Shown here: positions 1 to 64,000 of the stretch, piece by piece
How positions within the stretch are numbered: the stretch's first letter is position 1
How the letters are laid out: the number at the start of each line of letters is the position of its first letter
Assembly (NCBI GenBank): GCA_913061275.1
Contig: CAJXSR010000021.1
Span: forward strand, 1-64,000
From: an uncultured Paracoccaceae bacterium
GTDB taxonomy: Bacteria > Pseudomonadota > Alphaproteobacteria > Rhodobacterales > Rhodobacteraceae
Reading direction: 5' to 3'
Length of the DNA stretch: 64,000 nucleotides
The notes under the pieces: generated by a model
The model's database searches: none
What the model saw: only the letters and a program-made list of their open reading frames with translations
Told to the model about the DNA's origin: nothing
Position numbers and translations under genes: made by a program

Positions 1-10
1 TACAAATGAA

Positions 11-38
11 AGAGCCCGCACCAAGGAATGCGGGCTCT
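11..38. terminator. Hairpin, Rho-independent terminator-like
   Basis: agagcccgca-ccaaggaa-tgcgggctct perfect 10-bp stem at the window edge. Confidence 0.6.
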
Positions 39-279
39 TCTCGAGATTTAGAGGTGGCCAAGCAGGATTGTGACATCCCGAAGCCAAGGTCTTGAGTAGA
101 GGGGCTGCCCCCTAGGTTATAACCTCGCTCGTATCCTTCACCAGCTGCTCTTTTTTCCCAATAATCATTGGCACCTCCTTTCTGAATGTTTCTAATGATC
201 GGTCATGGCCGATAATAGAATCATGCAACAGGATTGCAAAATCTCCAAATGTTTTTTTTAAAACATTTGTGTGAAAGGG

Positions 280-906
280 TTATGTACGCGTGTCAGACAG
301 ACGGGAAACCAGTATTTTAAAGGGTAAAAGGGCGACAAGTGACAAAGCAACTTTTACAAACCAATCGGCCACACCAAGGCTTACCCATAGCGGCGCGATA
401 GGGCCTGCATCTAAAATTGGCAACATTTCATTGGCCCAAGCGACGTTTGTTGCAGGATTAATAAAGCTAAGGCTTGCGGAAAATGCGACGCTGAAAAAGA
501 TCGCGGTATCCAAAGTAGAACCAACCAATGTGGATACCAATGGTGCGCGCCACCACGCACCATTGCGCATTTTGTCAAACACAAACACGTCTGCCAGTTG
601 CGCCACCAGATAGGCAGTGCCAGAACCAATCGCGATGCGTAGTGTTACTAGCGGGCCAAACTCACCCATAATTTGTGTGCCGATAAAAGAACATGCAATG
701 CCGATAACAAAGCCAGCCCACACAACTTTGCGTGCGTTTGCAGCCCCATAAAGCCGGTTCATCAGGTCGGTGACCAGAAAGGCAAACGGGTAGGTAAACG
801 CCCCATATGTCAGCCAGTTGCCGTATAAAAATTGCACAAGTATATTAGCGGCAACAACAATAGTTGCCATGGCGATAACGCCAAAAATTAAGCCACGGTT
901 CATCAT
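280..906 (-). CDS. Queuosine precursor transporter, VUT/YhhQ family
   Basis: 208 aa multi-TM protein with YhhQ-like segments (FAFLVTDLMNRLYGAANARKVVWAGF, RIAIGSGTAYLVAQLADVFVFDKMR). Confidence 0.85.
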   Translation of the reverse strand: MMNRGLIFGVIAMATIVVAANILVQFLYGNWLTYGAFTYPFAFLVTDLMNRLYGAANARKVVWAGFVIGIACSFIGTQIMGEFGPLVTLRIAIGSGTAYLVAQLADVFVFDKMRNGAWWRAPLVSTLVGSTLDTAIFFSVAFSASLSFINPATNVAWANEMLPILDAGPIAPLWVSLGVADWFVKVALSLVALLPFKILVSRLSDTRT

Positions 907-1153
907 GAACTCCGTTTTGAAAAGGTTGCGGACACTTTACCCATAAGGGGATGCGCCCGCATAGCTGTCAAAATTGGTGGTGGCAAGATAAACCTTGTGA
1001 AGGTTCTACATAAGGCCAGCACATCATTTTGAGTTATTTTCTAAAATCAGCGCATTATGCAAGGGCTATCTATTGCTTGCAAATTTGCAAGCCGTTATAT
1101 TTAACGCCACAATACATACAGGCTATTCCCGTCCTAAATAAACCGGACTTTCT

Positions 1154-2059
1154 ATGAAAACCATCCCCTTTCTATTAACATGCATCTTCATGGCATTCCC
1201 TGCATTTGCTTTTGAAGTACAAAAAGTAACAGACGCAGTTTATGCACTGGTAGGTGAAATGAAGCAACGTTCGCCCGCAAACCTTGGTAATAATTCCACC
1301 CACGGTGTTATTGTTACAAAAGACGGGGTTGTGTTAATCGACGCGGGTGGCAGCTGGAAAGGGGCGCAGCGTATACACGAAAAAATTCGCACGATTACAG
1401 ATCAACCCGTGAAAGTTGTGATCAATTCTGGTGGACAAGATCATCGTTGGCTAGGCAATGGTTATTGGAAATCGCAAGGTGCTGAAATTATCGCTTCACG
1501 TGATGCTATAGAGGATCATAAAGAACGCGGTCTTATAATGTTGGCTATACTTGGCAACCTTATAGGTGATCAGCTTGATGGTACAAAACCTGTTTATGCT
1601 GAAACCGATTATGAAGATACATACAGTTTTACACTGGGTGGGCTGACTTTTGAAATAACACATGCAGGGCAAGCACATACACCGGGTGATAGCTTTATTT
1701 GGGTGCCTGAAAAAAGCACGGTGTTTACGGGTGATATTGTTTATGTTGAACGCATTTTGGGGATTAGCTCTGTGTCACATTCAGGTGAATGGATTGATGT
1801 GTTCACCGAAATGGCCAAACTTGACGCTACACATGTTGTCCCAGGACACGGACATGCAACTGATATGGAACAGGCTACGGCGGATACGTTGAATTACCTT
1901 ACAAACTTGCGTGAAAAATTAAGTGCTTATATGGCTGATGGGGGCGAGATATTCGAATCGGTGAATGTCGACCAATCGGATTTCGCTTATCTTAAACAGT
2001 TTGACAGCTTGGCCAAACGAAATGCACAGCAAGTGTATTCAGAGCTAGAGTTTGAATGA
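1154..2059 (+). CDS. MBL-fold metallo-hydrolase, exported
   Basis: Signal peptide; MBL elements (GVVLIDAGGSWKGAQ, HAGQAHTPGDSFIWVPEKSTVFTGDIVY, VVPGHGHATD); atypical NSGGQDHRWLGN at the usual HxHxDH position. Confidence 0.8.
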   Translation: MKTIPFLLTCIFMAFPAFAFEVQKVTDAVYALVGEMKQRSPANLGNNSTHGVIVTKDGVVLIDAGGSWKGAQRIHEKIRTITDQPVKVVINSGGQDHRWLGNGYWKSQGAEIIASRDAIEDHKERGLIMLAILGNLIGDQLDGTKPVYAETDYEDTYSFTLGGLTFEITHAGQAHTPGDSFIWVPEKSTVFTGDIVYVERILGISSVSHSGEWIDVFTEMAKLDATHVVPGHGHATDMEQATADTLNYLTNLREKLSAYMADGGEIFESVNVDQSDFAYLKQFDSLAKRNAQQVYSELEFE

Positions 2060-2070
2060 CCTAGTCTATT

Positions 2071-2104
2071 TTATAGCGTTTCAAACATACATGAAACGCT
2101 ATAA
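2071..2104. terminator. Bidirectional terminator between convergent genes
   Basis: ttatagcgtttca-aacataca-tgaaacgctataa, perfect 13-bp stem between the MBL and aminotransferase stop codons. Confidence 0.7.
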
Positions 2105-2120
2105 ATAAAGTGGATTAGAG

Positions 2121-3305
2121 CTAGGAAATAACTGTCGCCACAGCTTTAGCAATAATCGGGACATTGGCTTCATTCAATCCCGCGATGTTGATACGGCTGT
2201 CATCGACCATGTAGATCGCATGTGTATCACGCAGTTCCATAACCTGCTCTTTGGTCAGGCCAAGGCGTGAAAACATGCCGCGATGCTCGGCGATAAAACC
2301 AAAACGATCAGAACCCGTTTCAGCGCGTAATGCGTCGGCTAATAGTTGGCGCAACACCAACATGCCGCTGCGCACCTCTTCCAGCTCTTTTTCCCAATCG
2401 GCCCGCAGTTCAGGGTCGGTCAACACCATGGTCACAAGACGTGCGCCGTGGTCGGGGGGAAAGCTGAAGTTCTGGCGGTTCATATGGGCCAAAGCACCTT
2501 GAGTGATTTTGGCAGCATCTGCATCGGCTGAAACTGCCAACACAATACCTGTACGCTCGCGATAAATTCCGAAGTTTTTGGAACAGCTTGCCGCGATCAT
2601 CATTTCATCAAACTTGCTGGCCAGCAGACGTGTGCCATAGGCGTCATCATCCAAGCCATCACCAAATCCTTGATAGGCGATGTCGATAAACGGTGTGGCA
2701 TCTTTTGCCTGCAACAAGTCGGCAACGTCATTCCATTGTGTCTGGTTCAGGTTGGCCCCTGTCGGGTTGTGACAACAGCCGTGCAACAGCACAGTGTCGC
2801 CCGTTTGAACGTTTTGCAAGCTGGCCATCATGCCAGTGAAATCAATCGCGCAGGTTTCAGCGTCGAAATAATCGTAAGTTTTAAACGCGATGCCCAGGTG
2901 CTTCAAAATCGACAAATGGTTGCCCCATGTGGGGTTGCTGACCCAAACGGTTGTATCGGGGTTGGCCATTTTGATGGTTTCCAACACGTTGTGAATAGCA
3001 CCCGTACCGCCTGGTGTGGCGCAGGCAGAAAGACGTGCGCGGTCAACACTATCGCCCAGAACCATATCGGCCATAGCTTTGTGAAAACCCGCGTCCCCCG
3101 GAAGGCTGGTATAGGTTTTGGTATCTTCGGTTTCCCACAGCTGTTTTTCAGCTTTTTTTACCGCACGCATAATCGGTGTGTGGCCGTTTGCGTCTTTATA
3201 AACACCGACACCAAGGTCAATTTTAGTGTCGCGTTCATCGGCCCTAAACAGGCTAGATAGTATTAGGATTTTATCTGCGGGAAGGGGTTTAAGATTGTTA
3301 AGCAT
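2121..3305 (-). CDS. Aromatic amino acid / aspartate aminotransferase (class I PLP)
   Basis: 394 aa; DLGVGVYKDANGHTPIMRAVKKAE, CCHNPTGANL, SCSKNFGIYRERTG (PLP lysine region), AspAT/TyrB type. Confidence 0.92.
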   Translation of the reverse strand: MLNNLKPLPADKILILSSLFRADERDTKIDLGVGVYKDANGHTPIMRAVKKAEKQLWETEDTKTYTSLPGDAGFHKAMADMVLGDSVDRARLSACATPGGTGAIHNVLETIKMANPDTTVWVSNPTWGNHLSILKHLGIAFKTYDYFDAETCAIDFTGMMASLQNVQTGDTVLLHGCCHNPTGANLNQTQWNDVADLLQAKDATPFIDIAYQGFGDGLDDDAYGTRLLASKFDEMMIAASCSKNFGIYRERTGIVLAVSADADAAKITQGALAHMNRQNFSFPPDHGARLVTMVLTDPELRADWEKELEEVRSGMLVLRQLLADALRAETGSDRFGFIAEHRGMFSRLGLTKEQVMELRDTHAIYMVDDSRINIAGLNEANVPIIAKAVATVIS

Positions 3306-3323
3306 GGTCTTTCCTTTTGGGTA

Positions 3324-4172
3324 TTAGCCCTGTTCGATAGGATAGTTGTGAAGCGCGCCCCATTCCGACCAAGAGCCGTCATAAAGTGCGTGATTATTGT
3401 GTCCAATTTTCTGTAAAGCCAAAATTAACACCGAAGCGGTAACACCAGAACCACAAGAGGTGATGATCGGCTGGTCAAGGTCAACGCCTTGTGCTTTGAA
3501 AACTGCAGTCAGTTCGGCGTCTGACTTAAGGGTGCCATCCGCATTCAACAATGATTTGAAGAAAACGTTTTTTGAGTTTGGAATGCGCCCTGCACGTAAT
3601 CCCGCGCGGGGTTCGGGGGCGTCCCCTCTGAAACGTGCAGGTGCGCGGGCGTCGATGATCTGGGCGTTGGATGTGCTTGCCACTAGAACCTGTGCCGCGT
3701 CACGCACTAGATGACCTTGGGCGGTTGCAGACAATGTACCTGATACAGGCGTGATCGGTGTACCGCTTGTGGGACGTTCTTCGGCTTTCCATTTAGGCAG
3801 ACCGCCATCTAAAACGGCGATATTGTTCAACCCGAAATGCCTGAATAACCACCAGACACGTGCGGCAGAAAATAGACCTTGGCTGTCATAGACCACGACT
3901 TGGCTGGTGTTGGAAATACCCAGATCAGAAACCTGTTTAGCAAATTGCTCGGACGTTGGGATCATATGGGGCAGATCAGATGTTTTATTACTGATCGCAT
4001 CAATGTCGAAAAATTGTGCACCCTGTATATGCTTAGCTTGATATTCGGCTAGGGGGTCACGATTTTCAGTGGGTAAGTGCCACGACCCATCTAAAATACA
4101 AAGGTTTGGATTTGACAGGTTTTCTGCCAACCATTGGGTAGAGACAAGTATATTCGGATCTTCATGATCCAT
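3324..4172 (-). CDS. sseA: 3-mercaptopyruvate sulfurtransferase / rhodanese-type sulfurtransferase
   Basis: Tandem rhodanese domains; active-site loop CGSGVTAS; IIDARAPARFRGDAPEPRAGLRAGRIPNSKNV. Confidence 0.92.
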   Translation of the reverse strand: MDHEDPNILVSTQWLAENLSNPNLCILDGSWHLPTENRDPLAEYQAKHIQGAQFFDIDAISNKTSDLPHMIPTSEQFAKQVSDLGISNTSQVVVYDSQGLFSAARVWWLFRHFGLNNIAVLDGGLPKWKAEERPTSGTPITPVSGTLSATAQGHLVRDAAQVLVASTSNAQIIDARAPARFRGDAPEPRAGLRAGRIPNSKNVFFKSLLNADGTLKSDAELTAVFKAQGVDLDQPIITSCGSGVTASVLILALQKIGHNNHALYDGSWSEWGALHNYPIEQG

Positions 4173-4243
4173 CGCATTAGCCTTTTTAGGGTGTTCATAT
4201 CCCCATTAGACCTGTGTGCTTTGTGATGCAAGAGAGCAAAAGA

Positions 4244-4273
4244 AAACGCGCATAACTTATGCCATGCGCGTTT
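4244..4273. terminator. Terminator-like hairpin
   Basis: aaacgcgcat-aacttatgcc-atgcgcgttt perfect 10-bp stem, downstream of the 4290-4550 ORF. Confidence 0.6.
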
Positions 4274-4289
4274 GACTAATAAAAAGTAA

Positions 4290-4550
4290 TTAGTTTTTAT
4301 TTAGCATGTTTTTAGCAGTCGCTACTAACACTAATAAAATGGCACCACCTACGCCACCGCCGGCAACTTGCCCAAGTATACTGTTTAAACCTGTTACGCC
4401 TGAAAAAGCTAAAATGTTGCTGCCTATGCCACCGCCAATGATACCCGCGACAGAGTTCATAAGAACACCCATGTTGAATTTCTTTAAAAGTGCTGCTGCA
4501 ACGTTACCACCTACTGCGCCTGATACCAGTTGTATGATTAAACCTTCCAT
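4290..4550 (-). CDS. Small Gly-rich predicted membrane protein
   Basis: 86 aa, hydrophobic, repeated GGG/GG motifs; isolated intergenic ORF followed by a hairpin. Confidence 0.6.
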   Translation of the reverse strand: MEGLIIQLVSGAVGGNVAAALLKKFNMGVLMNSVAGIIGGGIGSNILAFSGVTGLNSILGQVAGGGVGGAILLVLVATAKNMLNKN

Positions 4551-4652
4551 ACGATTTCCCTCATGTTTGTTTTGCGCTCATTGTAGTCTGAGCCGTGGCA
4601 CCACCATAGTGTGTCCGCAGGAATTATCAAGAATCAGTTGAAATAAGGAAAA

Positions 4653-5135
4653 TCAGCCGTAATCCCGCAGCACCCGCGACTTTTGCCTTTGCCAATCGCG
4701 TTGCTTTTCGGTTTCGCGTTTGTCAGCCTTTTTCTTACCCTTGGCGATGCCTAATAGCAGCTTCACGCGGCCCTTGTCGTTGAAGTACATCTTAAGGGGA
4801 ACCAGCGTCATGCCTTGGCGGCCAATGGCCTGCCAAAGTTTGGAAATTTCACGCTTGGATGCCAGTAATTTGCGCGGGCGGCGTTCTTCATGGCCAAAGT
4901 TCCGTGCTTGCGGATAAAGTGCTACATAGCTGTTGATTAGCATCAGCTCGCCGTTTTCAACATCAGCATAGCTTTCGGTAATATGCGCCCCGCCACCCCG
5001 TAGGGACTTTACCTCTGAGCCCATCAAAACCACACCACATTCAAGCGTGTCTTCCACAGCATAGTCATACCGCGCGCGGCGATTTTCCGCGATCAGTTTG
5101 TTGTTGGTGTCAGATGGTTTCTTTTTGGGGGCCAT
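4653..5135 (-). CDS. smpB: SsrA-binding protein SmpB
   Basis: [29 protein letters not shown] ... [27 protein letters not shown]. Confidence 0.97.
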
Positions 5136-5647
5136 TAGCTTGTTATTTGTTTTCCTGCATAGGTTTGCATTTCTTCGGGACTGGGTGCTTCCCAGATTGC
5201 GTCGATAAAGTCAAACATTTCGCGGGTGACTTCAAACTGAAATGTGTCTTTGCGTTCCGTGTTGCGCTTTTGCACACGTTGCCACCGTACATTGGTTGGG
5301 ATATCGATGAAATGTAATTGTACACTAAAGCCGTGGTTGGCGGCCCATTTCGTGAAAACCGTCCGCTCTTCTTTCTTGGTCAAGCCACAGTCGAAAATGG
5401 AAGGGATGCCTAAGGGTGCAAGTTTTTCTGCGATGTCACGCATTTGTGCACAATTGCGTAAAACACGTTCATATAACCAGTCATAACTGATTTCACTTGG
5501 TTGATCTGCGTTGTGCAAACACTGCATCCATTCATCAATGGAAAAGCGCAAACCCCCTAGGGATTGCGCCAGATTTTCTGCGTATGTGGATTTGCCTGCC
5601 CCCGTTGCACCACACACAAGGTGTATGTCGAATGTGCTTTCGGCCAT
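5135..5647 (-). CDS. ATP-binding protein / predicted zeta-toxin-like P-loop kinase
   Basis: Walker [10 protein letters not shown], 170 aa; stop overlaps the smpB start. Confidence 0.8.
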
Positions 5648-5650
5648 TGC

Positions 5651-6523
5651 CTAGTTAATCAGCCCTGCATATCGCATTGCGGCCTCTACTTTTACCTTGG
5701 TACCCTCTGTCAGGCCAATAAGTGGCAAGCGCACGTCTGAACTGCATTTACCTAGAATTGATACACCATGTTTTGCGCCAACCAAACCTGGCTCGGTGAA
5801 AATTGCATTGTGCAATGGCATTAGCCGATCCTGAATTTCCAGTGCTGTTGCGTAATCACCTGCAAGGGTTGCGGCCTGTAGTTGCGCGCAAAGTTTTGGT
5901 GCGACATTCGCAGTCACTGAAATACAGCCAATACCACCTTGAGCGTTAAATCCGTGTGCAGTTGCGTCTTCGCCAGACAGTTGCACAAAATCAGCACCGC
6001 AGTGAATGCGTTGTTGGCTGACACGGGCCAAATCGCCTGTGGCATCTTTTACGCCGATGATATTATCCAGCTTTGCCAGTTTGCCCATGGTTTCTGGGAA
6101 CATATCCACCACAGAGCGCGGCGGGATATTGTAGATAACAATAGGCAGCCCCACTTCGTTCAAAGCTTCATAATGCGCGATCAGGCCGTCTTGGGTTGGT
6201 TTGTTATAATAAGGCGTCACTACCAAACCAGCATCCGCACCTACATCTTTTGCGAATTGCAAAAACTGTAATGCTTCTGCGGTATTGTTGGAACCCGCAC
6301 CCGCAATGATGGGAATACGGCCAGCGGCTGTTTCAACTACAGTTCTTATAACTTGCATATGTTCAGCATGCGTTAACGTCGGGCTTTCACCTGTTGTCCC
6401 TACAGGGGCAAGACCGTTAGAGCCTTCAGCGATATGCCACTCTACCAATGCCTTTAACGCATCATCATCCACCTTGCCGTTCTTGAACGGGGTTATCAGA
6501 GCTGGGAATGAACCTTTGAACAT
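5651..6523 (-). CDS. dapA: 4-hydroxy-tetrahydrodipicolinate synthase
   Basis: [53 protein letters not shown]. Confidence 0.97.
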
Positions 6524-6675
6524 GGGGAATTACCTCCGAATAGATGATGTTTGCGTGTTGCTTTACAATTATTTTAACCATTTGGCACGATCTAAAATGA
6601 CCTTTGCCAAGTTCATCCTAGAAAAACAAGAGTAAGTTGGATAGATTCAGGCAGGAAAAGGGCGAAAGCAGTTAC

Positions 6676-8628
6676 ATGATACCTATGGTCAGAATTTTTG
6701 CGGTATTTACGGTAATGTTTGCCCCTGTTTTGCTATTTGCCAATACCGAAGAGGAAAACGGTGATTTGCTTTCAACAGCATTTAGCGCGGTTGAAAGCAA
6801 AGATTGGGTTTCAGCAGAACATTATGCGTCCCAAATTAGTGATTCTGTTGGCAGTGACCTAGTTACGTGGGAACGGCTTCGCCAAGGCGAAGGTAGCTGG
6901 GAAGAATATCAGGAATTTCTTGCGCGAAATGCCGACTGGCCAGGATTGAAAAGACTGCGTCGTAAAGGTGAAGCAACCATCCCCAAAGGCAGCGACCCTA
7001 CAATTGTACGGGCGTATTTCGCAGTACAATTACCACAAACAGGTGCGGGGTCCATTCGTCTGGCAGAAGCATATTCTACGCAAGGTAGGGTGGCAGAAGC
7101 ACGTGTTGAAGCACTACGCGCATGGACGGAAATGTCTTTGAAACAACATGATGAGGTAACGTTATACAAGGATTATAATGGGGCACTTTCAAAGCAAAAC
7201 TTAAAACGCCTAGATAATCTGTTATGGCGTGGATTAACCCGTGAAGCTGAACGTATGTTCAAAAGAGTGCCTGATGGTTATGTGAAATTGGCAAAGGCGC
7301 GAATTAGCTTGCAACGCGCGACGAAAGATGTGGACATCAAAATTGCCAATGTGCCGGATCATTTGCAATCTGACCCTGGTCTTGCATATGACAGATTTAA
7401 GTGGCGTGTGAAAAAAGGCCGATGGGATGATGCGCAGGAATTATTGGCACGTCAAACAGGCTCGGTTGAAAAGCTGGGGCGGCCAGAGGCATGGTCAAAC
7501 CGACGCCGTGGTTTTGCAAGGCGCGCAATGCGGGCAGGTGACACTGATCTGGCCTATTGGCTGGCCAGCCAGCATGACCTTTCAAAAGGATCAAATTACG
7601 CTGACCTTGAATGGTTGTCGGGATTTATTTCTTTGACAAAAATGAATGCACCGAAACAGGCACTGGGGCACTTTTTAAACTTTCAAGCCGCAGTAAAAAG
7701 CCCGATAAGCCAAGGGCGTGCTGGGTATTGGTTGGGGCGGATTTATGAAAAGCTGGGCCAGAATGATAAGGCACAAAAATCTTACCGTCTGGGTGCCAAA
7801 CATCAAACCAGTTTTTATGGGCAATTATCAGCAGAGAAATTAGACCTTAAGGCGGATAAATCACTTAGCGGTACTGAAGTAACTCGAAATTGGCGCCAGG
7901 CACGTTTTTTAGATGTTGCCTCCGTTCGGGCTGGTATTTTACTGCACTATGCAGACGATCAGGCGCGAATGCGATGGTTTTTCACCCATGTTGCGGAAAA
8001 GCTAGATCGCGAAGGCCTTAGCCAGCTTGCCGATTTATCATTGGATTTGGATCGCTCGTATGTGGCATTGGCGATTGCCAAACAAGCGGCGAAACGTGGG
8101 ATTATTCTACCAAAATCGTATTTCCCAATTACGGAACTTGCGACCTATTCGGTGGATGTTGCACCTGAAATTGCCATGTCTATTGCAAGGCGCGAAAGCG
8201 AATTGAACACAAATGCGATCAGTCCTGCGGGTGCGCGTGGACTGATGCAGATTATGCCAGCAACAGCGCGTAAAGTTTCTAAAGATATAGGTGTGGCATA
8301 TTCCAAGACCCGCCTAACGACTGACTGGCGATATAATGCGCAACTGGGAACAGCCTATTTGGGCGGCCTGCTAGAGATATTTGACGGCTCTTATATATTG
8401 GCATTTGCTGGCTATAATGCGGGGCCACATCGTGCAGAAGCTTGGATAGAAAAGTTTGGCGATCCGCGTGATAGCACGATCGATCAGATTAACTGGATCG
8501 AACATATTCCGTTTCGGGAAACGCGTAACTATGTGATGCGGGTAATGGAATCGCTGCACGTGTATCGCGCACGTCTGAAAGGCAAAACACCGCCGCTTAA
8601 ATTGACGCAGGATTTAACGCGCGGATAG
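6676..8628 (+). CDS. Soluble lytic murein transglycosylase, Slt type
   Basis: SLT catalytic region ARRESELNTNAISPAGARGLMQIMPATA, GTAYLGGLLE, FAGYNAGPHRA; ATG at 6676 precedes a signal peptide (ORF track opens at TTG 6637). Confidence 0.92.
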   Translation: MIPMVRIFAVFTVMFAPVLLFANTEEENGDLLSTAFSAVESKDWVSAEHYASQISDSVGSDLVTWERLRQGEGSWEEYQEFLARNADWPGLKRLRRKGEATIPKGSDPTIVRAYFAVQLPQTGAGSIRLAEAYSTQGRVAEARVEALRAWTEMSLKQHDEVTLYKDYNGALSKQNLKRLDNLLWRGLTREAERMFKRVPDGYVKLAKARISLQRATKDVDIKIANVPDHLQSDPGLAYDRFKWRVKKGRWDDAQELLARQTGSVEKLGRPEAWSNRRRGFARRAMRAGDTDLAYWLASQHDLSKGSNYADLEWLSGFISLTKMNAPKQALGHFLNFQAAVKSPISQGRAGYWLGRIYEKLGQNDKAQKSYRLGAKHQTSFYGQLSAEKLDLKADKSLSGTEVTRNWRQARFLDVASVRAGILLHYADDQARMRWFFTHVAEKLDREGLSQLADLSLDLDRSYVALAIAKQAAKRGIILPKSYFPITELATYSVDVAPEIAMSIARRESELNTNAISPAGARGLMQIMPATARKVSKDIGVAYSKTRLTTDWRYNAQLGTAYLGGLLEIFDGSYILAFAGYNAGPHRAEAWIEKFGDPRDSTIDQINWIEHIPFRETRNYVMRVMESLHVYRARLKGKTPPLKLTQDLTRG

Positions 8629-9483
8629 ACGTTCACGCCAAAGTGTGAACAGACCCGCCCCGATCACGATCAGGGCGCCTATGGCGGTGCCCCAGCGTAG
8701 GTCATCACTGAAAATCATCCAGCCCAATGCGCCACCGAACACCAGTTGCAGATAGGCAAACGGTTGCACGGTGCTGGCTTCTGCAACAGCATAGCATTTG
8801 ATTAACAGAAAATGCCCCAATACGCCCATAACCGACAAGAACCCCATCCAGCCCCAATCGCTGGTTGTCATTGGTTGCCAGTGAAACATGCCCACCGCTG
8901 TCATCCCGATGGCACCTATTGTACCTGTCCAGAAAAAACTGGTTTCGGCACTGTCTTTGCGTGCGGCAAATCGGGTTAGCAGTCCGTAAAGTGCAAACAT
9001 CAAAGCCGAAGCCATTGGCAGTAGTGCGTAGGGGCTAAAGACGCGCAAGCCGGGTTGCAAGATCACCAAAACACCTAAGAAGCCAACACAGATAGCGGCC
9101 CATCTACGCCAGCCAACCTGTTCGCCCAGTATGATGCCTGAAAGGGCGGCAATAATTAGCGGATAGGTGATGAAAATCGCATAGCTTTCGATTAAGCCAA
9201 GATAAACAAAACCCAAGACCATCACGCATATTTCGGTGATTAGTAAAAGACCCCGAAATATTTGTAAAATAGGTTGACGGGTTGCAGCCACTTTGCGCAC
9301 AGATCCATGCTGCATTCTGGCCCATGTGATTACAAATAATGCGAAAAACCAATACCGCACCATCACCACCATATAGACATTATATTCCGCTGCTAAATGC
9401 CGTGAGACACCGTCTTGTATAGCAAACACAAATGTTGTGGCGATCATTAGGATGATACCAAGGCGCGGGTTATTTTCAGCCAT
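8614..9483 (-). CDS. DMT superfamily (EamA) transporter
   Basis: About 10 TM segments, duplicated EamA architecture; stop overlaps the slt-like stop. Confidence 0.88.
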   Translation of the reverse strand: MAENNPRLGIILMIATTFVFAIQDGVSRHLAAEYNVYMVVMVRYWFFALFVITWARMQHGSVRKVAATRQPILQIFRGLLLITEICVMVLGFVYLGLIESYAIFITYPLIIAALSGIILGEQVGWRRWAAICVGFLGVLVILQPGLRVFSPYALLPMASALMFALYGLLTRFAARKDSAETSFFWTGTIGAIGMTAVGMFHWQPMTTSDWGWMGFLSVMGVLGHFLLIKCYAVAEASTVQPFAYLQLVFGGALGWMIFSDDLRWGTAIGALIVIGAGLFTLWRERLSAR

Positions 9484-9493
9484 GTGTGGTCTT

Positions 9494-10168
9494 TCAAAGA
9501 ATACCGATAGTCATGTGCCGTTTGCGGCCAAAACCTGTGACCCTTGTGACTGTAAAACCCGCAGTTGCCAAGCTTTGTCTGACATGGCCTGCGGCGGTAT
9601 AAGTAGCGCAAGTTCCACCAATAACTGTGTGTTCTGCAACTGATTGCAGTATGTCTTTACCCCATAGTTCTGGGTTTTTGGCAGGGCTAAAACCGTCTAA
9701 AAACCACGCATCCGCTTTGTCTTGCCATTCGGGCAGGGTTGTACGGGCGTCACCTAGAATGATATTAGCTGAAAGGGTAGGGGTTTCTATTTTGAATGTG
9801 CCAAGTTCCAACTGTGTTAGCATAAAATCAGCAAGTGCATTCAAGTCTGGCCAAGTTGACAGGGCTTTACGCATATCTGTAACAGTCATTGGGAATGCTT
9901 CAAAGCTGGTGTAATTCAGACGTCCTATTTGCCCTGATGCGTTCCAGGACTGCCATGCCGCTAACAGATTTAGGCCAGTACCAAACCCCAGTTCGGCGAT
10001 ATGAAACCCATCCTCAAACCGTTCAGGCAAACCATTACCTGTCAGAAATACGTGCCTAGATTCTTCTAAGCCATCTTGTGTGCTGTAATACGGATCATCA
10101 AAGCGTGCAGAAACGGGTTGTTTGTTGTCCTGCCATTCAATTCGCGCGGTTTTTATATGGTAGCTCAT
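9494..10168 (-). CDS. mnmD: tRNA (5-methylaminomethyl-2-thiouridine)(34)-methyltransferase MnmD
   Basis: FDDPYYSTQDGLEESRHVFLTGNGLPERF, ELGFGTGLNLLAAW, DAWFLDGFSPAKNPELW; likely start ATG at 10168. Confidence 0.93.
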   Translation of the reverse strand: MSYHIKTARIEWQDNKQPVSARFDDPYYSTQDGLEESRHVFLTGNGLPERFEDGFHIAELGFGTGLNLLAAWQSWNASGQIGRLNYTSFEAFPMTVTDMRKALSTWPDLNALADFMLTQLELGTFKIETPTLSANIILGDARTTLPEWQDKADAWFLDGFSPAKNPELWGKDILQSVAEHTVIGGTCATYTAAGHVRQSLATAGFTVTRVTGFGRKRHMTIGIL

Positions 10169-10217
10169 AAAGGTTTGACGTAAAGTATTCTGATACTCTT
10201 GCAAAGGAAAACAGGTG

Positions 10218-11303
10218 ATGCCCAAGTGGGATGTGATAGTTGTGGGCGGCGGTATCTGGGGCCTATCGTGCGCCTATGCATGTGCAAAACGCGGGCAATC
10301 TGTTGCAATTTTTGAAGCAGGTAAAATCGGGCAAGGTGCCAGTGGTGGTGTCGTAGGCGCGATGGCGCCGAACGTACCTGAAAGCTGGAACGCCATGAAG
10401 TTATTCCAGTTTAAGGCGCTAGATAGTGCTGCGGTTTTTTGGGCAGAGATAGATGCTAAATCTGGCCTGTCATCTGGTTATGGTCGTATTGGCCGTCTGG
10501 TGCCTATTGTAAATAAGCGGGATCGTATCTTAAGCCAAGAGCGCAGCCAAAACGCAAAAGATTTATGGCAAGGTTTATACAAGTGGGATACGTTGGAAAA
10601 TCACCCGATGTTACCTGAAAAAACAACCCCATTCGGGGTTTCCTATGATACGTTGTCTGCAAGATTGTTGCCCGCGAATGCAGTTGCATCCCTTGCTAGG
10701 GCTTGCGCGCTTATCGGGGTGGAAATTTTTGAAAACCACCTTGTTGACAGAGTGGATACAGATTTAGTGACAGGTGCGTGGGGGCAGGAACAAAGCAGTG
10801 CAATTATTGTCGCAAGTGGTGCGCACGGGTTTGGTTTATTAGACGAGCATCTGGGTTGCGTTACAGGGTCAGGCATAAAAGGGCAGGCTGCATTGCTGGA
10901 ATGTGATTTGGGTGCAGCCCCACAGATTTTCGCAAATGGTGTCTATGTCATCCCCCAGTTAGGTGGGGTGACATCTGTGGGGGCCACATCTGAAACGGAG
11001 TGGGATAACCCATATGCGGTTGATGAAAAACTGGATGCTGTCATTGAAGCGGCGCGTGTTTTGCTACCTGATTTACGCGATGCACCTGTTCTAAAACGGT
11101 GGGCGGGGCTGCGACCAAAAGCAAGGCGTCGGTACCCGATGTTGGGGCCAGTTCCGGGGTTAAAAGGTGTGTTCAGTGCGATGGGGGCTTATACAATCGG
11201 GTTTGGGGTAGCCCACAGCGTGGGCGAGGTTCTTGCAGATTTTGCGGGCGGAGGATCGTTTGCATTGCCGAAAAACTTCACGGTTGAGTGGCATATGGCG
11301 TAG
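10218..11303 (+). CDS. FAD-dependent oxidoreductase (DAO family), MnmC C-terminal-like
   Basis: N-terminal dinucleotide motif VIVVGGGIWGLSCAYACAKRGQSVAIFEAG; GLRPKARRRYPMLGPVPG; divergent from mnmD. Confidence 0.88.
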   Translation: MPKWDVIVVGGGIWGLSCAYACAKRGQSVAIFEAGKIGQGASGGVVGAMAPNVPESWNAMKLFQFKALDSAAVFWAEIDAKSGLSSGYGRIGRLVPIVNKRDRILSQERSQNAKDLWQGLYKWDTLENHPMLPEKTTPFGVSYDTLSARLLPANAVASLARACALIGVEIFENHLVDRVDTDLVTGAWGQEQSSAIIVASGAHGFGLLDEHLGCVTGSGIKGQAALLECDLGAAPQIFANGVYVIPQLGGVTSVGATSETEWDNPYAVDEKLDAVIEAARVLLPDLRDAPVLKRWAGLRPKARRRYPMLGPVPGLKGVFSAMGAYTIGFGVAHSVGEVLADFAGGGSFALPKNFTVEWHMA

Positions 11304-12087
11304 CTTTGGCCCGCATGTTTAACCTGCCATCAGGGCCCCGCACCCATAGATCCACCCCTGTATCATTTTGCTTAGCACATAAGGTTGCCGTCTCTGTAGC
11401 AAACATGGGGGCGGTTGCCTGAAAATTGAATTCTTTCAGGTTTCCGAAATGGCGTTCAGCGAAATGAATAAGTAGCTGGGCTAATAGTGGGCCGTGAACG
11501 ATAAGGTCGGGGTACCTTTCTGCCTTTTGCGCATAGTCTTTATCGTAGTGAATGCGATGACCATTAAACGTCAATGCGGAATAGCGAAATAACAGTGTTG
11601 ATGTGAAGCTGTGGGTTTCAGTCACTGTTTCGTCCACACGTGCCTGTGGCGGTATAGGTTGCGGCAAAGCAGGATTTGCAGCTTCACGGTATATCAGGCT
11701 TTGTTTTTCAAAGATGCAAAATTGATCTTCCTGCATAATTTCGTGTTCAATGGTTATAATAGCAAGCGGGCCAGATGCGCCTGATTTTTGTTGGGTGTTT
11801 ACTATTTTCGATGCCTTTGTGGCAGGGATGCCAAGACGCAGAGGTGTAATAAACTGCAAGTCGCCACCTGCCCACATACGGCGTGGCAATCCTAGATCAG
11901 GGATAAAACCACCGATCTTGGGATGGCCGTCCTGACCCAGGTTTTCTGCAGGTTGTGCGTCCCAAAAGTAGATGTAATGCCAAAAGGCAGGCAAGGGATC
12001 ATTCGCACTTGGGGAAGGGCCTGATAATCCAAGGGCTGTATGCAAAGCTGCGGCGCGTGCCGGGTCTAATACGTCTGAAATTTTCAT
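11278..12087 (-). CDS. HTD2/MaoC-like dehydratase (FAS1-like dehydratase domain)
   Basis: PAFWHYIYFWDAQP, MWAGGDLQFITPLRLG, LFRYSALTFNGHRIHYDKDYA...YPDLIVHGPL; internal ATG at 12087 preferred. Confidence 0.85.
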   Translation of the reverse strand: MKISDVLDPARAAALHTALGLSGPSPSANDPLPAFWHYIYFWDAQPAENLGQDGHPKIGGFIPDLGLPRRMWAGGDLQFITPLRLGIPATKASKIVNTQQKSGASGPLAIITIEHEIMQEDQFCIFEKQSLIYREAANPALPQPIPPQARVDETVTETHSFTSTLLFRYSALTFNGHRIHYDKDYAQKAERYPDLIVHGPLLAQLLIHFAERHFGNLKEFNFQATAPMFATETATLCAKQNDTGVDLWVRGPDGRLNMRAKATPYATQP

Positions 12088-12145
12088 AGCTTCAGTCTTT
12101 GCGCAAAGTGCCATTTGTGGCAAGGTCTGTTTCAAAGGAAAGCTT

Positions 12146-12556
12146 ATGCCAAAAATCACCCATATTGATCATTTTGTCTTAACCGCCAAGGATGTTGATG
12201 CAACGATGGCGTTTTATATCCGTGTGTTGGGTATGACGGCAGAACGGTTTCAGCCAACGGACGGCACCACACGCTGGGCTTTGTCCTTTGGCGCCAATAA
12301 GATTAATCTGCATCAGGCGGGGGCTGAATTTAAACCGAACGCACAAAATGCAACTGTGGGGTCGCAAGACATCTGTTTTATCTCGGATGATCCATTGGAT
12401 GTCTGGCAAAAGCATTTCGCTGATTGTGGCGTTATGGTCGAAGAGGGGCCAATCACGCGCAAAGGGGCTAGGGGTAAAATCATGTCGCTTTATATTCGTG
12501 ACCCTGATGGTAACTTGATTGAAGTTTCAAATTATATCGTTGAAACTATCTTATAA
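12146..12556 (+). CDS. VOC family protein (glyoxalase-like)
   Basis: ITHIDHFVLTAKDVDATMAFYIRVLGM ... IRDPDGNLIEVSNY. Confidence 0.93.
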   Translation: MPKITHIDHFVLTAKDVDATMAFYIRVLGMTAERFQPTDGTTRWALSFGANKINLHQAGAEFKPNAQNATVGSQDICFISDDPLDVWQKHFADCGVMVEEGPITRKGARGKIMSLYIRDPDGNLIEVSNYIVETIL

Positions 12557-12619
12557 AAGTGAATTATGAGTTTGTGATTTTTGGGGCTATAGTCAGATAA
12601 ATATAACGGAGAACAAAAC

Positions 12620-13447
12620 ATGTGTACATTAGATGGCTGCGGCACGCATAAGAATATGCCACCAATTAAACTAACAGATACAGACCGTCGGGCATTTTTG
12701 GCAGGTGCTATTACATTACCTTTAGCAACCGTTCTGGCTTTTCCCGAAATGGCAGCCGCCCAAGGCGCTAAAATGACTGCATTGGAAATACCTGTGGGCA
12801 CTGGTGGTATAGCGCAAGGTGTGATTGCCATGCCTGCAAAGCTTCCTGCGCCTGTTGTGGTTTTAATTCACGAGTGGTGGGGCCTAAACGACCAAATCAA
12901 AGCAATGGCGGTTGAATTGGCAAATCTGGGGTATATCGCCTATGCGATTGATCTGTACGAAGGTGAAGTAGCAACCACCCCTGATGAAGCGCGGGCATTG
13001 ATGAATTTCATTGATGAAGACGACGCTACCTCGCAGTTAGCGGCAGCCGTTAAACACCTGCGTGAAATGGAAGGCTCAAATGGTAAGGTTGGCACGATTG
13101 GCTGGTGTTTTGGCGGCGGTTGGTCCCTAAAGGCATCTATAGCCGCACCTGTTGATGCGACTGTGATTTACTATGGGTATGTTACATCTAATGCCAAAAA
13201 ACTGTCACTATTGTCTGGCCCGGTAATGGGTCATTTTGGTGATCTTGATAATTGGATTAACAAAGAAATGGTTGGTGGGTTTGAACAAGAGATGGGCAAA
13301 GCAGGTAAGGATGAAAGCCTGAGTGTAAACTGGTACGCAGCCGATCACGCCTTCGCCAACCCGTCTAGTGCGCGTTATGATGCTGAAGATGCAGCATTGG
13401 CATGGTCGCGTACAAAAGCGTTTTTTACCGAGAATTTAAAGGGGTAG
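12620..13447 (+). CDS. Dienelactone hydrolase family protein with Tat-like leader
   Basis: VVLIHEWWGLNDQIKAMAVELANLGYIAYAIDLYEG, GTIGWCFGGGWSL; N-terminal DRRAFLAGAITLPLATVLA. Confidence 0.9.
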   Translation: MCTLDGCGTHKNMPPIKLTDTDRRAFLAGAITLPLATVLAFPEMAAAQGAKMTALEIPVGTGGIAQGVIAMPAKLPAPVVVLIHEWWGLNDQIKAMAVELANLGYIAYAIDLYEGEVATTPDEARALMNFIDEDDATSQLAAAVKHLREMEGSNGKVGTIGWCFGGGWSLKASIAAPVDATVIYYGYVTSNAKKLSLLSGPVMGHFGDLDNWINKEMVGGFEQEMGKAGKDESLSVNWYAADHAFANPSSARYDAEDAALAWSRTKAFFTENLKG

Positions 13448-13513
13448 ATTTTTGTCTAATTTTTGACAGATTGATGGGTAATATATCGTACATAGGTAAT
13501 TTTATGGTAGGTT

Positions 13514-14212
13514 ATGTTCAATTTTATAGAATCCACGTTTGGTGATAATGGAGTGTTCGTCCTTGCTATTCTTTCACTAGCATTGACTGTTGCGGTTGCG
13601 GTCTTTTTCAAGAAATGGACTGCATCAAAAAGTAATACGTCTTTGTTCAAACATGATACTGGTTTGGACGATGTCGGTTTAAATCTCATGGCAATGCTCG
13701 GTCAAACAAAAGTAACAAAATCGAGCCGTGGAATGACGGAACTGCGCCCCCCAGTCGGTGCGCGTTTTTTGCTTCCTATTTTTGCCGCTTTAACGTTTTT
13801 TGCAACAAGCTTTGATCCATTTTGGGAGTCTCTTGGTCTAAGTTCTGATAAGATGCAGATGCCCGTTACATTCTGCGTGATGGCGTTATTGTTGTATACT
13901 TGGGTTATGATAACGTTTGTTCAAAAGATAACGTACAATCAAAATACAATTACAGTACGCGGCGTGCAGTTAAGTTCCGAAACACGGGATTTATCCAGCT
14001 TAATATCTATTAAAAAACATGAAAAGCGGCCTATTTTTGTTATGAAGTTTGCACGCGGAAAAGAATTACATGCACCAAGTTTCATTTCTCAAAGGCAAAA
14101 ATTTGTAAGTGATATGAAGGCTGTTATTTCGAAAAATACACAACAAGGTATAAGGCCATCGCCCGCAGCTTCGCCTTTCAAGTTTTTCCGCCAAGCGCGA
14201 ACTGTTGGGTAA
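13514..14212 (+). CDS. Conserved hypothetical membrane protein
   Basis: 232 aa with three predicted TM segments; no family recognised. Confidence 0.6.
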   Translation: MFNFIESTFGDNGVFVLAILSLALTVAVAVFFKKWTASKSNTSLFKHDTGLDDVGLNLMAMLGQTKVTKSSRGMTELRPPVGARFLLPIFAALTFFATSFDPFWESLGLSSDKMQMPVTFCVMALLLYTWVMITFVQKITYNQNTITVRGVQLSSETRDLSSLISIKKHEKRPIFVMKFARGKELHAPSFISQRQKFVSDMKAVISKNTQQGIRPSPAASPFKFFRQARTVG

Positions 14213-14252
14213 TGTTTACCGAGGTTGTGATGAAATCTATATTGCGTAGCAG

Positions 14253-14279
14253 ATATACCCACCCTACAGGCGGGTATAT
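14253..14279. terminator. Hairpin between convergent genes
   Basis: atatacccacc-ctaca-ggcgggtatat, 11-bp stem with one mismatch/wobble. Confidence 0.5.
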
Positions 14280-14554
14280 TATTCCGCTTTTTGCTCTGTA
14301 ATGATCGACAGCACTTCCGTGGCCCAATCACCGATGATGGGAATGAAATCAATATTGCGCAGGAAATAGACCAGCAATGACACCAAAACCGTGGCCCCGA
14401 TTACAGACCCCAGCCCGAACGCCAAACCGCGCATGAAGTTGAACCAGATCAGTTTGGTTAAGGAGTTATGCATCCGTATAAAACGGTGGCTGTTCATCTT
14501 GTGAACTTCCGCTTTTAACGATGCAAGATCGTCATGCCATTGTTCGTCGCTCAA
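14279..14554 (-). CDS. DUF5665-like small membrane protein
   Basis: MNSHRFIRMHNSLTKLIWFNFMRGLAFGLGSVIGATVLVSLLVYFL. Confidence 0.75.
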   Translation of the reverse strand: MSDEQWHDDLASLKAEVHKMNSHRFIRMHNSLTKLIWFNFMRGLAFGLGSVIGATVLVSLLVYFLRNIDFIPIIGDWATEVLSIITEQKAE

Positions 14555-15159
14555 TATTCCACCCCAATTTGCGCCTTAACACCTGATCTAAACGGATGTT
14601 TAATCAGTTCCATCTCTGTCACCAAATCAGCAATTTCGATCAGGTCTGGTTTGGCATTACGGCCCGTCAAAACCACATGGGTCATGTGGGGTTTTTGGGT
14701 GGCCAGAAATTCAATTACCTCGTTCACATCCACGTAATCATAGCGAATGGCGATGTTGATCTCATCCAGCAGCACCATGGAATTGCTTTCGTCCAAAATC
14801 AGTTCCTTAGCCCTGGCCCAAGCGGCTTGCGCCATTTCGGTATCGCGGGTTTTATCTTGGGTTTCCCAAGTAAAGCCTTCGCCCATGGTGTGGAACGAAC
14901 ACAGGTCGGTGTGGTTTTTTAGGATCAAATCACGTTCACCCGTGGACATGCCACCCTTGATAAACTGCACCACAGCAGATTTCATACCGTGGGCGATATG
15001 GCGAAAAATCATGCCGAAAGCGGCGGATGATTTACCCTTGCCCTTGCCAGTATGGACAATGATCAGGCCCTTTTGTTCGGTCTTGGTTGCCATGATTTTA
15101 TCACGTGCGGCCTTTTTCTTGGCCATCTTCATTGCGTGGCGGTCGGTATCTTCTGACAT
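14551..15159 (-). CDS. cobO: Cob(I)yrinic acid a,c-diamide adenosyltransferase
   Basis: GLIIVHTGKGKGKSSAAFGMIFRHIAHGMKSAVVQFIKG; VLLDEINIAIRYDYVDVNEV; VVLTGRNAKPDLIEIADLVTEM. Confidence 0.96.
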   Translation of the reverse strand: MSEDTDRHAMKMAKKKAARDKIMATKTEQKGLIIVHTGKGKGKSSAAFGMIFRHIAHGMKSAVVQFIKGGMSTGERDLILKNHTDLCSFHTMGEGFTWETQDKTRDTEMAQAAWARAKELILDESNSMVLLDEINIAIRYDYVDVNEVIEFLATQKPHMTHVVLTGRNAKPDLIEIADLVTEMELIKHPFRSGVKAQIGVEY

Positions 15160-15170
15160 GGGTGTGGCCT

Positions 15171-15563
15171 TTATGTTTTTGAATGAGGGTATTTTGGCAG
15201 ATCATCGCGAATATGCAACCAGTCTAATTTATCGTCATAGTGGACATGAAATTCTGGCTTGAAATCCTGTGGATTATCCAAGCTTGCGGCATATAGGTGA
15301 ATTTCACCTACGTAATGTTCGGCCTGAAAGGCCATAGGTGTGCCGCAGGTTTCGCAAAAATGGCGTTGCACGGCCTTAGATGAACGGTAGACTTTTGGGG
15401 TTTTTCCTGTCCATTTGAAGTTGGTTAACTGAACGCCGATAAAAGCAGTGACAGGGGCTGCACAGTTACGGCGGCAATCATCGCAATGACAAAAACAAGC
15501 CCATGTTTCATCGCCCGAATATTCCCAAGATGTAACCCCGCATAGGCAATGGCCTTTGGTCAT
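15171..15563 (-). CDS. GFA family protein (glutathione-dependent formaldehyde-activating enzyme-like)
   Basis: GHCLCGVTSWEYSGD, CFCHCDDCRRNCAAPVTAFIGV, HFCETCGTPMAFQAE zinc Cys motifs. Confidence 0.92.
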   Translation of the reverse strand: MTKGHCLCGVTSWEYSGDETWACFCHCDDCRRNCAAPVTAFIGVQLTNFKWTGKTPKVYRSSKAVQRHFCETCGTPMAFQAEHYVGEIHLYAASLDNPQDFKPEFHVHYDDKLDWLHIRDDLPKYPHSKT

Positions 15564-15564
15564 G

Positions 15565-15894
15565 TTAGTTCCTTAAAAAAGCTAGCTTTGTTGTTAAAAT
15601 ATCTACCAGAGCATCCTGCATATACTCATAATTGTCGGGAACGCCCAAGCATCTGATTGGTTTATCCCGAAGGGCTGTGCCAAATAACGCGTTAAGTTTT
15701 TTCTTTTGCTTTAACTCCATCACGATAATTTTGTCTGCCCATTCGATTTCATCCAATGAAACCACTGTATCAGCGTCAAGGCCAACACCAGCGCAATCTG
15801 TATTTACCATGCCCCAACCTGCAACCAATTCTGCAGCTGTCGGGCTGCGTTTGCGGGCTTTTCCACAAATGAACAGAATGTTGGGTTTGGTCAC
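15565..15894 (-). CDS. Low-molecular-weight protein tyrosine phosphatase-like protein
   Basis: NILFICGKARKRSPTAAELVAG: loop at the usual CxxxxxRS position; GLDADTVVSLDEIEWADKIIVMELKQKKKL, IRCLGVPDNYEYMQ. Confidence 0.82.
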   Translation of the reverse strand: MTKPNILFICGKARKRSPTAAELVAGWGMVNTDCAGVGLDADTVVSLDEIEWADKIIVMELKQKKKLNALFGTALRDKPIRCLGVPDNYEYMQDALVDILTTKLAFLRN

Positions 15895-18800
15895 AAAAAC
15901 CCCGCAATCCGCGCTTGTGCAGAATTTGATTTAGGCACCCACAGCCCGCGATCTATCGCTTCTTGCAGGCGTTCGGCCATTTCACGTAAGGCGGTAGGGT
16001 TATGTTCTTCGATAAAATTCCGCGTGTTGTCATCTTCTAGAAACGCATGATGCACTAAATCAAAGTGATGGTTTTTGACGGCTCCTGTGGTGGCGGCAAA
16101 GGCAAACAGGTAATCTAGAGTTGCGGCCATTTCAAACGCACCTTTATAACCGTGACGTTTGACCCCTTCGATCCATTTCGGGTTAACCACACGGCTGTGA
16201 ACGACACGACCGATTTCCTGATCAAGCGTGCGGATTACAGGCCGTTCAGGGCGTGAATGATCGTTGTGATAGATCGGGCGATCAACGCCTTGCAAAGATT
16301 TTACCGCCGCCGCTGCCCCACCTTCGAACTGGTAATAATCGTCGCTGTCCAGCAGGTCATGTTCGCGGTTGTCCTGATTTTGCACAATCGCATCAACCCG
16401 TGATAATTGCGCTTCCAAAGCACCGCGCGCACGCGTACCTTGGACGTCTTTACTGTAAGCGTAGCTGCCCCATTCAAGGTAGGCATCGCCCAGATCGGCG
16501 CTGTCATTCCACAGGCGTTCATCAATCATCGCCTGCAAGCCTGCCCCATATGCGCCAGGTTTTGCGCCAAACACACGGTATTGCTCTTCGCCCTTGGCGT
16601 GCGCTGCAGCGGCAGGGTTCATATCATGCGGTTCATCTTGTTCCATCACGGCGCGTGCAGCACTGTCCACCAAAGCAATCAGTTGTGGGAAAGCATCGCG
16701 GAAAAAGCCCGAGATGCGCAGGGTCACATCCACGCGTGGGCGATCCAGCACCGACAACGGCAAGATTTCAAACCCCGTCACACGGCGATTGGCACTGTCC
16801 CATTTCGGTTTTACACCCATCAGGGCTAATGCTTGCGCAATATCATCACCGCCTGTGCGCATATTGGCGGTACCCCATGCGGTCAGCAACATGGATCGCG
16901 GCCAATCGCCGTGATCTTGCAGATGCCGTTCAATCAGCAGGTTCGCGGATTTCCAGCCCAAGGCCCAAGCGGTGGGGGTGGGAACCGCGCGGCTGTCGAC
17001 CGAGAAAAAGTTGCGGCCTGTGGGCAGAACATCCATGCGCCCGCGCGTGGGGGCACCCGATGGTGCAGGGGCGACGAACTGCCCGTTTAGGGCGGTTAGA
17101 AGCCCCTTTATTTCTGATGGGCCACAGGCCTGAACGGTTGGGCGAACGCTTGCAATAATCCCGTCAAGCACGGCCTGACTATGCGAACCAACATCTGCTT
17201 GCCCTGTAATCATCAACCCTGCCAACAGCTCAATACGTTCAACGGTATCGCCTGCACTGCGCCATGTATCGGTTGTAACAGCCTGCAATGCTTGCGGCTT
17301 TGCAGCTGTCCACTTTGCGGACATATCGCAATCCAACGGGTCGAAACCCAATTCTAAATCCTTGGCAATGGCGCGTTGCAAAGACGCGTCTGCCCCTTTG
17401 CCAGTACCGCGTGGCACTCGCACTAAAGCTTGAATAAGATCAGCCTCTAAACCTGCTTCAGGGGACTGCCCAAAGATGTGTAACCCGTCACGGATTTGCG
17501 CCTCTTTCAGCTCACACAGATATTCATCCAGCTTGGCCAGATCGCGATCTTCATCATCGCCTGTCAGCCCTGCGTCTTCATCCAATCCCGTAACCGACGT
17601 AAGAGATAAGATCTCACGGCGGATATGTTCTATACGGCGCGGATCAACCCCTGCGGCTTCATAATATTCATCCACCAAAGCCTCTAGGTCGCGCAATGGC
17701 CCGTAAGTTTCGGCCCTTGTCATCGGCGGTGTCAGGTGGTCGATAATCACTGCGGATGTGCGCCGCTTGGCTTGTGTACCTTCGCCGGGGTCATTTACAA
17801 TAAAAGGATAGATATGCGGCGTTGGCCCAAGGATAACTTCGGGCAGGCAAGTGTCTGACAGGGCCAGTGCTTTGCCCGGCAACCATTCCAGATTGCCGTG
17901 TTTGCCCATGTGGATCAGCGCATGTGCGCCAAACTGATTACGCAGCCAGAAATAGAAAGCTAGATAGTTATGCGGCGGCACCAGATCAGGCGAATGATAG
18001 GTATCTTTGGGATCAATATTATAGCCACGCGCGGGTTGCACACCGACAATCACATTGCCAAAAGTGAAGATGGAAAGTGAAAAATGACCGCAATCAACTT
18101 CACCACGGGTATAAAATGGGTCTTGTTCAGGTTTGCCCCAACGGTCTTCGATGCGTTCACGCACCTCCCACGGCAGTTGTCCGTAAGCAATCTGGTAATC
18201 GGCCATAGACATGTCCACACCACCCGTGCGCGTTGCGCGATCAGTCAGCCAGTTGGTGGGGCCAGCCATGATCTGATCCATCAGGGCTTTGCTGTTTTTG
18301 GGAATGTTACGCAGGCTGTAACCCTGATCGGCCAGCGCGTTTAGCGTATGAACCGTCCCTGCAGGCGTATCCAGCCCAACACCATTTGCCAACCGCCCGT
18401 CTTTGTTGGGGTAATTCGCCAAAATAATCCCAACTTTGCGATCCTTGGCGGGCGTATGACGCAAGTTCGCCCAGTTTTGTGTAAGGTCTGCGACAAATTC
18501 AATACGGTCACCCCGCGCGCGATAAGTCGCGATGGGGCACTGGGTGGCGTCGTCAAAATACGCCTCACCTTTGAAGGAAACCGCCCGTGACAAGACGCGT
18601 CCGTCAACCTCTGGTAGGGCTACGTTCATTGCGATGTCCCGCGCAGACAAACCGTTTAACCCATCTTCCCAGCCCTGTTCTGATGCTGCGGAAAGTACTA
18701 CCTGAAACACAGGTGCGGCGTTGGCGGCAGACATAGTAAAGGGGTTTGACGCTCCTTTCCCATGTTCATCTTGATGGGGTGAGCCAACTGCGAAGCTGGT

Positions 18801-19592
18801 GCAGTTCAGAATAACGGAAGGGGTAGCCGTTTCAAACAGGCTTTGTAATGTGGCCACAGATACTTCGTCTTTTAGGGATGCTACAAAGATCGGCAAAGGG
18901 TTCAATCCGCGCTTCAACAAGCTTTTGACCAGCCTGTTGATCGGGTTCAATCCTGCACCTTGTACAAGCGCGCGGTAAAATATGATGGGGACGATGGGTG
19001 CGCCATCTGTCCAGTTAACTTGCGCTGCACTCAAGTCAGCAATGCCCGCCCCCGGCCAATAAACCCCTGCGCGCAACAGTGGTTTAGCTCCTTCAGGCTT
19101 ATCAGAACCATCCAACATGGCATTGGCATAACGCAGGAAGTTTGCAGCGTTTTGCGGCCCACCTTCGACCATATAAGCCCATAATGCTTCCCAATCTGCG
19201 CGATTTACCGTGGAAAGATCCCACAACTCTTGATCGGGCTTATCGTCACCTGGCAAAGCAACAAAGGGAATGCCAGCGGCCCCAAGACGGGATGCATATT
19301 GTTCCAGTCCATATTTCCAGTAACCTGTTCCACCCAGAACGCGGGCAATCACCAGTTTTGATTTCTGCGCACAGTTTTCAATGTGTAGATCAACCGACAT
19401 CGGGTGTTGCAGGTGCATCATGCTGGCAAGGCGTAAGCTGTTGCCAGCCTCTAATGTGGAATGTGCTTCAGAAAGCCCCGCAAGTTCGGTATCAGCGGCG
19501 GAAATGAACACGATGTCAGCAGGGGTTTGGCCCAGATCAAAGGGTTCTGAACCATCGTTTATGGCCCCCGGTGTTGCGGCAAGAAGGTGCAT
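15891..19592 (-). CDS. cobN: Cobaltochelatase subunit CobN
   Basis: 1233 aa CobN/BchH-type; GKHGNLEWLPGKALALSDTCLPE, GEGTQAKRRTSAVIIDHLTPPMTRAETYG. Confidence 0.97.
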   Translation of the reverse strand: MHLLAATPGAINDGSEPFDLGQTPADIVFISAADTELAGLSEAHSTLEAGNSLRLASMMHLQHPMSVDLHIENCAQKSKLVIARVLGGTGYWKYGLEQYASRLGAAGIPFVALPGDDKPDQELWDLSTVNRADWEALWAYMVEGGPQNAANFLRYANAMLDGSDKPEGAKPLLRAGVYWPGAGIADLSAAQVNWTDGAPIVPIIFYRALVQGAGLNPINRLVKSLLKRGLNPLPIFVASLKDEVSVATLQSLFETATPSVILNCTSFAVGSPHQDEHGKGASNPFTMSAANAAPVFQVVLSAASEQGWEDGLNGLSARDIAMNVALPEVDGRVLSRAVSFKGEAYFDDATQCPIATYRARGDRIEFVADLTQNWANLRHTPAKDRKVGIILANYPNKDGRLANGVGLDTPAGTVHTLNALADQGYSLRNIPKNSKALMDQIMAGPTNWLTDRATRTGGVDMSMADYQIAYGQLPWEVRERIEDRWGKPEQDPFYTRGEVDCGHFSLSIFTFGNVIVGVQPARGYNIDPKDTYHSPDLVPPHNYLAFYFWLRNQFGAHALIHMGKHGNLEWLPGKALALSDTCLPEVILGPTPHIYPFIVNDPGEGTQAKRRTSAVIIDHLTPPMTRAETYGPLRDLEALVDEYYEAAGVDPRRIEHIRREILSLTSVTGLDEDAGLTGDDEDRDLAKLDEYLCELKEAQIRDGLHIFGQSPEAGLEADLIQALVRVPRGTGKGADASLQRAIAKDLELGFDPLDCDMSAKWTAAKPQALQAVTTDTWRSAGDTVERIELLAGLMITGQADVGSHSQAVLDGIIASVRPTVQACGPSEIKGLLTALNGQFVAPAPSGAPTRGRMDVLPTGRNFFSVDSRAVPTPTAWALGWKSANLLIERHLQDHGDWPRSMLLTAWGTANMRTGGDDIAQALALMGVKPKWDSANRRVTGFEILPLSVLDRPRVDVTLRISGFFRDAFPQLIALVDSAARAVMEQDEPHDMNPAAAAHAKGEEQYRVFGAKPGAYGAGLQAMIDERLWNDSADLGDAYLEWGSYAYSKDVQGTRARGALEAQLSRVDAIVQNQDNREHDLLDSDDYYQFEGGAAAAVKSLQGVDRPIYHNDHSRPERPVIRTLDQEIGRVVHSRVVNPKWIEGVKRHGYKGAFEMAATLDYLFAFAATTGAVKNHHFDLVHHAFLEDDNTRNFIEEHNPTALREMAERLQEAIDRGLWVPKSNSAQARIAGFL

Positions 19593-19594
19593 CT

Positions 19595-20050
19595 TTACAG
19601 GACCTTTTCCATGAACAAACTAACAGGGTCTTCTTCATATGGGCCGAATTTGCCGCATACGTTGTAGCCCAGTGATTTATATAGCGCGACAGCGGCGGCC
19701 AGTTTATCACCAGTTTCCAGTTTTACATGTGCAAACCCTTGGGCTTTTGCCTGTGTTTCAAGATGTGCCATCAAGATTTTGGCAATGCCCAAACCACGGG
19801 CATGATCGGGTACATAAAGCCGCTTAACCTCACCATAAGCACCCTCATTCACCAGTGCGACACAGCCCATTGCCTTTCCGCCTTTGCGGGCGACATAGAA
19901 ACACACTTTATCGTCCAGCAATTCATCCGCCGTAAAGGTGAAACACTCGTCAGCCGTATAAACCGCCCGCAATGCGACCTCACTGCCGTTAATCAGTTTA
20001 TGCCCGTCATCGGTGACGGGGCTTTCTAGTGTTATACGGATTTCGCTCAC
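19595..20050 (-). CDS. GNAT family N-acetyltransferase
   Basis: GEVKRLYVPDHARGLGIAKILMAHLETQAKAQGFAHVKLETGD. Confidence 0.9.
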   Translation of the reverse strand: MSEIRITLESPVTDDGHKLINGSEVALRAVYTADECFTFTADELLDDKVCFYVARKGGKAMGCVALVNEGAYGEVKRLYVPDHARGLGIAKILMAHLETQAKAQGFAHVKLETGDKLAAAVALYKSLGYNVCGKFGPYEEDPVSLFMEKVL

Positions 20051-21114
20051 GCTTGTAGGGCCGTAGTTATGGTGGCTTGATCCAGACCAGCTTGCCCGAT
20101 GACAACCAACCGTGTAACGCGCGGGTTGCTGCCAAAAGGTTTGTCGAAATAGCTGTCGATGCGTGGCCCGACCGCTTGTACTGTTAGGCGCATGGGCTTG
20201 CCTTCAACGGCGACAAAGCCTTTCAATCGTAAAATATCATGTTCACGGATGATGTTTGCAACTTGTGTCGAAAATGCAGCTACATTTGTAATCTCAGCAC
20301 GTTCCACCACGAAGCTTTCAAATTCGTCGTGGTCGTGATCGTGGTGATGATGATGGTGATCATCATGGGGGTCGTCATCATCGTGGTGGTGATGGTGATG
20401 CGCATGACGTGCTTCTATATCATCCTCAGCACCAATACCTTGACCCAGCAACACATCCACGGGCAGAGCCCCCATAGTGGTCTTGACCACCTGTACCCCT
20501 GCGCGGCTTTCGGCTTTCAGTTTGGCAACCAGTGCAGAAGCGTCTTCTTCGCCCAACAAATCGGATTTGTTCACTACAATCATATCGGCGCACGCCACCT
20601 GATCTTCAAACAATTCGGACAGCGGGGTTTCATGGTCTAGGTTTTCGTCTTGTGCGCGCTGGGCATCCACGGCTTCCACAGAGTGGGCAAAGCGACCTTC
20701 AGAAACGGCTTTGCCGTCTACCACTGTGACCACGCCATCAACAGTGACTTTGGTCTTAATGTCGGGCCAGTTGAACGCCTGCACCAAGGGTTGCGGTAAC
20801 GCAAGGCCAGAGGTTTCGATCACGATATGATCGGGTTTTGGATCACGAGCTAAAAGCTGCTCAATAGTCGGAATAAACTCATCCGCCACGGTGCAGCATA
20901 TGCACCCATTTGACAGCTCTACCACATCATCTTCGGTGCAGGTTTCATCACCGCAGCCTGTTAGAATGTCGCCGTCAACACCAAGGTCGCCAAATTCATT
21001 GATGATTAGCGCAATGCGCTTGCCGTGTGCGTTTTGCAGCATGTGGCGGATCAGGGTGGTTTTGCCAGCACCTAAGAAGCCGGTGACAACAGTTGCAGGG
21101 ATTTTTTTGGCCAT
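20047..21114 (-). CDS. cobW: CobW-type GTPase / metallochaperone, cobalamin biosynthesis
   Basis: TVVTGFLGAGKTTLIRHML, NGCICCTVADEF (CxCC), NKSDLL; His/Asp-rich stretch. Confidence 0.96.
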   Translation of the reverse strand: MAKKIPATVVTGFLGAGKTTLIRHMLQNAHGKRIALIINEFGDLGVDGDILTGCGDETCTEDDVVELSNGCICCTVADEFIPTIEQLLARDPKPDHIVIETSGLALPQPLVQAFNWPDIKTKVTVDGVVTVVDGKAVSEGRFAHSVEAVDAQRAQDENLDHETPLSELFEDQVACADMIVVNKSDLLGEEDASALVAKLKAESRAGVQVVKTTMGALPVDVLLGQGIGAEDDIEARHAHHHHHHDDDDPHDDHHHHHHDHDHDEFESFVVERAEITNVAAFSTQVANIIREHDILRLKGFVAVEGKPMRLTVQAVGPRIDSYFDKPFGSNPRVTRLVVIGQAGLDQATITTALQA

Positions 21115-21239
21115 TAGGGATTCCGATTATGATGTGGGTTGCAGTTAAGAGACTTCATTATAAGCCAGCACCTTGCGTGGTCTTAAAGGGTGGGTTACTG
21201 GATTGGCACTTGATTTTGTTTGATGCGAAAGAGAAATTA

Positions 21240-21632
21240 TTGCGCCACACCGTTTTCATTTGTTCTACTTGTCGTGAAAACGATGAAGCTGCCCCTAAAG
21301 GCGAAGGATTGGCATTTGAATTAAAAGCTTTATTTGCTAATTCAGATAACCCTAAAATTCGCGATTTTGATGTACAGACTTTTGAATGCATGTCTGCATG
21401 TGCAAATCCAACAGCGATTTCATTTAGGGCAAACGGCAAGGCGGTATATCTGTTTTCAGGTATTGATCCCGCAACCGACCACAACGATATTCTGGCTTTT
21501 GCAGACTTGTACCAAGCCGCCGCTGATGGATGGATCGAAGATGCACGCCCTTGTGGAAGGCTTCGATTTTGCCTTATAGGCCGCATTCCTGCGCAAGATG
21601 CCAAACCGCATTCCATTACTGAACCTGAATAA
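21240..21632 (+). CDS. DUF1636 family protein, cobalamin-cluster associated
   Basis: VFICSTCRENDEAAPKGEGLAFELKAL ... CMSACANPTAISFRANGKAVYLFSGIDP; TTG 21240 proposed, alternatives ATG 21129/21132. Confidence 0.8.
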   Translation: MRHTVFICSTCRENDEAAPKGEGLAFELKALFANSDNPKIRDFDVQTFECMSACANPTAISFRANGKAVYLFSGIDPATDHNDILAFADLYQAAADGWIEDARPCGRLRFCLIGRIPAQDAKPHSITEPE

Positions 21633-22122
21633 GCATTTCTGCGTTAAGAGGTGTGCCATCAACGCTTATGGGACGGTGATCGTTTGCATTTAATGATACT
21701 GAAATAACCGTATCACCTGCTGGTAAAGTGCCGATATGCATCCAGGGTGAATATAGCCGGGAAATGCGTTTATCATTTACATAAACATGGGCGTGACCTT
21801 CACCTGTTATATTTTCTTGATTGACGCTTTTGGGTGCGAAAGTGAAATTTGTTGTAACAATTTCCAAGTTCCACCCAGACACAGCATCAGGGTGCAGTAC
21901 AAATTCAAGTGTTGGGGCATTTATATCGTTTTGAATATCAACAGATTCGTTGTGATTGTGTGTGTGATCAACAGTTGTCGCCGTAAGAATGTCGACTTCT
22001 GAAGCCGCTTGTTCCCCATGTTCGTGGCCACTTAAAGTGATGTTGTTTCCAGCAGCAACTAAAAACCCAATACCGCCGCCGAAAAATAACCCTATGACAA
22101 ACAGTGCAACTTTACTTTGCAT
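21616..22122 (-). CDS. His-rich, N-terminally anchored or exported protein of unknown function
   Basis: N-terminal hydrophobic segment; SGHEHGEQ, DHTHNHNES; GHAHVYVNDKRISRLYSPWMHIGTLPAGDTVISVSLNANDH; internal ATG at 22122 preferred; same strand and adjacent to cbtA. Confidence 0.72.
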   Translation of the reverse strand: MQSKVALFVIGLFFGGGIGFLVAAGNNITLSGHEHGEQAASEVDILTATTVDHTHNHNESVDIQNDINAPTLEFVLHPDAVSGWNLEIVTTNFTFAPKSVNQENITGEGHAHVYVNDKRISRLYSPWMHIGTLPAGDTVISVSLNANDHRPISVDGTPLNAEMLIQVQ

Positions 22123-22198
22123 AACTAACCTCTTGGTTTGAATATAACAGTGAATTATCGCCCGCCGTTTTGTTAGCTGGCAAGCGATGGTAACATAT

Positions 22199-22885
22199 TT
22201 AAGGGGTATCCGTCTTTTCGCTATTTTGCCAGAAATATCCAGCAAAAAGCCCAAGCAAAACCCAAGCGGCTAAACCGACACCTAAAGCACGGCTGGCAAA
22301 CAAGCTGGCTAGTTCAGGCGGTGTCGTTCCTTGGAATACGTCAGGATGAGGTGCACCGATGATATGGGGCATAAGTAAAAGCACAATAGCGGCCCCCCAT
22401 GCTTTCCAATTTTGCCCAAATGCGATCAATGCAAGGGAAAGCCCTGTCATGGCGATGGTTGAAAACCACCAAACTTGGCGCACAGAGACGTCCGCCGCAG
22501 CACTTCCCGGAACTTCAGGTGGCAGGCTTATTGCTGGTGCTAAATGTACCGTGATAAATCCCGCAAGGCCCCATAAAATACCCGAACGCGCTGAGGTTAT
22601 CACACCGCGTTCATCTGCCAGTGCCATTGCGGCAACCAGCATCAAACCGTAGCCAGTATAAATCAAGGCCGAGAATAGAATGCTTAAGCCATCGCGCAAT
22701 GCGTCAAACGAAAATGCTGGACCATGCGAAGAACTTCCGTCTGTTCCGAAATGTAGTTTGGCGCCTGTTTCATAAAGTTCAGCATGAAGCAAAACGGGTT
22801 GCACAAACACGAATTGCAGCAAAGCGGCAATCAGCCCCGCTGCAAAACCAGCGAATAATGCGCTGGTTAATATGCGTGTAAACAT
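22199..22885 (-). CDS. cbtA: CbtA family protein (predicted cobalt transporter subunit)
   Basis: Multi-TM FTRILTSALFAGFAAGLIAALLQFVFVQPVLLHAELYE...; downstream of cbtB and the B12 riboswitch. Confidence 0.93.
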   Translation of the reverse strand: MFTRILTSALFAGFAAGLIAALLQFVFVQPVLLHAELYETGAKLHFGTDGSSSHGPAFSFDALRDGLSILFSALIYTGYGLMLVAAMALADERGVITSARSGILWGLAGFITVHLAPAISLPPEVPGSAAADVSVRQVWWFSTIAMTGLSLALIAFGQNWKAWGAAIVLLLMPHIIGAPHPDVFQGTTPPELASLFASRALGVGLAAWVLLGLFAGYFWQNSEKTDTP

Positions 22886-22888
22886 CTG

Positions 22889-23071
22889 TTAGTGGCAGGG
22901 AAAGCCTGATGCGTGGCGCACGTCGTGTGCTGCACCATGCAATGTATTTGCCTGAACGTGGCCTGCAAAAATCATAATGCCAAGACCCAGAAGTGCAGTG
23001 AATGCAATGGCCAAGGTGTTAGAACTTGCGTGGGTATTTGCCCGTACTTTTGATTGTGTAATCGTTGTCAT
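22889..23071 (-). CDS. cbtB: CbtB family protein (predicted cobalt transporter subunit)
   Basis: 60 aa, one TM, C-terminal His-containing tail HGAAHDVRHASGFPCH; first gene after the riboswitch. Confidence 0.92.
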   Translation of the reverse strand: MTTITQSKVRANTHASSNTLAIAFTALLGLGIMIFAGHVQANTLHGAAHDVRHASGFPCH

Positions 23072-23097
23072 AATTATCTCCTACGCCGTCACTCCCG

Positions 23098-23340
23098 ACA
23101 GCTTTGGTTAAAGTCACGCAAGGCTGGTTTCCTGACTTGTGGGTCAATGCGCGCCATCTGCCTTCCCGATATTGCTATCAGTGGCGTAGTTGACGGGCGC
23201 TCTCCACATACAGTCGCGGGGGCGGTTGTGGTTTTAGGCCCCTTTTGGGTCGTCCCTGTCCACATTCCCATTTGATCCCCAGACATTTGATGTCTTAGCG
23301 GGGAACCATGCCCCTTCTTAATGACCTTGCTAGTGCCATT
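23098..23340 (-). promoter_or_regulatory. Cobalamin (B12) riboswitch
   Basis: Minus strand has accgcccccgcgactgta, gccactgatagcaatatcgggaaggc and the B12-box-like agtcaggaaaccagcc in the canonical order, just upstream of cbtB. Confidence 0.93.
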
Positions 23341-23540
23341 GGTCAATAGGGTTTACGACCGTGATTTGTACAATAACGTCATAATGATGTATCGATAAAA
23401 CGGCTAAAGCCTGCCGAAAACACCAATATGTTGTGGATAACTAGCCTGAATGCGCAATATAGAGTGTATTTAGGTTGACTCGCAGGGGGTCTACCCGACA
23501 TTTTGGTGTTTAACGGAATCATTAGGATCCAAAAACGCAT

Positions 23541-26500
23541 ATGAAGTTCAGCAAACTCAGACTGACAGGATTTAAAAGCTTTGTAGACCCTACAGAGCTG
23601 GTGATTTCTGATGGGCTAACGGGTGTTGTCGGGCCAAACGGGTGCGGTAAATCTAATTTGCTAGAAGCTTTGCGCTGGGTGATGGGTGAAAATCGCCCAA
23701 CTGCTATGCGGGGTGGCGGAATGGATGATGTGATTTTTGCAGGCGCTTCGGCCCGTCCTGCGCGCAACTATGCTGAAGTGTCGTTGCACTTGGGTAATGA
23801 AGACCGCACAGCACCACCAGCATTTAATGATGCAGACAGTTTGGAAGTCGTACGGCGCATTACCCGCGATGTGGGATCGGCCTATAAGGCTAATGGTAAA
23901 GAAACCCGCGCACGTGATGTTCAAATGTTGTTTGCAGATGCATCTACAGGTGCGCATTCGCCAGCTTTGGTGCGCCAAGGGCAAATTTCTGAATTGATTA
24001 ATGCAAAGCCAAAAGCACGGCGACGCATTTTGGAAGAAGCAGCAGGCATTTCGGGCCTTTATCAACGTCGCCACGAGGCAGAGCTAAAGCTGAAAGGTGC
24101 TGAAACCAATTTGGCCCGTCTAGATGATGTAGTAGATCAATTAGATAGTCAGTTGAACTCATTGGCACGCCAAGCACGCCAAGCAGCAAGATACCGTGAA
24201 ATAGGTGAGCAGCTTCGACAATCTGAAGGCCTGTTACTTTATGGTCGTTGGAAAGAAGCGGAACATGCCAGTTTAGCAGCAGAACAGGCTTTGACCGAGG
24301 CAACTAAGATTGCAGCGGCGGCACAAGGTTCTGCGGTACAATCAGCCAAACAACGCACACTGCTGGAAAGCTCTGTACCACCGTTACGTGAAGAAGAGGC
24401 AGTTGCGGGTGCTATTACGCAAAGATTGATTGTGGAACGTGACACTCTGAACGACCAAGAACGTCATGCGCGGCTTACCATCGAAACGCTAAGGTCACGC
24501 ATCGCGCAATTAGGTAATGATATAGATCGTGAGCGGGGTCTGAACAAAGATGCAACTGAAACTATTGAACAGTTGGAGTGGGAAAAAGCAGCCCTTGAAA
24601 AAGCCTCTTTGGGGCAGGATCAAAAAGTAGAGACATCGAATAAAGACGCACGAGATGCAGCTGCGATCATGCAAGAAAAAGAAGCCAGCCTTGATAAACG
24701 ATCCGAAGATGTGGCCCGCCTGTCAGCGCGGCATCAATCTGCACATCGAAAACTGGAAGAAGCACAAACCAATTTAGGCAAGCGTGAAGAACAAAGCACA
24801 GCGGCTGCAAGTTCAGTTGTGTTTGCCCAAGATGGCCTTACTTCAGCGCAAGAAATGTTGACGCAAGCACAATCCACATATGCGGTGTCACAAGAAGCGG
24901 CATTGCGGGCGGAACAACTGCTAGAAGATATGGACCGTAAGCGGGTTGATGCGCAAGCGGTTGAAAGTGATGTGCGCGGCGCATTATCCGAGGCTGAAGG
25001 CATGGCAAATGCACTTGGTGCCGAAGTTGCTGCCCTACAACGGGTGATCTCGCGTGATCGCGATACGGGCGCACAACTGATTGATGAAGTGCGTGCCAAA
25101 GCGGGTTATGAAGCTGCATTGGGTGCGGCTTTGGCCGATGATTTAAAGGCCCCGATTGTGGGGCCTGACGGGGTTTCTGGTTGGGCGCGTTTGGCCGATT
25201 ACACGGCGAATGCGGCAATGCCAACCGGGGCTGAACCCCTTGTGGCTTATGTGATTGCACCTGATGTTTTATCGCGCCGTTTAAGCCAAATCGGATTGGT
25301 GGCACAAGCGGATGGGGCAAAAATGCAAGCGGCCTTAAAGCCGGGCCAACGGTTGGTGAGTGTTGAAGGTGATTTGTGGCGCTGGGATGGTTACCGTGCA
25401 GGGGCAGATGATACACCTACGGAAGCGGCATTGCGTCTTCAACAGGAAAACCGTCTGCTGGCATTAAAAGAAACCCATGCAGAAGCGGATGCCAAAGCGA
25501 CAACGGCACGCGAAGCTTTTAATTTGGCACACGCCACATTGCAGGCGGCAACTGAGGCCGATCATGCAGCGCGGCGCAACCGCAAAACCGCAGATGATGC
25601 AGCAACAGGCGCCACACGGCAAATGTCACGTGCTGAGGCTGATCGCGATATGCTGTCGGGCAAACTGGAAACACTGCAACTGGCTAAATCACGCCTAGAA
25701 GAAGAAACTACAGCGGCACGTAACACGTTAAAAGAAGCTGAACTTGGCATTCGTGATCTGGGTGATTTGGATGCGGCACGCGGTGAAATTGAAGTGCTAA
25801 AAATTGCTGTTGAAGCGGCACGCATGACAATGCTGACTAAGCGGTCTTTGTATGATGAGGTGCGTCGCGAAGGCGAAACGCGCCTGAAGCGTCAACAAGA
25901 GATTACCAAAGAGGCAAGCGGCTGGCGGTATCGTTTGGAAACCGCAGGCAAGCGGATTTCCGAATTAGTGGAACGCAAAAGTGCATCAGAGATAGAGTTG
26001 AAGCAAGCAACCTCTGCCCCAGAAGAAATTGCCGCCAAGCGTGAAGAATTATCAAAAGCGATTGCGAAAGCAGAAGAGCGCTTAAAGGCCGCATCAGATG
26101 CATTGGCAGTTGGTGAAACGGCTTTGCGTGCGGCTGAAAATTCTGAACGTGAAGCCGAACGAGATGCGTCAAGTGCGCGTGAGGCACGTGCACGTGCCGA
26201 TGCCGTGTCAGATGCGGCCCGCATTCAGGTATCGACCGCAGCCGACCGTATTCACGAAGAACTGGAAACAGACCCCGCAAGTTTGCTTGAGCAGTTGGAA
26301 ATTGACCCTGATAAAATGCATGATGCAACACGCGTGGAAAATGATGTGATGCGCCTGCGTCGCCAACGTGACGCACTTGGCGCGGTGAACCTGCGTGCAG
26401 AAGAAGACGCCAAAGAAGTGGCCGAAGAACGTGATACTCTGGCCGCTGAAAAGGACGATCTAGAGGCCGCAATACGAAAATTACGCACGGGCATAGCCAG

Positions 26501-27002
26501 CCTGAATAAAGAAGGTCGGCAGCGGTTACTTGCGGCATTTGATGAGGTGAACAAAAACTTCAGTTTGCTGTTTACACATCTGTTTGGTGGTGGTGAGGCT
26601 AACTTGGTTTTGGTTGAAAGTGACGACCCGCTTGAAGCAGGGTTGGAACTGATGTGCCAACCACCTGGCAAAAAACTTTCAACGCTTTCACTGCTTTCAG
26701 GTGGCGAACAAACCCTGACTGCAATGTCGCTGATATTCGCGGTATTCTTGGCCAACCCGTCACCGATTTGTGTGCTGGATGAGGTCGATGCGCCACTGGA
26801 TGATGCCAACGTTACGCGTTTTTGTGACTTGCTGGATGAAATGACCACCCGTACAAATACACGCTTTATGATTATCACCCACCACGCCATCACCATGTCG
26901 CGCATGGATCGTTTGTATGGTGTGACTATGGCTGAACAAGGCGTCAGCCAACTGGTATCGGTTGATCTGGTTGAGGCTGAAAAGATGGTGGTTGAGGTTT
27001 AA
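23541..27002 (+). CDS. smc: Chromosome segregation protein SMC
   Basis: MKFSKLRLTGFKSFVDPTELVISDGLTGVVGPNGCGKSNLLEALRWVMGE; LSLLSGGEQTLTAMSLIFAVFLANPSPICVLDEVDAPLDDANV. Confidence 0.98.
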   Translation: MKFSKLRLTGFKSFVDPTELVISDGLTGVVGPNGCGKSNLLEALRWVMGENRPTAMRGGGMDDVIFAGASARPARNYAEVSLHLGNEDRTAPPAFNDADSLEVVRRITRDVGSAYKANGKETRARDVQMLFADASTGAHSPALVRQGQISELINAKPKARRRILEEAAGISGLYQRRHEAELKLKGAETNLARLDDVVDQLDSQLNSLARQARQAARYREIGEQLRQSEGLLLYGRWKEAEHASLAAEQALTEATKIAAAAQGSAVQSAKQRTLLESSVPPLREEEAVAGAITQRLIVERDTLNDQERHARLTIETLRSRIAQLGNDIDRERGLNKDATETIEQLEWEKAALEKASLGQDQKVETSNKDARDAAAIMQEKEASLDKRSEDVARLSARHQSAHRKLEEAQTNLGKREEQSTAAASSVVFAQDGLTSAQEMLTQAQSTYAVSQEAALRAEQLLEDMDRKRVDAQAVESDVRGALSEAEGMANALGAEVAALQRVISRDRDTGAQLIDEVRAKAGYEAALGAALADDLKAPIVGPDGVSGWARLADYTANAAMPTGAEPLVAYVIAPDVLSRRLSQIGLVAQADGAKMQAALKPGQRLVSVEGDLWRWDGYRAGADDTPTEAALRLQQENRLLALKETHAEADAKATTAREAFNLAHATLQAATEADHAARRNRKTADDAATGATRQMSRAEADRDMLSGKLETLQLAKSRLEEETTAARNTLKEAELGIRDLGDLDAARGEIEVLKIAVEAARMTMLTKRSLYDEVRREGETRLKRQQEITKEASGWRYRLETAGKRISELVERKSASEIELKQATSAPEEIAAKREELSKAIAKAEERLKAASDALAVGETALRAAENSEREAERDASSAREARARADAVSDAARIQVSTAADRIHEELETDPASLLEQLEIDPDKMHDATRVENDVMRLRRQRDALGAVNLRAEEDAKEVAEERDTLAAEKDDLEAAIRKLRTGIASLNKEGRQRLLAAFDEVNKNFSLLFTHLFGGGEANLVLVESDDPLEAGLELMCQPPGKKLSTLSLLSGGEQTLTAMSLIFAVFLANPSPICVLDEVDAPLDDANVTRFCDLLDEMTTRTNTRFMIITHHAITMSRMDRLYGVTMAEQGVSQLVSVDLVEAEKMVVEV

Positions 27003-27032
27003 ACCGCGCAGAATTTTAGGCAAGGATAGTGC

Positions 27033-27431
27033 ATGGTTGGTGAGATAAACTTGGAAGTTTTGCTGTCATCAATGACGGCAACGCTTGTCGATGGGATTTA
27101 TGTTTTTGTAACATTGAAAGATCAGGCTGTGCCAACGGGGATAAAGCCGCGCATGGTTTTTGTAGAAGCAGAAGGCACGACCTTGATACTTCTCAAAGAA
27201 CAGGCTGAAGCTGCAAATCTGACTTATGAATTCCCCTGCCGCATGATCACGCTTGAAATACATTCTTCGCTGGAGGCAGTTGGATTTATAGCACGGATTG
27301 CCACAGAACTTGCGAAAGCCAATATGGGTGTAAATCCAGTATCGGGGTTTTATCACGACCACCTGTTTGTGCCTGATGGTCGAGAAAATGATGCGCTACG
27401 CATAGTTAAAGAAATGGCAAAACAAGCTTAG
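27033..27431 (+). CDS. ACT domain-containing protein
   Basis: 132 aa; YEFPCRMITLEIHSSLEAVGFIARIATELAKANMGVNPVSGFYHDHLFVP. Confidence 0.85.
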   Translation: MVGEINLEVLLSSMTATLVDGIYVFVTLKDQAVPTGIKPRMVFVEAEGTTLILLKEQAEAANLTYEFPCRMITLEIHSSLEAVGFIARIATELAKANMGVNPVSGFYHDHLFVPDGRENDALRIVKEMAKQA

Positions 27432-27435
27432 ATAT

Positions 27436-28617
27436 TTATAACTTCGCTACAAAAGCTGCCGTAGGCCATGCATCCGCAGGGAACCCTAAACGCACCTGTT
27501 CTTTTTGCACCGCAGCGCGCGTCTTAGCCCCTAATATACCGTCAACCTTGCCCACATCATGACCGTGTTTTTTCAACTTCTTTTGCAAAGCTTTCATAGC
27601 ATTCGCACTTAAAGCGGGATCTGGTTTGCCTTTGTTAAACACAGGCGCCCCTGACAGCCGTGTTGCAAAATACGCAGCGGTGCTGACGTAGACCAGTGAC
27701 TTGTTCCATTCAAAATAAACAAAGAAGTTAGGCAGCGCCAAAAACGCGGGGCCTTTGCGGCCTTGTGGTAACATCAGGGCAGCTTGTAAATTGCCGTTTG
27801 GCATTTTCACACCGCGTGCTTTCACACCCTTACTGACCCAATCAGAAACTGATTTGGTTTTATCCAGCCCAGTTTCAGCCCAGTTCATTTTTTTGGGCAG
27901 GCTTACTTCAACCAACCACGGCTGGTTGGCCTGCCATCCTAAATCTTTTAGCAATCGCGCGCCTGTCATCAATGCGTCGGGTGCGCTGGTTTTCAGGCGC
28001 ACGCGCCCATCACCATCACCGTCAACGCCGCGATGTAGAATATCCTCTGGCAGCATTTGCACCATACCAATTTCACCGGCCCATGCACCTTTGGTTTTCA
28101 CGGGGTCAAAATCACCGCGCTTCCACAGCTCTAACGTTGCAAAAACTTGCGGGCGAAACAGATCAGGACGGCGGCAGTTATGCGAAAGCGTGATAAGGGA
28201 ATTTAACGTGTTGAAATTTCCCTGTACCACACCAAAGTCGGTTTCCAATGCCCAAAACGCAGTTAGCACGGCAGGTTGTACGCCGTATGTTTTGCGGGAT
28301 TTTGCAAAAGTACGCTTAAACTTCTGCATATTCTTTTTACCGTTGTCCATGCGGTTGGCACTGATTGCGCGCATGGCAAACTCTGTAAATGTTAAACGAA
28401 ATACACCCTGCGAACGGTCGGCTTTTAGTACTTTGGGGTCAATGCGGGCAGAACGGAAAAATTTGTTAACCTGCGATTTACTATGGCCTTTAGAAACGGC
28501 TTCGGCTTTTAGGGTGGATAACCAATTATTAAAGTCACCGCCGCAAGTTTTTGCATATGTGGTTGCAGGTGCAGCAGCAAGTACCGCTGCACAGATTAAT
28601 GCTCTAAATAAAATCAT
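27436..28617 (-). CDS. Lytic murein transglycosylase (MltB-like) with C-terminal peptidoglycan-binding domain
   Basis: AFWALETDFGVVQGNFNTLNSLITLSHNCRR, WAGEIGMVQMLPEDILHRGVDGDGDGR; PG_binding_1-like VDGILGAKTRAAVQKEQ. Confidence 0.93.
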   Translation of the reverse strand: MILFRALICAAVLAAAPATTYAKTCGGDFNNWLSTLKAEAVSKGHSKSQVNKFFRSARIDPKVLKADRSQGVFRLTFTEFAMRAISANRMDNGKKNMQKFKRTFAKSRKTYGVQPAVLTAFWALETDFGVVQGNFNTLNSLITLSHNCRRPDLFRPQVFATLELWKRGDFDPVKTKGAWAGEIGMVQMLPEDILHRGVDGDGDGRVRLKTSAPDALMTGARLLKDLGWQANQPWLVEVSLPKKMNWAETGLDKTKSVSDWVSKGVKARGVKMPNGNLQAALMLPQGRKGPAFLALPNFFVYFEWNKSLVYVSTAAYFATRLSGAPVFNKGKPDPALSANAMKALQKKLKKHGHDVGKVDGILGAKTRAAVQKEQVRLGFPADAWPTAAFVAKL

Positions 28618-28640
28618 AGTGGCCCCGTCAGGTTAATTGT

Positions 28641-30074
28641 TTAACTGACTAACCCAGCGACGTGCTTGATTTCAAGGAAATCTTCTAAGCCCCAAACGCC
28701 ACCTTCGCGGCCATTGCCAGACTGCTTGTAACCACCAAAGGGTGATGGGTGGGCGGAATCAATGCCATTGATCCTAACCATGCCCGTTCGCATGCGGCGG
28801 GTAACACGGTCAACTTTTGCACCGTCTTGTGTTTGAATATAGTTGGTCAGGCCGTAAACCGTGTCATTAGCGATTTGTATGGCTTCTTCTTCAGTGTCGA
28901 AGGGAATGATGGATAAAACAGGGCCAAACACCTCTTCGCGTGCAATAACCATATCATTCGTTACATCCGCAAACACAGTTGGGCGTACATAATAGCCGCG
29001 GTTTAAACCTTCGGGCCGTCCCAGACCGCCTGCAACAAGGCGCGCTTCACCCATACCAACCTCTATCAACTCTTGAATTTTGTCGTATTGTAATTTGTTA
29101 ACAACGGGGCCGATATGCCTGCCTGATAGTGCGGGTTCATTTACCGTGGTTTGTAAAGCTGTGTTGGCGGCTTGCTCGACCGCTTCATCATAACGGCTAC
29201 GTTCAACCAGCATGCGGGTAGGGGCGTTACATGATTGACCAGAGTTGCCAAAGCATTGACGTGCGCCGCGAATAACAGCTTTTTCATCTGCATCTGCAAA
29301 GACGATATTGGCACCTTTGCCACCTAATTCCAGAGTTACGCGTTTGATGGTTTCCGCCGCGGCTTTGGTAATCAGACGGCCTGCGCGGGTAGAGCCTGTG
29401 AAGCTTATCATATCGACATCAGGATGGCTGGACAGTTGACTGCCAACGCCTACACCGTCGCCATTAAGCATGTTAAATACACCTTTTGGAAAACCTACTG
29501 CATCAACGATCTCAGCGAAGATGATTGAAGACAAAGGCGACTCTTCAGATGGTTTCAACACCACAGTACAGCCTACGGCAAGCGCAGGAATGACTTTTAA
29601 AGTGACTTGGTTCATCGGCCAGTTCCAGGGTGTAATCATGGCGCAAACACCAATAGGTTCGCGCAAGATTTTTTCGCCCGGTGAGTTAGCCCAAGGAGTA
29701 CTTTCAAATTCAATTTCATCAAAACTATCGATGAAGTTTTTGATATGCCAACTGCCTGCACCTGTTTGTGCTGCGCGCGCTAAATCAATCGGGGCACCCA
29801 TTTCTAGCGAGATGGCCTTAGCCATATCTTCGCTACGGTTTTGGTATTCGGCATATAAGGCTTTGATAAGGTCAAAACGTTCTTTCTTTGGGGTCATCGC
29901 CCAAGGGTCAAAAGCGGCTTTAGCTGCTGCAACGGCTGCATCTGTATCGGCCTGATCGCCCAATGAAATAACTGCACAGGGCTCTTCATTGGCAGGGTTA
30001 ATGACATTCAGGTCATTTGCACGGGCTGGGGCAACCCATTGGCCATTTATATAAAAATTACGATTTTCCAACAT
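28641..30074 (-). CDS. Aldehyde dehydrogenase family protein
   Basis: TLELGGKGANIVFADAD, GQSCNAPTRMLV, EEVFGPVLSIIPFD; start ATG 30074 preferred. Confidence 0.95.
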   Translation of the reverse strand: MLENRNFYINGQWVAPARANDLNVINPANEEPCAVISLGDQADTDAAVAAAKAAFDPWAMTPKKERFDLIKALYAEYQNRSEDMAKAISLEMGAPIDLARAAQTGAGSWHIKNFIDSFDEIEFESTPWANSPGEKILREPIGVCAMITPWNWPMNQVTLKVIPALAVGCTVVLKPSEESPLSSIIFAEIVDAVGFPKGVFNMLNGDGVGVGSQLSSHPDVDMISFTGSTRAGRLITKAAAETIKRVTLELGGKGANIVFADADEKAVIRGARQCFGNSGQSCNAPTRMLVERSRYDEAVEQAANTALQTTVNEPALSGRHIGPVVNKLQYDKIQELIEVGMGEARLVAGGLGRPEGLNRGYYVRPTVFADVTNDMVIAREEVFGPVLSIIPFDTEEEAIQIANDTVYGLTNYIQTQDGAKVDRVTRRMRTGMVRINGIDSAHPSPFGGYKQSGNGREGGVWGLEDFLEIKHVAGLVS

Positions 30075-30141
30075 GATAATCACCTTATTTTTGGGATGTA
30101 TTTTGTTGGACACTTGCATCGCGTACAGGATATGACAAGGG

Positions 30142-30177
30142 AAGGTTGATCAATTTTTGAAAATTTGATCAAACCTT
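30142..30177. promoter_or_regulatory. Candidate operator: inverted repeat built from two TTGATCAA palindromes
   Basis: aaggttgatcaa-N11-ttgatcaaacctt in the ALDH/TauE divergent intergenic region. Confidence 0.5.
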
Positions 30178-30189
30178 GAAGGAAAAAAC

Positions 30190-30936
30190 ATGACAACAGC
30201 AGAAATCCTAATACTTATCGTGATTTTCCTGTTTGGCGGCATCATAAAGGGCACAATAGGTATTGCCTTACCAACATATCTGTTGGGTTTCATGACAATG
30301 TTTTACGAGCCGCGCACGGCGGTTGCGATGATTTTGTTTGTTATTATGTCCACTAATATGCGCCAAGCGTTTGTCGGCGATAACATGTGGGCAATTATCA
30401 AGCGCCTGAAATATTATTGTATTTTTGCAAGTATTGGTATCTTCTGCGTAGCACTTGTTGGGGCCAGAGTTCCCGTATCAGTTATCTTAAGTTGTGTCGG
30501 CATTGCTATTGCTGTTTTTTCGCTGACCAGCCTGTTCGCCAATATCCCGAAGCTGAACCATAAATTTGATACACCTGCACAAATTATTGCTGGTATCGGC
30601 AGTGGTATATTAGGCGGGCTGACAGCAATTTGGGGCCCGCCATTGGCGATTTACCTGATGTCTATAAGAATGGAGAAACCCCAGTTTGTCCAATCTTTGG
30701 GGGTTATGTTTTCTATTCAATCGGTGTTTCTGGTCGCTGGTTTTTGGCTATCAGGTGAATTAACCAAATCGGTTGTGACTATAGGTGTGGCCTTAATGGC
30801 ACCTACTTTTGTTGGTGTTTATATCGGGGAAAAAATTCGTAACCGTATGGATACGACGCAATTCACAAGGGTATTCTTATGGGTATTTCTTTTGATGGGT
30901 CTAAACCTGATTAGGCGCGGCATTTGGGCTGGTTAA
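30190..30936 (+). CDS. TauE/SafE family sulfite/sulfonate exporter-like permease
   Basis: 248 aa multi-TM; LFGGIIKGTIGIALPTYLLGFM; GIGSGILGGLTAIWGPPLAIYLMS. Confidence 0.9.
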   Translation: MTTAEILILIVIFLFGGIIKGTIGIALPTYLLGFMTMFYEPRTAVAMILFVIMSTNMRQAFVGDNMWAIIKRLKYYCIFASIGIFCVALVGARVPVSVILSCVGIAIAVFSLTSLFANIPKLNHKFDTPAQIIAGIGSGILGGLTAIWGPPLAIYLMSIRMEKPQFVQSLGVMFSIQSVFLVAGFWLSGELTKSVVTIGVALMAPTFVGVYIGEKIRNRMDTTQFTRVFLWVFLLMGLNLIRRGIWAG

Positions 30937-31007
30937 TTACAAGCCTAATTGACGTCTAGGGCGAAGGCTCCTAGCCTAGGCGCAAATATTTCATAGGAGA
31001 ATCTTAA

Positions 31008-31661
31008 ATGTCTTTACGTATCAATGATGTCGTTCCGAACTTTACTGCTGTTACGGATCAGGGAACCTTTCACTTCCATGACTGGGTTGGTGATAGCTGG
31101 GCAATTTTGTTCAGCCACCCAAAAGATTTTACACCCGTTTGCACCACTGAATTTGGTGCGGTGGGCCAGTTGGCCGCTGAATGGGAAAAACGCGGCACGA
31201 AAGTGATGGGCATTTCTGTGGACGGGGTTGAAGACCACAAAAAATGGAAAGCCGACATTGAAAAAGTTTCTGGTGCAAAAGCGGGCTTCCCGATTATTGC
31301 GGATGAAGACCTAGCTGTGTCAAAAGCGTTTGATATGCTACCAGCCGAGGCTTATTTACCCGACGGGCGCACCCCTGCGGATAGTGCAACCGTACGTTCC
31401 GTATTCATTATCGGGCCAGATAAACAGTTGAAACTTTCCATGACTTATCCGATGTCAGTGGGCCGTAATTTTGCTGAAATCCTACGTGCACTAGACGCTT
31501 TACAAACCACAACGCAACACGGTGTGGCAACGCCTGCAAACTGGGTGACGGGGCAAGATGTGATCATCCCACCGACGGTCAGCAATGAAGATGCTAAGGC
31601 TAAGTTTGGCGAGTTTGAAACAGTATTGCCTTATCTGCGCAAGACCTCACTGCCTTCATAA
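31008..31661 (+). CDS. Peroxiredoxin, 1-Cys Prx6 type
   Basis: WAILFSHPKDFTPVCTTEFGAVGQL; SVDGVEDHKKW; VRSVFIIGPDKQLKLSMTYPMSVGRNFAEILR. Confidence 0.95.
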   Translation: MSLRINDVVPNFTAVTDQGTFHFHDWVGDSWAILFSHPKDFTPVCTTEFGAVGQLAAEWEKRGTKVMGISVDGVEDHKKWKADIEKVSGAKAGFPIIADEDLAVSKAFDMLPAEAYLPDGRTPADSATVRSVFIIGPDKQLKLSMTYPMSVGRNFAEILRALDALQTTTQHGVATPANWVTGQDVIIPPTVSNEDAKAKFGEFETVLPYLRKTSLPS

Positions 31662-31680
31662 ATTATGATATTTACGTATT

Positions 31681-31708
31681 GCGGGCAGGTCGAAATTGGC
31701 TTGCCCGT
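31681..31708. terminator. Hairpin between convergent prx and fumarase genes
   Basis: cgggca(gg)-N-(ct)tgcccg stem in the convergent intergenic gap. Confidence 0.5.
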
Positions 31709-31713
31709 ATGCA

Positions 31714-33213
31714 TTATTTCATTTTTACCCAACGACTTGGCCCCGTTGTGTGAATAGAGTTACCTTTGGTGTCGACCGCAACTGTGACAGGCATATCAAC
31801 AACTGTGAATTCATGTATAGCTTCCATACCCAAATCGCCAAATGCCACGACTTTTGATGCGCGTATGTCTTTGGATACTAAAACAGCAGCACCACCGACA
31901 GCAATAAGATACGTGGCCTTTTTGGCGGCAATTTTGTCGATAGTTTCTTGGCCCCGTTCGGCTTTTCCGACCATAGATAACAACCCTTGATCCAACATCA
32001 TATCTGTGTAGGCATCCATTCGGGTTGATGTTGTAGGCCCTGCGGGGCCAACGGCCTCGCCCTCAACCGGGTCAACAGGGCCTACATAATAAATTACCCT
32101 ACCTTTCAGGCTTATCGGCAGCTCATTACCTAATGCATGCAGGTCAGACAGTCGTTTGTGCGCTGCATCCCGTCCTGTCAACATCTTACCACTTAGCAGC
32201 AGTGTTTCACCTGTTTCCCATTCAGCCATTGCTTCACGTGTAAGCGTATCCAAGTTTACACGTCGCGTAGTTATTGTCGATTTGTCATCTACAATAACGG
32301 GCCAATCTGATAAGTTTGGAGGGTTTAAATATGCGGGGCCAGAACCGTCCATTGTGACCAGGGCGTGCCTGTTGGCGGCACATTGCGGCATTAAAGCAAC
32401 TGGTTTTGATGCCGCATGAGTTGGATAAGTTGCTAGTTTCACATCCACAACTGTTGTCATGCCACCAAGACCCTGCGCACCAATTCCCAGCGCATTTATG
32501 CGATTATATAAATCAATTCTGAATTCTTCGACTTTGCTATTCGGGCCACGGCGCAATAATTCTGACATATCGATGCGGTCCATTACTGCGCGTTTTGCTA
32601 ACAGCATAGCTTTTTCGGCGCTGCCGCCAACGCCAATACCAATCACCCCAGGTGGACACCAACCAGCCCCAAGGGCTTTTATGGTTTGAACTACCCAATC
32701 ACTGACAGATGCTGAGGGATTTAACACTGTAAATCGGGCTTTGTTTTCAGACCCACCGCCTTTTGCCGCAATCATCAGTTCAAGCGTTTTGCCTGCAACC
32801 AATTCAATATGTGTGACTGCGGGCGTATTATCTTTGGTGTTTTTCCTGTCAAATAGAGGGTCTGCTACCATAGAGGCACGAAGCGGGTTTTTGGCGTCTA
32901 AATATGCAAGCCGCACACCGTCGTTGATAAGATCAGGTAAGGTTTTATCAGATTTGATATGTGCATCTTGGCCTAAACGGGCGAATACCGTAACCATTCC
33001 GGTATCTTGGCACATAGGCCGTTGCCCCATTGCAGCTAATCGAGAACTTTCAAGTATTTGCCCTATTGCGGCACGTGCGGGTGCACTTTCTTCGCGTGCA
33101 TATGCCTCTGATAGATGTGCAAGATAATCTTTTGAATGATAAAATGAAATGAATTGCAGGGCTGCGCGTACAGTCTCGATAATATCTGGGCCGGTAATTT
33201 CTGCACGCTGCAC
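31714..33213 (-). CDS. Fumarate hydratase, class I (iron-sulfur type)
   Basis: 499 aa; RPMCQDTGMVTVFARLGQ, GGGSENKARFTVLNPS, PPGVIGIGVGGSAEKAMLLAKRAV, YYVGPVDPVEGEAVGPAGPTTSTRMD. Confidence 0.94.
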   Translation of the reverse strand: MQRAEITGPDIIETVRAALQFISFYHSKDYLAHLSEAYAREESAPARAAIGQILESSRLAAMGQRPMCQDTGMVTVFARLGQDAHIKSDKTLPDLINDGVRLAYLDAKNPLRASMVADPLFDRKNTKDNTPAVTHIELVAGKTLELMIAAKGGGSENKARFTVLNPSASVSDWVVQTIKALGAGWCPPGVIGIGVGGSAEKAMLLAKRAVMDRIDMSELLRRGPNSKVEEFRIDLYNRINALGIGAQGLGGMTTVVDVKLATYPTHAASKPVALMPQCAANRHALVTMDGSGPAYLNPPNLSDWPVIVDDKSTITTRRVNLDTLTREAMAEWETGETLLLSGKMLTGRDAAHKRLSDLHALGNELPISLKGRVIYYVGPVDPVEGEAVGPAGPTTSTRMDAYTDMMLDQGLLSMVGKAERGQETIDKIAAKKATYLIAVGGAAVLVSKDIRASKVVAFGDLGMEAIHEFTVVDMPVTVAVDTKGNSIHTTGPSRWVKMK

Positions 33214-33232
33214 TGGATTTCCTAAATAATAA

Positions 33233-33252
33233 GCAGGCCCAGTTGGGCCTGC
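33233..33252 (-). terminator. Rho-independent terminator-like hairpin after the USP gene
   Basis: gcaggccc-agtt-gggcctgc with a T-rich tail (ttattattt) on the minus strand. Confidence 0.65.
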
Positions 33253-33325
33253 ATTTGGTGTGGATTAGGCTTTTGTACACCTTGCAACGCAATTATAAAA
33301 GCTACGGGGCGAATGTCTTTATACT

Positions 33326-34168
33326 TTAATGTGCAAATAACACAGGCACGGTCATACATTTCAAGATATGGCTGGTTGTTGCCCCAAGCACGAAATCATA
33401 GACCCGCGAGTGGCCAAAACCACCTGTAACAATCAGATCGGTGCCCCTATCACTGGCCTCATTCAACAGCTCATCACCAATGGAAATTCCGCCCGGTTCA
33501 CGGTGGGTAACCGTAACCTTGGCCCCGTGCCGATCCAGCCCTACCGCCATTTCACGGGCTGTTTGTTCCAGATAATGGGTGCGATCATCCTGCTTGCCGA
33601 CCCAAAAAATCTGGGTGGCTTTTGCAGTTTTGATGAAAGGTAGTGCATCATGTGCAGCACGCGTGCTTTCGCGTGTGCCACTCCACCCCAACAGGATGTT
33701 GTCACCAACGGCTTCAAACTTGCCCGCATAAGGCAGTACCAACACAGGACGACCTGAATTGCGCACGGCATTTTCCACATGGCTACGCTGATCGCGGCGA
33801 TCGCGATCTGGATTTGACTGGCCGATAATCACCAGGTCAGCCCCGATCCAATCGGCCATCAGATGGTGTTCAGACCCTAGATATTGCGCATCAACCTCAC
33901 GCCATTCAGATACGAAATCTTCGGCTTGTACTGCGTGTTCGAAGATCTTTTTGATGTCTTCGGAAATCTGTTTCTGTTTATCTGCATAACCCGTCATTTG
34001 GCTAACACTGGCAGGGGCCATCATGCCAGGGTAAACCTCTAACGCGGGAATAGTATGCACCCCGATCAGATGGGCATTGAATTTGCGCGCAACCATACAG
34101 GCATACGCACAAAGACGTTCAGCATTTTCCAAGTTTTTCAGACTAAGGGTGATGGTTTTATATGTCAT
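33326..34168 (-). CDS. Universal stress protein, tandem-domain
   Basis: GADLVIIGQSNPD, SGRPVLVLPYAGKF; GTDLIVTGGFGHSRVYDFVLGATTSHILKCMTVPVLFAH. Confidence 0.92.
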   Translation of the reverse strand: MTYKTITLSLKNLENAERLCAYACMVARKFNAHLIGVHTIPALEVYPGMMAPASVSQMTGYADKQKQISEDIKKIFEHAVQAEDFVSEWREVDAQYLGSEHHLMADWIGADLVIIGQSNPDRDRRDQRSHVENAVRNSGRPVLVLPYAGKFEAVGDNILLGWSGTRESTRAAHDALPFIKTAKATQIFWVGKQDDRTHYLEQTAREMAVGLDRHGAKVTVTHREPGGISIGDELLNEASDRGTDLIVTGGFGHSRVYDFVLGATTSHILKCMTVPVLFAH

Positions 34169-34256
34169 TAGGGTACCTATAGGGTGATTACTGTTTCACA
34201 AACTATAAGATCAGTTGGCAGGTGGTTCGTTGATGTAGATCAAACGGGTAAACGGA

Positions 34257-34751
34257 TTATGATTGATTATCTTGTGCGTGATCGACCATATCTTCTACGA
34301 AAGACACCAGTAACTGGGTGCGTCCAGCCAGGCCTGATTTTTTGTAAACAGCGGCACTTTGGGCTTTGATTGTGCCATCACTTTTGCCGCGAAAGTTTGC
34401 AATTTCAGATGTGGAAAACCCCTTAATAATTAAATGTGCCACTTCTTTTTCGGATGGGGTTAGCTGCCATTGTTTGAATTTTAATGTTAGCAGTTTTTCA
34501 AATTCACCAGAGGCTAACATTAATTGCTCTTCAACTTTTTTGTTGCGTACCAATGTAGTGCGAAGTGTGTAGATCGTGACGCCCATACCGATTAGCAGAC
34601 CTGCTACGGCTGAAAGTTCAATATATTCATGCCACTGCCAGGGTAGATCTAGGGCTTTGATACCAAACACTTGACCGATGAATTCAGACAAGAATACCAG
34701 CGCACAAAGTATCTGGATGAGTAAGATCAGTCGAATGGCAGATGGGAACAT
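34257..34751 (-). CDS. Membrane-associated LuxR-type HTH regulator
   Basis: Two N-terminal TM segments followed by LTPSEKEVAHLIIKGFSTSEIANFRGKSDGTIKAQSAAVYKKSGLAGRTQLL (GerE/LuxR HTH). Confidence 0.88.
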   Translation of the reverse strand: MFPSAIRLILLIQILCALVFLSEFIGQVFGIKALDLPWQWHEYIELSAVAGLLIGMGVTIYTLRTTLVRNKKVEEQLMLASGEFEKLLTLKFKQWQLTPSEKEVAHLIIKGFSTSEIANFRGKSDGTIKAQSAAVYKKSGLAGRTQLLVSFVEDMVDHAQDNQS

Positions 34752-34868
34752 TGAGGTACCTTAATAACACGCGCCACCTTTGTGACAAAGGCGGCGCAAA
34801 AAGGAAAGAGCTTATCGAAATGCTGACAAGGGGTGGGATCATTTTACATTTTGGTAATGGGGCTTTCC

Positions 34869-35153
34869 TTAACTGTCGTTTTCTTCGCTTTCGCCCCCAT
34901 CTTCCAATTCAACCTCATCGCGCAGAATTTCACCAGATCTGCTAAGAACCACTTCGCGTTCTTCGCCGTCTTTTTCGCCTTCGATTTCAGTACGCCCTAA
35001 AAGTGAGGTTTCAACCGAGATGTTGGTATATCCTGCGGCTTTCATTTCAGCGACAACGGCATCTGCGGTTGTTGTACCTGTTGCGCCCGCAAAGGCCGCA
35101 GCAGTTGTTGCAGCGATTGCAAGTACGCTAAGGGATGTGATGATCTTTTTCAT
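34869..35153 (-). CDS. Exported small acidic protein of unknown function
   Basis: Signal peptide MKKIITSLSVLAIAATTAAAFA; acidic tail EDGGESEENDS; ATG at 35153 preferred. Confidence 0.7.
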   Translation of the reverse strand: MKKIITSLSVLAIAATTAAAFAGATGTTTADAVVAEMKAAGYTNISVETSLLGRTEIEGEKDGEEREVVLSRSGEILRDEVELEDGGESEENDS

Positions 35154-35376
35154 GTGTATAACTCCAAATGTTGCGACGCGGTGTTGCGTCTGATGGGTTG
35201 AAGATAACAACAGGTTAAGGTGCGTGATATTCGCCAATGGGTTAAATTAGGGAATTTAGATCGAAGGGTTATACGTAGGTTCTGCATTATTGATCTTTCC
35301 GCAAGGGATGGATTATCCGCTGTGTAGCATCTGGCGCGGGTGACGGCAAAACCAAACATTACAATAATTACACATA

Positions 35377-35429
35377 GCGCCTGACCCTGGGTGGGTGCAT
35401 AGCGCCCTCCCCTGGGGAGGGTCGGGCGC
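35377..35429. repeat. REP-like GC-rich nested palindromic element
   Basis: gcgcctgaccct ... agggtcgggcgc outer arms with one mismatch; nested ccctcc-cctgg-ggaggg; noncoding gap. Confidence 0.55.
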
Positions 35430-35480
35430 GGCCCTCGTTTGGGGACGATGGCCTGATATGGTGAGGTAATGGAATAAATG

Positions 35481-35975
35481 CTATTCTAGTTTTAATATGA
35501 GTTCTTGCGCAAATTCCCGTACCTTTTCATCGGGATGATCTAAGCAAGACTTATAATCGTCTAGCCCGACTAAGATTGCCGATTTTACTGCCGCGCCCCA
35601 AGAGAGTTCTTTCTTAAGTTGCTTTTGATGCTCGTTAGATATTTTCTCTTCTTCTGAACAAATTATATTTTGATGCACATCTAAATAAGATGTTCCATCC
35701 GCAAGAACCGAAAGAAAATCTAGGATGCTTGCTAAGTCGTGATGGGGGCCTTTTTGGACTAGTTTGACAAAAAATGGCGTAGCAAAGACTGTTGCCTCAT
35801 AGATTGTGCCTTGATGCCAGATATTTCCAAAAAATTCATACCATACTTTATCGCGTTGCTTTTTATCCCCTTCAACGAGCGTTTTGAGTAGGATTGGTAC
35901 GTCATTTGCTGGCCCATAGGCGTGTTCCAAATTTGACCAATTAATTTTATCTAAACCCTCTAATGCGTTTGTCAT
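35481..35975 (-). CDS. HEAT-repeat-like / immunity-protein-like hypothetical
   Basis: 164 aa helical protein; FFGNIWHQGTIYEATVFATPFFVKLVQKG resembles HEAT-type proteins often found as immunity factors. Confidence 0.5.
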   Translation of the reverse strand: MTNALEGLDKINWSNLEHAYGPANDVPILLKTLVEGDKKQRDKVWYEFFGNIWHQGTIYEATVFATPFFVKLVQKGPHHDLASILDFLSVLADGTSYLDVHQNIICSEEEKISNEHQKQLKKELSWGAAVKSAILVGLDDYKSCLDHPDEKVREFAQELILKLE

Positions 35976-36009
35976 CTATGCTCTCATACTATTTCCAAAA
36001 GCAAGTTAC

Positions 36010-36040
36010 AAAAAAGGCCCCACAATTGCGAGGCCTTTCC
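36010..36040 (-). terminator. pnp Rho-independent terminator
   Basis: Minus strand aaaggcctcgcaattgtggggcctttttt, GC stem plus T-run after the pnp stop. Confidence 0.75.
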
Positions 36041-36070
36041 ATTTTACTTGAAAGCTAAAGCTTATTCAGC

Positions 36071-38194
36071 TTACTCGTCTTTTGTAATCTCTTCGCCAGT
36101 TTCCTGATCGACAACTTTCATGCTCAAACGCACTTTGCCACGGTCATCAAAGCCCATCAGTTTAACTTTCACTGACTGGCCTTCTTTAACCAGATCGTTC
36201 GGGTGGTTGACCCGCTCGTTGGCCATTTGGGATACGTGCACAAGCCCGTCACGTTTGCCAAAGAAGTTCACGAATGCACCGAAGTCCATAACCTTTACAA
36301 CTTTACCAGTGTAGATCGCACCAGCTTCTGGCTCGGCTGCGATTTCCATAATCATTGCGCGGGCTTTTTCGATTTGTTCACCGTTTGATGACGCGATTTT
36401 GATTACGCCGTCGTCGTTGATGTCAACTTTAGCACCAGATACTTCACAAATCTCACGGATCACTTTACCGCCCGAACCGATCACTTCACGGATTTTTTCA
36501 GGGTTGATTTGGATGGTTTCAATGCGTGGAGCATGCTCAGAAAAAGAACCCGCTTCGGTCAAAGCATTGGCCATCTCATCAAGGATATGCAAACGGCCGT
36601 CTCTGGCTTGCGCCATGGCTTTTTCCATAATCTCAGTCGTGATGCCAGTTACTTTGATGTCCATTTGCAATGACGTGATACCGTTTGCAGTACCTGCCAC
36701 TTTAAAGTCCATGTCGCCCAAGTGATCTTCGTCACCCAAGATGTCAGTAAGTACTGCGTACTCGCCGCTGTCTTGTAGGATCAGACCCATAGCAACACCA
36801 GCAACTGGTGCTTTTAGTGGAACGCCTGCGTCCATCATAGACAATGAGCCACCACAAACGGATGCCATTGAAGATGAACCATTGGACTCTGTGATTTCAG
36901 ATACAACGCGTACTGTGTAAGGAAAGTCGGTTGCAGGAGGAAGAACAGCTTGCAATGCGCGCCATGCCAATTTGCCGTGACCAATTTCACGACGGCCCGG
37001 GCCGAAGTTACGACCACACTCACCAACAGAGTATGGAGGGAAATTGTAGTGCAACAAGAATGGTGAGCGGTATGTACCGTTCAGCGCATCAATCATTTGC
37101 TCGTCGTCGCCAGTGCCTAATGTGGTCACAACAAGCCCCTGAGTTTCACCGCGTGTAAACAAGGCAGAACCGTGTGTACGAGGCAGAATACCAGTTTCAG
37201 AAACGATTTGACGAACTGTTGTCAAGTCGCGGCCATCAATGCGTTTTCCGGTTTTAACGATGTCACCACGAACAACTTCAGCTTCCAATTTTTTCAGGCA
37301 TGTGCCCAAATTGTTGTCTTCTAACTGTTCTTCGCTCAAAGCTGCCTTAATCAGATCACGTGCCGCAGAAATTGCAGCTGTGCGTTCTTGTTTATCCGTG
37401 TTGCCAAATGCTGCACGAATAGCTTTTTCACCAGCTTTTTTCACAACGGCATAAAGATCGCTATAATCAGGTGCCTGATAATCATACGGCTCTTTGGCTG
37501 CATCTTCGGCCATGTCGATAATCATATCAATCACAGGCTGGATTTGTGCATGGGCAAAGTTAATCGCACCCAGCATTTCATCTTCTGACAGCTCATAAGC
37601 TTCAGACTCAACCATCATAACTGCGTCTTTTGTACCAGCTACTACAAGGTCAAGACGTTGCTCTGGCTTGTTGCGCAGATCGTGCATGTCATCAACTGTT
37701 GGGTTTAGAATGTAATCACCATCTTCAAAGCCAACACGGCAAGATGCGATTGGGCCCATGAACGGCGCGCCTGACAATGTAAGGGCGGCAGAGGCTGCGA
37801 TCATCGCTACCATATCTGGGTCATTCACAAGGTCATGTGACAGAACTGTCAATGTTACCTGTGTTTCATGCTTGAAACCTGGGATAAACAACGGGCGAAT
37901 TGGACGGTCGATCAAACGTGCGGTTAGTGTCTCTTTTTCAGTAGGACGGGCTTCGCGTTTGAAAAAGCCACCAGGGATTTTACCAGCAGCATAGTATTTT
38001 TCTTGGTAATTTACGGTCAGTGGAAAGAAGTCCATGCCCGGCTTTTCTTTCTTGGCAAACACGACGGCCGCCAATACAGAAGTTTCACCCAAAGTGGCAA
38101 TTACTGTGGCGTCAGCTTGACGCGCGATTTTGCCAGTTTCTAGCGTTAGGGTTTCTTCACCCCATTCGATTGATTTTTTAACAACGTTAAACAT
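36071..38194 (-). CDS. pnp: Polyribonucleotide nucleotidyltransferase (PNPase)
   Basis: [27 protein letters not shown] region [27 protein letters not shown]1 region [29 protein letters not shown]. Confidence 0.98.
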
Positions 38195-38211
38195 ATATGT
38201 TTCCTAAGATA

Positions 38212-38242
38212 GGGAGCACTCCTTGGCGTTCCAAGGTCTCCC
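38212..38242 (-). promoter_or_regulatory. pnp 5' leader hairpin
   Basis: ccttgg-cgtt-ccaagg inner stem flanked by ggga/tccc arms, 18 nt upstream of the pnp start; second hairpin gtggc-N6-gccac at 38252-38267. Confidence 0.5.
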
Positions 38243-38547
38243 GATAAAATAGTGGCCCCATTGCCACCGACCCCTATTCCTATGCGTCCACCAGGGTCAA
38301 AGCGGTGCGTTTCAGATAGGCGGGCGTATATAGGTAAAATGTGGGTTTGGAAAGGGGGTTGGTTTGGGGCGTCAAATCGGTCTCGTACCTTACATCAGCC
38401 AACGTGGTGTATACACCCCTTATATCTGTAGTCAGGCGCGACCTTGTTTTACGGTTGATGATGTAAAATGGCAAAAGGGTATAAAGCTGACAAAGCTACA
38501 GTTTCCGAAGTCTCAACAAAATGGCAAACTGAATTACACGCGGCTAT

Positions 38548-39330
38548 TCAGTTTGCGTGGCCCGCACGTTTCACCGTTGCAGTAGGTACAATGTGTACCC
38601 GCCCAGACGAACCGATGCTTACGTCTGCTTCTACACCGTAAAGCTGTCCTAATAAATCGCGTGTCAGCACGTCAATGGGTTTTCCATGAGCAATGACTTG
38701 CCCCGCATCAATCGCTATTATCCGATCTGAAAAATGCGCAGCTAACGTTAAATCATGCATTGCCACAGCGACAATCGCACCCATTTCCTGCGCGTAACGG
38801 CGAACATGTTCTAGAACCAACAATTGATGACGTAAATCAAGGGCTGCGGTAGGTTCATCAAGCAACAAAATTTTTGGGTTTCGAAAAAGTGCTTGGGCAA
38901 GATAAACAAGCTGTCGTTGCCCACCACTAAGGGCATCAAGTGTTCTGGTGTGTAGATGGTAAAGGCCAAAGGCATTAAGGTGGGTCATCGCTTCATTCAC
39001 ATACGATTCGGGTATTGTTAAACCTAGCGAGTTTAAGCGACCCAACAATACAACCTCAATCACTGTTAGGGATGATGTTGCGCCATTGTCTTGTGCCATA
39101 TATGCGATTTCGCGGTTTTGCGTGTCTTTATCAATCATAGTGCCGCAAAAAGACAACGTGCCTTTTGCGGGGATCAGCCCAGCAATAGCTTTAAGCAACG
39201 TAGATTTGCCTGCGCCATTGCTTCCAATAATCCCATTGATTTGACCCGCAACCCATCTATCCCCAATATTATTCAAAACAGGATTGTCAGAGTAAGAAAC
39301 CGTTAGGTTTTGAATAGTTAAGTTCACCAA
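38548..39330 (-). CDS. ABC transporter ATP-binding protein (FecE/BtuD/HmuV-like)
   Basis: Walker A GSNGAGKST, signature LSGGQRQLVYLAQAL, Walker B KILLLDEPT. Confidence 0.94.
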   Translation of the reverse strand: MVNLTIQNLTVSYSDNPVLNNIGDRWVAGQINGIIGSNGAGKSTLLKAIAGLIPAKGTLSFCGTMIDKDTQNREIAYMAQDNGATSSLTVIEVVLLGRLNSLGLTIPESYVNEAMTHLNAFGLYHLHTRTLDALSGGQRQLVYLAQALFRNPKILLLDEPTAALDLRHQLLVLEHVRRYAQEMGAIVAVAMHDLTLAAHFSDRIIAIDAGQVIAHGKPIDVLTRDLLGQLYGVEADVSIGSSGRVHIVPTATVKRAGHAN

Positions 39331-40406
39331 TGGCTTCGCCCACTTCGTAAAATTAACCCGAATAAAAAGGGCACGCCAATAACAGCTGTTACGATCCCTA
39401 TGGGCACTACGCCGCCCGGCGAAACCAATTTCGATAAGATAGATGCGCCAAGCAAAATTAAAGCACCAGATAAAGCTGCCATAGGCAATAAAACACGTTG
39501 ATCTTCACCAACAAGCATTCGCGCAATATGCGGTGCTACTAACCCCACAAAACCAATGGTGCCCACAAATGCAACAGCACCTGCCGTCAATAATGCCACA
39601 ATGAAAAACATCTTAAGCCTAAGCTTTCTTACATTAACACCAACAGCTTCGGCACGATCATCCCCCAAACGCAAACCCGTCAGCTGCCAAATGTTTGGCA
39701 ATACGGCTAAAGTACATAGAATAAAAATAGTGGCTATAATGGGCACATTACTCCAGCTTGCTTTCAACAATGATCCAAACAGCCAAAACACAATAGACTG
39801 AAGCACTTCAGGTGAAGCCAGATATTGAATTAGGGATTGTAATGATTGGAACAGAAAAAGTGTCGCAATGCCGGCCAGTACCATCACTTCTGCGGTCATG
39901 CCGCGCACGCGTGAAAAAATATACACAAGCCAAGCTGCAACACCGCACATAACAAATGCGGCAAGCGGGATTGATAGGAAAGGTACTAACGGTAGGCTGA
40001 TCCCTGTTAAGATTACCAATGCGGCACCAAACCCAGCCGCGGCCGAAAACCCTAACGTGTACGGACTGGCCAAGGGATTGCCGAGTATTGTTTGCATATG
40101 CACCCCAGCCACACCCAATGACATGCCCACCAACATGGCCATTAACGTCATAGGCAAGCGAATATCCCAGATGATTATTGCAGTCGATGACGATACTTTG
40201 CCAGGTGTAAAGATGCCTGACATCACTTCTGAAATGCTAAGAAATGCAGGGCCAATTAAGATATCGGCAATGATTGTACACAAAAGCAACACAACCGTAA
40301 CTACAAGCACTTGTAATCTGTGTTTTATAAGCAACGTAAAACCAGAGACGACAGCATGTGCCGCCTTTGGTTCAGTTGTAATAGGTGTGTTTTCACACAC
40401 GCTCAT
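39324..40406 (-). CDS. ABC transporter permease, FecCD/BtuC family
   Basis: DIRLPMTLMAMLVGMSLGVAGVHMQTILGNPLASPYTLGFSAAAGFGAAL; GTIGFVGLVAPHIARMLVGEDQRVLLPMAAL. Confidence 0.95.
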   Translation of the reverse strand: MSVCENTPITTEPKAAHAVVSGFTLLIKHRLQVLVVTVVLLLCTIIADILIGPAFLSISEVMSGIFTPGKVSSSTAIIIWDIRLPMTLMAMLVGMSLGVAGVHMQTILGNPLASPYTLGFSAAAGFGAALVILTGISLPLVPFLSIPLAAFVMCGVAAWLVYIFSRVRGMTAEVMVLAGIATLFLFQSLQSLIQYLASPEVLQSIVFWLFGSLLKASWSNVPIIATIFILCTLAVLPNIWQLTGLRLGDDRAEAVGVNVRKLRLKMFFIVALLTAGAVAFVGTIGFVGLVAPHIARMLVGEDQRVLLPMAALSGALILLGASILSKLVSPGGVVPIGIVTAVIGVPFLFGLILRSGRSHW

Positions 40407-41509
40407 GGAAGTTTGGTCATGTATGTGCCTTGGAATTCAACGGGCATATACTTCGCAAAGAAAGCTTCTACGTTTGCCTGTGGATCAACGTCTGCAAACG
40501 CTTCTGGGTACAAGGCTTTGGCCATGAACTGCAAAAAAGCAAAATCGTACAATGTCCGGTTGCCGCCGTGATAGATGGCGTAGATATCGCCTGATTTTGC
40601 CGCATCCAAACCATCCCAACCTGGGCGTGTCAGGTAAGCTGCAAGACGTTCATGCGTCAAAGCAGCGTTGACGCCTGGGCCCATAATTATGGCTTGCTCA
40701 CGCCCAACCCAACCAGAACCAGCCATGAAAATCGCTTGTGGGTTTTGGGCCAAAACATACTCTGGACTAAGTTTGCCCCAAGAGCTGATTTGTCCATTTG
40801 CAATATTGATGGCACCAAGTTGGTCAACCACACTACCCCATTGGGTGCCTGAATAGGAATTATCGATATCGCCCGGGCCTTTGCGGCCAAGTTCTACATA
40901 AACCTTTGGCGCTTTGGATTTATCCAAACCAGCCAAACGCGCCTCAACATCGGCCACCGCATTAGCATATTCATCTGCCAACTGTTTTGCACGCTTTTCA
41001 GCGCCTAAAATCTTTCCGAAAAGAATTGTGGATTGTACATGCTTTTCAACAGTTTGTGCATTGTAATCCAGAACAACAATTGGAATACCAGCGGCTTCCA
41101 TTCGTTCTGCTACTTCACCCAAAGCCTTATACTGCCAAGCGGCAAAGATCGCTACATCTGGGTTAGCTGCAACAGCGGCTTCAAAAGAAAATGTACCGGA
41201 TTCTATTTCACCAACGTCAGTTAATTTTTCTAAACGTGGTGTCACAGAAACATAGTTTTTCCACTGAAGATTACGCCAGCCTTCCCAAGTATCTTTAGAG
41301 ATCGCAACGACACGATCATACGCGTCAGGCCCTGCAACTGCAAAGAAGTCTTCGTAGTAAAACCCCAGCAAGATGCGTTCAGGGTTTTCAGGGATTTCAA
41401 CCGTACGATTAAGCGTATCAGTAAGTTTAATTTTGTCGGCAAAGGCCGGAAAAGCCAACAGCATAGCAAGGCCAGCGGTTGCGCAAAGGCGCAAGATAGT
41501 ATTTATCAT
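40403..41509 (-). CDS. ABC transporter substrate-binding protein (FepB/BtuF-like helical-backbone type)
   Basis: Signal peptide; DTLNRTVEIPENPERILLGFYYEDFFAVAG ... EAAVAANPDVAIF. Confidence 0.92.
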   Translation of the reverse strand: MINTILRLCATAGLAMLLAFPAFADKIKLTDTLNRTVEIPENPERILLGFYYEDFFAVAGPDAYDRVVAISKDTWEGWRNLQWKNYVSVTPRLEKLTDVGEIESGTFSFEAAVAANPDVAIFAAWQYKALGEVAERMEAAGIPIVVLDYNAQTVEKHVQSTILFGKILGAEKRAKQLADEYANAVADVEARLAGLDKSKAPKVYVELGRKGPGDIDNSYSGTQWGSVVDQLGAINIANGQISSWGKLSPEYVLAQNPQAIFMAGSGWVGREQAIIMGPGVNAALTHERLAAYLTRPGWDGLDAAKSGDIYAIYHGGNRTLYDFAFLQFMAKALYPEAFADVDPQANVEAFFAKYMPVEFQGTYMTKLP

Positions 41510-41537
41510 GAGTATTCCTCAATTCAATAGTTCAAAT

Positions 41538-41553
41538 GCCGTAATGTTACGGC
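41538..41553. promoter_or_regulatory. Perfect palindrome, candidate metalloregulator operator
   Basis: gccgtaa-tg-ttacggc, 29 bp upstream of the SBP start codon. Confidence 0.5.
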
Positions 41554-41572
41554 GCATCAAGTTAGGTATTCT

Positions 41573-41938
41573 TTAGATGTGAACTACTGGAGGGGCTCTT
41601 GCTGACCATGGAAGAAGAGGGGCAGATATTGTAGTGAAAACCTCATTGGAAAAACGAACCTTTTCGGGGCTCGTGTAGTTCCCAATGACTATTGGATGTG
41701 ATGCATCCAAAGCAAAGATATCAATTTCGCGACAGAACGGGCAATCATGACCATGAGATGTTTCATGGTCAGCAAGACAAAGATCATCAAGCGATCCGCC
41801 CGTATCCAAATACTGTGCTAGTTGTGGATCAACTAAATTAATGTGAGATGCAGACGCAGAAACAAGCAGCGTACTGCTTAAAGCCATAAACGCGGCACAA
41901 ATAACGCCACAAATGTAATTTAACGTTCTGATCCTCAT
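41573..41938 (-). CDS. Small exported Cys/His protein, DUF2946-like
   Basis: Signal peptide-like N terminus; CLADHETSHGHDCPFCREID; C-terminal ARAPPVVHI. Confidence 0.65.
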   Translation of the reverse strand: MRIRTLNYICGVICAAFMALSSTLLVSASASHINLVDPQLAQYLDTGGSLDDLCLADHETSHGHDCPFCREIDIFALDASHPIVIGNYTSPEKVRFSNEVFTTISAPLLPWSARAPPVVHI

Positions 41939-42082
41939 TTACGCACACCTAAATAAGCTGTCTTGGTCTGTATATGTGTAAAAAGCCGCATTATTATGTG
42001 GTTAATCAAATGATGGTTCTCGATCGGGTTCCTACGGACAGTTGAATGTGCGCTAATCTAAAAGGTTTTCCGCTTTCATACC

Positions 42083-43474
42083 TTAAAATTGACTTTGTAA
42101 ACCTACTCTAAAAAAGCTTCTATAACTGTTGTGCAAACTGTTATTCGAAGTTGTTTTTTGATATGTGTATCCGATTGTTGGATTAAAGCCAAAATAGGAT
42201 AATTTTAATAATTTCACAGAAACACCTACTGTTAACTTTTTGTCTATTCTACGGTCAGACGTCAAAAATGGCCTGTCGAAAAGTGTCCGATCATACCCTA
42301 AAATAAATTCTGGTTGAAAACTTAAGTTTTGAGGGTTCAGCTTATATGAAATTTCTGCACCCATCCGAACATTCGCGATTTCGGCAGACAGCGATGAACG
42401 ATCAGAAGCATACAGCTTGAATGAAAATAAATCCTCACTTGAAAATAACTTATCATATTGAATGTCCATCATTTTTGCAGTGGATGTTCGTTCGGTCAGG
42501 TCTTTCCTAAATCGTTTTTCATAAGCGAGCTTGAACAATAATCTTGAGGTTTGATTGAGCGGGATTGATTTTCTGGCAGCTACCCCAGCCGTGTTTGCCA
42601 ACACATTACCGCCGTACCAATCTTGGGAAAAATCGGTCGCAAACACCATCTGACGCAACCATATATGGTCACTGTTTTTCCCAAAGGCATAACCAGCCCG
42701 CATTGACGCTCTGTGATAATCATAATCTGACGCTTTAACCCCAAGTTTTTCTTGTTCAGCAGTTGGGTAAATTTTATAAGCAACACCTGAAACATCTGCG
42801 GACCAAAAAAATGTGACATCGGTTGCTTTTTTCTTTTGATAAGAAATACCAAACCCGTAATTAAAGCCAAGACCTTTAATAGACTTCGCATTGGGATCTA
42901 AGATAAATTCTAGATCATTAATTATAATTTCATTTGCAGAAGAGCCGCCATTTATATTTGAGGACGGTGTCACCCCAAAAGAAAGTGAACGTCGCCACGG
43001 TGAGTTTTTCCTCACCTCACCTAATAGGCTTACAGCAAACCGCTTCTTATTTACATCGCGCGTATAATTCAGGCTTTTACGTAACCAATACTCGGCCATT
43101 AGCTGGCGATTTGCATTGGCTGCCGCCACACCTAAAGCCAAAGCGGAATTGTGTTTTTGATCTTGTGTAGCTGATAGCTTATTTGCAGTTTTTGCAGCAT
43201 CATGCGATGCTTTAAAACCACCTTTTATATTAAAGACAGATGAAAGAAACAAATAGGCTTGTACACTATTTGGGCTTTCTTTCAGAATTGCTTTAGCAAC
43301 CGTTTCGGCATATGTCACATCACCGTTTACCAATGCAATCTGGCCGACTTCCATCGCTTTCTCTAGCGAAACCTCTTGACTTAGTACTGGGCTAAAAAGC
43401 CCAGACAAAGTGATAATTAGCAGCAATATAGAAACAAGCGCCGAGCCAGTATTAAAGCATTTGGTTCTGTTCAT
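42083..43474 (-). CDS. Slam-like surface lipoprotein assembly modulator (DUF560; type XI secretion)
   Basis: Signal peptide, TPR-like N-terminal domain (AETVAKAILKESPNSVQAYLFLSSVF), then beta-barrel WRRSLSFGVTPSSNINGGSS ... FNPTIGYTYQKTTSNNSLHNSYRSFFRVGLQSQF ending in aromatic F. Confidence 0.82.
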   Translation of the reverse strand: MNRTKCFNTGSALVSILLLIITLSGLFSPVLSQEVSLEKAMEVGQIALVNGDVTYAETVAKAILKESPNSVQAYLFLSSVFNIKGGFKASHDAAKTANKLSATQDQKHNSALALGVAAANANRQLMAEYWLRKSLNYTRDVNKKRFAVSLLGEVRKNSPWRRSLSFGVTPSSNINGGSSANEIIINDLEFILDPNAKSIKGLGFNYGFGISYQKKKATDVTFFWSADVSGVAYKIYPTAEQEKLGVKASDYDYHRASMRAGYAFGKNSDHIWLRQMVFATDFSQDWYGGNVLANTAGVAARKSIPLNQTSRLLFKLAYEKRFRKDLTERTSTAKMMDIQYDKLFSSEDLFSFKLYASDRSSLSAEIANVRMGAEISYKLNPQNLSFQPEFILGYDRTLFDRPFLTSDRRIDKKLTVGVSVKLLKLSYFGFNPTIGYTYQKTTSNNSLHNSYRSFFRVGLQSQF

Positions 43475-44208
43475 CGCCTTGCGATAAAGGCCCCAGTTTC
43501 CCGGCTTACACCGCCAGCTGTGTTAAGCTCTAGAACGCCAGCAGTTTGGTTAGCACTTCCCCCTGCAAGTATACCTGCATAGGTGCCAGTTGTGCCAAGT
43601 GTATTGGATGCAGAACCAGCATATCGCCCAGATGTGTCTAGTGTGCTAGGGCTTAACGTTACCGCAGCAAACGGCGTAGCGCCACTGTTTCGGTTTGTGA
43701 TCGTGCCATTCACCCGATTTGTCGCAAAATTTGCTTGGATATTGACATTACCACTCACGGCAAAGCTATCATTCGTTGCAGTTGTTTGAACTATACCTGC
43801 GTAAGACCCGTTGTAACTTGCCGTACCTGTCGTTGGTAGCACCAGCGTCGCCGTGCGCTTGATCACGGTACCACGTACCCCTTTACCAGCATTATTTACT
43901 TCGCCACCAAACGACGCTTCAACGCCAGAATCTTGTGCAAGATACACAATATATATTGTTCCACCTACTGTACGAGAATATGCAGCAAACGGTCCATTAT
44001 TAAGGGCAGGAGTACTTGTATACGTTGCAGCACCACCAGGTAAACCACTTGCGACGATTGTTGCATTACCCACTGTTCCAACCACATTGGTTAGATTGTT
44101 TTTGGTAACAGTTGTTGGCCCAAGTGTTACTGGCAAAGCGCCGCCACCACCGCCACAACCAGAAATTGCAATGGACATAATTGCAATGCCAAAAAATTTA
44201 CTTCTCAT
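43471..44208 (-). CDS. Lipoprotein with TbpB-like beta-barrel signature; probable Slam substrate
   Basis: Lipobox ISGC followed by GGGGG tether; C-terminal AGILAGGSANQTAGVLELNTAGGVSRETGAFIARR; 4-bp overlap with the Slam-like start. Confidence 0.75.
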   Translation of the reverse strand: MRSKFFGIAIMSIAISGCGGGGGALPVTLGPTTVTKNNLTNVVGTVGNATIVASGLPGGAATYTSTPALNNGPFAAYSRTVGGTIYIVYLAQDSGVEASFGGEVNNAGKGVRGTVIKRTATLVLPTTGTASYNGSYAGIVQTTATNDSFAVSGNVNIQANFATNRVNGTITNRNSGATPFAAVTLSPSTLDTSGRYAGSASNTLGTTGTYAGILAGGSANQTAGVLELNTAGGVSRETGAFIARR

Positions 44209-44674
44209 TATAAGTTCCCAAAATTTATATTTTTATCAAATAATTGTTTCTAAACCTGTTTATTATTTATTAACTACTAAAAGAAACAACACAACAATGA
44301 ATTTTGTCATAAAAAACAAATATAAGTGAATAGTGCATTATTAAATTTTTAAGAATAATTAGGTGGATATTATACGGGTTTCTTTTTTCTTCTTTGAATA
44401 TACACACATTTTCATGAAAACTAATAACCACAATATTTCAACCCTAACGAATATGTAATAAATTTCCCCATCAAATACAGCTAAATATGTAAAAACTTTA
44501 GGCATAACTAAGAAATCAGAAATCCGTGTTGGCTTAGATGATTTATTCAAACGACACTTTTGGTTACTACTTATCCAATAAAGTCAGGTATTTTACCACA
44601 CATTTAAAGAAAAATTACCAACAAAAACAACATTCTAACCCTATGTCCCAACTGGGACATCACCCCTAAAACGA

Positions 44675-44704
44675 AAAACCCGCTCCAAATGGAACGGGCT
44701 TTAA
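44675..44704 (-). terminator. rpsO Rho-independent terminator
   Basis: Minus strand agcccgttcc-attt-ggagcgggt followed by ttttcgtttt. Confidence 0.8.
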
Positions 44705-44724
44705 ACACTTGAATGCAGTCCGGC

Positions 44725-44994
44725 TTAGCGGCGGATGCCTAGGCGTTTGATTAGGTCCTGATAACGGGCCTCATCTTTGCTTTTTGCGTAGTCTAGCAGC
44801 TTACGACGCAGGGCAACCATTTTCAAAAGACCACGACGAGAGTGGTTGTCTTTTTTGTTGGTTTTAAAATGCTCTGTCAGCGTTTTGATGCGGGACGTTA
44901 GGATTGCAACCTGAACTTCAGGTGAGCCAGTGTCACCTTCTTTGGTTGCATAGTCTTTAATTAGCTGTGCTTTCAGCTCTGGTGTTATCGACAT
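44725..44994 (-). CDS. rpsO: 30S ribosomal protein S15
   Basis: [74 protein letters not shown]. Confidence 0.98.
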
Positions 44995-45059
44995 CGGGGT
45001 CTCCTTAAGATTTAGGTTAATGGCACAGACCGGGATATCGTCCAGTCAGGCCCATGGAG

Positions 45060-45079
45060 TCCCGTGAATTTGCACGGGA
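45060..45079 (-). promoter_or_regulatory. rpsO leader hairpin
   Basis: tcccgtg-aatttg-cacggga perfect stem about 65 nt upstream of rpsO. Confidence 0.4.
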
Positions 45080-45223
45080 TGGGGGCTTGTAGGCGCGAAT
45101 CAAACGGAATGGAAGCAAAATATGCGTTTGTGCTTATTGGCGCAAAAGTATGTTCCAAATCCAGTATATTGTGATCTTGCTAAAAAAGCGGTTAGGTGGT
45201 GACAACATAGAAATGAGGACACC

Positions 45224-45763
45224 ATGAAAATTCTAGCTTTTGCTGCAAGCAGCAGTTCCAAATCCATCAACAAGCAACTTGTTACCCATGCGGCTGACGT
45301 GTTGGCATCAGATATAATCAAAGATGCCCAGATTGAAATTCTGGACATCAACGATTATGAAATGCCAATTTACAGCAGTGACCGCGAAGAGGCAGGTGGC
45401 ATCCCAGATCTGGCACATCAATTTGCCGCTAAAATCGGTGGCGCAGATGCTTTGCTAATTTCTTATGCTGAACACAATGGCAATTACTCGGCTGCCTATA
45501 AGAACCTGTTTGACTGGACATCGCGCCTTGGAGGGAAGGTTTTTCAAGATAAGCCAATGGTTATTCTGGCAACCTCACCTGGTGGCGGCGGTGCAGCCAG
45601 TGTCTTGGGGTTGGCGAAAACTTCGGCACCGTTTTTTGGGGCGGATGTGAAGGCGGATTTGTCTATTGCCAGCTTTTACGATGTTTTTGACGTTGAAAAG
45701 GGCATGCTTAAAGATGTTGATATGCAAAAACAGTTACAAGGCGCACTGGCTTTATTGAAATAG
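45224..45763 (+). CDS. NADPH-dependent FMN reductase family protein
   Basis: MKILAFAASSSSKSINKQLVTHAA; EHNGNYSAAYKNLFDWTSRLGGKVFQDKPMVILATSPGGGGA. Confidence 0.92.
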   Translation: MKILAFAASSSSKSINKQLVTHAADVLASDIIKDAQIEILDINDYEMPIYSSDREEAGGIPDLAHQFAAKIGGADALLISYAEHNGNYSAAYKNLFDWTSRLGGKVFQDKPMVILATSPGGGGAASVLGLAKTSAPFFGADVKADLSIASFYDVFDVEKGMLKDVDMQKQLQGALALLK

Positions 45764-45767
45764 CGAT

Positions 45768-46634
45768 TTAATCCGATTTCTTACGCATTAATATCATCAT
45801 GTTGGAAATGAACAGAACGCTGATAACGATGGCACCGCCGATTAAAGCCCATTCACCGGGTTCTTCGCCGATGAAAAACCAGACAAGAATTGGCGCGATT
45901 ATGGATTCCAGCAATATCAAAAGTGCTACTTCGGGCGACGTGATAAACCGTGGCCCGATAGCTAATAAAACGGTGCTAACAGCAATAAAACCACCGCCGT
46001 GAAGTACTACCAGCCAATACTGATCTGGATGTATTGCCATGGGCTCAACAAACCAAAAAAGGATAAAAGCAGCACCTAGATAGGCAACAGGGGCAGCAGG
46101 CACCATAGAGACAGGGCGCACGGTGCGCGCGGCAGTGATGGCCACCGCAAAAAAAGCGCTAGCGATCAGAGCGAAAAGATCGCCCAACCAATGGGAACTT
46201 TCTGTATCAGACGAGCCATATGCGATGATGCTAAGGCCCATGATAACAAAAAGAATTGTTATGATCATGTGGCGGTTTAGCCGTTCACCCATGAATATCC
46301 AGCTATAAAAGGCGGCAAATACTGGCATTGCGGCTAGTATGAAAACCACATTGGCGACACTTGTATTACTTATGGCAAGAACAAAGAAAATCGAACTGCT
46401 GCCGGCGAAAAATATATAGAATAATCCCATTTTTCCGGTAGCACGCAGGGATGGAATGAAATTTCTGCGATTCAATAATAATAAACCAACAAATAGAACC
46501 GTCCCGGTTAAAAATGCCCGCCAAAAGGCAATGACTAACGGCTCTGCATCAATCAAACGGATGAACAACGCGTCAGGAACTACAAAGAGAATCCCGCAGG
46601 TTGTTATGATAAGGCCTTTTAGTTGATCACTCAT
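45768..46634 (-). CDS. DMT superfamily (EamA) transporter
   Basis: About 10 TM segments, duplicated EamA; start MSDQLKG at 46634 preferred. Confidence 0.88.
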   Translation of the reverse strand: MSDQLKGLIITTCGILFVVPDALFIRLIDAEPLVIAFWRAFLTGTVLFVGLLLLNRRNFIPSLRATGKMGLFYIFFAGSSSIFFVLAISNTSVANVVFILAAMPVFAAFYSWIFMGERLNRHMIITILFVIMGLSIIAYGSSDTESSHWLGDLFALIASAFFAVAITAARTVRPVSMVPAAPVAYLGAAFILFWFVEPMAIHPDQYWLVVLHGGGFIAVSTVLLAIGPRFITSPEVALLILLESIIAPILVWFFIGEEPGEWALIGGAIVISVLFISNMMILMRKKSD

Positions 46635-47136
46635 GCCAAAGTAGTGGCTGTACTTTGTAGCCAATGTAAAGCGGATGTTTTGGGTGACCTGCTTTACTAA
46701 GGCCTAGGTGTGTTAAGGGTTTTGGCTGATTGCGTAATATTTTTTCAACTACAGGGCCACGACCCATGTGTTCGCCGTGCGTACCCCAACCGCAAACGAT
46801 GTCATTTGCCCAAACCGCGGCTTCTTTGATGGCATTGTCGTTTTCGGGGCCAGTTGGATCGGTTTGTGCGCGCATGATTTTCGGGTCAGTTGCGCGGTAG
46901 GCGAATATATTGCAGACACAAAATGCACCATAGCCCAAGGTGCGGGCACGGCGTTCGCAGCGTTCCACTGTGGGGTCGTTTTGCACTTCGGTGGCGGTGG
47001 ATGGGTTTAGCATGACGAACAATACGCGTGGGGTGGTATCGTCCCAGATACGGGTCAGACTGTAGCGATAGTTTTCGCAATCCGAATAAACCGCGGTCGA
47101 AGCTGCGTCACCTTTGGTGTGTATCTTTGTAATCAT
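46627..47136 (-). CDS. DUF1643 domain-containing protein
   Basis: YRYSLTRIWDDTTPRVLFVMLNPSTATEVQNDPTVERCERRARTLGYGAFCVCNIFAYRATDPKIM. Confidence 0.92.
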   Translation of the reverse strand: MITKIHTKGDAASTAVYSDCENYRYSLTRIWDDTTPRVLFVMLNPSTATEVQNDPTVERCERRARTLGYGAFCVCNIFAYRATDPKIMRAQTDPTGPENDNAIKEAAVWANDIVCGWGTHGEHMGRGPVVEKILRNQPKPLTHLGLSKAGHPKHPLYIGYKVQPLLWHE

Positions 47137-48047
47137 GGTTTGCGTTGTAAAATGACGCGCTTTGGTTTGAAAGTCCCAAATTCAACCACACCTATGGCTT
47201 GTGCTTTACCGTTCAAGTTAGCCCAAACGGGTGTATCTGGCCCACTTGGATCGGTTGTGACAGCAATACTCATACCGTGTTGAATATCAGTTGCGTTTTG
47301 ATCTGAAACATCGATTGATTCAATTTCAGTAAGGCCAGTTTCTAATGGTAAAAGCAGAGCTTCGAGATCATTCATATTTTCAATCGCAAGTAGGTCGTCA
47401 AGTGAAGTGCTTTGCTTGATGTCAAAAGGCCCAGTATCCAAGCGACGCAACCATTTCACATGGGCTAGGCACCCCAGTTTTTCACCTAAGTCACGGGCGA
47501 TAGAGCGGACGTAACCACCCTTACCGCATATCAAAATTAGTTCTACATCTTCCTGTGACAAACGGTTAACAAAATCCAATTTGCTGACGAATAGTTCGCG
47601 TGATGCCAGCTCAACATCATCGCCGCGACGTGCAATGGTATAAGCCCGCTCGCCGTTGATTTTTACAGCAGAGAATTTGGGCGGGGTTTGGGAAATTATG
47701 CCAGTGAAAGCGGGTAGTGCGGCGCGAATTTTTTCATCAGATGGGCGTAATTCATTGCTGTTGATTATGTCGCCTTCTGCATCATCGGTTGTGGTTGCAG
47801 CCCCCAAAGTTACGACAAATTCGTAGGTTTTTAACCCGTCGGTGATGTAGGGAATGGTTTTGGTGGCTTCGCCAAACGCAATCGCCAGCAGGCCAGTTGC
47901 ATCTGGGTCTAGCGTGCCCGCGTGCCCAGCTTTTTTAGCCTGAAACAGCCATTTTACTTTATTGACAACAGATGTGGAAGTTATGCCCGCAGGCTTATCG
48001 ACAATTAGCCAACCGTCTACATCACGTTTGTTTGATTTTCGGGCCAT
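47133..48047 (-). CDS. truB: tRNA pseudouridine(55) synthase TruB
   Basis: DGWLIVDKPAGITSTSVVNKVK, KAGHAGTLDPDATGLLAIAFGEATKT, GGYVRSIARDLGEKLGC. Confidence 0.97.
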   Translation of the reverse strand: MARKSNKRDVDGWLIVDKPAGITSTSVVNKVKWLFQAKKAGHAGTLDPDATGLLAIAFGEATKTIPYITDGLKTYEFVVTLGAATTTDDAEGDIINSNELRPSDEKIRAALPAFTGIISQTPPKFSAVKINGERAYTIARRGDDVELASRELFVSKLDFVNRLSQEDVELILICGKGGYVRSIARDLGEKLGCLAHVKWLRRLDTGPFDIKQSTSLDDLLAIENMNDLEALLLPLETGLTEIESIDVSDQNATDIQHGMSIAVTTDPSGPDTPVWANLNGKAQAIGVVEFGTFKPKRVILQRKP

Positions 48048-48835
48048 TGCTTTGCTTCTTTTAGATCATTCCAATATTTGGATACTTCGCAGTGAATGCG
48101 TATGTCGTCTGGATAGGTGTCGGCGATCAGTTCGTAAAGCTCATCGTTTAGAATATCTTCGGTTTGTACTGGTTTTTTTGATATATTTTGCGCTGAAACA
48201 TTGCGGATAACATCCTCAATGTTTGGTACCAGTGGTTTTAAGGTGTTGGTTAATTGAAATGTAATGTCTTCCAGCATAAGCACATTGAAATGCAGCTGAT
48301 ACACTTGGTTCAAGCGAAACTTTTGCGGCTTCCAGTGCCAGTTCACTTCTTGGTCGGTTTGACCTGAAAGGTTTTTCTTAATCCATTTTATCGAGCGAAT
48401 ACAGTTTTCGCGATGCAGTGTGACGTTGTTGTTGGCATTGGGTTTTATCAATCCGTTTTCAATGAAGTATGTGCCTAGGCTGAATTTTTCGCTGGGCCTA
48501 GGTTGGCCATATAATTTGTCGAAATAAAGTGACATAAAGCGCGCAACAGGGTCGCGAATAACAACAAAACTATAAGGGCTGCTAGCGATGGCTTCATTTG
48601 TTGCAAGGGTTGCCTTTGGTATTATGTGGCTTTTGTCGTGCACTGCAAAAGGGTCAAGATTGACGTACCCATAATTCAAGTAATACAGGATATTCATAAT
48701 AAATGTGCAGCCACATTTTGTGATCATTCTATAGTAAAGCGGATATGTTCCTGTCGTCAGTAGGGTTTTGCCAAGATTTGCATTCAGTTTTCCGCTGGCA
48801 ATGGCATTTAGTGATTGTATCTTCGTCGAATTCAT
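48017..48835 (-). CDS. Sulfotransferase family 2-like protein
   Basis: YRMITKCGCTFIMNILYYLNYG (PAPS-loop-like), SFVVIRDPVARFMSLYFDKLYG. Confidence 0.8.
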   Translation of the reverse strand: MNSTKIQSLNAIASGKLNANLGKTLLTTGTYPLYYRMITKCGCTFIMNILYYLNYGYVNLDPFAVHDKSHIIPKATLATNEAIASSPYSFVVIRDPVARFMSLYFDKLYGQPRPSEKFSLGTYFIENGLIKPNANNNVTLHRENCIRSIKWIKKNLSGQTDQEVNWHWKPQKFRLNQVYQLHFNVLMLEDITFQLTNTLKPLVPNIEDVIRNVSAQNISKKPVQTEDILNDELYELIADTYPDDIRIHCEVSKYWNDLKEAKQWPENQTNVM

Positions 48836-48848
48836 ATGGCAGTAGGCC

Positions 48849-49247
48849 CTATTCTTCTTCTAGCGGTTCCGTATCTAAATCCCGTGTAACATTGTCTTGG
48901 CTTAACAAGCGGCGTGTTTCATCCATCTGGTCAAATGTAGTATCCACATAGAACTTAATTTTCGGTGAGTGTTTCAGGGCGATGTTCTTATTTAGGGAAT
49001 ACCGAATTTCACCGCTATTGTTGTTCAAGGCTTTAACCATATCTTTAGCATTTTGACCGCCTAATGGATAAACATATACGCTGGCATTTTTAAGATCGGG
49101 TGAAGTGCGCACTTCACCAACCGTTACAGATACGTTTGCCAATTCTGGGTCGTATAGATCACCGCGTGCTAACACCTCTGATATAGCACGGCGCAGCATT
49201 TCGCCTACGCGCAGTTGTCTTTGACTAGGGCCGTCTGGGCTGTGCAT
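48849..49247 (-). CDS. rbfA: Ribosome-binding factor A
   Basis: SQRQLRVGEMLRRAISEVLARGDL, VTVGEVRTSPDLKNASVYVYPLGG, LKHSPKIKFYVDTTFDQ. Confidence 0.96.
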   Translation of the reverse strand: MHSPDGPSQRQLRVGEMLRRAISEVLARGDLYDPELANVSVTVGEVRTSPDLKNASVYVYPLGGQNAKDMVKALNNNSGEIRYSLNKNIALKHSPKIKFYVDTTFDQMDETRRLLSQDNVTRDLDTEPLEEE

Positions 49248-49377
49248 ATTGATGTCCTGTATATTAAGGCATATTGACTTTCATCACATCATTTAAAAGA
49301 CTTGTCATTTAAGCGCAAGCAAGCCTTTGCCTTTGGACATGCGGCAAGTTAAAGGGAATGAGTAAAAGTGGAGTTAT

Positions 49378-50190
49378 ATGATGCCTGATCTTACACGTAT
49401 TGCCATTGTCGGGGCCTCTGGTCGAATGGGGCAAATGCTGATTGAAGCGGTAAATGCACATCAAAACACGGTTTTGGTGGGTGTAACAGAACGCGCTGGT
49501 CATGACTGGGTTGGTAAAGACCTGGGTATTTGCATGGGCAAGGCGGCAAGTGGGGTTATTGTGTCTGATGATCCGTTAGAGGTTTTCGCGAAGACACAGG
49601 CGATTATTGATTTCACTTCACCCGATGCAACCGTCGCACATGCAGCATTGGCCGCACAGGCGCGTGCGGTTCATGTGATCGGTACAACTGGACTTGGGCC
49701 AGAGCATTTGGAAAAACTTTCAGCAGCAGCGCGGCATTGTGCGATAGTTCGGGCGGGAAATATGAGTTTGGGTGTTAATCTTTTGGTGCAACTGACCAAA
49801 AAGGTTGCGCAAGCGTTGGATGAAGATTTTGATATTGAAATTGTAGAATCGCATCATCGTCATAAGGTTGACGCACCTTCTGGAACTGCCCTTATGTTGG
49901 GTGAAGCTGCTGCTGAGGGTCGTAACGTTACATTGACAGATGTTTCAGATCGCGGTCGCGACGGTATAACCGGCGCGCGAGAACGTGGCCATATTGGGTT
50001 TAGCGCAATACGCGGCGGTGACGTAGTAGGCGAACACGATGTGATATTTGCAGCTGATGGCGAACGTATTGTGTTGCGCCATTTAGCAACAGATCGTCAG
50101 ATTTTTGCGCGAGGTGCTTTAAAAGCAGCCCTTTGGGGCCAAGGTAAATCCCCCGGCGAATATGATATGCTGGATGTTCTTGGGCTTTAA
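49378..50190 (+). CDS. dapB: 4-hydroxy-tetrahydrodipicolinate reductase
   Basis: [58 protein letters not shown]. Confidence 0.97.
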
Positions 50191-50960
50191 GATTTATGTT
50201 TGTTAGCGCGTTTGTAATCTGCCAATAACTTATCAACGACCCGAATGACCGCATCATATTCGTTCCCAGCGGGGAAGTCCGCAGAGGGGCCGCCCGATGC
50301 GCCCCAAGTGCCTACTTTTAATTTTGTTGTGTGGTTGCGGGTTAACAACATTGTTTGTGTCAGGCTGGCAAACAGGCTGTAAGTACAACCGGTTTTGGCA
50401 TTCGCGTTTGAGAAATAGATATTCAGTTGCGGCTTACCAGGTGTTTGTTCCATTTGTTCTTCTGTTAAAATGTGTAAGCCTGCCTCCTTAAAACGTTTGA
50501 ACATGGTTTTTTGTAAATCTGCACCAAAGCTGCTAGAATAATGACTGGGGCCTTTTAGGTTTTGCACAGAAAAATATACCCCAGGAAGATTACGCAGGGC
50601 TGCAAGTTTGTCGCTTAATTCCCACGCTTCAGGATTGAAGCCCAATATCTTACCCGCTTCCGTTTGTTGGCACATTCTTGGGGATTCGGGGTGTTCAACA
50701 GGTGTTCCGCGTAATTTTGCAAGCTGATCTATGGCGCCTAGCATTTGTTGGGCTTTTTCATTTGTGGGTTCTTCAATCAGACGTGTGATGAATTTTTTCT
50801 GGGGCTTGCATAGGTTTTTTGCGCTGCATAGCTGCGGGTTGACCGCGCGTTGTTCCCATATCATCCACGTGAATTTTTTTGGGCTATCTTGCGCCCCTGT
50901 GGAAATGGGTAAAGTCATGAATAAAAGAATACTAATTGCAAGAAAGTGAAATGGCTTCAT
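50187..50960 (-). CDS. Exported hypothetical protein
   Basis: 257 aa with signal peptide [24 protein letters not shown]; no family recognised; convergent 4-bp overlap with dapB. Confidence 0.65.
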
Positions 50961-51053
50961 AATCTACCCCTGTGTTTGGGTGGATTAAACAAGGTATATT
51001 ATATCAAAATGTTAACGCGCAGATGTATTTTACCTTTTTATTCAATCAATTAT

Positions 51054-51242
51054 CTAAAAATCTGATGTAATTCCCTTTTTTTCCCAATCGCCAAACCGTG
51101 TGGGCTCGGGGCCATTGCGGCCATCTAATTCTGTTGGGCGATTGGGTTCAGCGGCATTTTGTTTACGATCTTGCGCTTCTTGTAGCGCACGTTTGGCTGC
51201 CGCGTTTATGCGTTCGGCTTTAGTCATAGGGGTTTTGTTCAT
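51054..51242 (-). CDS. DUF1674 family protein (SdhAF4-like)
   Basis: C-terminal PTELDGRNGPEPTRFGDWEKKGITSDF is the DUF1674 signature; ATG at 51242. Confidence 0.9.
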   Translation of the reverse strand: MNKTPMTKAERINAAAKRALQEAQDRKQNAAEPNRPTELDGRNGPEPTRFGDWEKKGITSDF

Positions 51243-51372
51243 AGTATACCTGCCAGTGTTGTAACCGTGCTTAGCGCAGCTTTTTGTAAAGTGCAATTTT
51301 ATGCTCTGGTTGATTTGTGATCTTTCAGGCATAAGCCATTATTTAGACCCTTATATGTTAGGTGAATATAAA

Positions 51373-52668
51373 ATGGCTAAACTCGGCCTTTCTGCACGGA
51401 TAGCGGCATTGAAATTGTTGGATGGTGTATTATTTGAACGCCGCCCGTTGTCAGATATGACAGATGCTGGCAGTGATATATTGCGAAAACTAACTGGGTC
51501 GGAACGGGCGCGGGCACAAAGCCTTGCGATCAGTACGCTTAAACATCTAGAGCCGATTGATATGCTGTTGGATTTTTATCTGAAAAAAGATCCACCACTA
51601 CGGGCGCGTCATATTTTACGTCTGTGTGCTGCTGAATTATTTGTAGATGGTATCAGCCCCCATGCGGCGATTGATTCGGCGGTTAATTTGGCAAAACTAT
51701 CGCGTAATACGGCCCATTTATCTGGGTTGATAAATGCGGTTTGCCGTAAGCTGAATACCGAAGGCCGCGAACATTGGGTTGAACACCCAACCCAACAACT
51801 GCCTTATTACTTACGATCTGTAATATTGAAAGATCACGGCGAAGATGCTGTTAAGTTAATGGAAAAGGCACATGTAAAATCAGCCCCGTTGGATATTACA
51901 GTAAAAGACCCCGCAGATGTACCAGAGTTGGTTTCATTGCTTGATGCTGAAGCTATTGGATTGGATAGTTTGCGGTTGCATAAAGCCGGTCAGGTATCTG
52001 CATTGCCAGGATTTGCTGAGGGTGCTTGGTGGGTACAAGATTTTGCCGCCAGCCTGCCTGCTAAATGTTTTGATGACCTAGAAGGCAAGGCCGTGCTGGA
52101 TTTATGTGCCGCACCAGGGGGTAAAACCCTGCAACTTACGGCAAAGGGTGCAGATGTAACCGCGATGGATTTATCAAAACATCGGTTGGCGCGTGTGCAT
52201 GAGAATTTGAAACGTACAGGTCTGACGGCGAAAGTTGTCACTGCGGATGTTTTGACGTGGAAACCTGGTGTTGAATATGATGCGATTTTGCTGGATGCGC
52301 CCTGTTCTGCCACAGGCACTATTCGGCGGCACCCTGATTTGCCGTTTCTAAAAGACAAAGACATGCTTAAAAGTCTGGTTCAGCTGCAAGAAGAAATGCT
52401 GCAATACGCATTCAGATGGCTAAAGCCAGGTGGGCAGCTGGTTTACAGTACCTGCTCTTTGTTACAACAAGAAGGCGAAGATCAGATTGCACGTTTTCTG
52501 GAACGTAACAAACAAGCGGTAGTTGATCCGATTGATCCAAACCGATTAGATGTACCAGCCGAATGGGTAAGCGTTCAGGGATATTTACGCACATTGCCAT
52601 CTTATTGGGCTGATATTGGTGGTTTGGATGGGTTTTTTGTAGCGCGGTTGAATAAGAAAACTGGGTGA
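51373..52668 (+). CDS. rsmB: 16S rRNA (cytosine-C5)-methyltransferase, RsmB/NOL1 family
   Basis: NusB-like N terminus; VLDLCAAPGGKTLQL, ILLDAPCSATGTIRRHPDL, QLVYSTCSLLQQEGEDQI. Confidence 0.93.
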   Translation: MAKLGLSARIAALKLLDGVLFERRPLSDMTDAGSDILRKLTGSERARAQSLAISTLKHLEPIDMLLDFYLKKDPPLRARHILRLCAAELFVDGISPHAAIDSAVNLAKLSRNTAHLSGLINAVCRKLNTEGREHWVEHPTQQLPYYLRSVILKDHGEDAVKLMEKAHVKSAPLDITVKDPADVPELVSLLDAEAIGLDSLRLHKAGQVSALPGFAEGAWWVQDFAASLPAKCFDDLEGKAVLDLCAAPGGKTLQLTAKGADVTAMDLSKHRLARVHENLKRTGLTAKVVTADVLTWKPGVEYDAILLDAPCSATGTIRRHPDLPFLKDKDMLKSLVQLQEEMLQYAFRWLKPGGQLVYSTCSLLQQEGEDQIARFLERNKQAVVDPIDPNRLDVPAEWVSVQGYLRTLPSYWADIGGLDGFFVARLNKKTG

Positions 52669-52723
52669 CATGAACCAGAATGCCCCATAGACAGGGCTAA
52701 GATATAACCTTGGGTTTTGAAAC

Positions 52724-54358
52724 GTGCCTGCAAAGATATTTGACATTTTCCATCAACTGAACCGCGATCATAATGAAAGCAAAACCCAAGCGGTTGCGCG
52801 AAGTACGCGACGCGGAAAATCTGCGAAGGCTTTTATATCGCAACCGATGCCAAAGGGAATTGGCTCTGCGCATATCGGGCTGCAATTAAATGCGGGAAAT
52901 TACTTAATTGACGGCCAGCTGGTAAAAGAGCCAGATGAGTTTATTTGGGATGTAGAGTATGAAAATACGCCATTTCAAGAAAAAGCACATGGTTTTTTAT
53001 GGTTGGATGATCTGGTGGCGAACGGGTCGCAAGCGTGTTTATCAAAAGCCAGACTATGGTTTTTAGAGTGGGTTGAACGGTTTGGGGACGGCGACAATTC
53101 AGCTTGGACGCCAGAACTAGCGGGGGGGCGTGTCATCCGTATGGTAAACCACGCTATCGTTTTGCTGGGAAGTTCTAAGGAGTTAGATGCAAAGTATTAC
53201 TTTGAAACTATTTCACATCATGCGCGGTTTTTAAAAAAGCGCAGTCAATTTGCGCCTGATGGCTTGCCAAAGTTTCGGGCTTTGGCTGGATATATATATA
53301 GCGCATTGGCTTTGGAAGAATTTGCATCTGATCTGACGCCCGCAATGCGCGCGTTGGCAAAAGAATGTGAGGCTTATGTCGCGCAAGATGGGGGCATTCC
53401 AACCCGAAACCCAGAAGAGTTATTGGAAATTTTCATGCTATTGGTCTGGATTGAACAGGGTATGACTTCTGCATCGGTTCAACCTGACAGGGCTTTACTG
53501 GATGCGATTGAACGAATGTCACCTGCAATTCGGTCTCTGCGCATTGGCGATGGAAGGTTAGTAGCGTTTCAGGGTGCAAACTCTGTCGCAAGTGCAGTTG
53601 TGGAACAGGTCTTATCAGATGCAGGGACGCGTTCAAAAACTACGCAAACCCGCGTTATGGGATTTGCGCGCGCATCTGCCAAAGAAGCAGTTCTAGTCAT
53701 GGATGTTGGCGGGGGCGTATCAGATAGTGCATCCGCTTTGGCGTTTGAGGTGTCTACGGGTGGCAAGCATATATTTCAAAGCACAGGTTTTTGCCATAGT
53801 TTAGCACCTTCATCATATAGTGTAGCAGTGATTGAGAAAGCTAAGTTGGAAGCATCCCGAATGCAGGTATTCCCGATGACGGAGCTACAACCGAAATCAG
53901 GGGCAGCGACCATGGGTGCAGTACATACGGGGTACCAAGAGGTTTACGGGCTTCGGTATTCACGAAAACTGGAATTGGATGAAAACGGGCGGATATTGTT
54001 CGGGTCTGATAGCTTCAAATGTATGACCGATAAAGATAAAGCAGTTTTTGGCAAAGTAACGGCAGGGCATGAAGATAAAATGCTGGGTTATGCATTACAC
54101 TTTCATGTGGCCCCTGATGTTGATGTTGAACTTGATTTGGGTGGAACGGCGGTTTCTTTGAAATTGCCAAACAATGATGTTTGGATATTTAAGGCTTCAT
54201 CCGGGGTTTTGGCATTGAAAGACAGTACGTATTTTGAGCCTGATCGTATTAAGCCACGCGCGACAAAACAGATCGTGGTATCTTCACAAGTTGTGAACTA
54301 TGAAGGCGCGGTAACTTGGATGCTTACCCGATTAGTCCAAGAACGCACATATTTATAA
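52724..54358 (+). CDS. Heparinase II/III family protein
   Basis: N-terminal helical domain (AWTPELAGGRVIRMVNHAIVLL...), C-terminal Hepar_II_III-like region (RYSRKLELDENGRILFGSD). Confidence 0.88.
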   Translation: MPAKIFDIFHQLNRDHNESKTQAVARSTRRGKSAKAFISQPMPKGIGSAHIGLQLNAGNYLIDGQLVKEPDEFIWDVEYENTPFQEKAHGFLWLDDLVANGSQACLSKARLWFLEWVERFGDGDNSAWTPELAGGRVIRMVNHAIVLLGSSKELDAKYYFETISHHARFLKKRSQFAPDGLPKFRALAGYIYSALALEEFASDLTPAMRALAKECEAYVAQDGGIPTRNPEELLEIFMLLVWIEQGMTSASVQPDRALLDAIERMSPAIRSLRIGDGRLVAFQGANSVASAVVEQVLSDAGTRSKTTQTRVMGFARASAKEAVLVMDVGGGVSDSASALAFEVSTGGKHIFQSTGFCHSLAPSSYSVAVIEKAKLEASRMQVFPMTELQPKSGAATMGAVHTGYQEVYGLRYSRKLELDENGRILFGSDSFKCMTDKDKAVFGKVTAGHEDKMLGYALHFHVAPDVDVELDLGGTAVSLKLPNNDVWIFKASSGVLALKDSTYFEPDRIKPRATKQIVVSSQVVNYEGAVTWMLTRLVQERTYL

Positions 54359-54398
54359 TAAGGCTGAATTAAACCCAGCCGTGACAAAGGATTGATTA

Positions 54399-55988
54399 AT
54401 GTCTCATAGCCCCGTCGCCATTCGCCGCGCTTTACTTTCAGTTTCTGATAAAACTGGCCTTGTGGATTTAGCTACAGCATTAGACGCGGCAGGTGTTGAA
54501 ATGCTGTCAACGGGCGGTACTGCAAAAGCAATTCGCGAAGCGGGGTTGCCTGTGAAAGATGTGTCTGAAATCACCAACTTTCCAGAAATGATGGATGGCC
54601 GTGTAAAAACATTGCACCCGATGGTGCATGGCGGCTTGTTGGCGTTGCGCGATAACGCGGATCATTTGGCAGCGATGAAAGAACACGGCATTGGCGGCAT
54701 TGATCTGCTGGTGGTGAACCTTTATCCGTTTGAAGCCACCGTTGCGGCGGGTGGGTCATACGAGGATTGTATCGAGAATATCGACATTGGTGGCCCTGCG
54801 ATGATCCGTGCAGCATCTAAAAACCATGGGTTTGTAGTGACAGTTGTCGATGTGGCAGATTACGCAGGCCTATTGGATGAAATGACAACCAACAAAGGTA
54901 CAACTTTGGCATATCGCCAAAAAATGGCGCAAATCGCTTATGCACGCACAGCTGCCTATGATGCGGCGGTGTCCACATGGATGTCGGGTGCGATCGGTGA
55001 AGAACAGCCGCGTCGCAAAGCCATTGCGGGCACACATGTACAAACCTTGCGTTACGGTGAAAACCCACATCAGTCAGCTAGTTTTTACAGTGATGGTAGT
55101 ACACGGGCGGGGGTTTCATCTGCCATGCAACTGCAAGGCAAGGCATTGTCTTATAACAACATCAACGACACTGACGCAGCGTTTGAGCTGGTTGCAGAAT
55201 TTGATCCTGCTGATGGGCCAGCTTGCGCGATTATCAAACACGCAAACCCATGCGGTGTGGCGCGTGGCGCAACTTTGGCAGAGGCATATAAGTCTGCGTT
55301 TGATTGTGACCGCACCTCTGCCTTTGGCGGGATTATCGCATTGAACCAAACATTGGATGTCGCCACGGCCGAACAGATTGTTGAGATTTTCACCGAAGTA
55401 GTAATTGCACCTTCTATAAGTGATGAGGCCAAGGCGATCTTTGCGGGCAAGAAGAATCTGCGTTTGCTGGAAACCGGTGGTTTGCCTGATATTCATACAA
55501 GCGGGCAAGTTTGGAAACAGGTGTCAGGTGGGTATTTGATACAGGATCGTGATAACGGATTTATCAGCTTGGACGACTTGCAGGTTGTGACCAAACGCGC
55601 GCCAACGGGTGATGAGCTGCGCGATATGCTGTTTGCGTGGAAAGTGGCAAAGCATGTGAAATCAAACGCGATTATTTATGTGAAAGATCAAGCAACCGTG
55701 GGTGTTGGTGCAGGGCAAATGAGCCGTGTTGATAGTACGCGCATCGCGGCCCGAAAATCTATTGATATGGCTGAAGCCATGGGGTTGGCGGGGCCTTTGA
55801 CAAAAGGCTCTGTTGTAGCGTCTGATGCTTTCTTTCCGTTTTCTGACGGTTTGTTGACTGCGGCAGAGGCAGGGGCAACGGCGGTTATTCAACCTGGGGG
55901 CTCTATGCGTGATGATGAAGTGATTAAAGCGGCTGATGATGCTGGTTTGGCTATGGTTTACACGGGTATGCGCCACTTTAGGCATTAA
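54399..55988 (+). CDS. purH: Bifunctional AICAR formyltransferase/IMP cyclohydrolase
   Basis: [76 protein letters not shown]. Confidence 0.98.
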
Positions 55989-55999
55989 GGGTATTTGGT

Positions 56000-56470
56000 T
56001 TGGGCAGAACACTTTTCATTGCGGTTACAACGTTTCTGATCGATCAGATCAGCAAGTGGTATGTGGTGTTCTATCTAGATTTACAAAACATACTTTCAAT
56101 AGATGTTTTACCCCCTTTGCTAAATTTCAAAATGGGGTGGAACTACGGAATTAACTTTGGGTTATTCGCAAACGGTGCAGAGGTTATGCGCTGGGTTTTG
56201 GTAGCGGTGGCGATTATAGTATCCGTTGGATTGGTTTGGTATGCGCGGGGCTTTAAGGGGTGGCTTGCCCCATTGTTTTTGGGGTGTGTAATGGGCGGCG
56301 CACTTGCCAATGCATTGGACAGGATAATGTACGGAGCGGTTGCGGACTTTTTGAATATGTCATGTTGCGACCTGAACAATCCGTTTGTGTTTAATATAGC
56401 GGATATATTTATTTTCTTCGGGGCTTTTGGATTGGTGATCTTTTCAGAAAAGCTAAAGAAGAGGGCGTGA
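56000..56470 (+). CDS. lspA: Signal peptidase II
   Basis: LIDQISKWYVV, MGWNYGINFGLF, GGALANALDRIMYGAVADFL, FNIADIFIFFG. Confidence 0.95.
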   Translation: MGRTLFIAVTTFLIDQISKWYVVFYLDLQNILSIDVLPPLLNFKMGWNYGINFGLFANGAEVMRWVLVAVAIIVSVGLVWYARGFKGWLAPLFLGCVMGGALANALDRIMYGAVADFLNMSCCDLNNPFVFNIADIFIFFGAFGLVIFSEKLKKRA

Positions 56471-56511
56471 CGCGGGTTTAATTCTAGGTTAAACAGTGAC
56501 GAAATAGTTTT

Positions 56512-57060
56512 TTGAGGTGTGAGCAACACATGTTTTTACGGATTTTAAAACTGGTTTTACCAATGGCATGTATTGTTGCCTTGTCCGCATGTGGGAATAA
56601 CCCAGTTTATGGTAAAAATGGGAATTTCCGACTAAAAGATGCGGGCCCAGATGAGTTTTCTGTTTTGCCAACCAAAGAATTGGAACTACCAGAAGATCTG
56701 AAAGTTTTGCCAGAACCCACATTGGGTTCAAAGAATCGTGCGGATTTGACACCACAAAGCGATGCAGTTGTAGCGTTGGGGGGAAAATCGGATCAGTTGG
56801 AAAGCACCAAAGTTGGAAGTGGTGAGCAGGCGTTGATTACCGCAGCTTCCAGAAATGGCGTATCTGCGGGTATTCGCGAAGAACTGGCTGCCGAAGATCA
56901 AGCATTCCGAGGCAAGCGCAAGCGGGACTTCATGAGACGTTGGATTGGTTCAAACGGGTCTTATTTACGACGCTATAAAGATCAATCTCTTGATGGATAT
57001 GCCGAATTGTGGCGGTTGCAAGATTTAGGTGTACGCACTCCGACTGCGCCGCCAAAATAA
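56512..57060 (+). CDS. DUF3035 family lipoprotein (BamF-like)
   Basis: Lipobox LSAC; AGPDEFSVLPTKELELPEDLKVLPEPTLGSKNRADLTPQSDAVVALGG. Confidence 0.88.
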   Translation: MRCEQHMFLRILKLVLPMACIVALSACGNNPVYGKNGNFRLKDAGPDEFSVLPTKELELPEDLKVLPEPTLGSKNRADLTPQSDAVVALGGKSDQLESTKVGSGEQALITAASRNGVSAGIREELAAEDQAFRGKRKRDFMRRWIGSNGSYLRRYKDQSLDGYAELWRLQDLGVRTPTAPPK

Positions 57061-57163
57061 CGCCTAAACCGTTTCACAATTACGTATGTGTTGTTGCCTC
57101 TTTTAAAGATAAAGCTACAGTTATGGTTCATGTAATCTAAAATATAGAGGCGATACTAATAAT

Positions 57164-58495
57164 ATGAAAATTCTAAAGAGTTTATTATTTGTTATAACGT
57201 GTATTCTGCCAGCGGCACTGAATGCGCAGGTTATTACATCGTTTGATTTAGATAACGGCATGCAGGTGGTTGTGATTGAAGATCACCGCGCACCAGTTGT
57301 TACCCATATGGCTTGGTACAAAGTTGGCTCTGCGGATGAACAAGCGGGTAAATCTGGTATCGCACATTTCCTTGAACATTTGATGTTCAAAGGCACGAAT
57401 ACAATGGCACCAGGCGAATTTTCTAAGATAATCGCCGAGAACGGTGGGCAGGAAAACGCGTTTACATCTTATGATTACACGGGCTATTTTCAAAAGGTTT
57501 CGGCTGACCGGTTGCCAATGATGATGCAGCTAGAAGCGGACCGGATGAAAAATTTGATTTTGTCAGAGGAAGAGGTTCTGCCAGAGCGCGATGTGGTGAT
57601 TGAAGAGCGGAATTCACGTACTGAATCAAATCCAGGTGCCTTATTAAGTGAGCAACGCCGTGCAATGCAATATTTCAACCACAGATACGGCATTCCTGTG
57701 ATTGGCTGGAAACATGAGATCAGCCAATTGACACAAAAAGATGCGATAGATTTTTACAAAAAATATTACGCACCAAATAATGCAATTTTAATTGTAGCTG
57801 GCGATACTACACCCGAAGAAGTACGCAGTTTGGCAACTGTGCATTATGGAAAACTGTCACCTTCGACGAATTTACCAGAGCGCATTCGCACACAAGAGCC
57901 GCCGCATTTGGCGCCTATGCGTATTGAAATGAAAGATGCACGTGTTCGCCAGCCACAACTTGTGCGCACCTATCTGGCGGAAAACCGTAAATCTGGTGAC
58001 CAAAAAGAAGCCGCTGCATTGGAAATGCTTGCGCAATTATTAGGCGGGTCAGGGCTAACGTCTTATCTTGGGCAAGAACTACAGCTAACGCAAAAGATAG
58101 CTGTAAGTGTGTCGTCATTTTATGACGGTCTGGCCCTGGATAAAGATGTGTTTGGCGTGTTTATGCTGCCCGCACCTACCACTGCACCGCAAGAAGCAGA
58201 GCTAGCACTGGATGCAGCACTTGAAGCTTTTATGGAAACTGAAATTGATGAAGCACATTTGACGCGATTAAAAACACTAGCAAAAGCAAGTGAGATTTAT
58301 GCGCGGGATAGCCTGTCTGGGCAGGCGCGCAGGTATGGCCAGGCCCTAACATCTGGCCTAACGATAGAAGATGTTCAGGCATGGCCAGATGTGTTGCAAA
58401 GCGTCACATCTGCAGACGTTATGGCGGCTGCTAAAAAAGTTTTAAACAAGAATAATTCAGTGACAGCTTGGTTGCTGCCAAAGGCGGAAAGCTAA
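57164..58495 (+). CDS. M16 family zinc peptidase (catalytic)
   Basis: Zinc motif HFLEH in GIAHFLEHLMFKGT; signal peptide. Confidence 0.95.
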   Translation: MKILKSLLFVITCILPAALNAQVITSFDLDNGMQVVVIEDHRAPVVTHMAWYKVGSADEQAGKSGIAHFLEHLMFKGTNTMAPGEFSKIIAENGGQENAFTSYDYTGYFQKVSADRLPMMMQLEADRMKNLILSEEEVLPERDVVIEERNSRTESNPGALLSEQRRAMQYFNHRYGIPVIGWKHEISQLTQKDAIDFYKKYYAPNNAILIVAGDTTPEEVRSLATVHYGKLSPSTNLPERIRTQEPPHLAPMRIEMKDARVRQPQLVRTYLAENRKSGDQKEAAALEMLAQLLGGSGLTSYLGQELQLTQKIAVSVSSFYDGLALDKDVFGVFMLPAPTTAPQEAELALDAALEAFMETEIDEAHLTRLKTLAKASEIYARDSLSGQARRYGQALTSGLTIEDVQAWPDVLQSVTSADVMAAAKKVLNKNNSVTAWLLPKAES

Positions 58496-58498
58496 ATC

Positions 58499-59809
58499 AT
58501 GCGCGTATTATTTGCTATTATTCTATGGACGTTAAGTGCCGTTTTTGCCAGTGCCGAGACCGATATTAAAGAGATTACTACGAAAGGTGGAATTAAGGTT
58601 TGGTTGGTCGAAGAGACAAGCATTCCTTTCATCGCTTTGGAAGTGCAATTTAAAGGCGGAACTTCCCTAGATGCACAAGATAAAGCTGGTGCCACGTATT
58701 TGATGACTGGCCTTCTAGAGGAAGGTTCGGGCGATATGGATGCAACCGATTTTTCCCGCGCAACCGAAGAGCTTGCCGCAAGTTTTGGCTATGATGCAGG
58801 TCGTGATACGGTTTCTATTTCTGCACAGATTTTAACTGAAAATCAGAGCCAATCATTGGCTTTGTTAAAGCAAGCCCTAATGCAACCAACCTTTAACCAA
58901 ACGGCATTTGATCGGGTTAAAAAACAGGTTATTTCCATTGTGAAATCCAGCCAAACTGACCCGAATGACATAGCGGGGCGTACAATTCGCACGTTGGCAT
59001 ATCCCGACCATCCCTATAGCCAACCTCGTGAAGGCACAGTTGAAACCGTCGAAATGCTAACTGTCGAAGATATACAAGCAGCATATCAGGCAGCTTTTGC
59101 CAAAGACCGGATGTATGTAAGTGTTGTGGGTGATATAACTGCAGCCGAACTGGGGCCATTGCTGGATGATCTGCTGGGCGACTTGCCTGACAAAGGTCCA
59201 GCCTTGCCACAAAAAACCGCGTTTTCTGCACCGGGTGGGCTGACTGTAGTTGATTTTGATACACCACAAACGGTTGCGATATGGGCGCACAGCGGAATAG
59301 ACCGCGGTGACCCAGAGTTTTTTGCAGCGTACCTGCTTAATCACATTATGGGCGGCAGTGGCTTTACTGCGCGTCTAACGCAAGAAGTACGTGAAAAACG
59401 TGGGCTGACGTATGGGGTATATTCATATCTTGCGCCCTATGATTACGTTAGCATTGTGGGCGGTAGTGTTTCATCGTCAAATGACAGAATTAAAACCGCG
59501 ATTGATGTTATTCAGGATGAATGGCGCAAGATGGCTGATATTGGTGTGACAGAAGCAGAACTGATCGCGGCCAAAAAATATTTAACGGGGGCATATCCGT
59601 TGAGGTTTGATGGTAACGGGCGCATTGCAGGGCTTTTGGTTGGGATGCAAAGGCAGGGTTTGCCGATTGATTACCCCAAGACGCGTAATGACACGATTAA
59701 TGCAGTGACTTTGGAACAAGTGAATTCGGTTGCTAAGTGGTTACTTAAACCTGACGCCATGCGTTTTGTTGTTGTTGGTAAGCCCGAAGGCTTAGTTTCA
59801 ACTGATTAA
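58499..59809 (+). CDS. M16 family peptidase-like protein (non-catalytic)
   Basis: M16 fold with LMTGLLEEGSG at the HxxEH position; LNHIMGGSGFTARLTQEVREKRGLTYGVYSYL. Confidence 0.93.
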   Translation: MRVLFAIILWTLSAVFASAETDIKEITTKGGIKVWLVEETSIPFIALEVQFKGGTSLDAQDKAGATYLMTGLLEEGSGDMDATDFSRATEELAASFGYDAGRDTVSISAQILTENQSQSLALLKQALMQPTFNQTAFDRVKKQVISIVKSSQTDPNDIAGRTIRTLAYPDHPYSQPREGTVETVEMLTVEDIQAAYQAAFAKDRMYVSVVGDITAAELGPLLDDLLGDLPDKGPALPQKTAFSAPGGLTVVDFDTPQTVAIWAHSGIDRGDPEFFAAYLLNHIMGGSGFTARLTQEVREKRGLTYGVYSYLAPYDYVSIVGGSVSSSNDRIKTAIDVIQDEWRKMADIGVTEAELIAAKKYLTGAYPLRFDGNGRIAGLLVGMQRQGLPIDYPKTRNDTINAVTLEQVNSVAKWLLKPDAMRFVVVGKPEGLVSTD

Positions 59810-59856
59810 CCTATCGATACTGTCGAATCGGATGATTTCGTGCTATCCCTAGTGGT

Positions 59857-61662
59857 ATGAATAAACCTAGCCCCAATATCATGGGTTCCCGCCCGCAGAT
59901 CAAGCAACTTGATGATGCCGCTGCAAATCGTATTGCGGCAGGTGAGGTTGTGGAACGGCCCAGTTCTGCGGTTAAGGAACTGGTTGAAAACGCACTGGAT
60001 GCAGATGCCAAACGTGTGGATGTGGCTTATGCGGATGGTGGTAAGACCCTGATCCGTGTTGTGGATGATGGGCTGGGCATTGCACACGATCAGTTGCAAC
60101 TTGCCCTATCGCGTCATGCGACATCTAAAATTGATGGTTCTGATTTGTTGAATATTCACACGTTCGGGTTTCGAGGTGAAGCTTTGCCATCTTTGGGCGC
60201 AGTGGGGCGATTAACCATTACGTCACGGATTGAGGGTGCGGATAGTGCCGCAGAAATTTCAGTGAATGGCGGGCAGGTTTTACCCGTAAAACCTGCTGCG
60301 CGCGGTGTTGGCACAACGGTGGAATTGAACGATCTGTTCCATGCAACCCCTGCGCGGTTGAAGTTTTTGCGCACTGATCGTGCGGAAAGCCAAGCGATTA
60401 CCGATGTGGTCAAACGGCTGGCAATGTCAGAGCCTTATGTGGGCTTTACCCTGCGCGATATATCGGGTGGCGGGCAGGGTCGTGTGACCTTTAGGGCAGA
60501 CGCGCAATCGGGTGATTTGTTTGATGCGGTTCTGGGGCGGTTGCGTTCAATTTTGGCGTCGGAATTTGCTGAAAATTCTGTGCGGCTGGATTTTGAACGC
60601 GAAGGGCTAAGTTTGCATGGTTATGCGTCATTGCCGACTTATTCACGCGGGGCGGCGATTGGGCAGTATCTGTTTGTGAACGGACGCCCTGTGAAAGATC
60701 GCTTGCTTTTAGGTGCCGTTCGCGGGGCTTATTTCGACTTTTTAAGCCGTGATCGACACCCTGTTGTCGCCCTGTTTATCGAATGCGATCCCACATTGGT
60801 TGATGTGAATGTTCACCCTGCCAAAGCGGAAGTGCGGTTTCGTGATCCTGCGGCGGCACGCACTTTGATTGTGTCCGGTTTACGCCATGCGCTGACAGGG
60901 GCAGGGCACCGTGCATCGACCACAGTTGCTGATGCAACTTTGGGCGCGTTTCGCCCTGAAACGCCTGTTTATCAGATGGATCAGCAATCACGCCCTGCAG
61001 CATTTACGCCTGTCCAATCAGGTTTTGCCGAGGTGCAGACGGATTATTCAGGGCGCGTGGAAGAGGCCCCGGTTGAGGTTGATGCGCCGCTGGGGGCCGC
61101 GCGTGCGCAAGTGCATGAGAATTATATCATTGCGCAAACCAAGGATGGCATGGTGATCGTAGATCAACATGCAGCTCATGAACGCTTGGTTTATGAAAAA
61201 CTAAAGGCGCAAATGGCGGTGAACGGTGTGGCGTCACAAGCATTGCTGTTACCCGAAGTTGTGGAATTATCTGAAAATGAACGACTGGCACTGATTGAAG
61301 CATTGCCGACACTCACCAAGTTCGGTCTGGTGATCGAAGAGTTCGGCGGCAACGCGGTTTGTGTGCGTGAAACGCCTGCCATTTTGGGCGAAGTGAATGC
61401 CATTAATTTGGTGCGTGATATATGTGATGAGCTAAGCGATCAGGATAATACCCAAACGGTACAAGATCAGATCGAAGCGATCCTGTCACGGGTGGCTTGC
61501 CATGGGTCAATTCGATCAGGTCGACGAATGCAGGCCGAAGAAATGAACGCACTTTTGCGCAAAATGGAAGCAACACCGCATTCGGGGCAATGTAACCACG
61601 GGCGCCCAACTTATGTGGAATTGAAATTGGCGGATATAGAACGGTTGTTTGGTAGAACATGA
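59857..61662 (+). CDS. mutL: DNA mismatch repair protein MutL
   Basis: IKQLDDAAANRIAAGEVVERPSSAVKELVENALDADAKRVDV, TFGFRGEALPSLGAVGRL; DQHAAHERLVYEKLK. Confidence 0.97.
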   Translation: MNKPSPNIMGSRPQIKQLDDAAANRIAAGEVVERPSSAVKELVENALDADAKRVDVAYADGGKTLIRVVDDGLGIAHDQLQLALSRHATSKIDGSDLLNIHTFGFRGEALPSLGAVGRLTITSRIEGADSAAEISVNGGQVLPVKPAARGVGTTVELNDLFHATPARLKFLRTDRAESQAITDVVKRLAMSEPYVGFTLRDISGGGQGRVTFRADAQSGDLFDAVLGRLRSILASEFAENSVRLDFEREGLSLHGYASLPTYSRGAAIGQYLFVNGRPVKDRLLLGAVRGAYFDFLSRDRHPVVALFIECDPTLVDVNVHPAKAEVRFRDPAAARTLIVSGLRHALTGAGHRASTTVADATLGAFRPETPVYQMDQQSRPAAFTPVQSGFAEVQTDYSGRVEEAPVEVDAPLGAARAQVHENYIIAQTKDGMVIVDQHAAHERLVYEKLKAQMAVNGVASQALLLPEVVELSENERLALIEALPTLTKFGLVIEEFGGNAVCVRETPAILGEVNAINLVRDICDELSDQDNTQTVQDQIEAILSRVACHGSIRSGRRMQAEEMNALLRKMEATPHSGQCNHGRPTYVELKLADIERLFGRT

Positions 61663-62894
61663 TTACAATAGGTGAAAATAATTATTCTTTAAACGACCCG
61701 CTTGTTCTCGGCGCGTTGATCGGCATTGGTGTTCTTTTCCTGATGATTATCTTGCTGATTATGATTGTCCGTCGTGCAGGGAAATCCGGTGCGTCGATGG
61801 ATTATATGGCGGCACAGATGAACCACCTGAACGTGGATGTTCAAACCCTTGGGGCAGGACAACAACAACTGACAGGAAATTTGCAAAGCGTGTCGGATAC
61901 ACAGGCCAATGCGCAAGTAAATTTGATCCAGACGATGGAAAAGCGGTTGGCTACTGTGCAGCAGCATATGAACGATACGCTGCACACGAATGCGTTGAAA
62001 TCGGCGCAGGCTTTGTATGAGATGCATAAAGGAATGAAGGATAGCCTGCACGGCTCTAGCGTGAAAACGACACAGTCGCTAACGCAGTTGCAGGAACGAT
62101 TGGCCACGATTGATAAGGCGCAGACGAATATTGAAAAACTGTCAGGCGATGTGCTGGGCTTGCAGGATATTTTGTCAAACAAACAAACGCGCGGTGCGTT
62201 TGGTGAAATTCAACTGAATGACATTGTGTTCAAAGCACTGGCCCCAGATGCGTATAGTTTTCAGAAGACATTATCGAACGGCAAACGGGCTGATTGCCTG
62301 ATCCATCTGCCAAACCCGCCTGGGCCGATTGTTATCGATGCGAAATTTCCGCTGGAAGCATATGAAGCCATTCGTGCGGCGAAGACAGATGAAGAACTGG
62401 TGATTGCGGCGCGGTTAATGCGATCGTCGTTACGAGTGCATATCAAAGCGATTAGTGAGAAGTATATCATTGAGGGTGAAACCGCAGATGGCGCGTTGAT
62501 GTTTTTGCCATCCGAAGCTGTTTATGCAGAGTTGCATGCGAACTTTGCCGATGTGGTACGGATCGGCTTTGATGCACGGGTCTGGATTGTGTCACCCACA
62601 ACCTGCATGGCAACTTTGAACACAATGCGCGCAGTTCTAAAAGATGCGCGGATGCAAGAACAGGCGGGTGCCATTCGTAAAGAACTAGGATTGCTATATA
62701 AGGATGTTGATCTGTTGGGTAATCGGGTTGAAAATCTGGATAGACATTTCAATCAGGCAGGCAAGGACATCGAACAGATCAAAATCTCGGCCACAAAAGC
62801 GGGCACAAGGGCGCGGCGTCTGGACGCGTTTGATTTTGAAGAGCTGGACGGCGCAAGTGCCGATGTGGTGAAGCTGACACCAAAAACCAATTAG
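61659..62894 (+). CDS. rmuC: DNA recombination protein RmuC
   Basis: GAFGEIQLNDIVFKALAPDAYSFQKTLSNGKRADCLIHLPNPPGPIVIDAKFPLEAYEA; SPTTCMATLNTMRAVLKD. Confidence 0.94.
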   Translation: MITIGENNYSLNDPLVLGALIGIGVLFLMIILLIMIVRRAGKSGASMDYMAAQMNHLNVDVQTLGAGQQQLTGNLQSVSDTQANAQVNLIQTMEKRLATVQQHMNDTLHTNALKSAQALYEMHKGMKDSLHGSSVKTTQSLTQLQERLATIDKAQTNIEKLSGDVLGLQDILSNKQTRGAFGEIQLNDIVFKALAPDAYSFQKTLSNGKRADCLIHLPNPPGPIVIDAKFPLEAYEAIRAAKTDEELVIAARLMRSSLRVHIKAISEKYIIEGETADGALMFLPSEAVYAELHANFADVVRIGFDARVWIVSPTTCMATLNTMRAVLKDARMQEQAGAIRKELGLLYKDVDLLGNRVENLDRHFNQAGKDIEQIKISATKAGTRARRLDAFDFEELDGASADVVKLTPKTN

Positions 62895-62906
62895 GACCGT
62901 AATGAA

Positions 62907-64000
62907 ATGCTGAAAAACCATCCGCAACGCTTGCTTTTAGCCAATGAGTTACATGCGCGACCTTTTCCGAAAGTTACGGCACCTGCATCATGTGCATATT
63001 TGGCGATTACTTCGGAAGGGTCCACGGATAAAGACCGCGCGGTATTGGTCAAACTTCTTGCCTTGATGGGACAAAAGGATGAAACACCCGAAGGCAGCCA
63101 TTATTTTGGCGACCTTGGAACCTGTAAATTAAAATGGGAATGCCATACGGAGTTTGTGGCTTATACATTGTTTGTTGATCGTAAAGATGCGGATTTGTTT
63201 GCGGATAATCCCCATGCGCTATTTCCAGAGGAGTGGATTAAAAGCTCGAACGGGCAGATTTTAAGTTCATGCTTCTTAGAGGTGGTAGGCCCGATTGCGC
63301 AAAAAGCAGCAGATGATTATGTAACTCAAGAGTTTTTTAAGTGCTTTAAAAGTGAAAGCTTGGCTGTGAATTATGTGCTAGGCAAAGAGGCTGTCGTTGC
63401 AAGTGATTTTACCATTGATGAAGAGGGCCAAGTGCGGTTGGCTGTTCTTGCAATAGGTCAGGTCGGTGAAAACCGTTTGGGACGCATCGTGCAACGATTG
63501 CTAGAGATTGAAACCTATAAATCGTTATCTATGTTAACGCTGCCTGTAGCACGCGATATATTCGGGCATGTTGGCGCGTTGAATGAAGAGCTAACAAGCG
63601 CGGTTCAAACAATTACCGAAGGTGAAGGAACGTCGCAAGATCGTCTTGATGCACTGTTATCAGTGTCGGCGCAAATTGAGTATCTGCAATCGCAAAGTGC
63701 CTATCGCTTCAGCGCAGTTGAAGCCTACAGTACGATTGTTACGCAGAGGCTAGAAGTATTGCGTGAAGAACGTATTCAGGGACGACAAACGTTTTCAGAA
63801 TTTATGATGCGCCGCTTTGACCCTGCAATGCGCACGTGCTGGTCTGCACAAACGCGGTTGCGTGATATTTCCAAACGGGCGTCACGCGCATCTGATTTGC
63901 TGGCAACGCGTGTGACTGTGCGCACCAATGAGCAAAATCGTGCGGTGCTGCATCAGATGGATAAACGTGCACAGCTACAGATGCGCTTGCAGGAAACGGT
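62907..64000 (+). CDS. DUF3422 family protein, 3' truncated by window edge
   Basis: My translation from ATG 62907: MLKNHPQRLLLANELHARPFPKVTAPASCAYLAITSEGS...; open to the window end; absent from the ORF track. Confidence 0.88.
   Translation, partial: MLKNHPQRLLLANELHARPFPKVTAPASCAYLAITSEGSTDKDRAVLVKLLALMGQKDETPEGSHYFGDLGTCKLKWECHTEFVAYTLFVDRKDADLFADNPHALFPEEWIKSSNGQILSSCFLEVVGPIAQKAADDYVTQEFFKCFKSESLAVNYVLGKEAVVASDFTIDEEGQVRLAVLAIGQVGENRLGRIVQRLLEIETYKSLSMLTLPVARDIFGHVGALNEELTSAVQTITEGEGTSQDRLDALLSVSAQIEYLQSQSAYRFSAVEAYSTIVTQRLEVLREERIQGRQTFSEFMMRRFDPAMRTCWSAQTRLRDISKRASRASDLLATRVTVRTNEQNRAVLHQMDKRAQLQMRLQET

Follow-up and report, generated by a model that had tools for sequence, protein, structure and literature searches.

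The stretch of DNA examined here (the window, 64,000 nucleotides from an uncultured Paracoccaceae bacterium) probably carries two independent modules side by side on its minus strand, namely a Slam-type secretion gene with its lipoprotein (42083-44208) and a four-gene importer unit (38548-41938) headed by a leader peptide that would act as a switch, with copper as the likeliest metal. A bolder reading, which we regard as evenly balanced between right and wrong, is that the latter is a widespread alphaproteobacterial importer of the FecBCD class for copper (or a copper chelate) that is turned on by a nascent-chain metal-sensing arrest peptide. In such a system, a ribosome stalled at the RAPP motif would sit on the anti-Shine-Dalgarno sequence (here the Pro-Pro codons), joining the arrest of CruR to the stem-loop logic of CutF with no TonB-dependent receptor.

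Two neighbouring modules between rpsO and pnp

Six minus-strand ORFs occupy 38548-44208, and checking them bore out the gene order, coordinates and overlaps given in the initial annotation. Its names for the Slam-lipoprotein pair and for a FecCD-type importer with no receptor also stood, whereas its suggestion of a lipoprotein supplying the importer did not. The importer genes encode an ATPase (38548-39330; PF00005, 2e-28), a FecCD-type permease (39324-40406; PF01032, 3e-86) and a YiuA-like class III periplasmic substrate-binding protein (SBP; 40403-41509), the last matching PF01497 (Peripla_BP_2, 6e-21) and the PDB entries 4mo9 (6e-58) and 6b2x (YiuA, 4e-38). In a simple terminator/promoter scan, the stretch separating the Slam gene from the leader showed no clear terminator. 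The whole cluster is located between rpsO and pnp, which are separated by just 181 bp in the closest relative; this junction is a recurrent insertion site, and the Slam and lipoprotein genes appear to have been inserted there beside the importer.

The Slam gene (42083-43474) is present in a single copy in the genome and its product matches the SlipAM/DUF560 profile PF04575, as had been expected of it, at 6e-11 and 42.8 bits (cut-off 22). A single-sequence structural model recovered the anticipated TPR-like N-terminus as helical repeats (pLDDT ~64-87 per block), while the other half, where a 14-strand barrel had been anticipated, was modelled unreliably at pLDDT <50. The adjoining lipoprotein (43471-44208) has an ISGC lipobox followed by a GGGGG spacer. 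Its C-terminal half matches NCBIfam slam_lipo (2e-8), FHBP_C (7e-5) and TbpB_B_D (2e-4), all under the curated cut-offs, which is a weak but consistent echo of a TbpB/fHbp-type domain, a TbpB-like one having been suspected initially; the single-sequence AlphaFold model (pLDDT 34) was unusable for judging the 8-strand C-terminal barrel. Lipoprotein counterparts lie directly 5' of Slam in 27 of 32 family loci, and the pair travels alone. This region is best described as a putative ordinary marine-type (T11SS) Slam with its surface lipoprotein, for which a role in export is predicted. The marine "cluster 3" T11SS loci of Rhodobacteraceae/Roseobacteraceae likewise combine a Slam with a lipoprotein, one bearing a C-terminal barrel-type domain (PMC12282271), as the window lipoprotein may. 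Slam loci of genus relatives have DUF1194-like neighbours, whereas the window copy has no DUF1194 and sits at rpsO-pnp beside the importer. A pattern scan of 85,462 species returned no near relatives of the window Slam.

In the model of the initial annotation, the lipoprotein exported by the Slam would pick up a metal, heme or siderophore and hand it to the ABC importer. The two modules are indeed adjacent on a common strand in this genome, and other bacteria use Slam cargo such as TbpB and hemophilin to take up metal (PMC8406197); however, we consider this connection highly improbable. Among 34 genus genomes, Slam homologues occur in 12 others and the SBP in three others with zero overlap, so that the window genome alone has both. 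Across 397 family genomes, Slam is found in 9 of 15 other SBP genomes against 51% overall, which is chance (Fisher p = 0.6), and the two were never seen adjacent elsewhere; nor was a Slam found within ~9 kb of the SBP in any of 80 further importer loci. In relatives, the importer genes co-occur with Slam no more often than by chance, and the initial annotation thereby fails a test that it had named against itself. The two also differ in divergence, with the window Slam ~22-29% identical to full-length relatives and the SBP reaching 74%. TbpB/HpuA-type metal uptake would call for a TonB-dependent receptor beside the pair or elsewhere in the genome, and the suggestion that one is encoded at a distance failed: the absence noted at the locus extends to the entire 3.39 Mb, 99.99% complete genome, in which neither PF00593 nor PF07715 has a match. 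Moreover, marine T11SS loci have been reported without association to metal or heme pathways (PMC12282271).

A probable leader peptide and an RNA helix ahead of the importer

The gene that was initially listed as a small Cys/His exported protein (41573-41938) is present, although its probable identity as a leader peptide of the CruR/CutF (DUF2946) type was missed. Its motifs and position place this 121-aa protein with the importer, for which it is apparently a regulatory, metal-sensing leader. It is the first gene of a putative operon, 5' of the SBP, permease and ATPase genes here and in most loci, and its N-terminus, judged by eye, is hydrophobic and export-signal-like. A CPFC motif (residues 66-69, codons at 41732-41743), putatively metal-sensing, is followed after 44 residues by a C-terminal RAPP (residues 114-117, 41588-41599), the putative site of ribosome arrest; an alignment of nine leaders has the Cys pair and the R, P and P of RAPP invariant. 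In CruR, the corresponding CxxC-RAPP spacing is 45 (PMC9426467). The window leader also carries a His-rich stretch (H58, H62, H64) just ahead of CPFC. It scores 13.5 bits against PF11162, below the cut-off of 23.7, which counts against the leader-switch reading; three orthologues (L033, L034 and L080) and a leader in locus L087 exceed that DUF2946 cut-off. Of 77 loci from across the Alphaproteobacteria, 70 have such a leader ahead of the SBP gene, with CxxC (absent from two of the 70), 44-47 residues and a C-terminal R[AG]PP. Within the family it is found in 16 of the 17 loci having upstream sequence, and in the seventeenth (L090) RAPP is kept and CxxC is absent. A scan for the leader motif on reversed sequence gave 0 matches in 830 kb.

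The end of the leader gene is joined to the importer by an RNA helix (41517-41593), a candidate switch on the grounds of its stability, conserved architecture and covariation. Its 5' arm (41576-41593) begins at the Pro-Pro codons of RAPP, and the 3' arm with which this pairs takes in the Shine-Dalgarno sequence of the SBP gene (GAGG, 41517-41520); the gap between the leader and SBP genes is 63 nt. In the window the helix has a dG of -25.1 kcal/mol (z -4.25), and none of 200 dinucleotide shuffles was as stable. Over 53 loci, a mean of 5.6 of 10 nt of the Shine-Dalgarno region is paired to the RAPP-proximal arm, compared with 2.3 in shuffles; in 48 of these loci at least 4 nt pair with RAPP codons or with bases immediately 3' of them, and of the partner bases 99.7% fall no further than +24 from the R codon. 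Because the arms were poorly placed when the switch region was aligned with MAFFT, the test for covariation exchanged arms among the loci. Cognate arms gave -649 kcal/mol against -414 +/- 19 for permuted ones, with 0 of 20,000 permutations as low, and this was still 0 of 20,000 with the Shine-Dalgarno part removed. The helix thus joins the downstream Shine-Dalgarno to bases at the leader's 3' end, as in CutF, and a ribosome halted at RAPP would open it. Arrest at RAPP has been demonstrated for CruR of Bordetella pertussis (PMC9426467, PMC12992588). When a ribosome arrests on RAPP, the two closing Pro residues occupy the P and A sites, respectively (PMC12992588).

In the mechanism proposed here, the leader would be translated first and, when the metal is scarce, the ribosome would stall at the C-terminal RAPP. 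There it would occupy the bases otherwise paired with the SBP gene's Shine-Dalgarno, freeing that site so that the importer is made. Plentiful metal may instead bind the leader at its CxxC/His motif while the chain is still nascent, and so relieve the arrest; once the ribosome departs, the helix would close and the importer would be switched off.

Known systems share parts of this arrangement. CruR (DUF2946), which heads cruR-crtA-crpH in B. pertussis, is likewise an exported leader ORF with CxxC, ~45 residues and a C-terminal RAPP (PMC9426467, PMC13038864), and is the first gene of a metal-acquisition unit, as the window leader putatively is. However, the targets of CruR are a TonB-dependent receptor and a PepSY_TM protein, on which it acts through Rho termination over a 162-nt gap, whereas the window leader heads an SBP-FecCD-ATPase importer with a Shine-Dalgarno-closing helix. 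That precedent (PMC9426467) raises the alternative of Rho-dependent termination here too, with the helix secondary. It gains something from rhizobial loci in which a CRP-type or PepSY_TM gene sits between the leader and the SBP, which leaves the helix unable to control the SBP at those loci; nonetheless, the short gap (63 nt against 162) and the strong covariation of a helix lying on the Shine-Dalgarno make it unlikely. CutF, the same-family leader of CutF-cutO in Rhodobacter capsulatus, is a case in which translation opens a stem-loop masking the Shine-Dalgarno of the following gene (PMC9973294), but unlike the window leader it has CxxxC, is copper-induced and precedes a multicopper oxidase for detoxification, not an importer. 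Copper is reported to favour stalling in CutF, the opposite of the sign proposed here. Were the window leader to follow CutF (PMC9973294), metal would cause arrest and raise downstream expression; this seems quite unlikely, as induction of an importer by excess metal makes little sense and CxxC with a 44-46 spacing fits CruR. Further afield, SecM and ApdA/ApdP (RAPP-type) are also small exported proteins encoded 5' of the regulated gene, with an arrest motif close to their C-terminus (PMC10951233, PMC12992588), although they monitor protein export and not metals.

The likely metal

Gene neighbourhoods point to copper, as ion or chelate, as the most likely cargo of the importer. PCuAC genes occur in 14 of 80 and 5 of 18 SBP loci compared with 0 of 31 Slam control loci (p 0.007), the PCuAC-bearing loci being clustered phylogenetically. 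PepSY_TM genes occur in 7 of the 80, and MbnP/MbnH in three loci (L087, L091 and L182); these genes are often within the same gene string as the importer. No copper gene lies beside the importer in this window, and a literature phrase search found no FecCD-type copper importer.

It is possible, if somewhat doubtful, that the same leader-controlled importer carries a ferric siderophore, cobalt, nickel or another metal. Binders of ferric siderophores (YiuA and the ferrichrome/ferrioxamine family PRK14048) are similar to the SBP, in which conservation falls on aromatic, Arg and His residues and on no Met or Cys pair. The YiuA and ferrioxamine/ferrichrome-type FecBCD importers belong to the same binding-protein, permease and ATPase families, and no arrest-peptide leader was described for them in the literature examined. 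Cobalt and nickel genes are found near the importer in L090 (HupE and CobW) and L091 (CbiM, HupE and a cobalamin riboswitch, along with MbnP, MbnH and PCuAC), and His-rich CutF-like proteins beside HupE/UreJ are known (PMC9973294); the window leader's own histidines ahead of CPFC also speak for this reading. Against such a cargo stand the recurrent copper genes and the absence of HupE, CbiM and DUF1636 from the 80 named SBP loci. The window has its own cobalamin riboswitch at 23105-23325, ~15 kb from the importer unit. A cobalamin/cobalt importer, suggested by B12 genes elsewhere in the window, was set aside given that distance and links to B12, cobalt or nickel at L082, L090 and L091 only; it is retained among the rivals. 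Should copper be the cargo, this bacterium would take it up, as ion or chelate, with no TonB-dependent receptor in its genome.

Implications for copper acquisition

Prokaryotic copper acquisition is poorly understood (PMC12914433). The ~70 loci that link an ABC importer to a leader of the CruR type offer a candidate inner-membrane copper importer, one that resembles an iron-siderophore system by sequence and is easily mistaken for one. The Slam pair beside it illustrates that adjacency should not count as a pathway without a co-occurrence test. The candidate switch would combine RNA and protein in a precise and testable register of RAPP codons, anti-Shine-Dalgarno and Shine-Dalgarno.

Gene content and the Slam pair

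The six minus-strand ORFs have the strand and overlaps given in the initial annotation: a lipoprotein gene (43471-44208), a Slam gene (42083-43474), a small leader ORF (41573-41938) and genes for a substrate-binding protein (SBP, 40403-41509), a FecCD permease (39324-40406) and an ATPase (38548-39330). The last three were rightly read as an importer, with an SBP of class III. By profile comparison the Slam gene is firmly assigned, scoring 42.8 bits with PF04575 (cut-off 22), and it is the only Slam copy in the source genome. The lipoprotein carries a lipobox, and its C-terminal half matches Slam-dependent lipoprotein, fHbp and TbpB barrels weakly but consistently, with some relatives elsewhere matching the same families, also weakly. 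The reported lack of a TonB-dependent receptor extends to the whole genome (3.39 Mb, 99.99% complete), in which neither barrel nor plug was matched, and is not unusual in the genus, since only 9 of 34 genomes have a plug match.

It had also been suggested that the exported lipoprotein feeds the importer, however, the Slam pair and the importer very probably do not form one system. In the genus, 12 other genomes have Slam and three others have the SBP, and only the source genome has both. Of 397 family genomes, 202 have Slam and 16 have the SBP; Slam is present in 9 of the 15 SBP genomes other than the source, as expected by chance (p = 0.6). The two are never adjacent in other family genomes, lying on separate contigs or at least ~60 kb apart, and no Slam was found near the SBP in 80 loci drawn from 85,462 scanned species (flanks up to ~9 kb). 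The whole cluster is placed between rpsO and pnp (38194-44725). Of 29 genus genomes with both genes on one contig, 16 have a gap of 181-400 bp, among them G016, the nearest relative judged by pnp, with 181 bp; the other 13 carry 1.5-6.5 kb there, the source genome's being the largest. The junction is therefore a recurrent insertion site, and neighbors within it need not be partners.

The Slam pair has a history of its own: in 27 of 32 loci Slam has a lipoprotein ORF immediately upstream, and identity to relatives is ~22-29% for full-length Slam and up to 74% for the SBP. Within its family the pair is unexceptional. Metal genes are not among the reported companions of marine "cluster 3" T11SS loci, which instead adjoin genes for DUF1194, glyoxalase and thymidylate synthase (PMC12282271). 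In genus loci L020-L025, Slam adjoins small exported proteins whose start is DUF1194-like (CGxALAL..DVSGSVD), three of them in L021, in agreement with these published loci. In loci L095-L113, nearly every Slam directly follows a lipoprotein ORF and a minority of these match TbpB_B_D or slam_lipo, so marine T11SS cargo is probably undercounted by domain.

A probable CruR-type leader and the metal probably imported

In relatives, the SBP-permease-ATPase string follows a short ORF for an exported protein that carries C..C and, at its C-terminal end, RAPP or RGPP. The window copy has CPFC, 44 residues, RAPP, then VVHI and a stop. Such leaders occur in 16 of 17 family loci having upstream sequence, the seventeenth (L090) keeping RAPP and lacking CxxC, and in 70 of 77 named-genome loci (of 80; those with >700 nt upstream), two sets that partly overlap. 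The CxxC-RAPP spacing is 44-47 across named-genome leaders having CxxC, and scanning 830 kb of reversed sequence returned no leaders. The DUF2946 cut-off is exceeded by orthologues in L033, L034 and L080 and by a second leader in L087; the window copy falls below it. The leader carries the defining features of Bordetella pertussis CruR, in which the spacing is 45 and RAPP is a ribosome-arrest motif (PMC9426467), and shares defining features with its relative CutF (PMC9973294). Pairs of tandem CruR-type leaders precede a single importer in L089 (9358-9696 and 10329-10697) and L091 (8884-9237 and 9830-10183), and DUF2946-like leaders in L087 (7723-8106) and L090 (7433-7867) keep the C-terminal RAPP with HCVQ replacing CxxC.

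Gene neighborhoods, in which genes for copper handling keep appearing, lean toward copper as the imported metal. A PCuAC gene sits between leader and SBP in L083, L092, L093 and L154; in rhizobia it directly follows the ATPase. PepSY_TM between leader and SBP is likewise seen in rhizobia, and L087 and L182 contain MbnP, MbnH and PCuAC. PCuAC occurs in 14/80 and 5/18 SBP loci vs. 0/31 Slam control loci, with a p value (0.007) that is a guide only because the loci are related. Against copper, the SBP is closest to siderophore binders, and L090 and L091 carry cobalt/nickel genes, although L091 also has MbnP, MbnH and PCuAC. On balance, copper is somewhat more likely than not. Elsewhere in the window lies a cobalamin/cobalt gene group (14551-23325), whose genes are by their sequences CobO-like, CobN-like, CobW-like and CbtA-like, with a minus-strand cobalamin riboswitch (23105-23325).

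An RNA helix over the SBP start and its proposed role

The window's RAPP-to-SBP-start segment folds at -25.1 kcal/mol (z -4.25), and 0 of 200 dinucleotide shuffles were as stable. Its 5′ arm starts at the two Pro codons of RAPP (41593), the first four bases pairing with the SBP Shine-Dalgarno (SD) sequence GAGG (41517-41520). Across 53 loci, a mean of 5.6 of 10 SD positions paired with bases that belong to RAPP or closely follow it, against 2.3 in shuffles keeping the SD intact, and at least four positions paired in 48. In these 48, 99.7% of the bases pairing with the SD are no further than +24 from the R codon (median +13), positions that a RAPP-stalled ribosome would cover or touch with its leading edge; in vitro, RAPP arrest occurs with the two Pro codons in the P and A sites (PMC12992588). 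Over 34 dereplicated loci, true arm partners total -649 kcal/mol against -414 ± 19 when arms are exchanged among loci, and -373 against -292 ± 14 without the SD part, with 0 of 20,000 permutations as low in either case. Shared ancestry opposes rather than inflates this result because it increases the likeness of swapped arms. The arms thus covary, and support for the helix is good.

At low metal, arrest at RAPP would open the helix and allow the importer to be made, whereas at high metal, binding to the nascent CxxC/His motif would relieve arrest and the helix would close. Anatomy, conservation, covariation and register are observed; we infer that a stalled ribosome opens the helix, and arrest and the sign of the response are taken over by analogy from CruR. 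Of these steps the sign is the least secure, since that of CutF is opposite. Termination by Rho, known from CruR, may contribute as well, and in rhizobial loci, where other genes split leader from SBP, a mechanism besides the SD helix is needed. Article text has no "ABC" in the CruR, CrtA and CrpH literature and no "ABC transporter" in that on CutF and RAPP peptides. Each element has precedents, from the leader family and arrest at RAPP to stem-loops that shield an SD; it is their combination that appears to be new.
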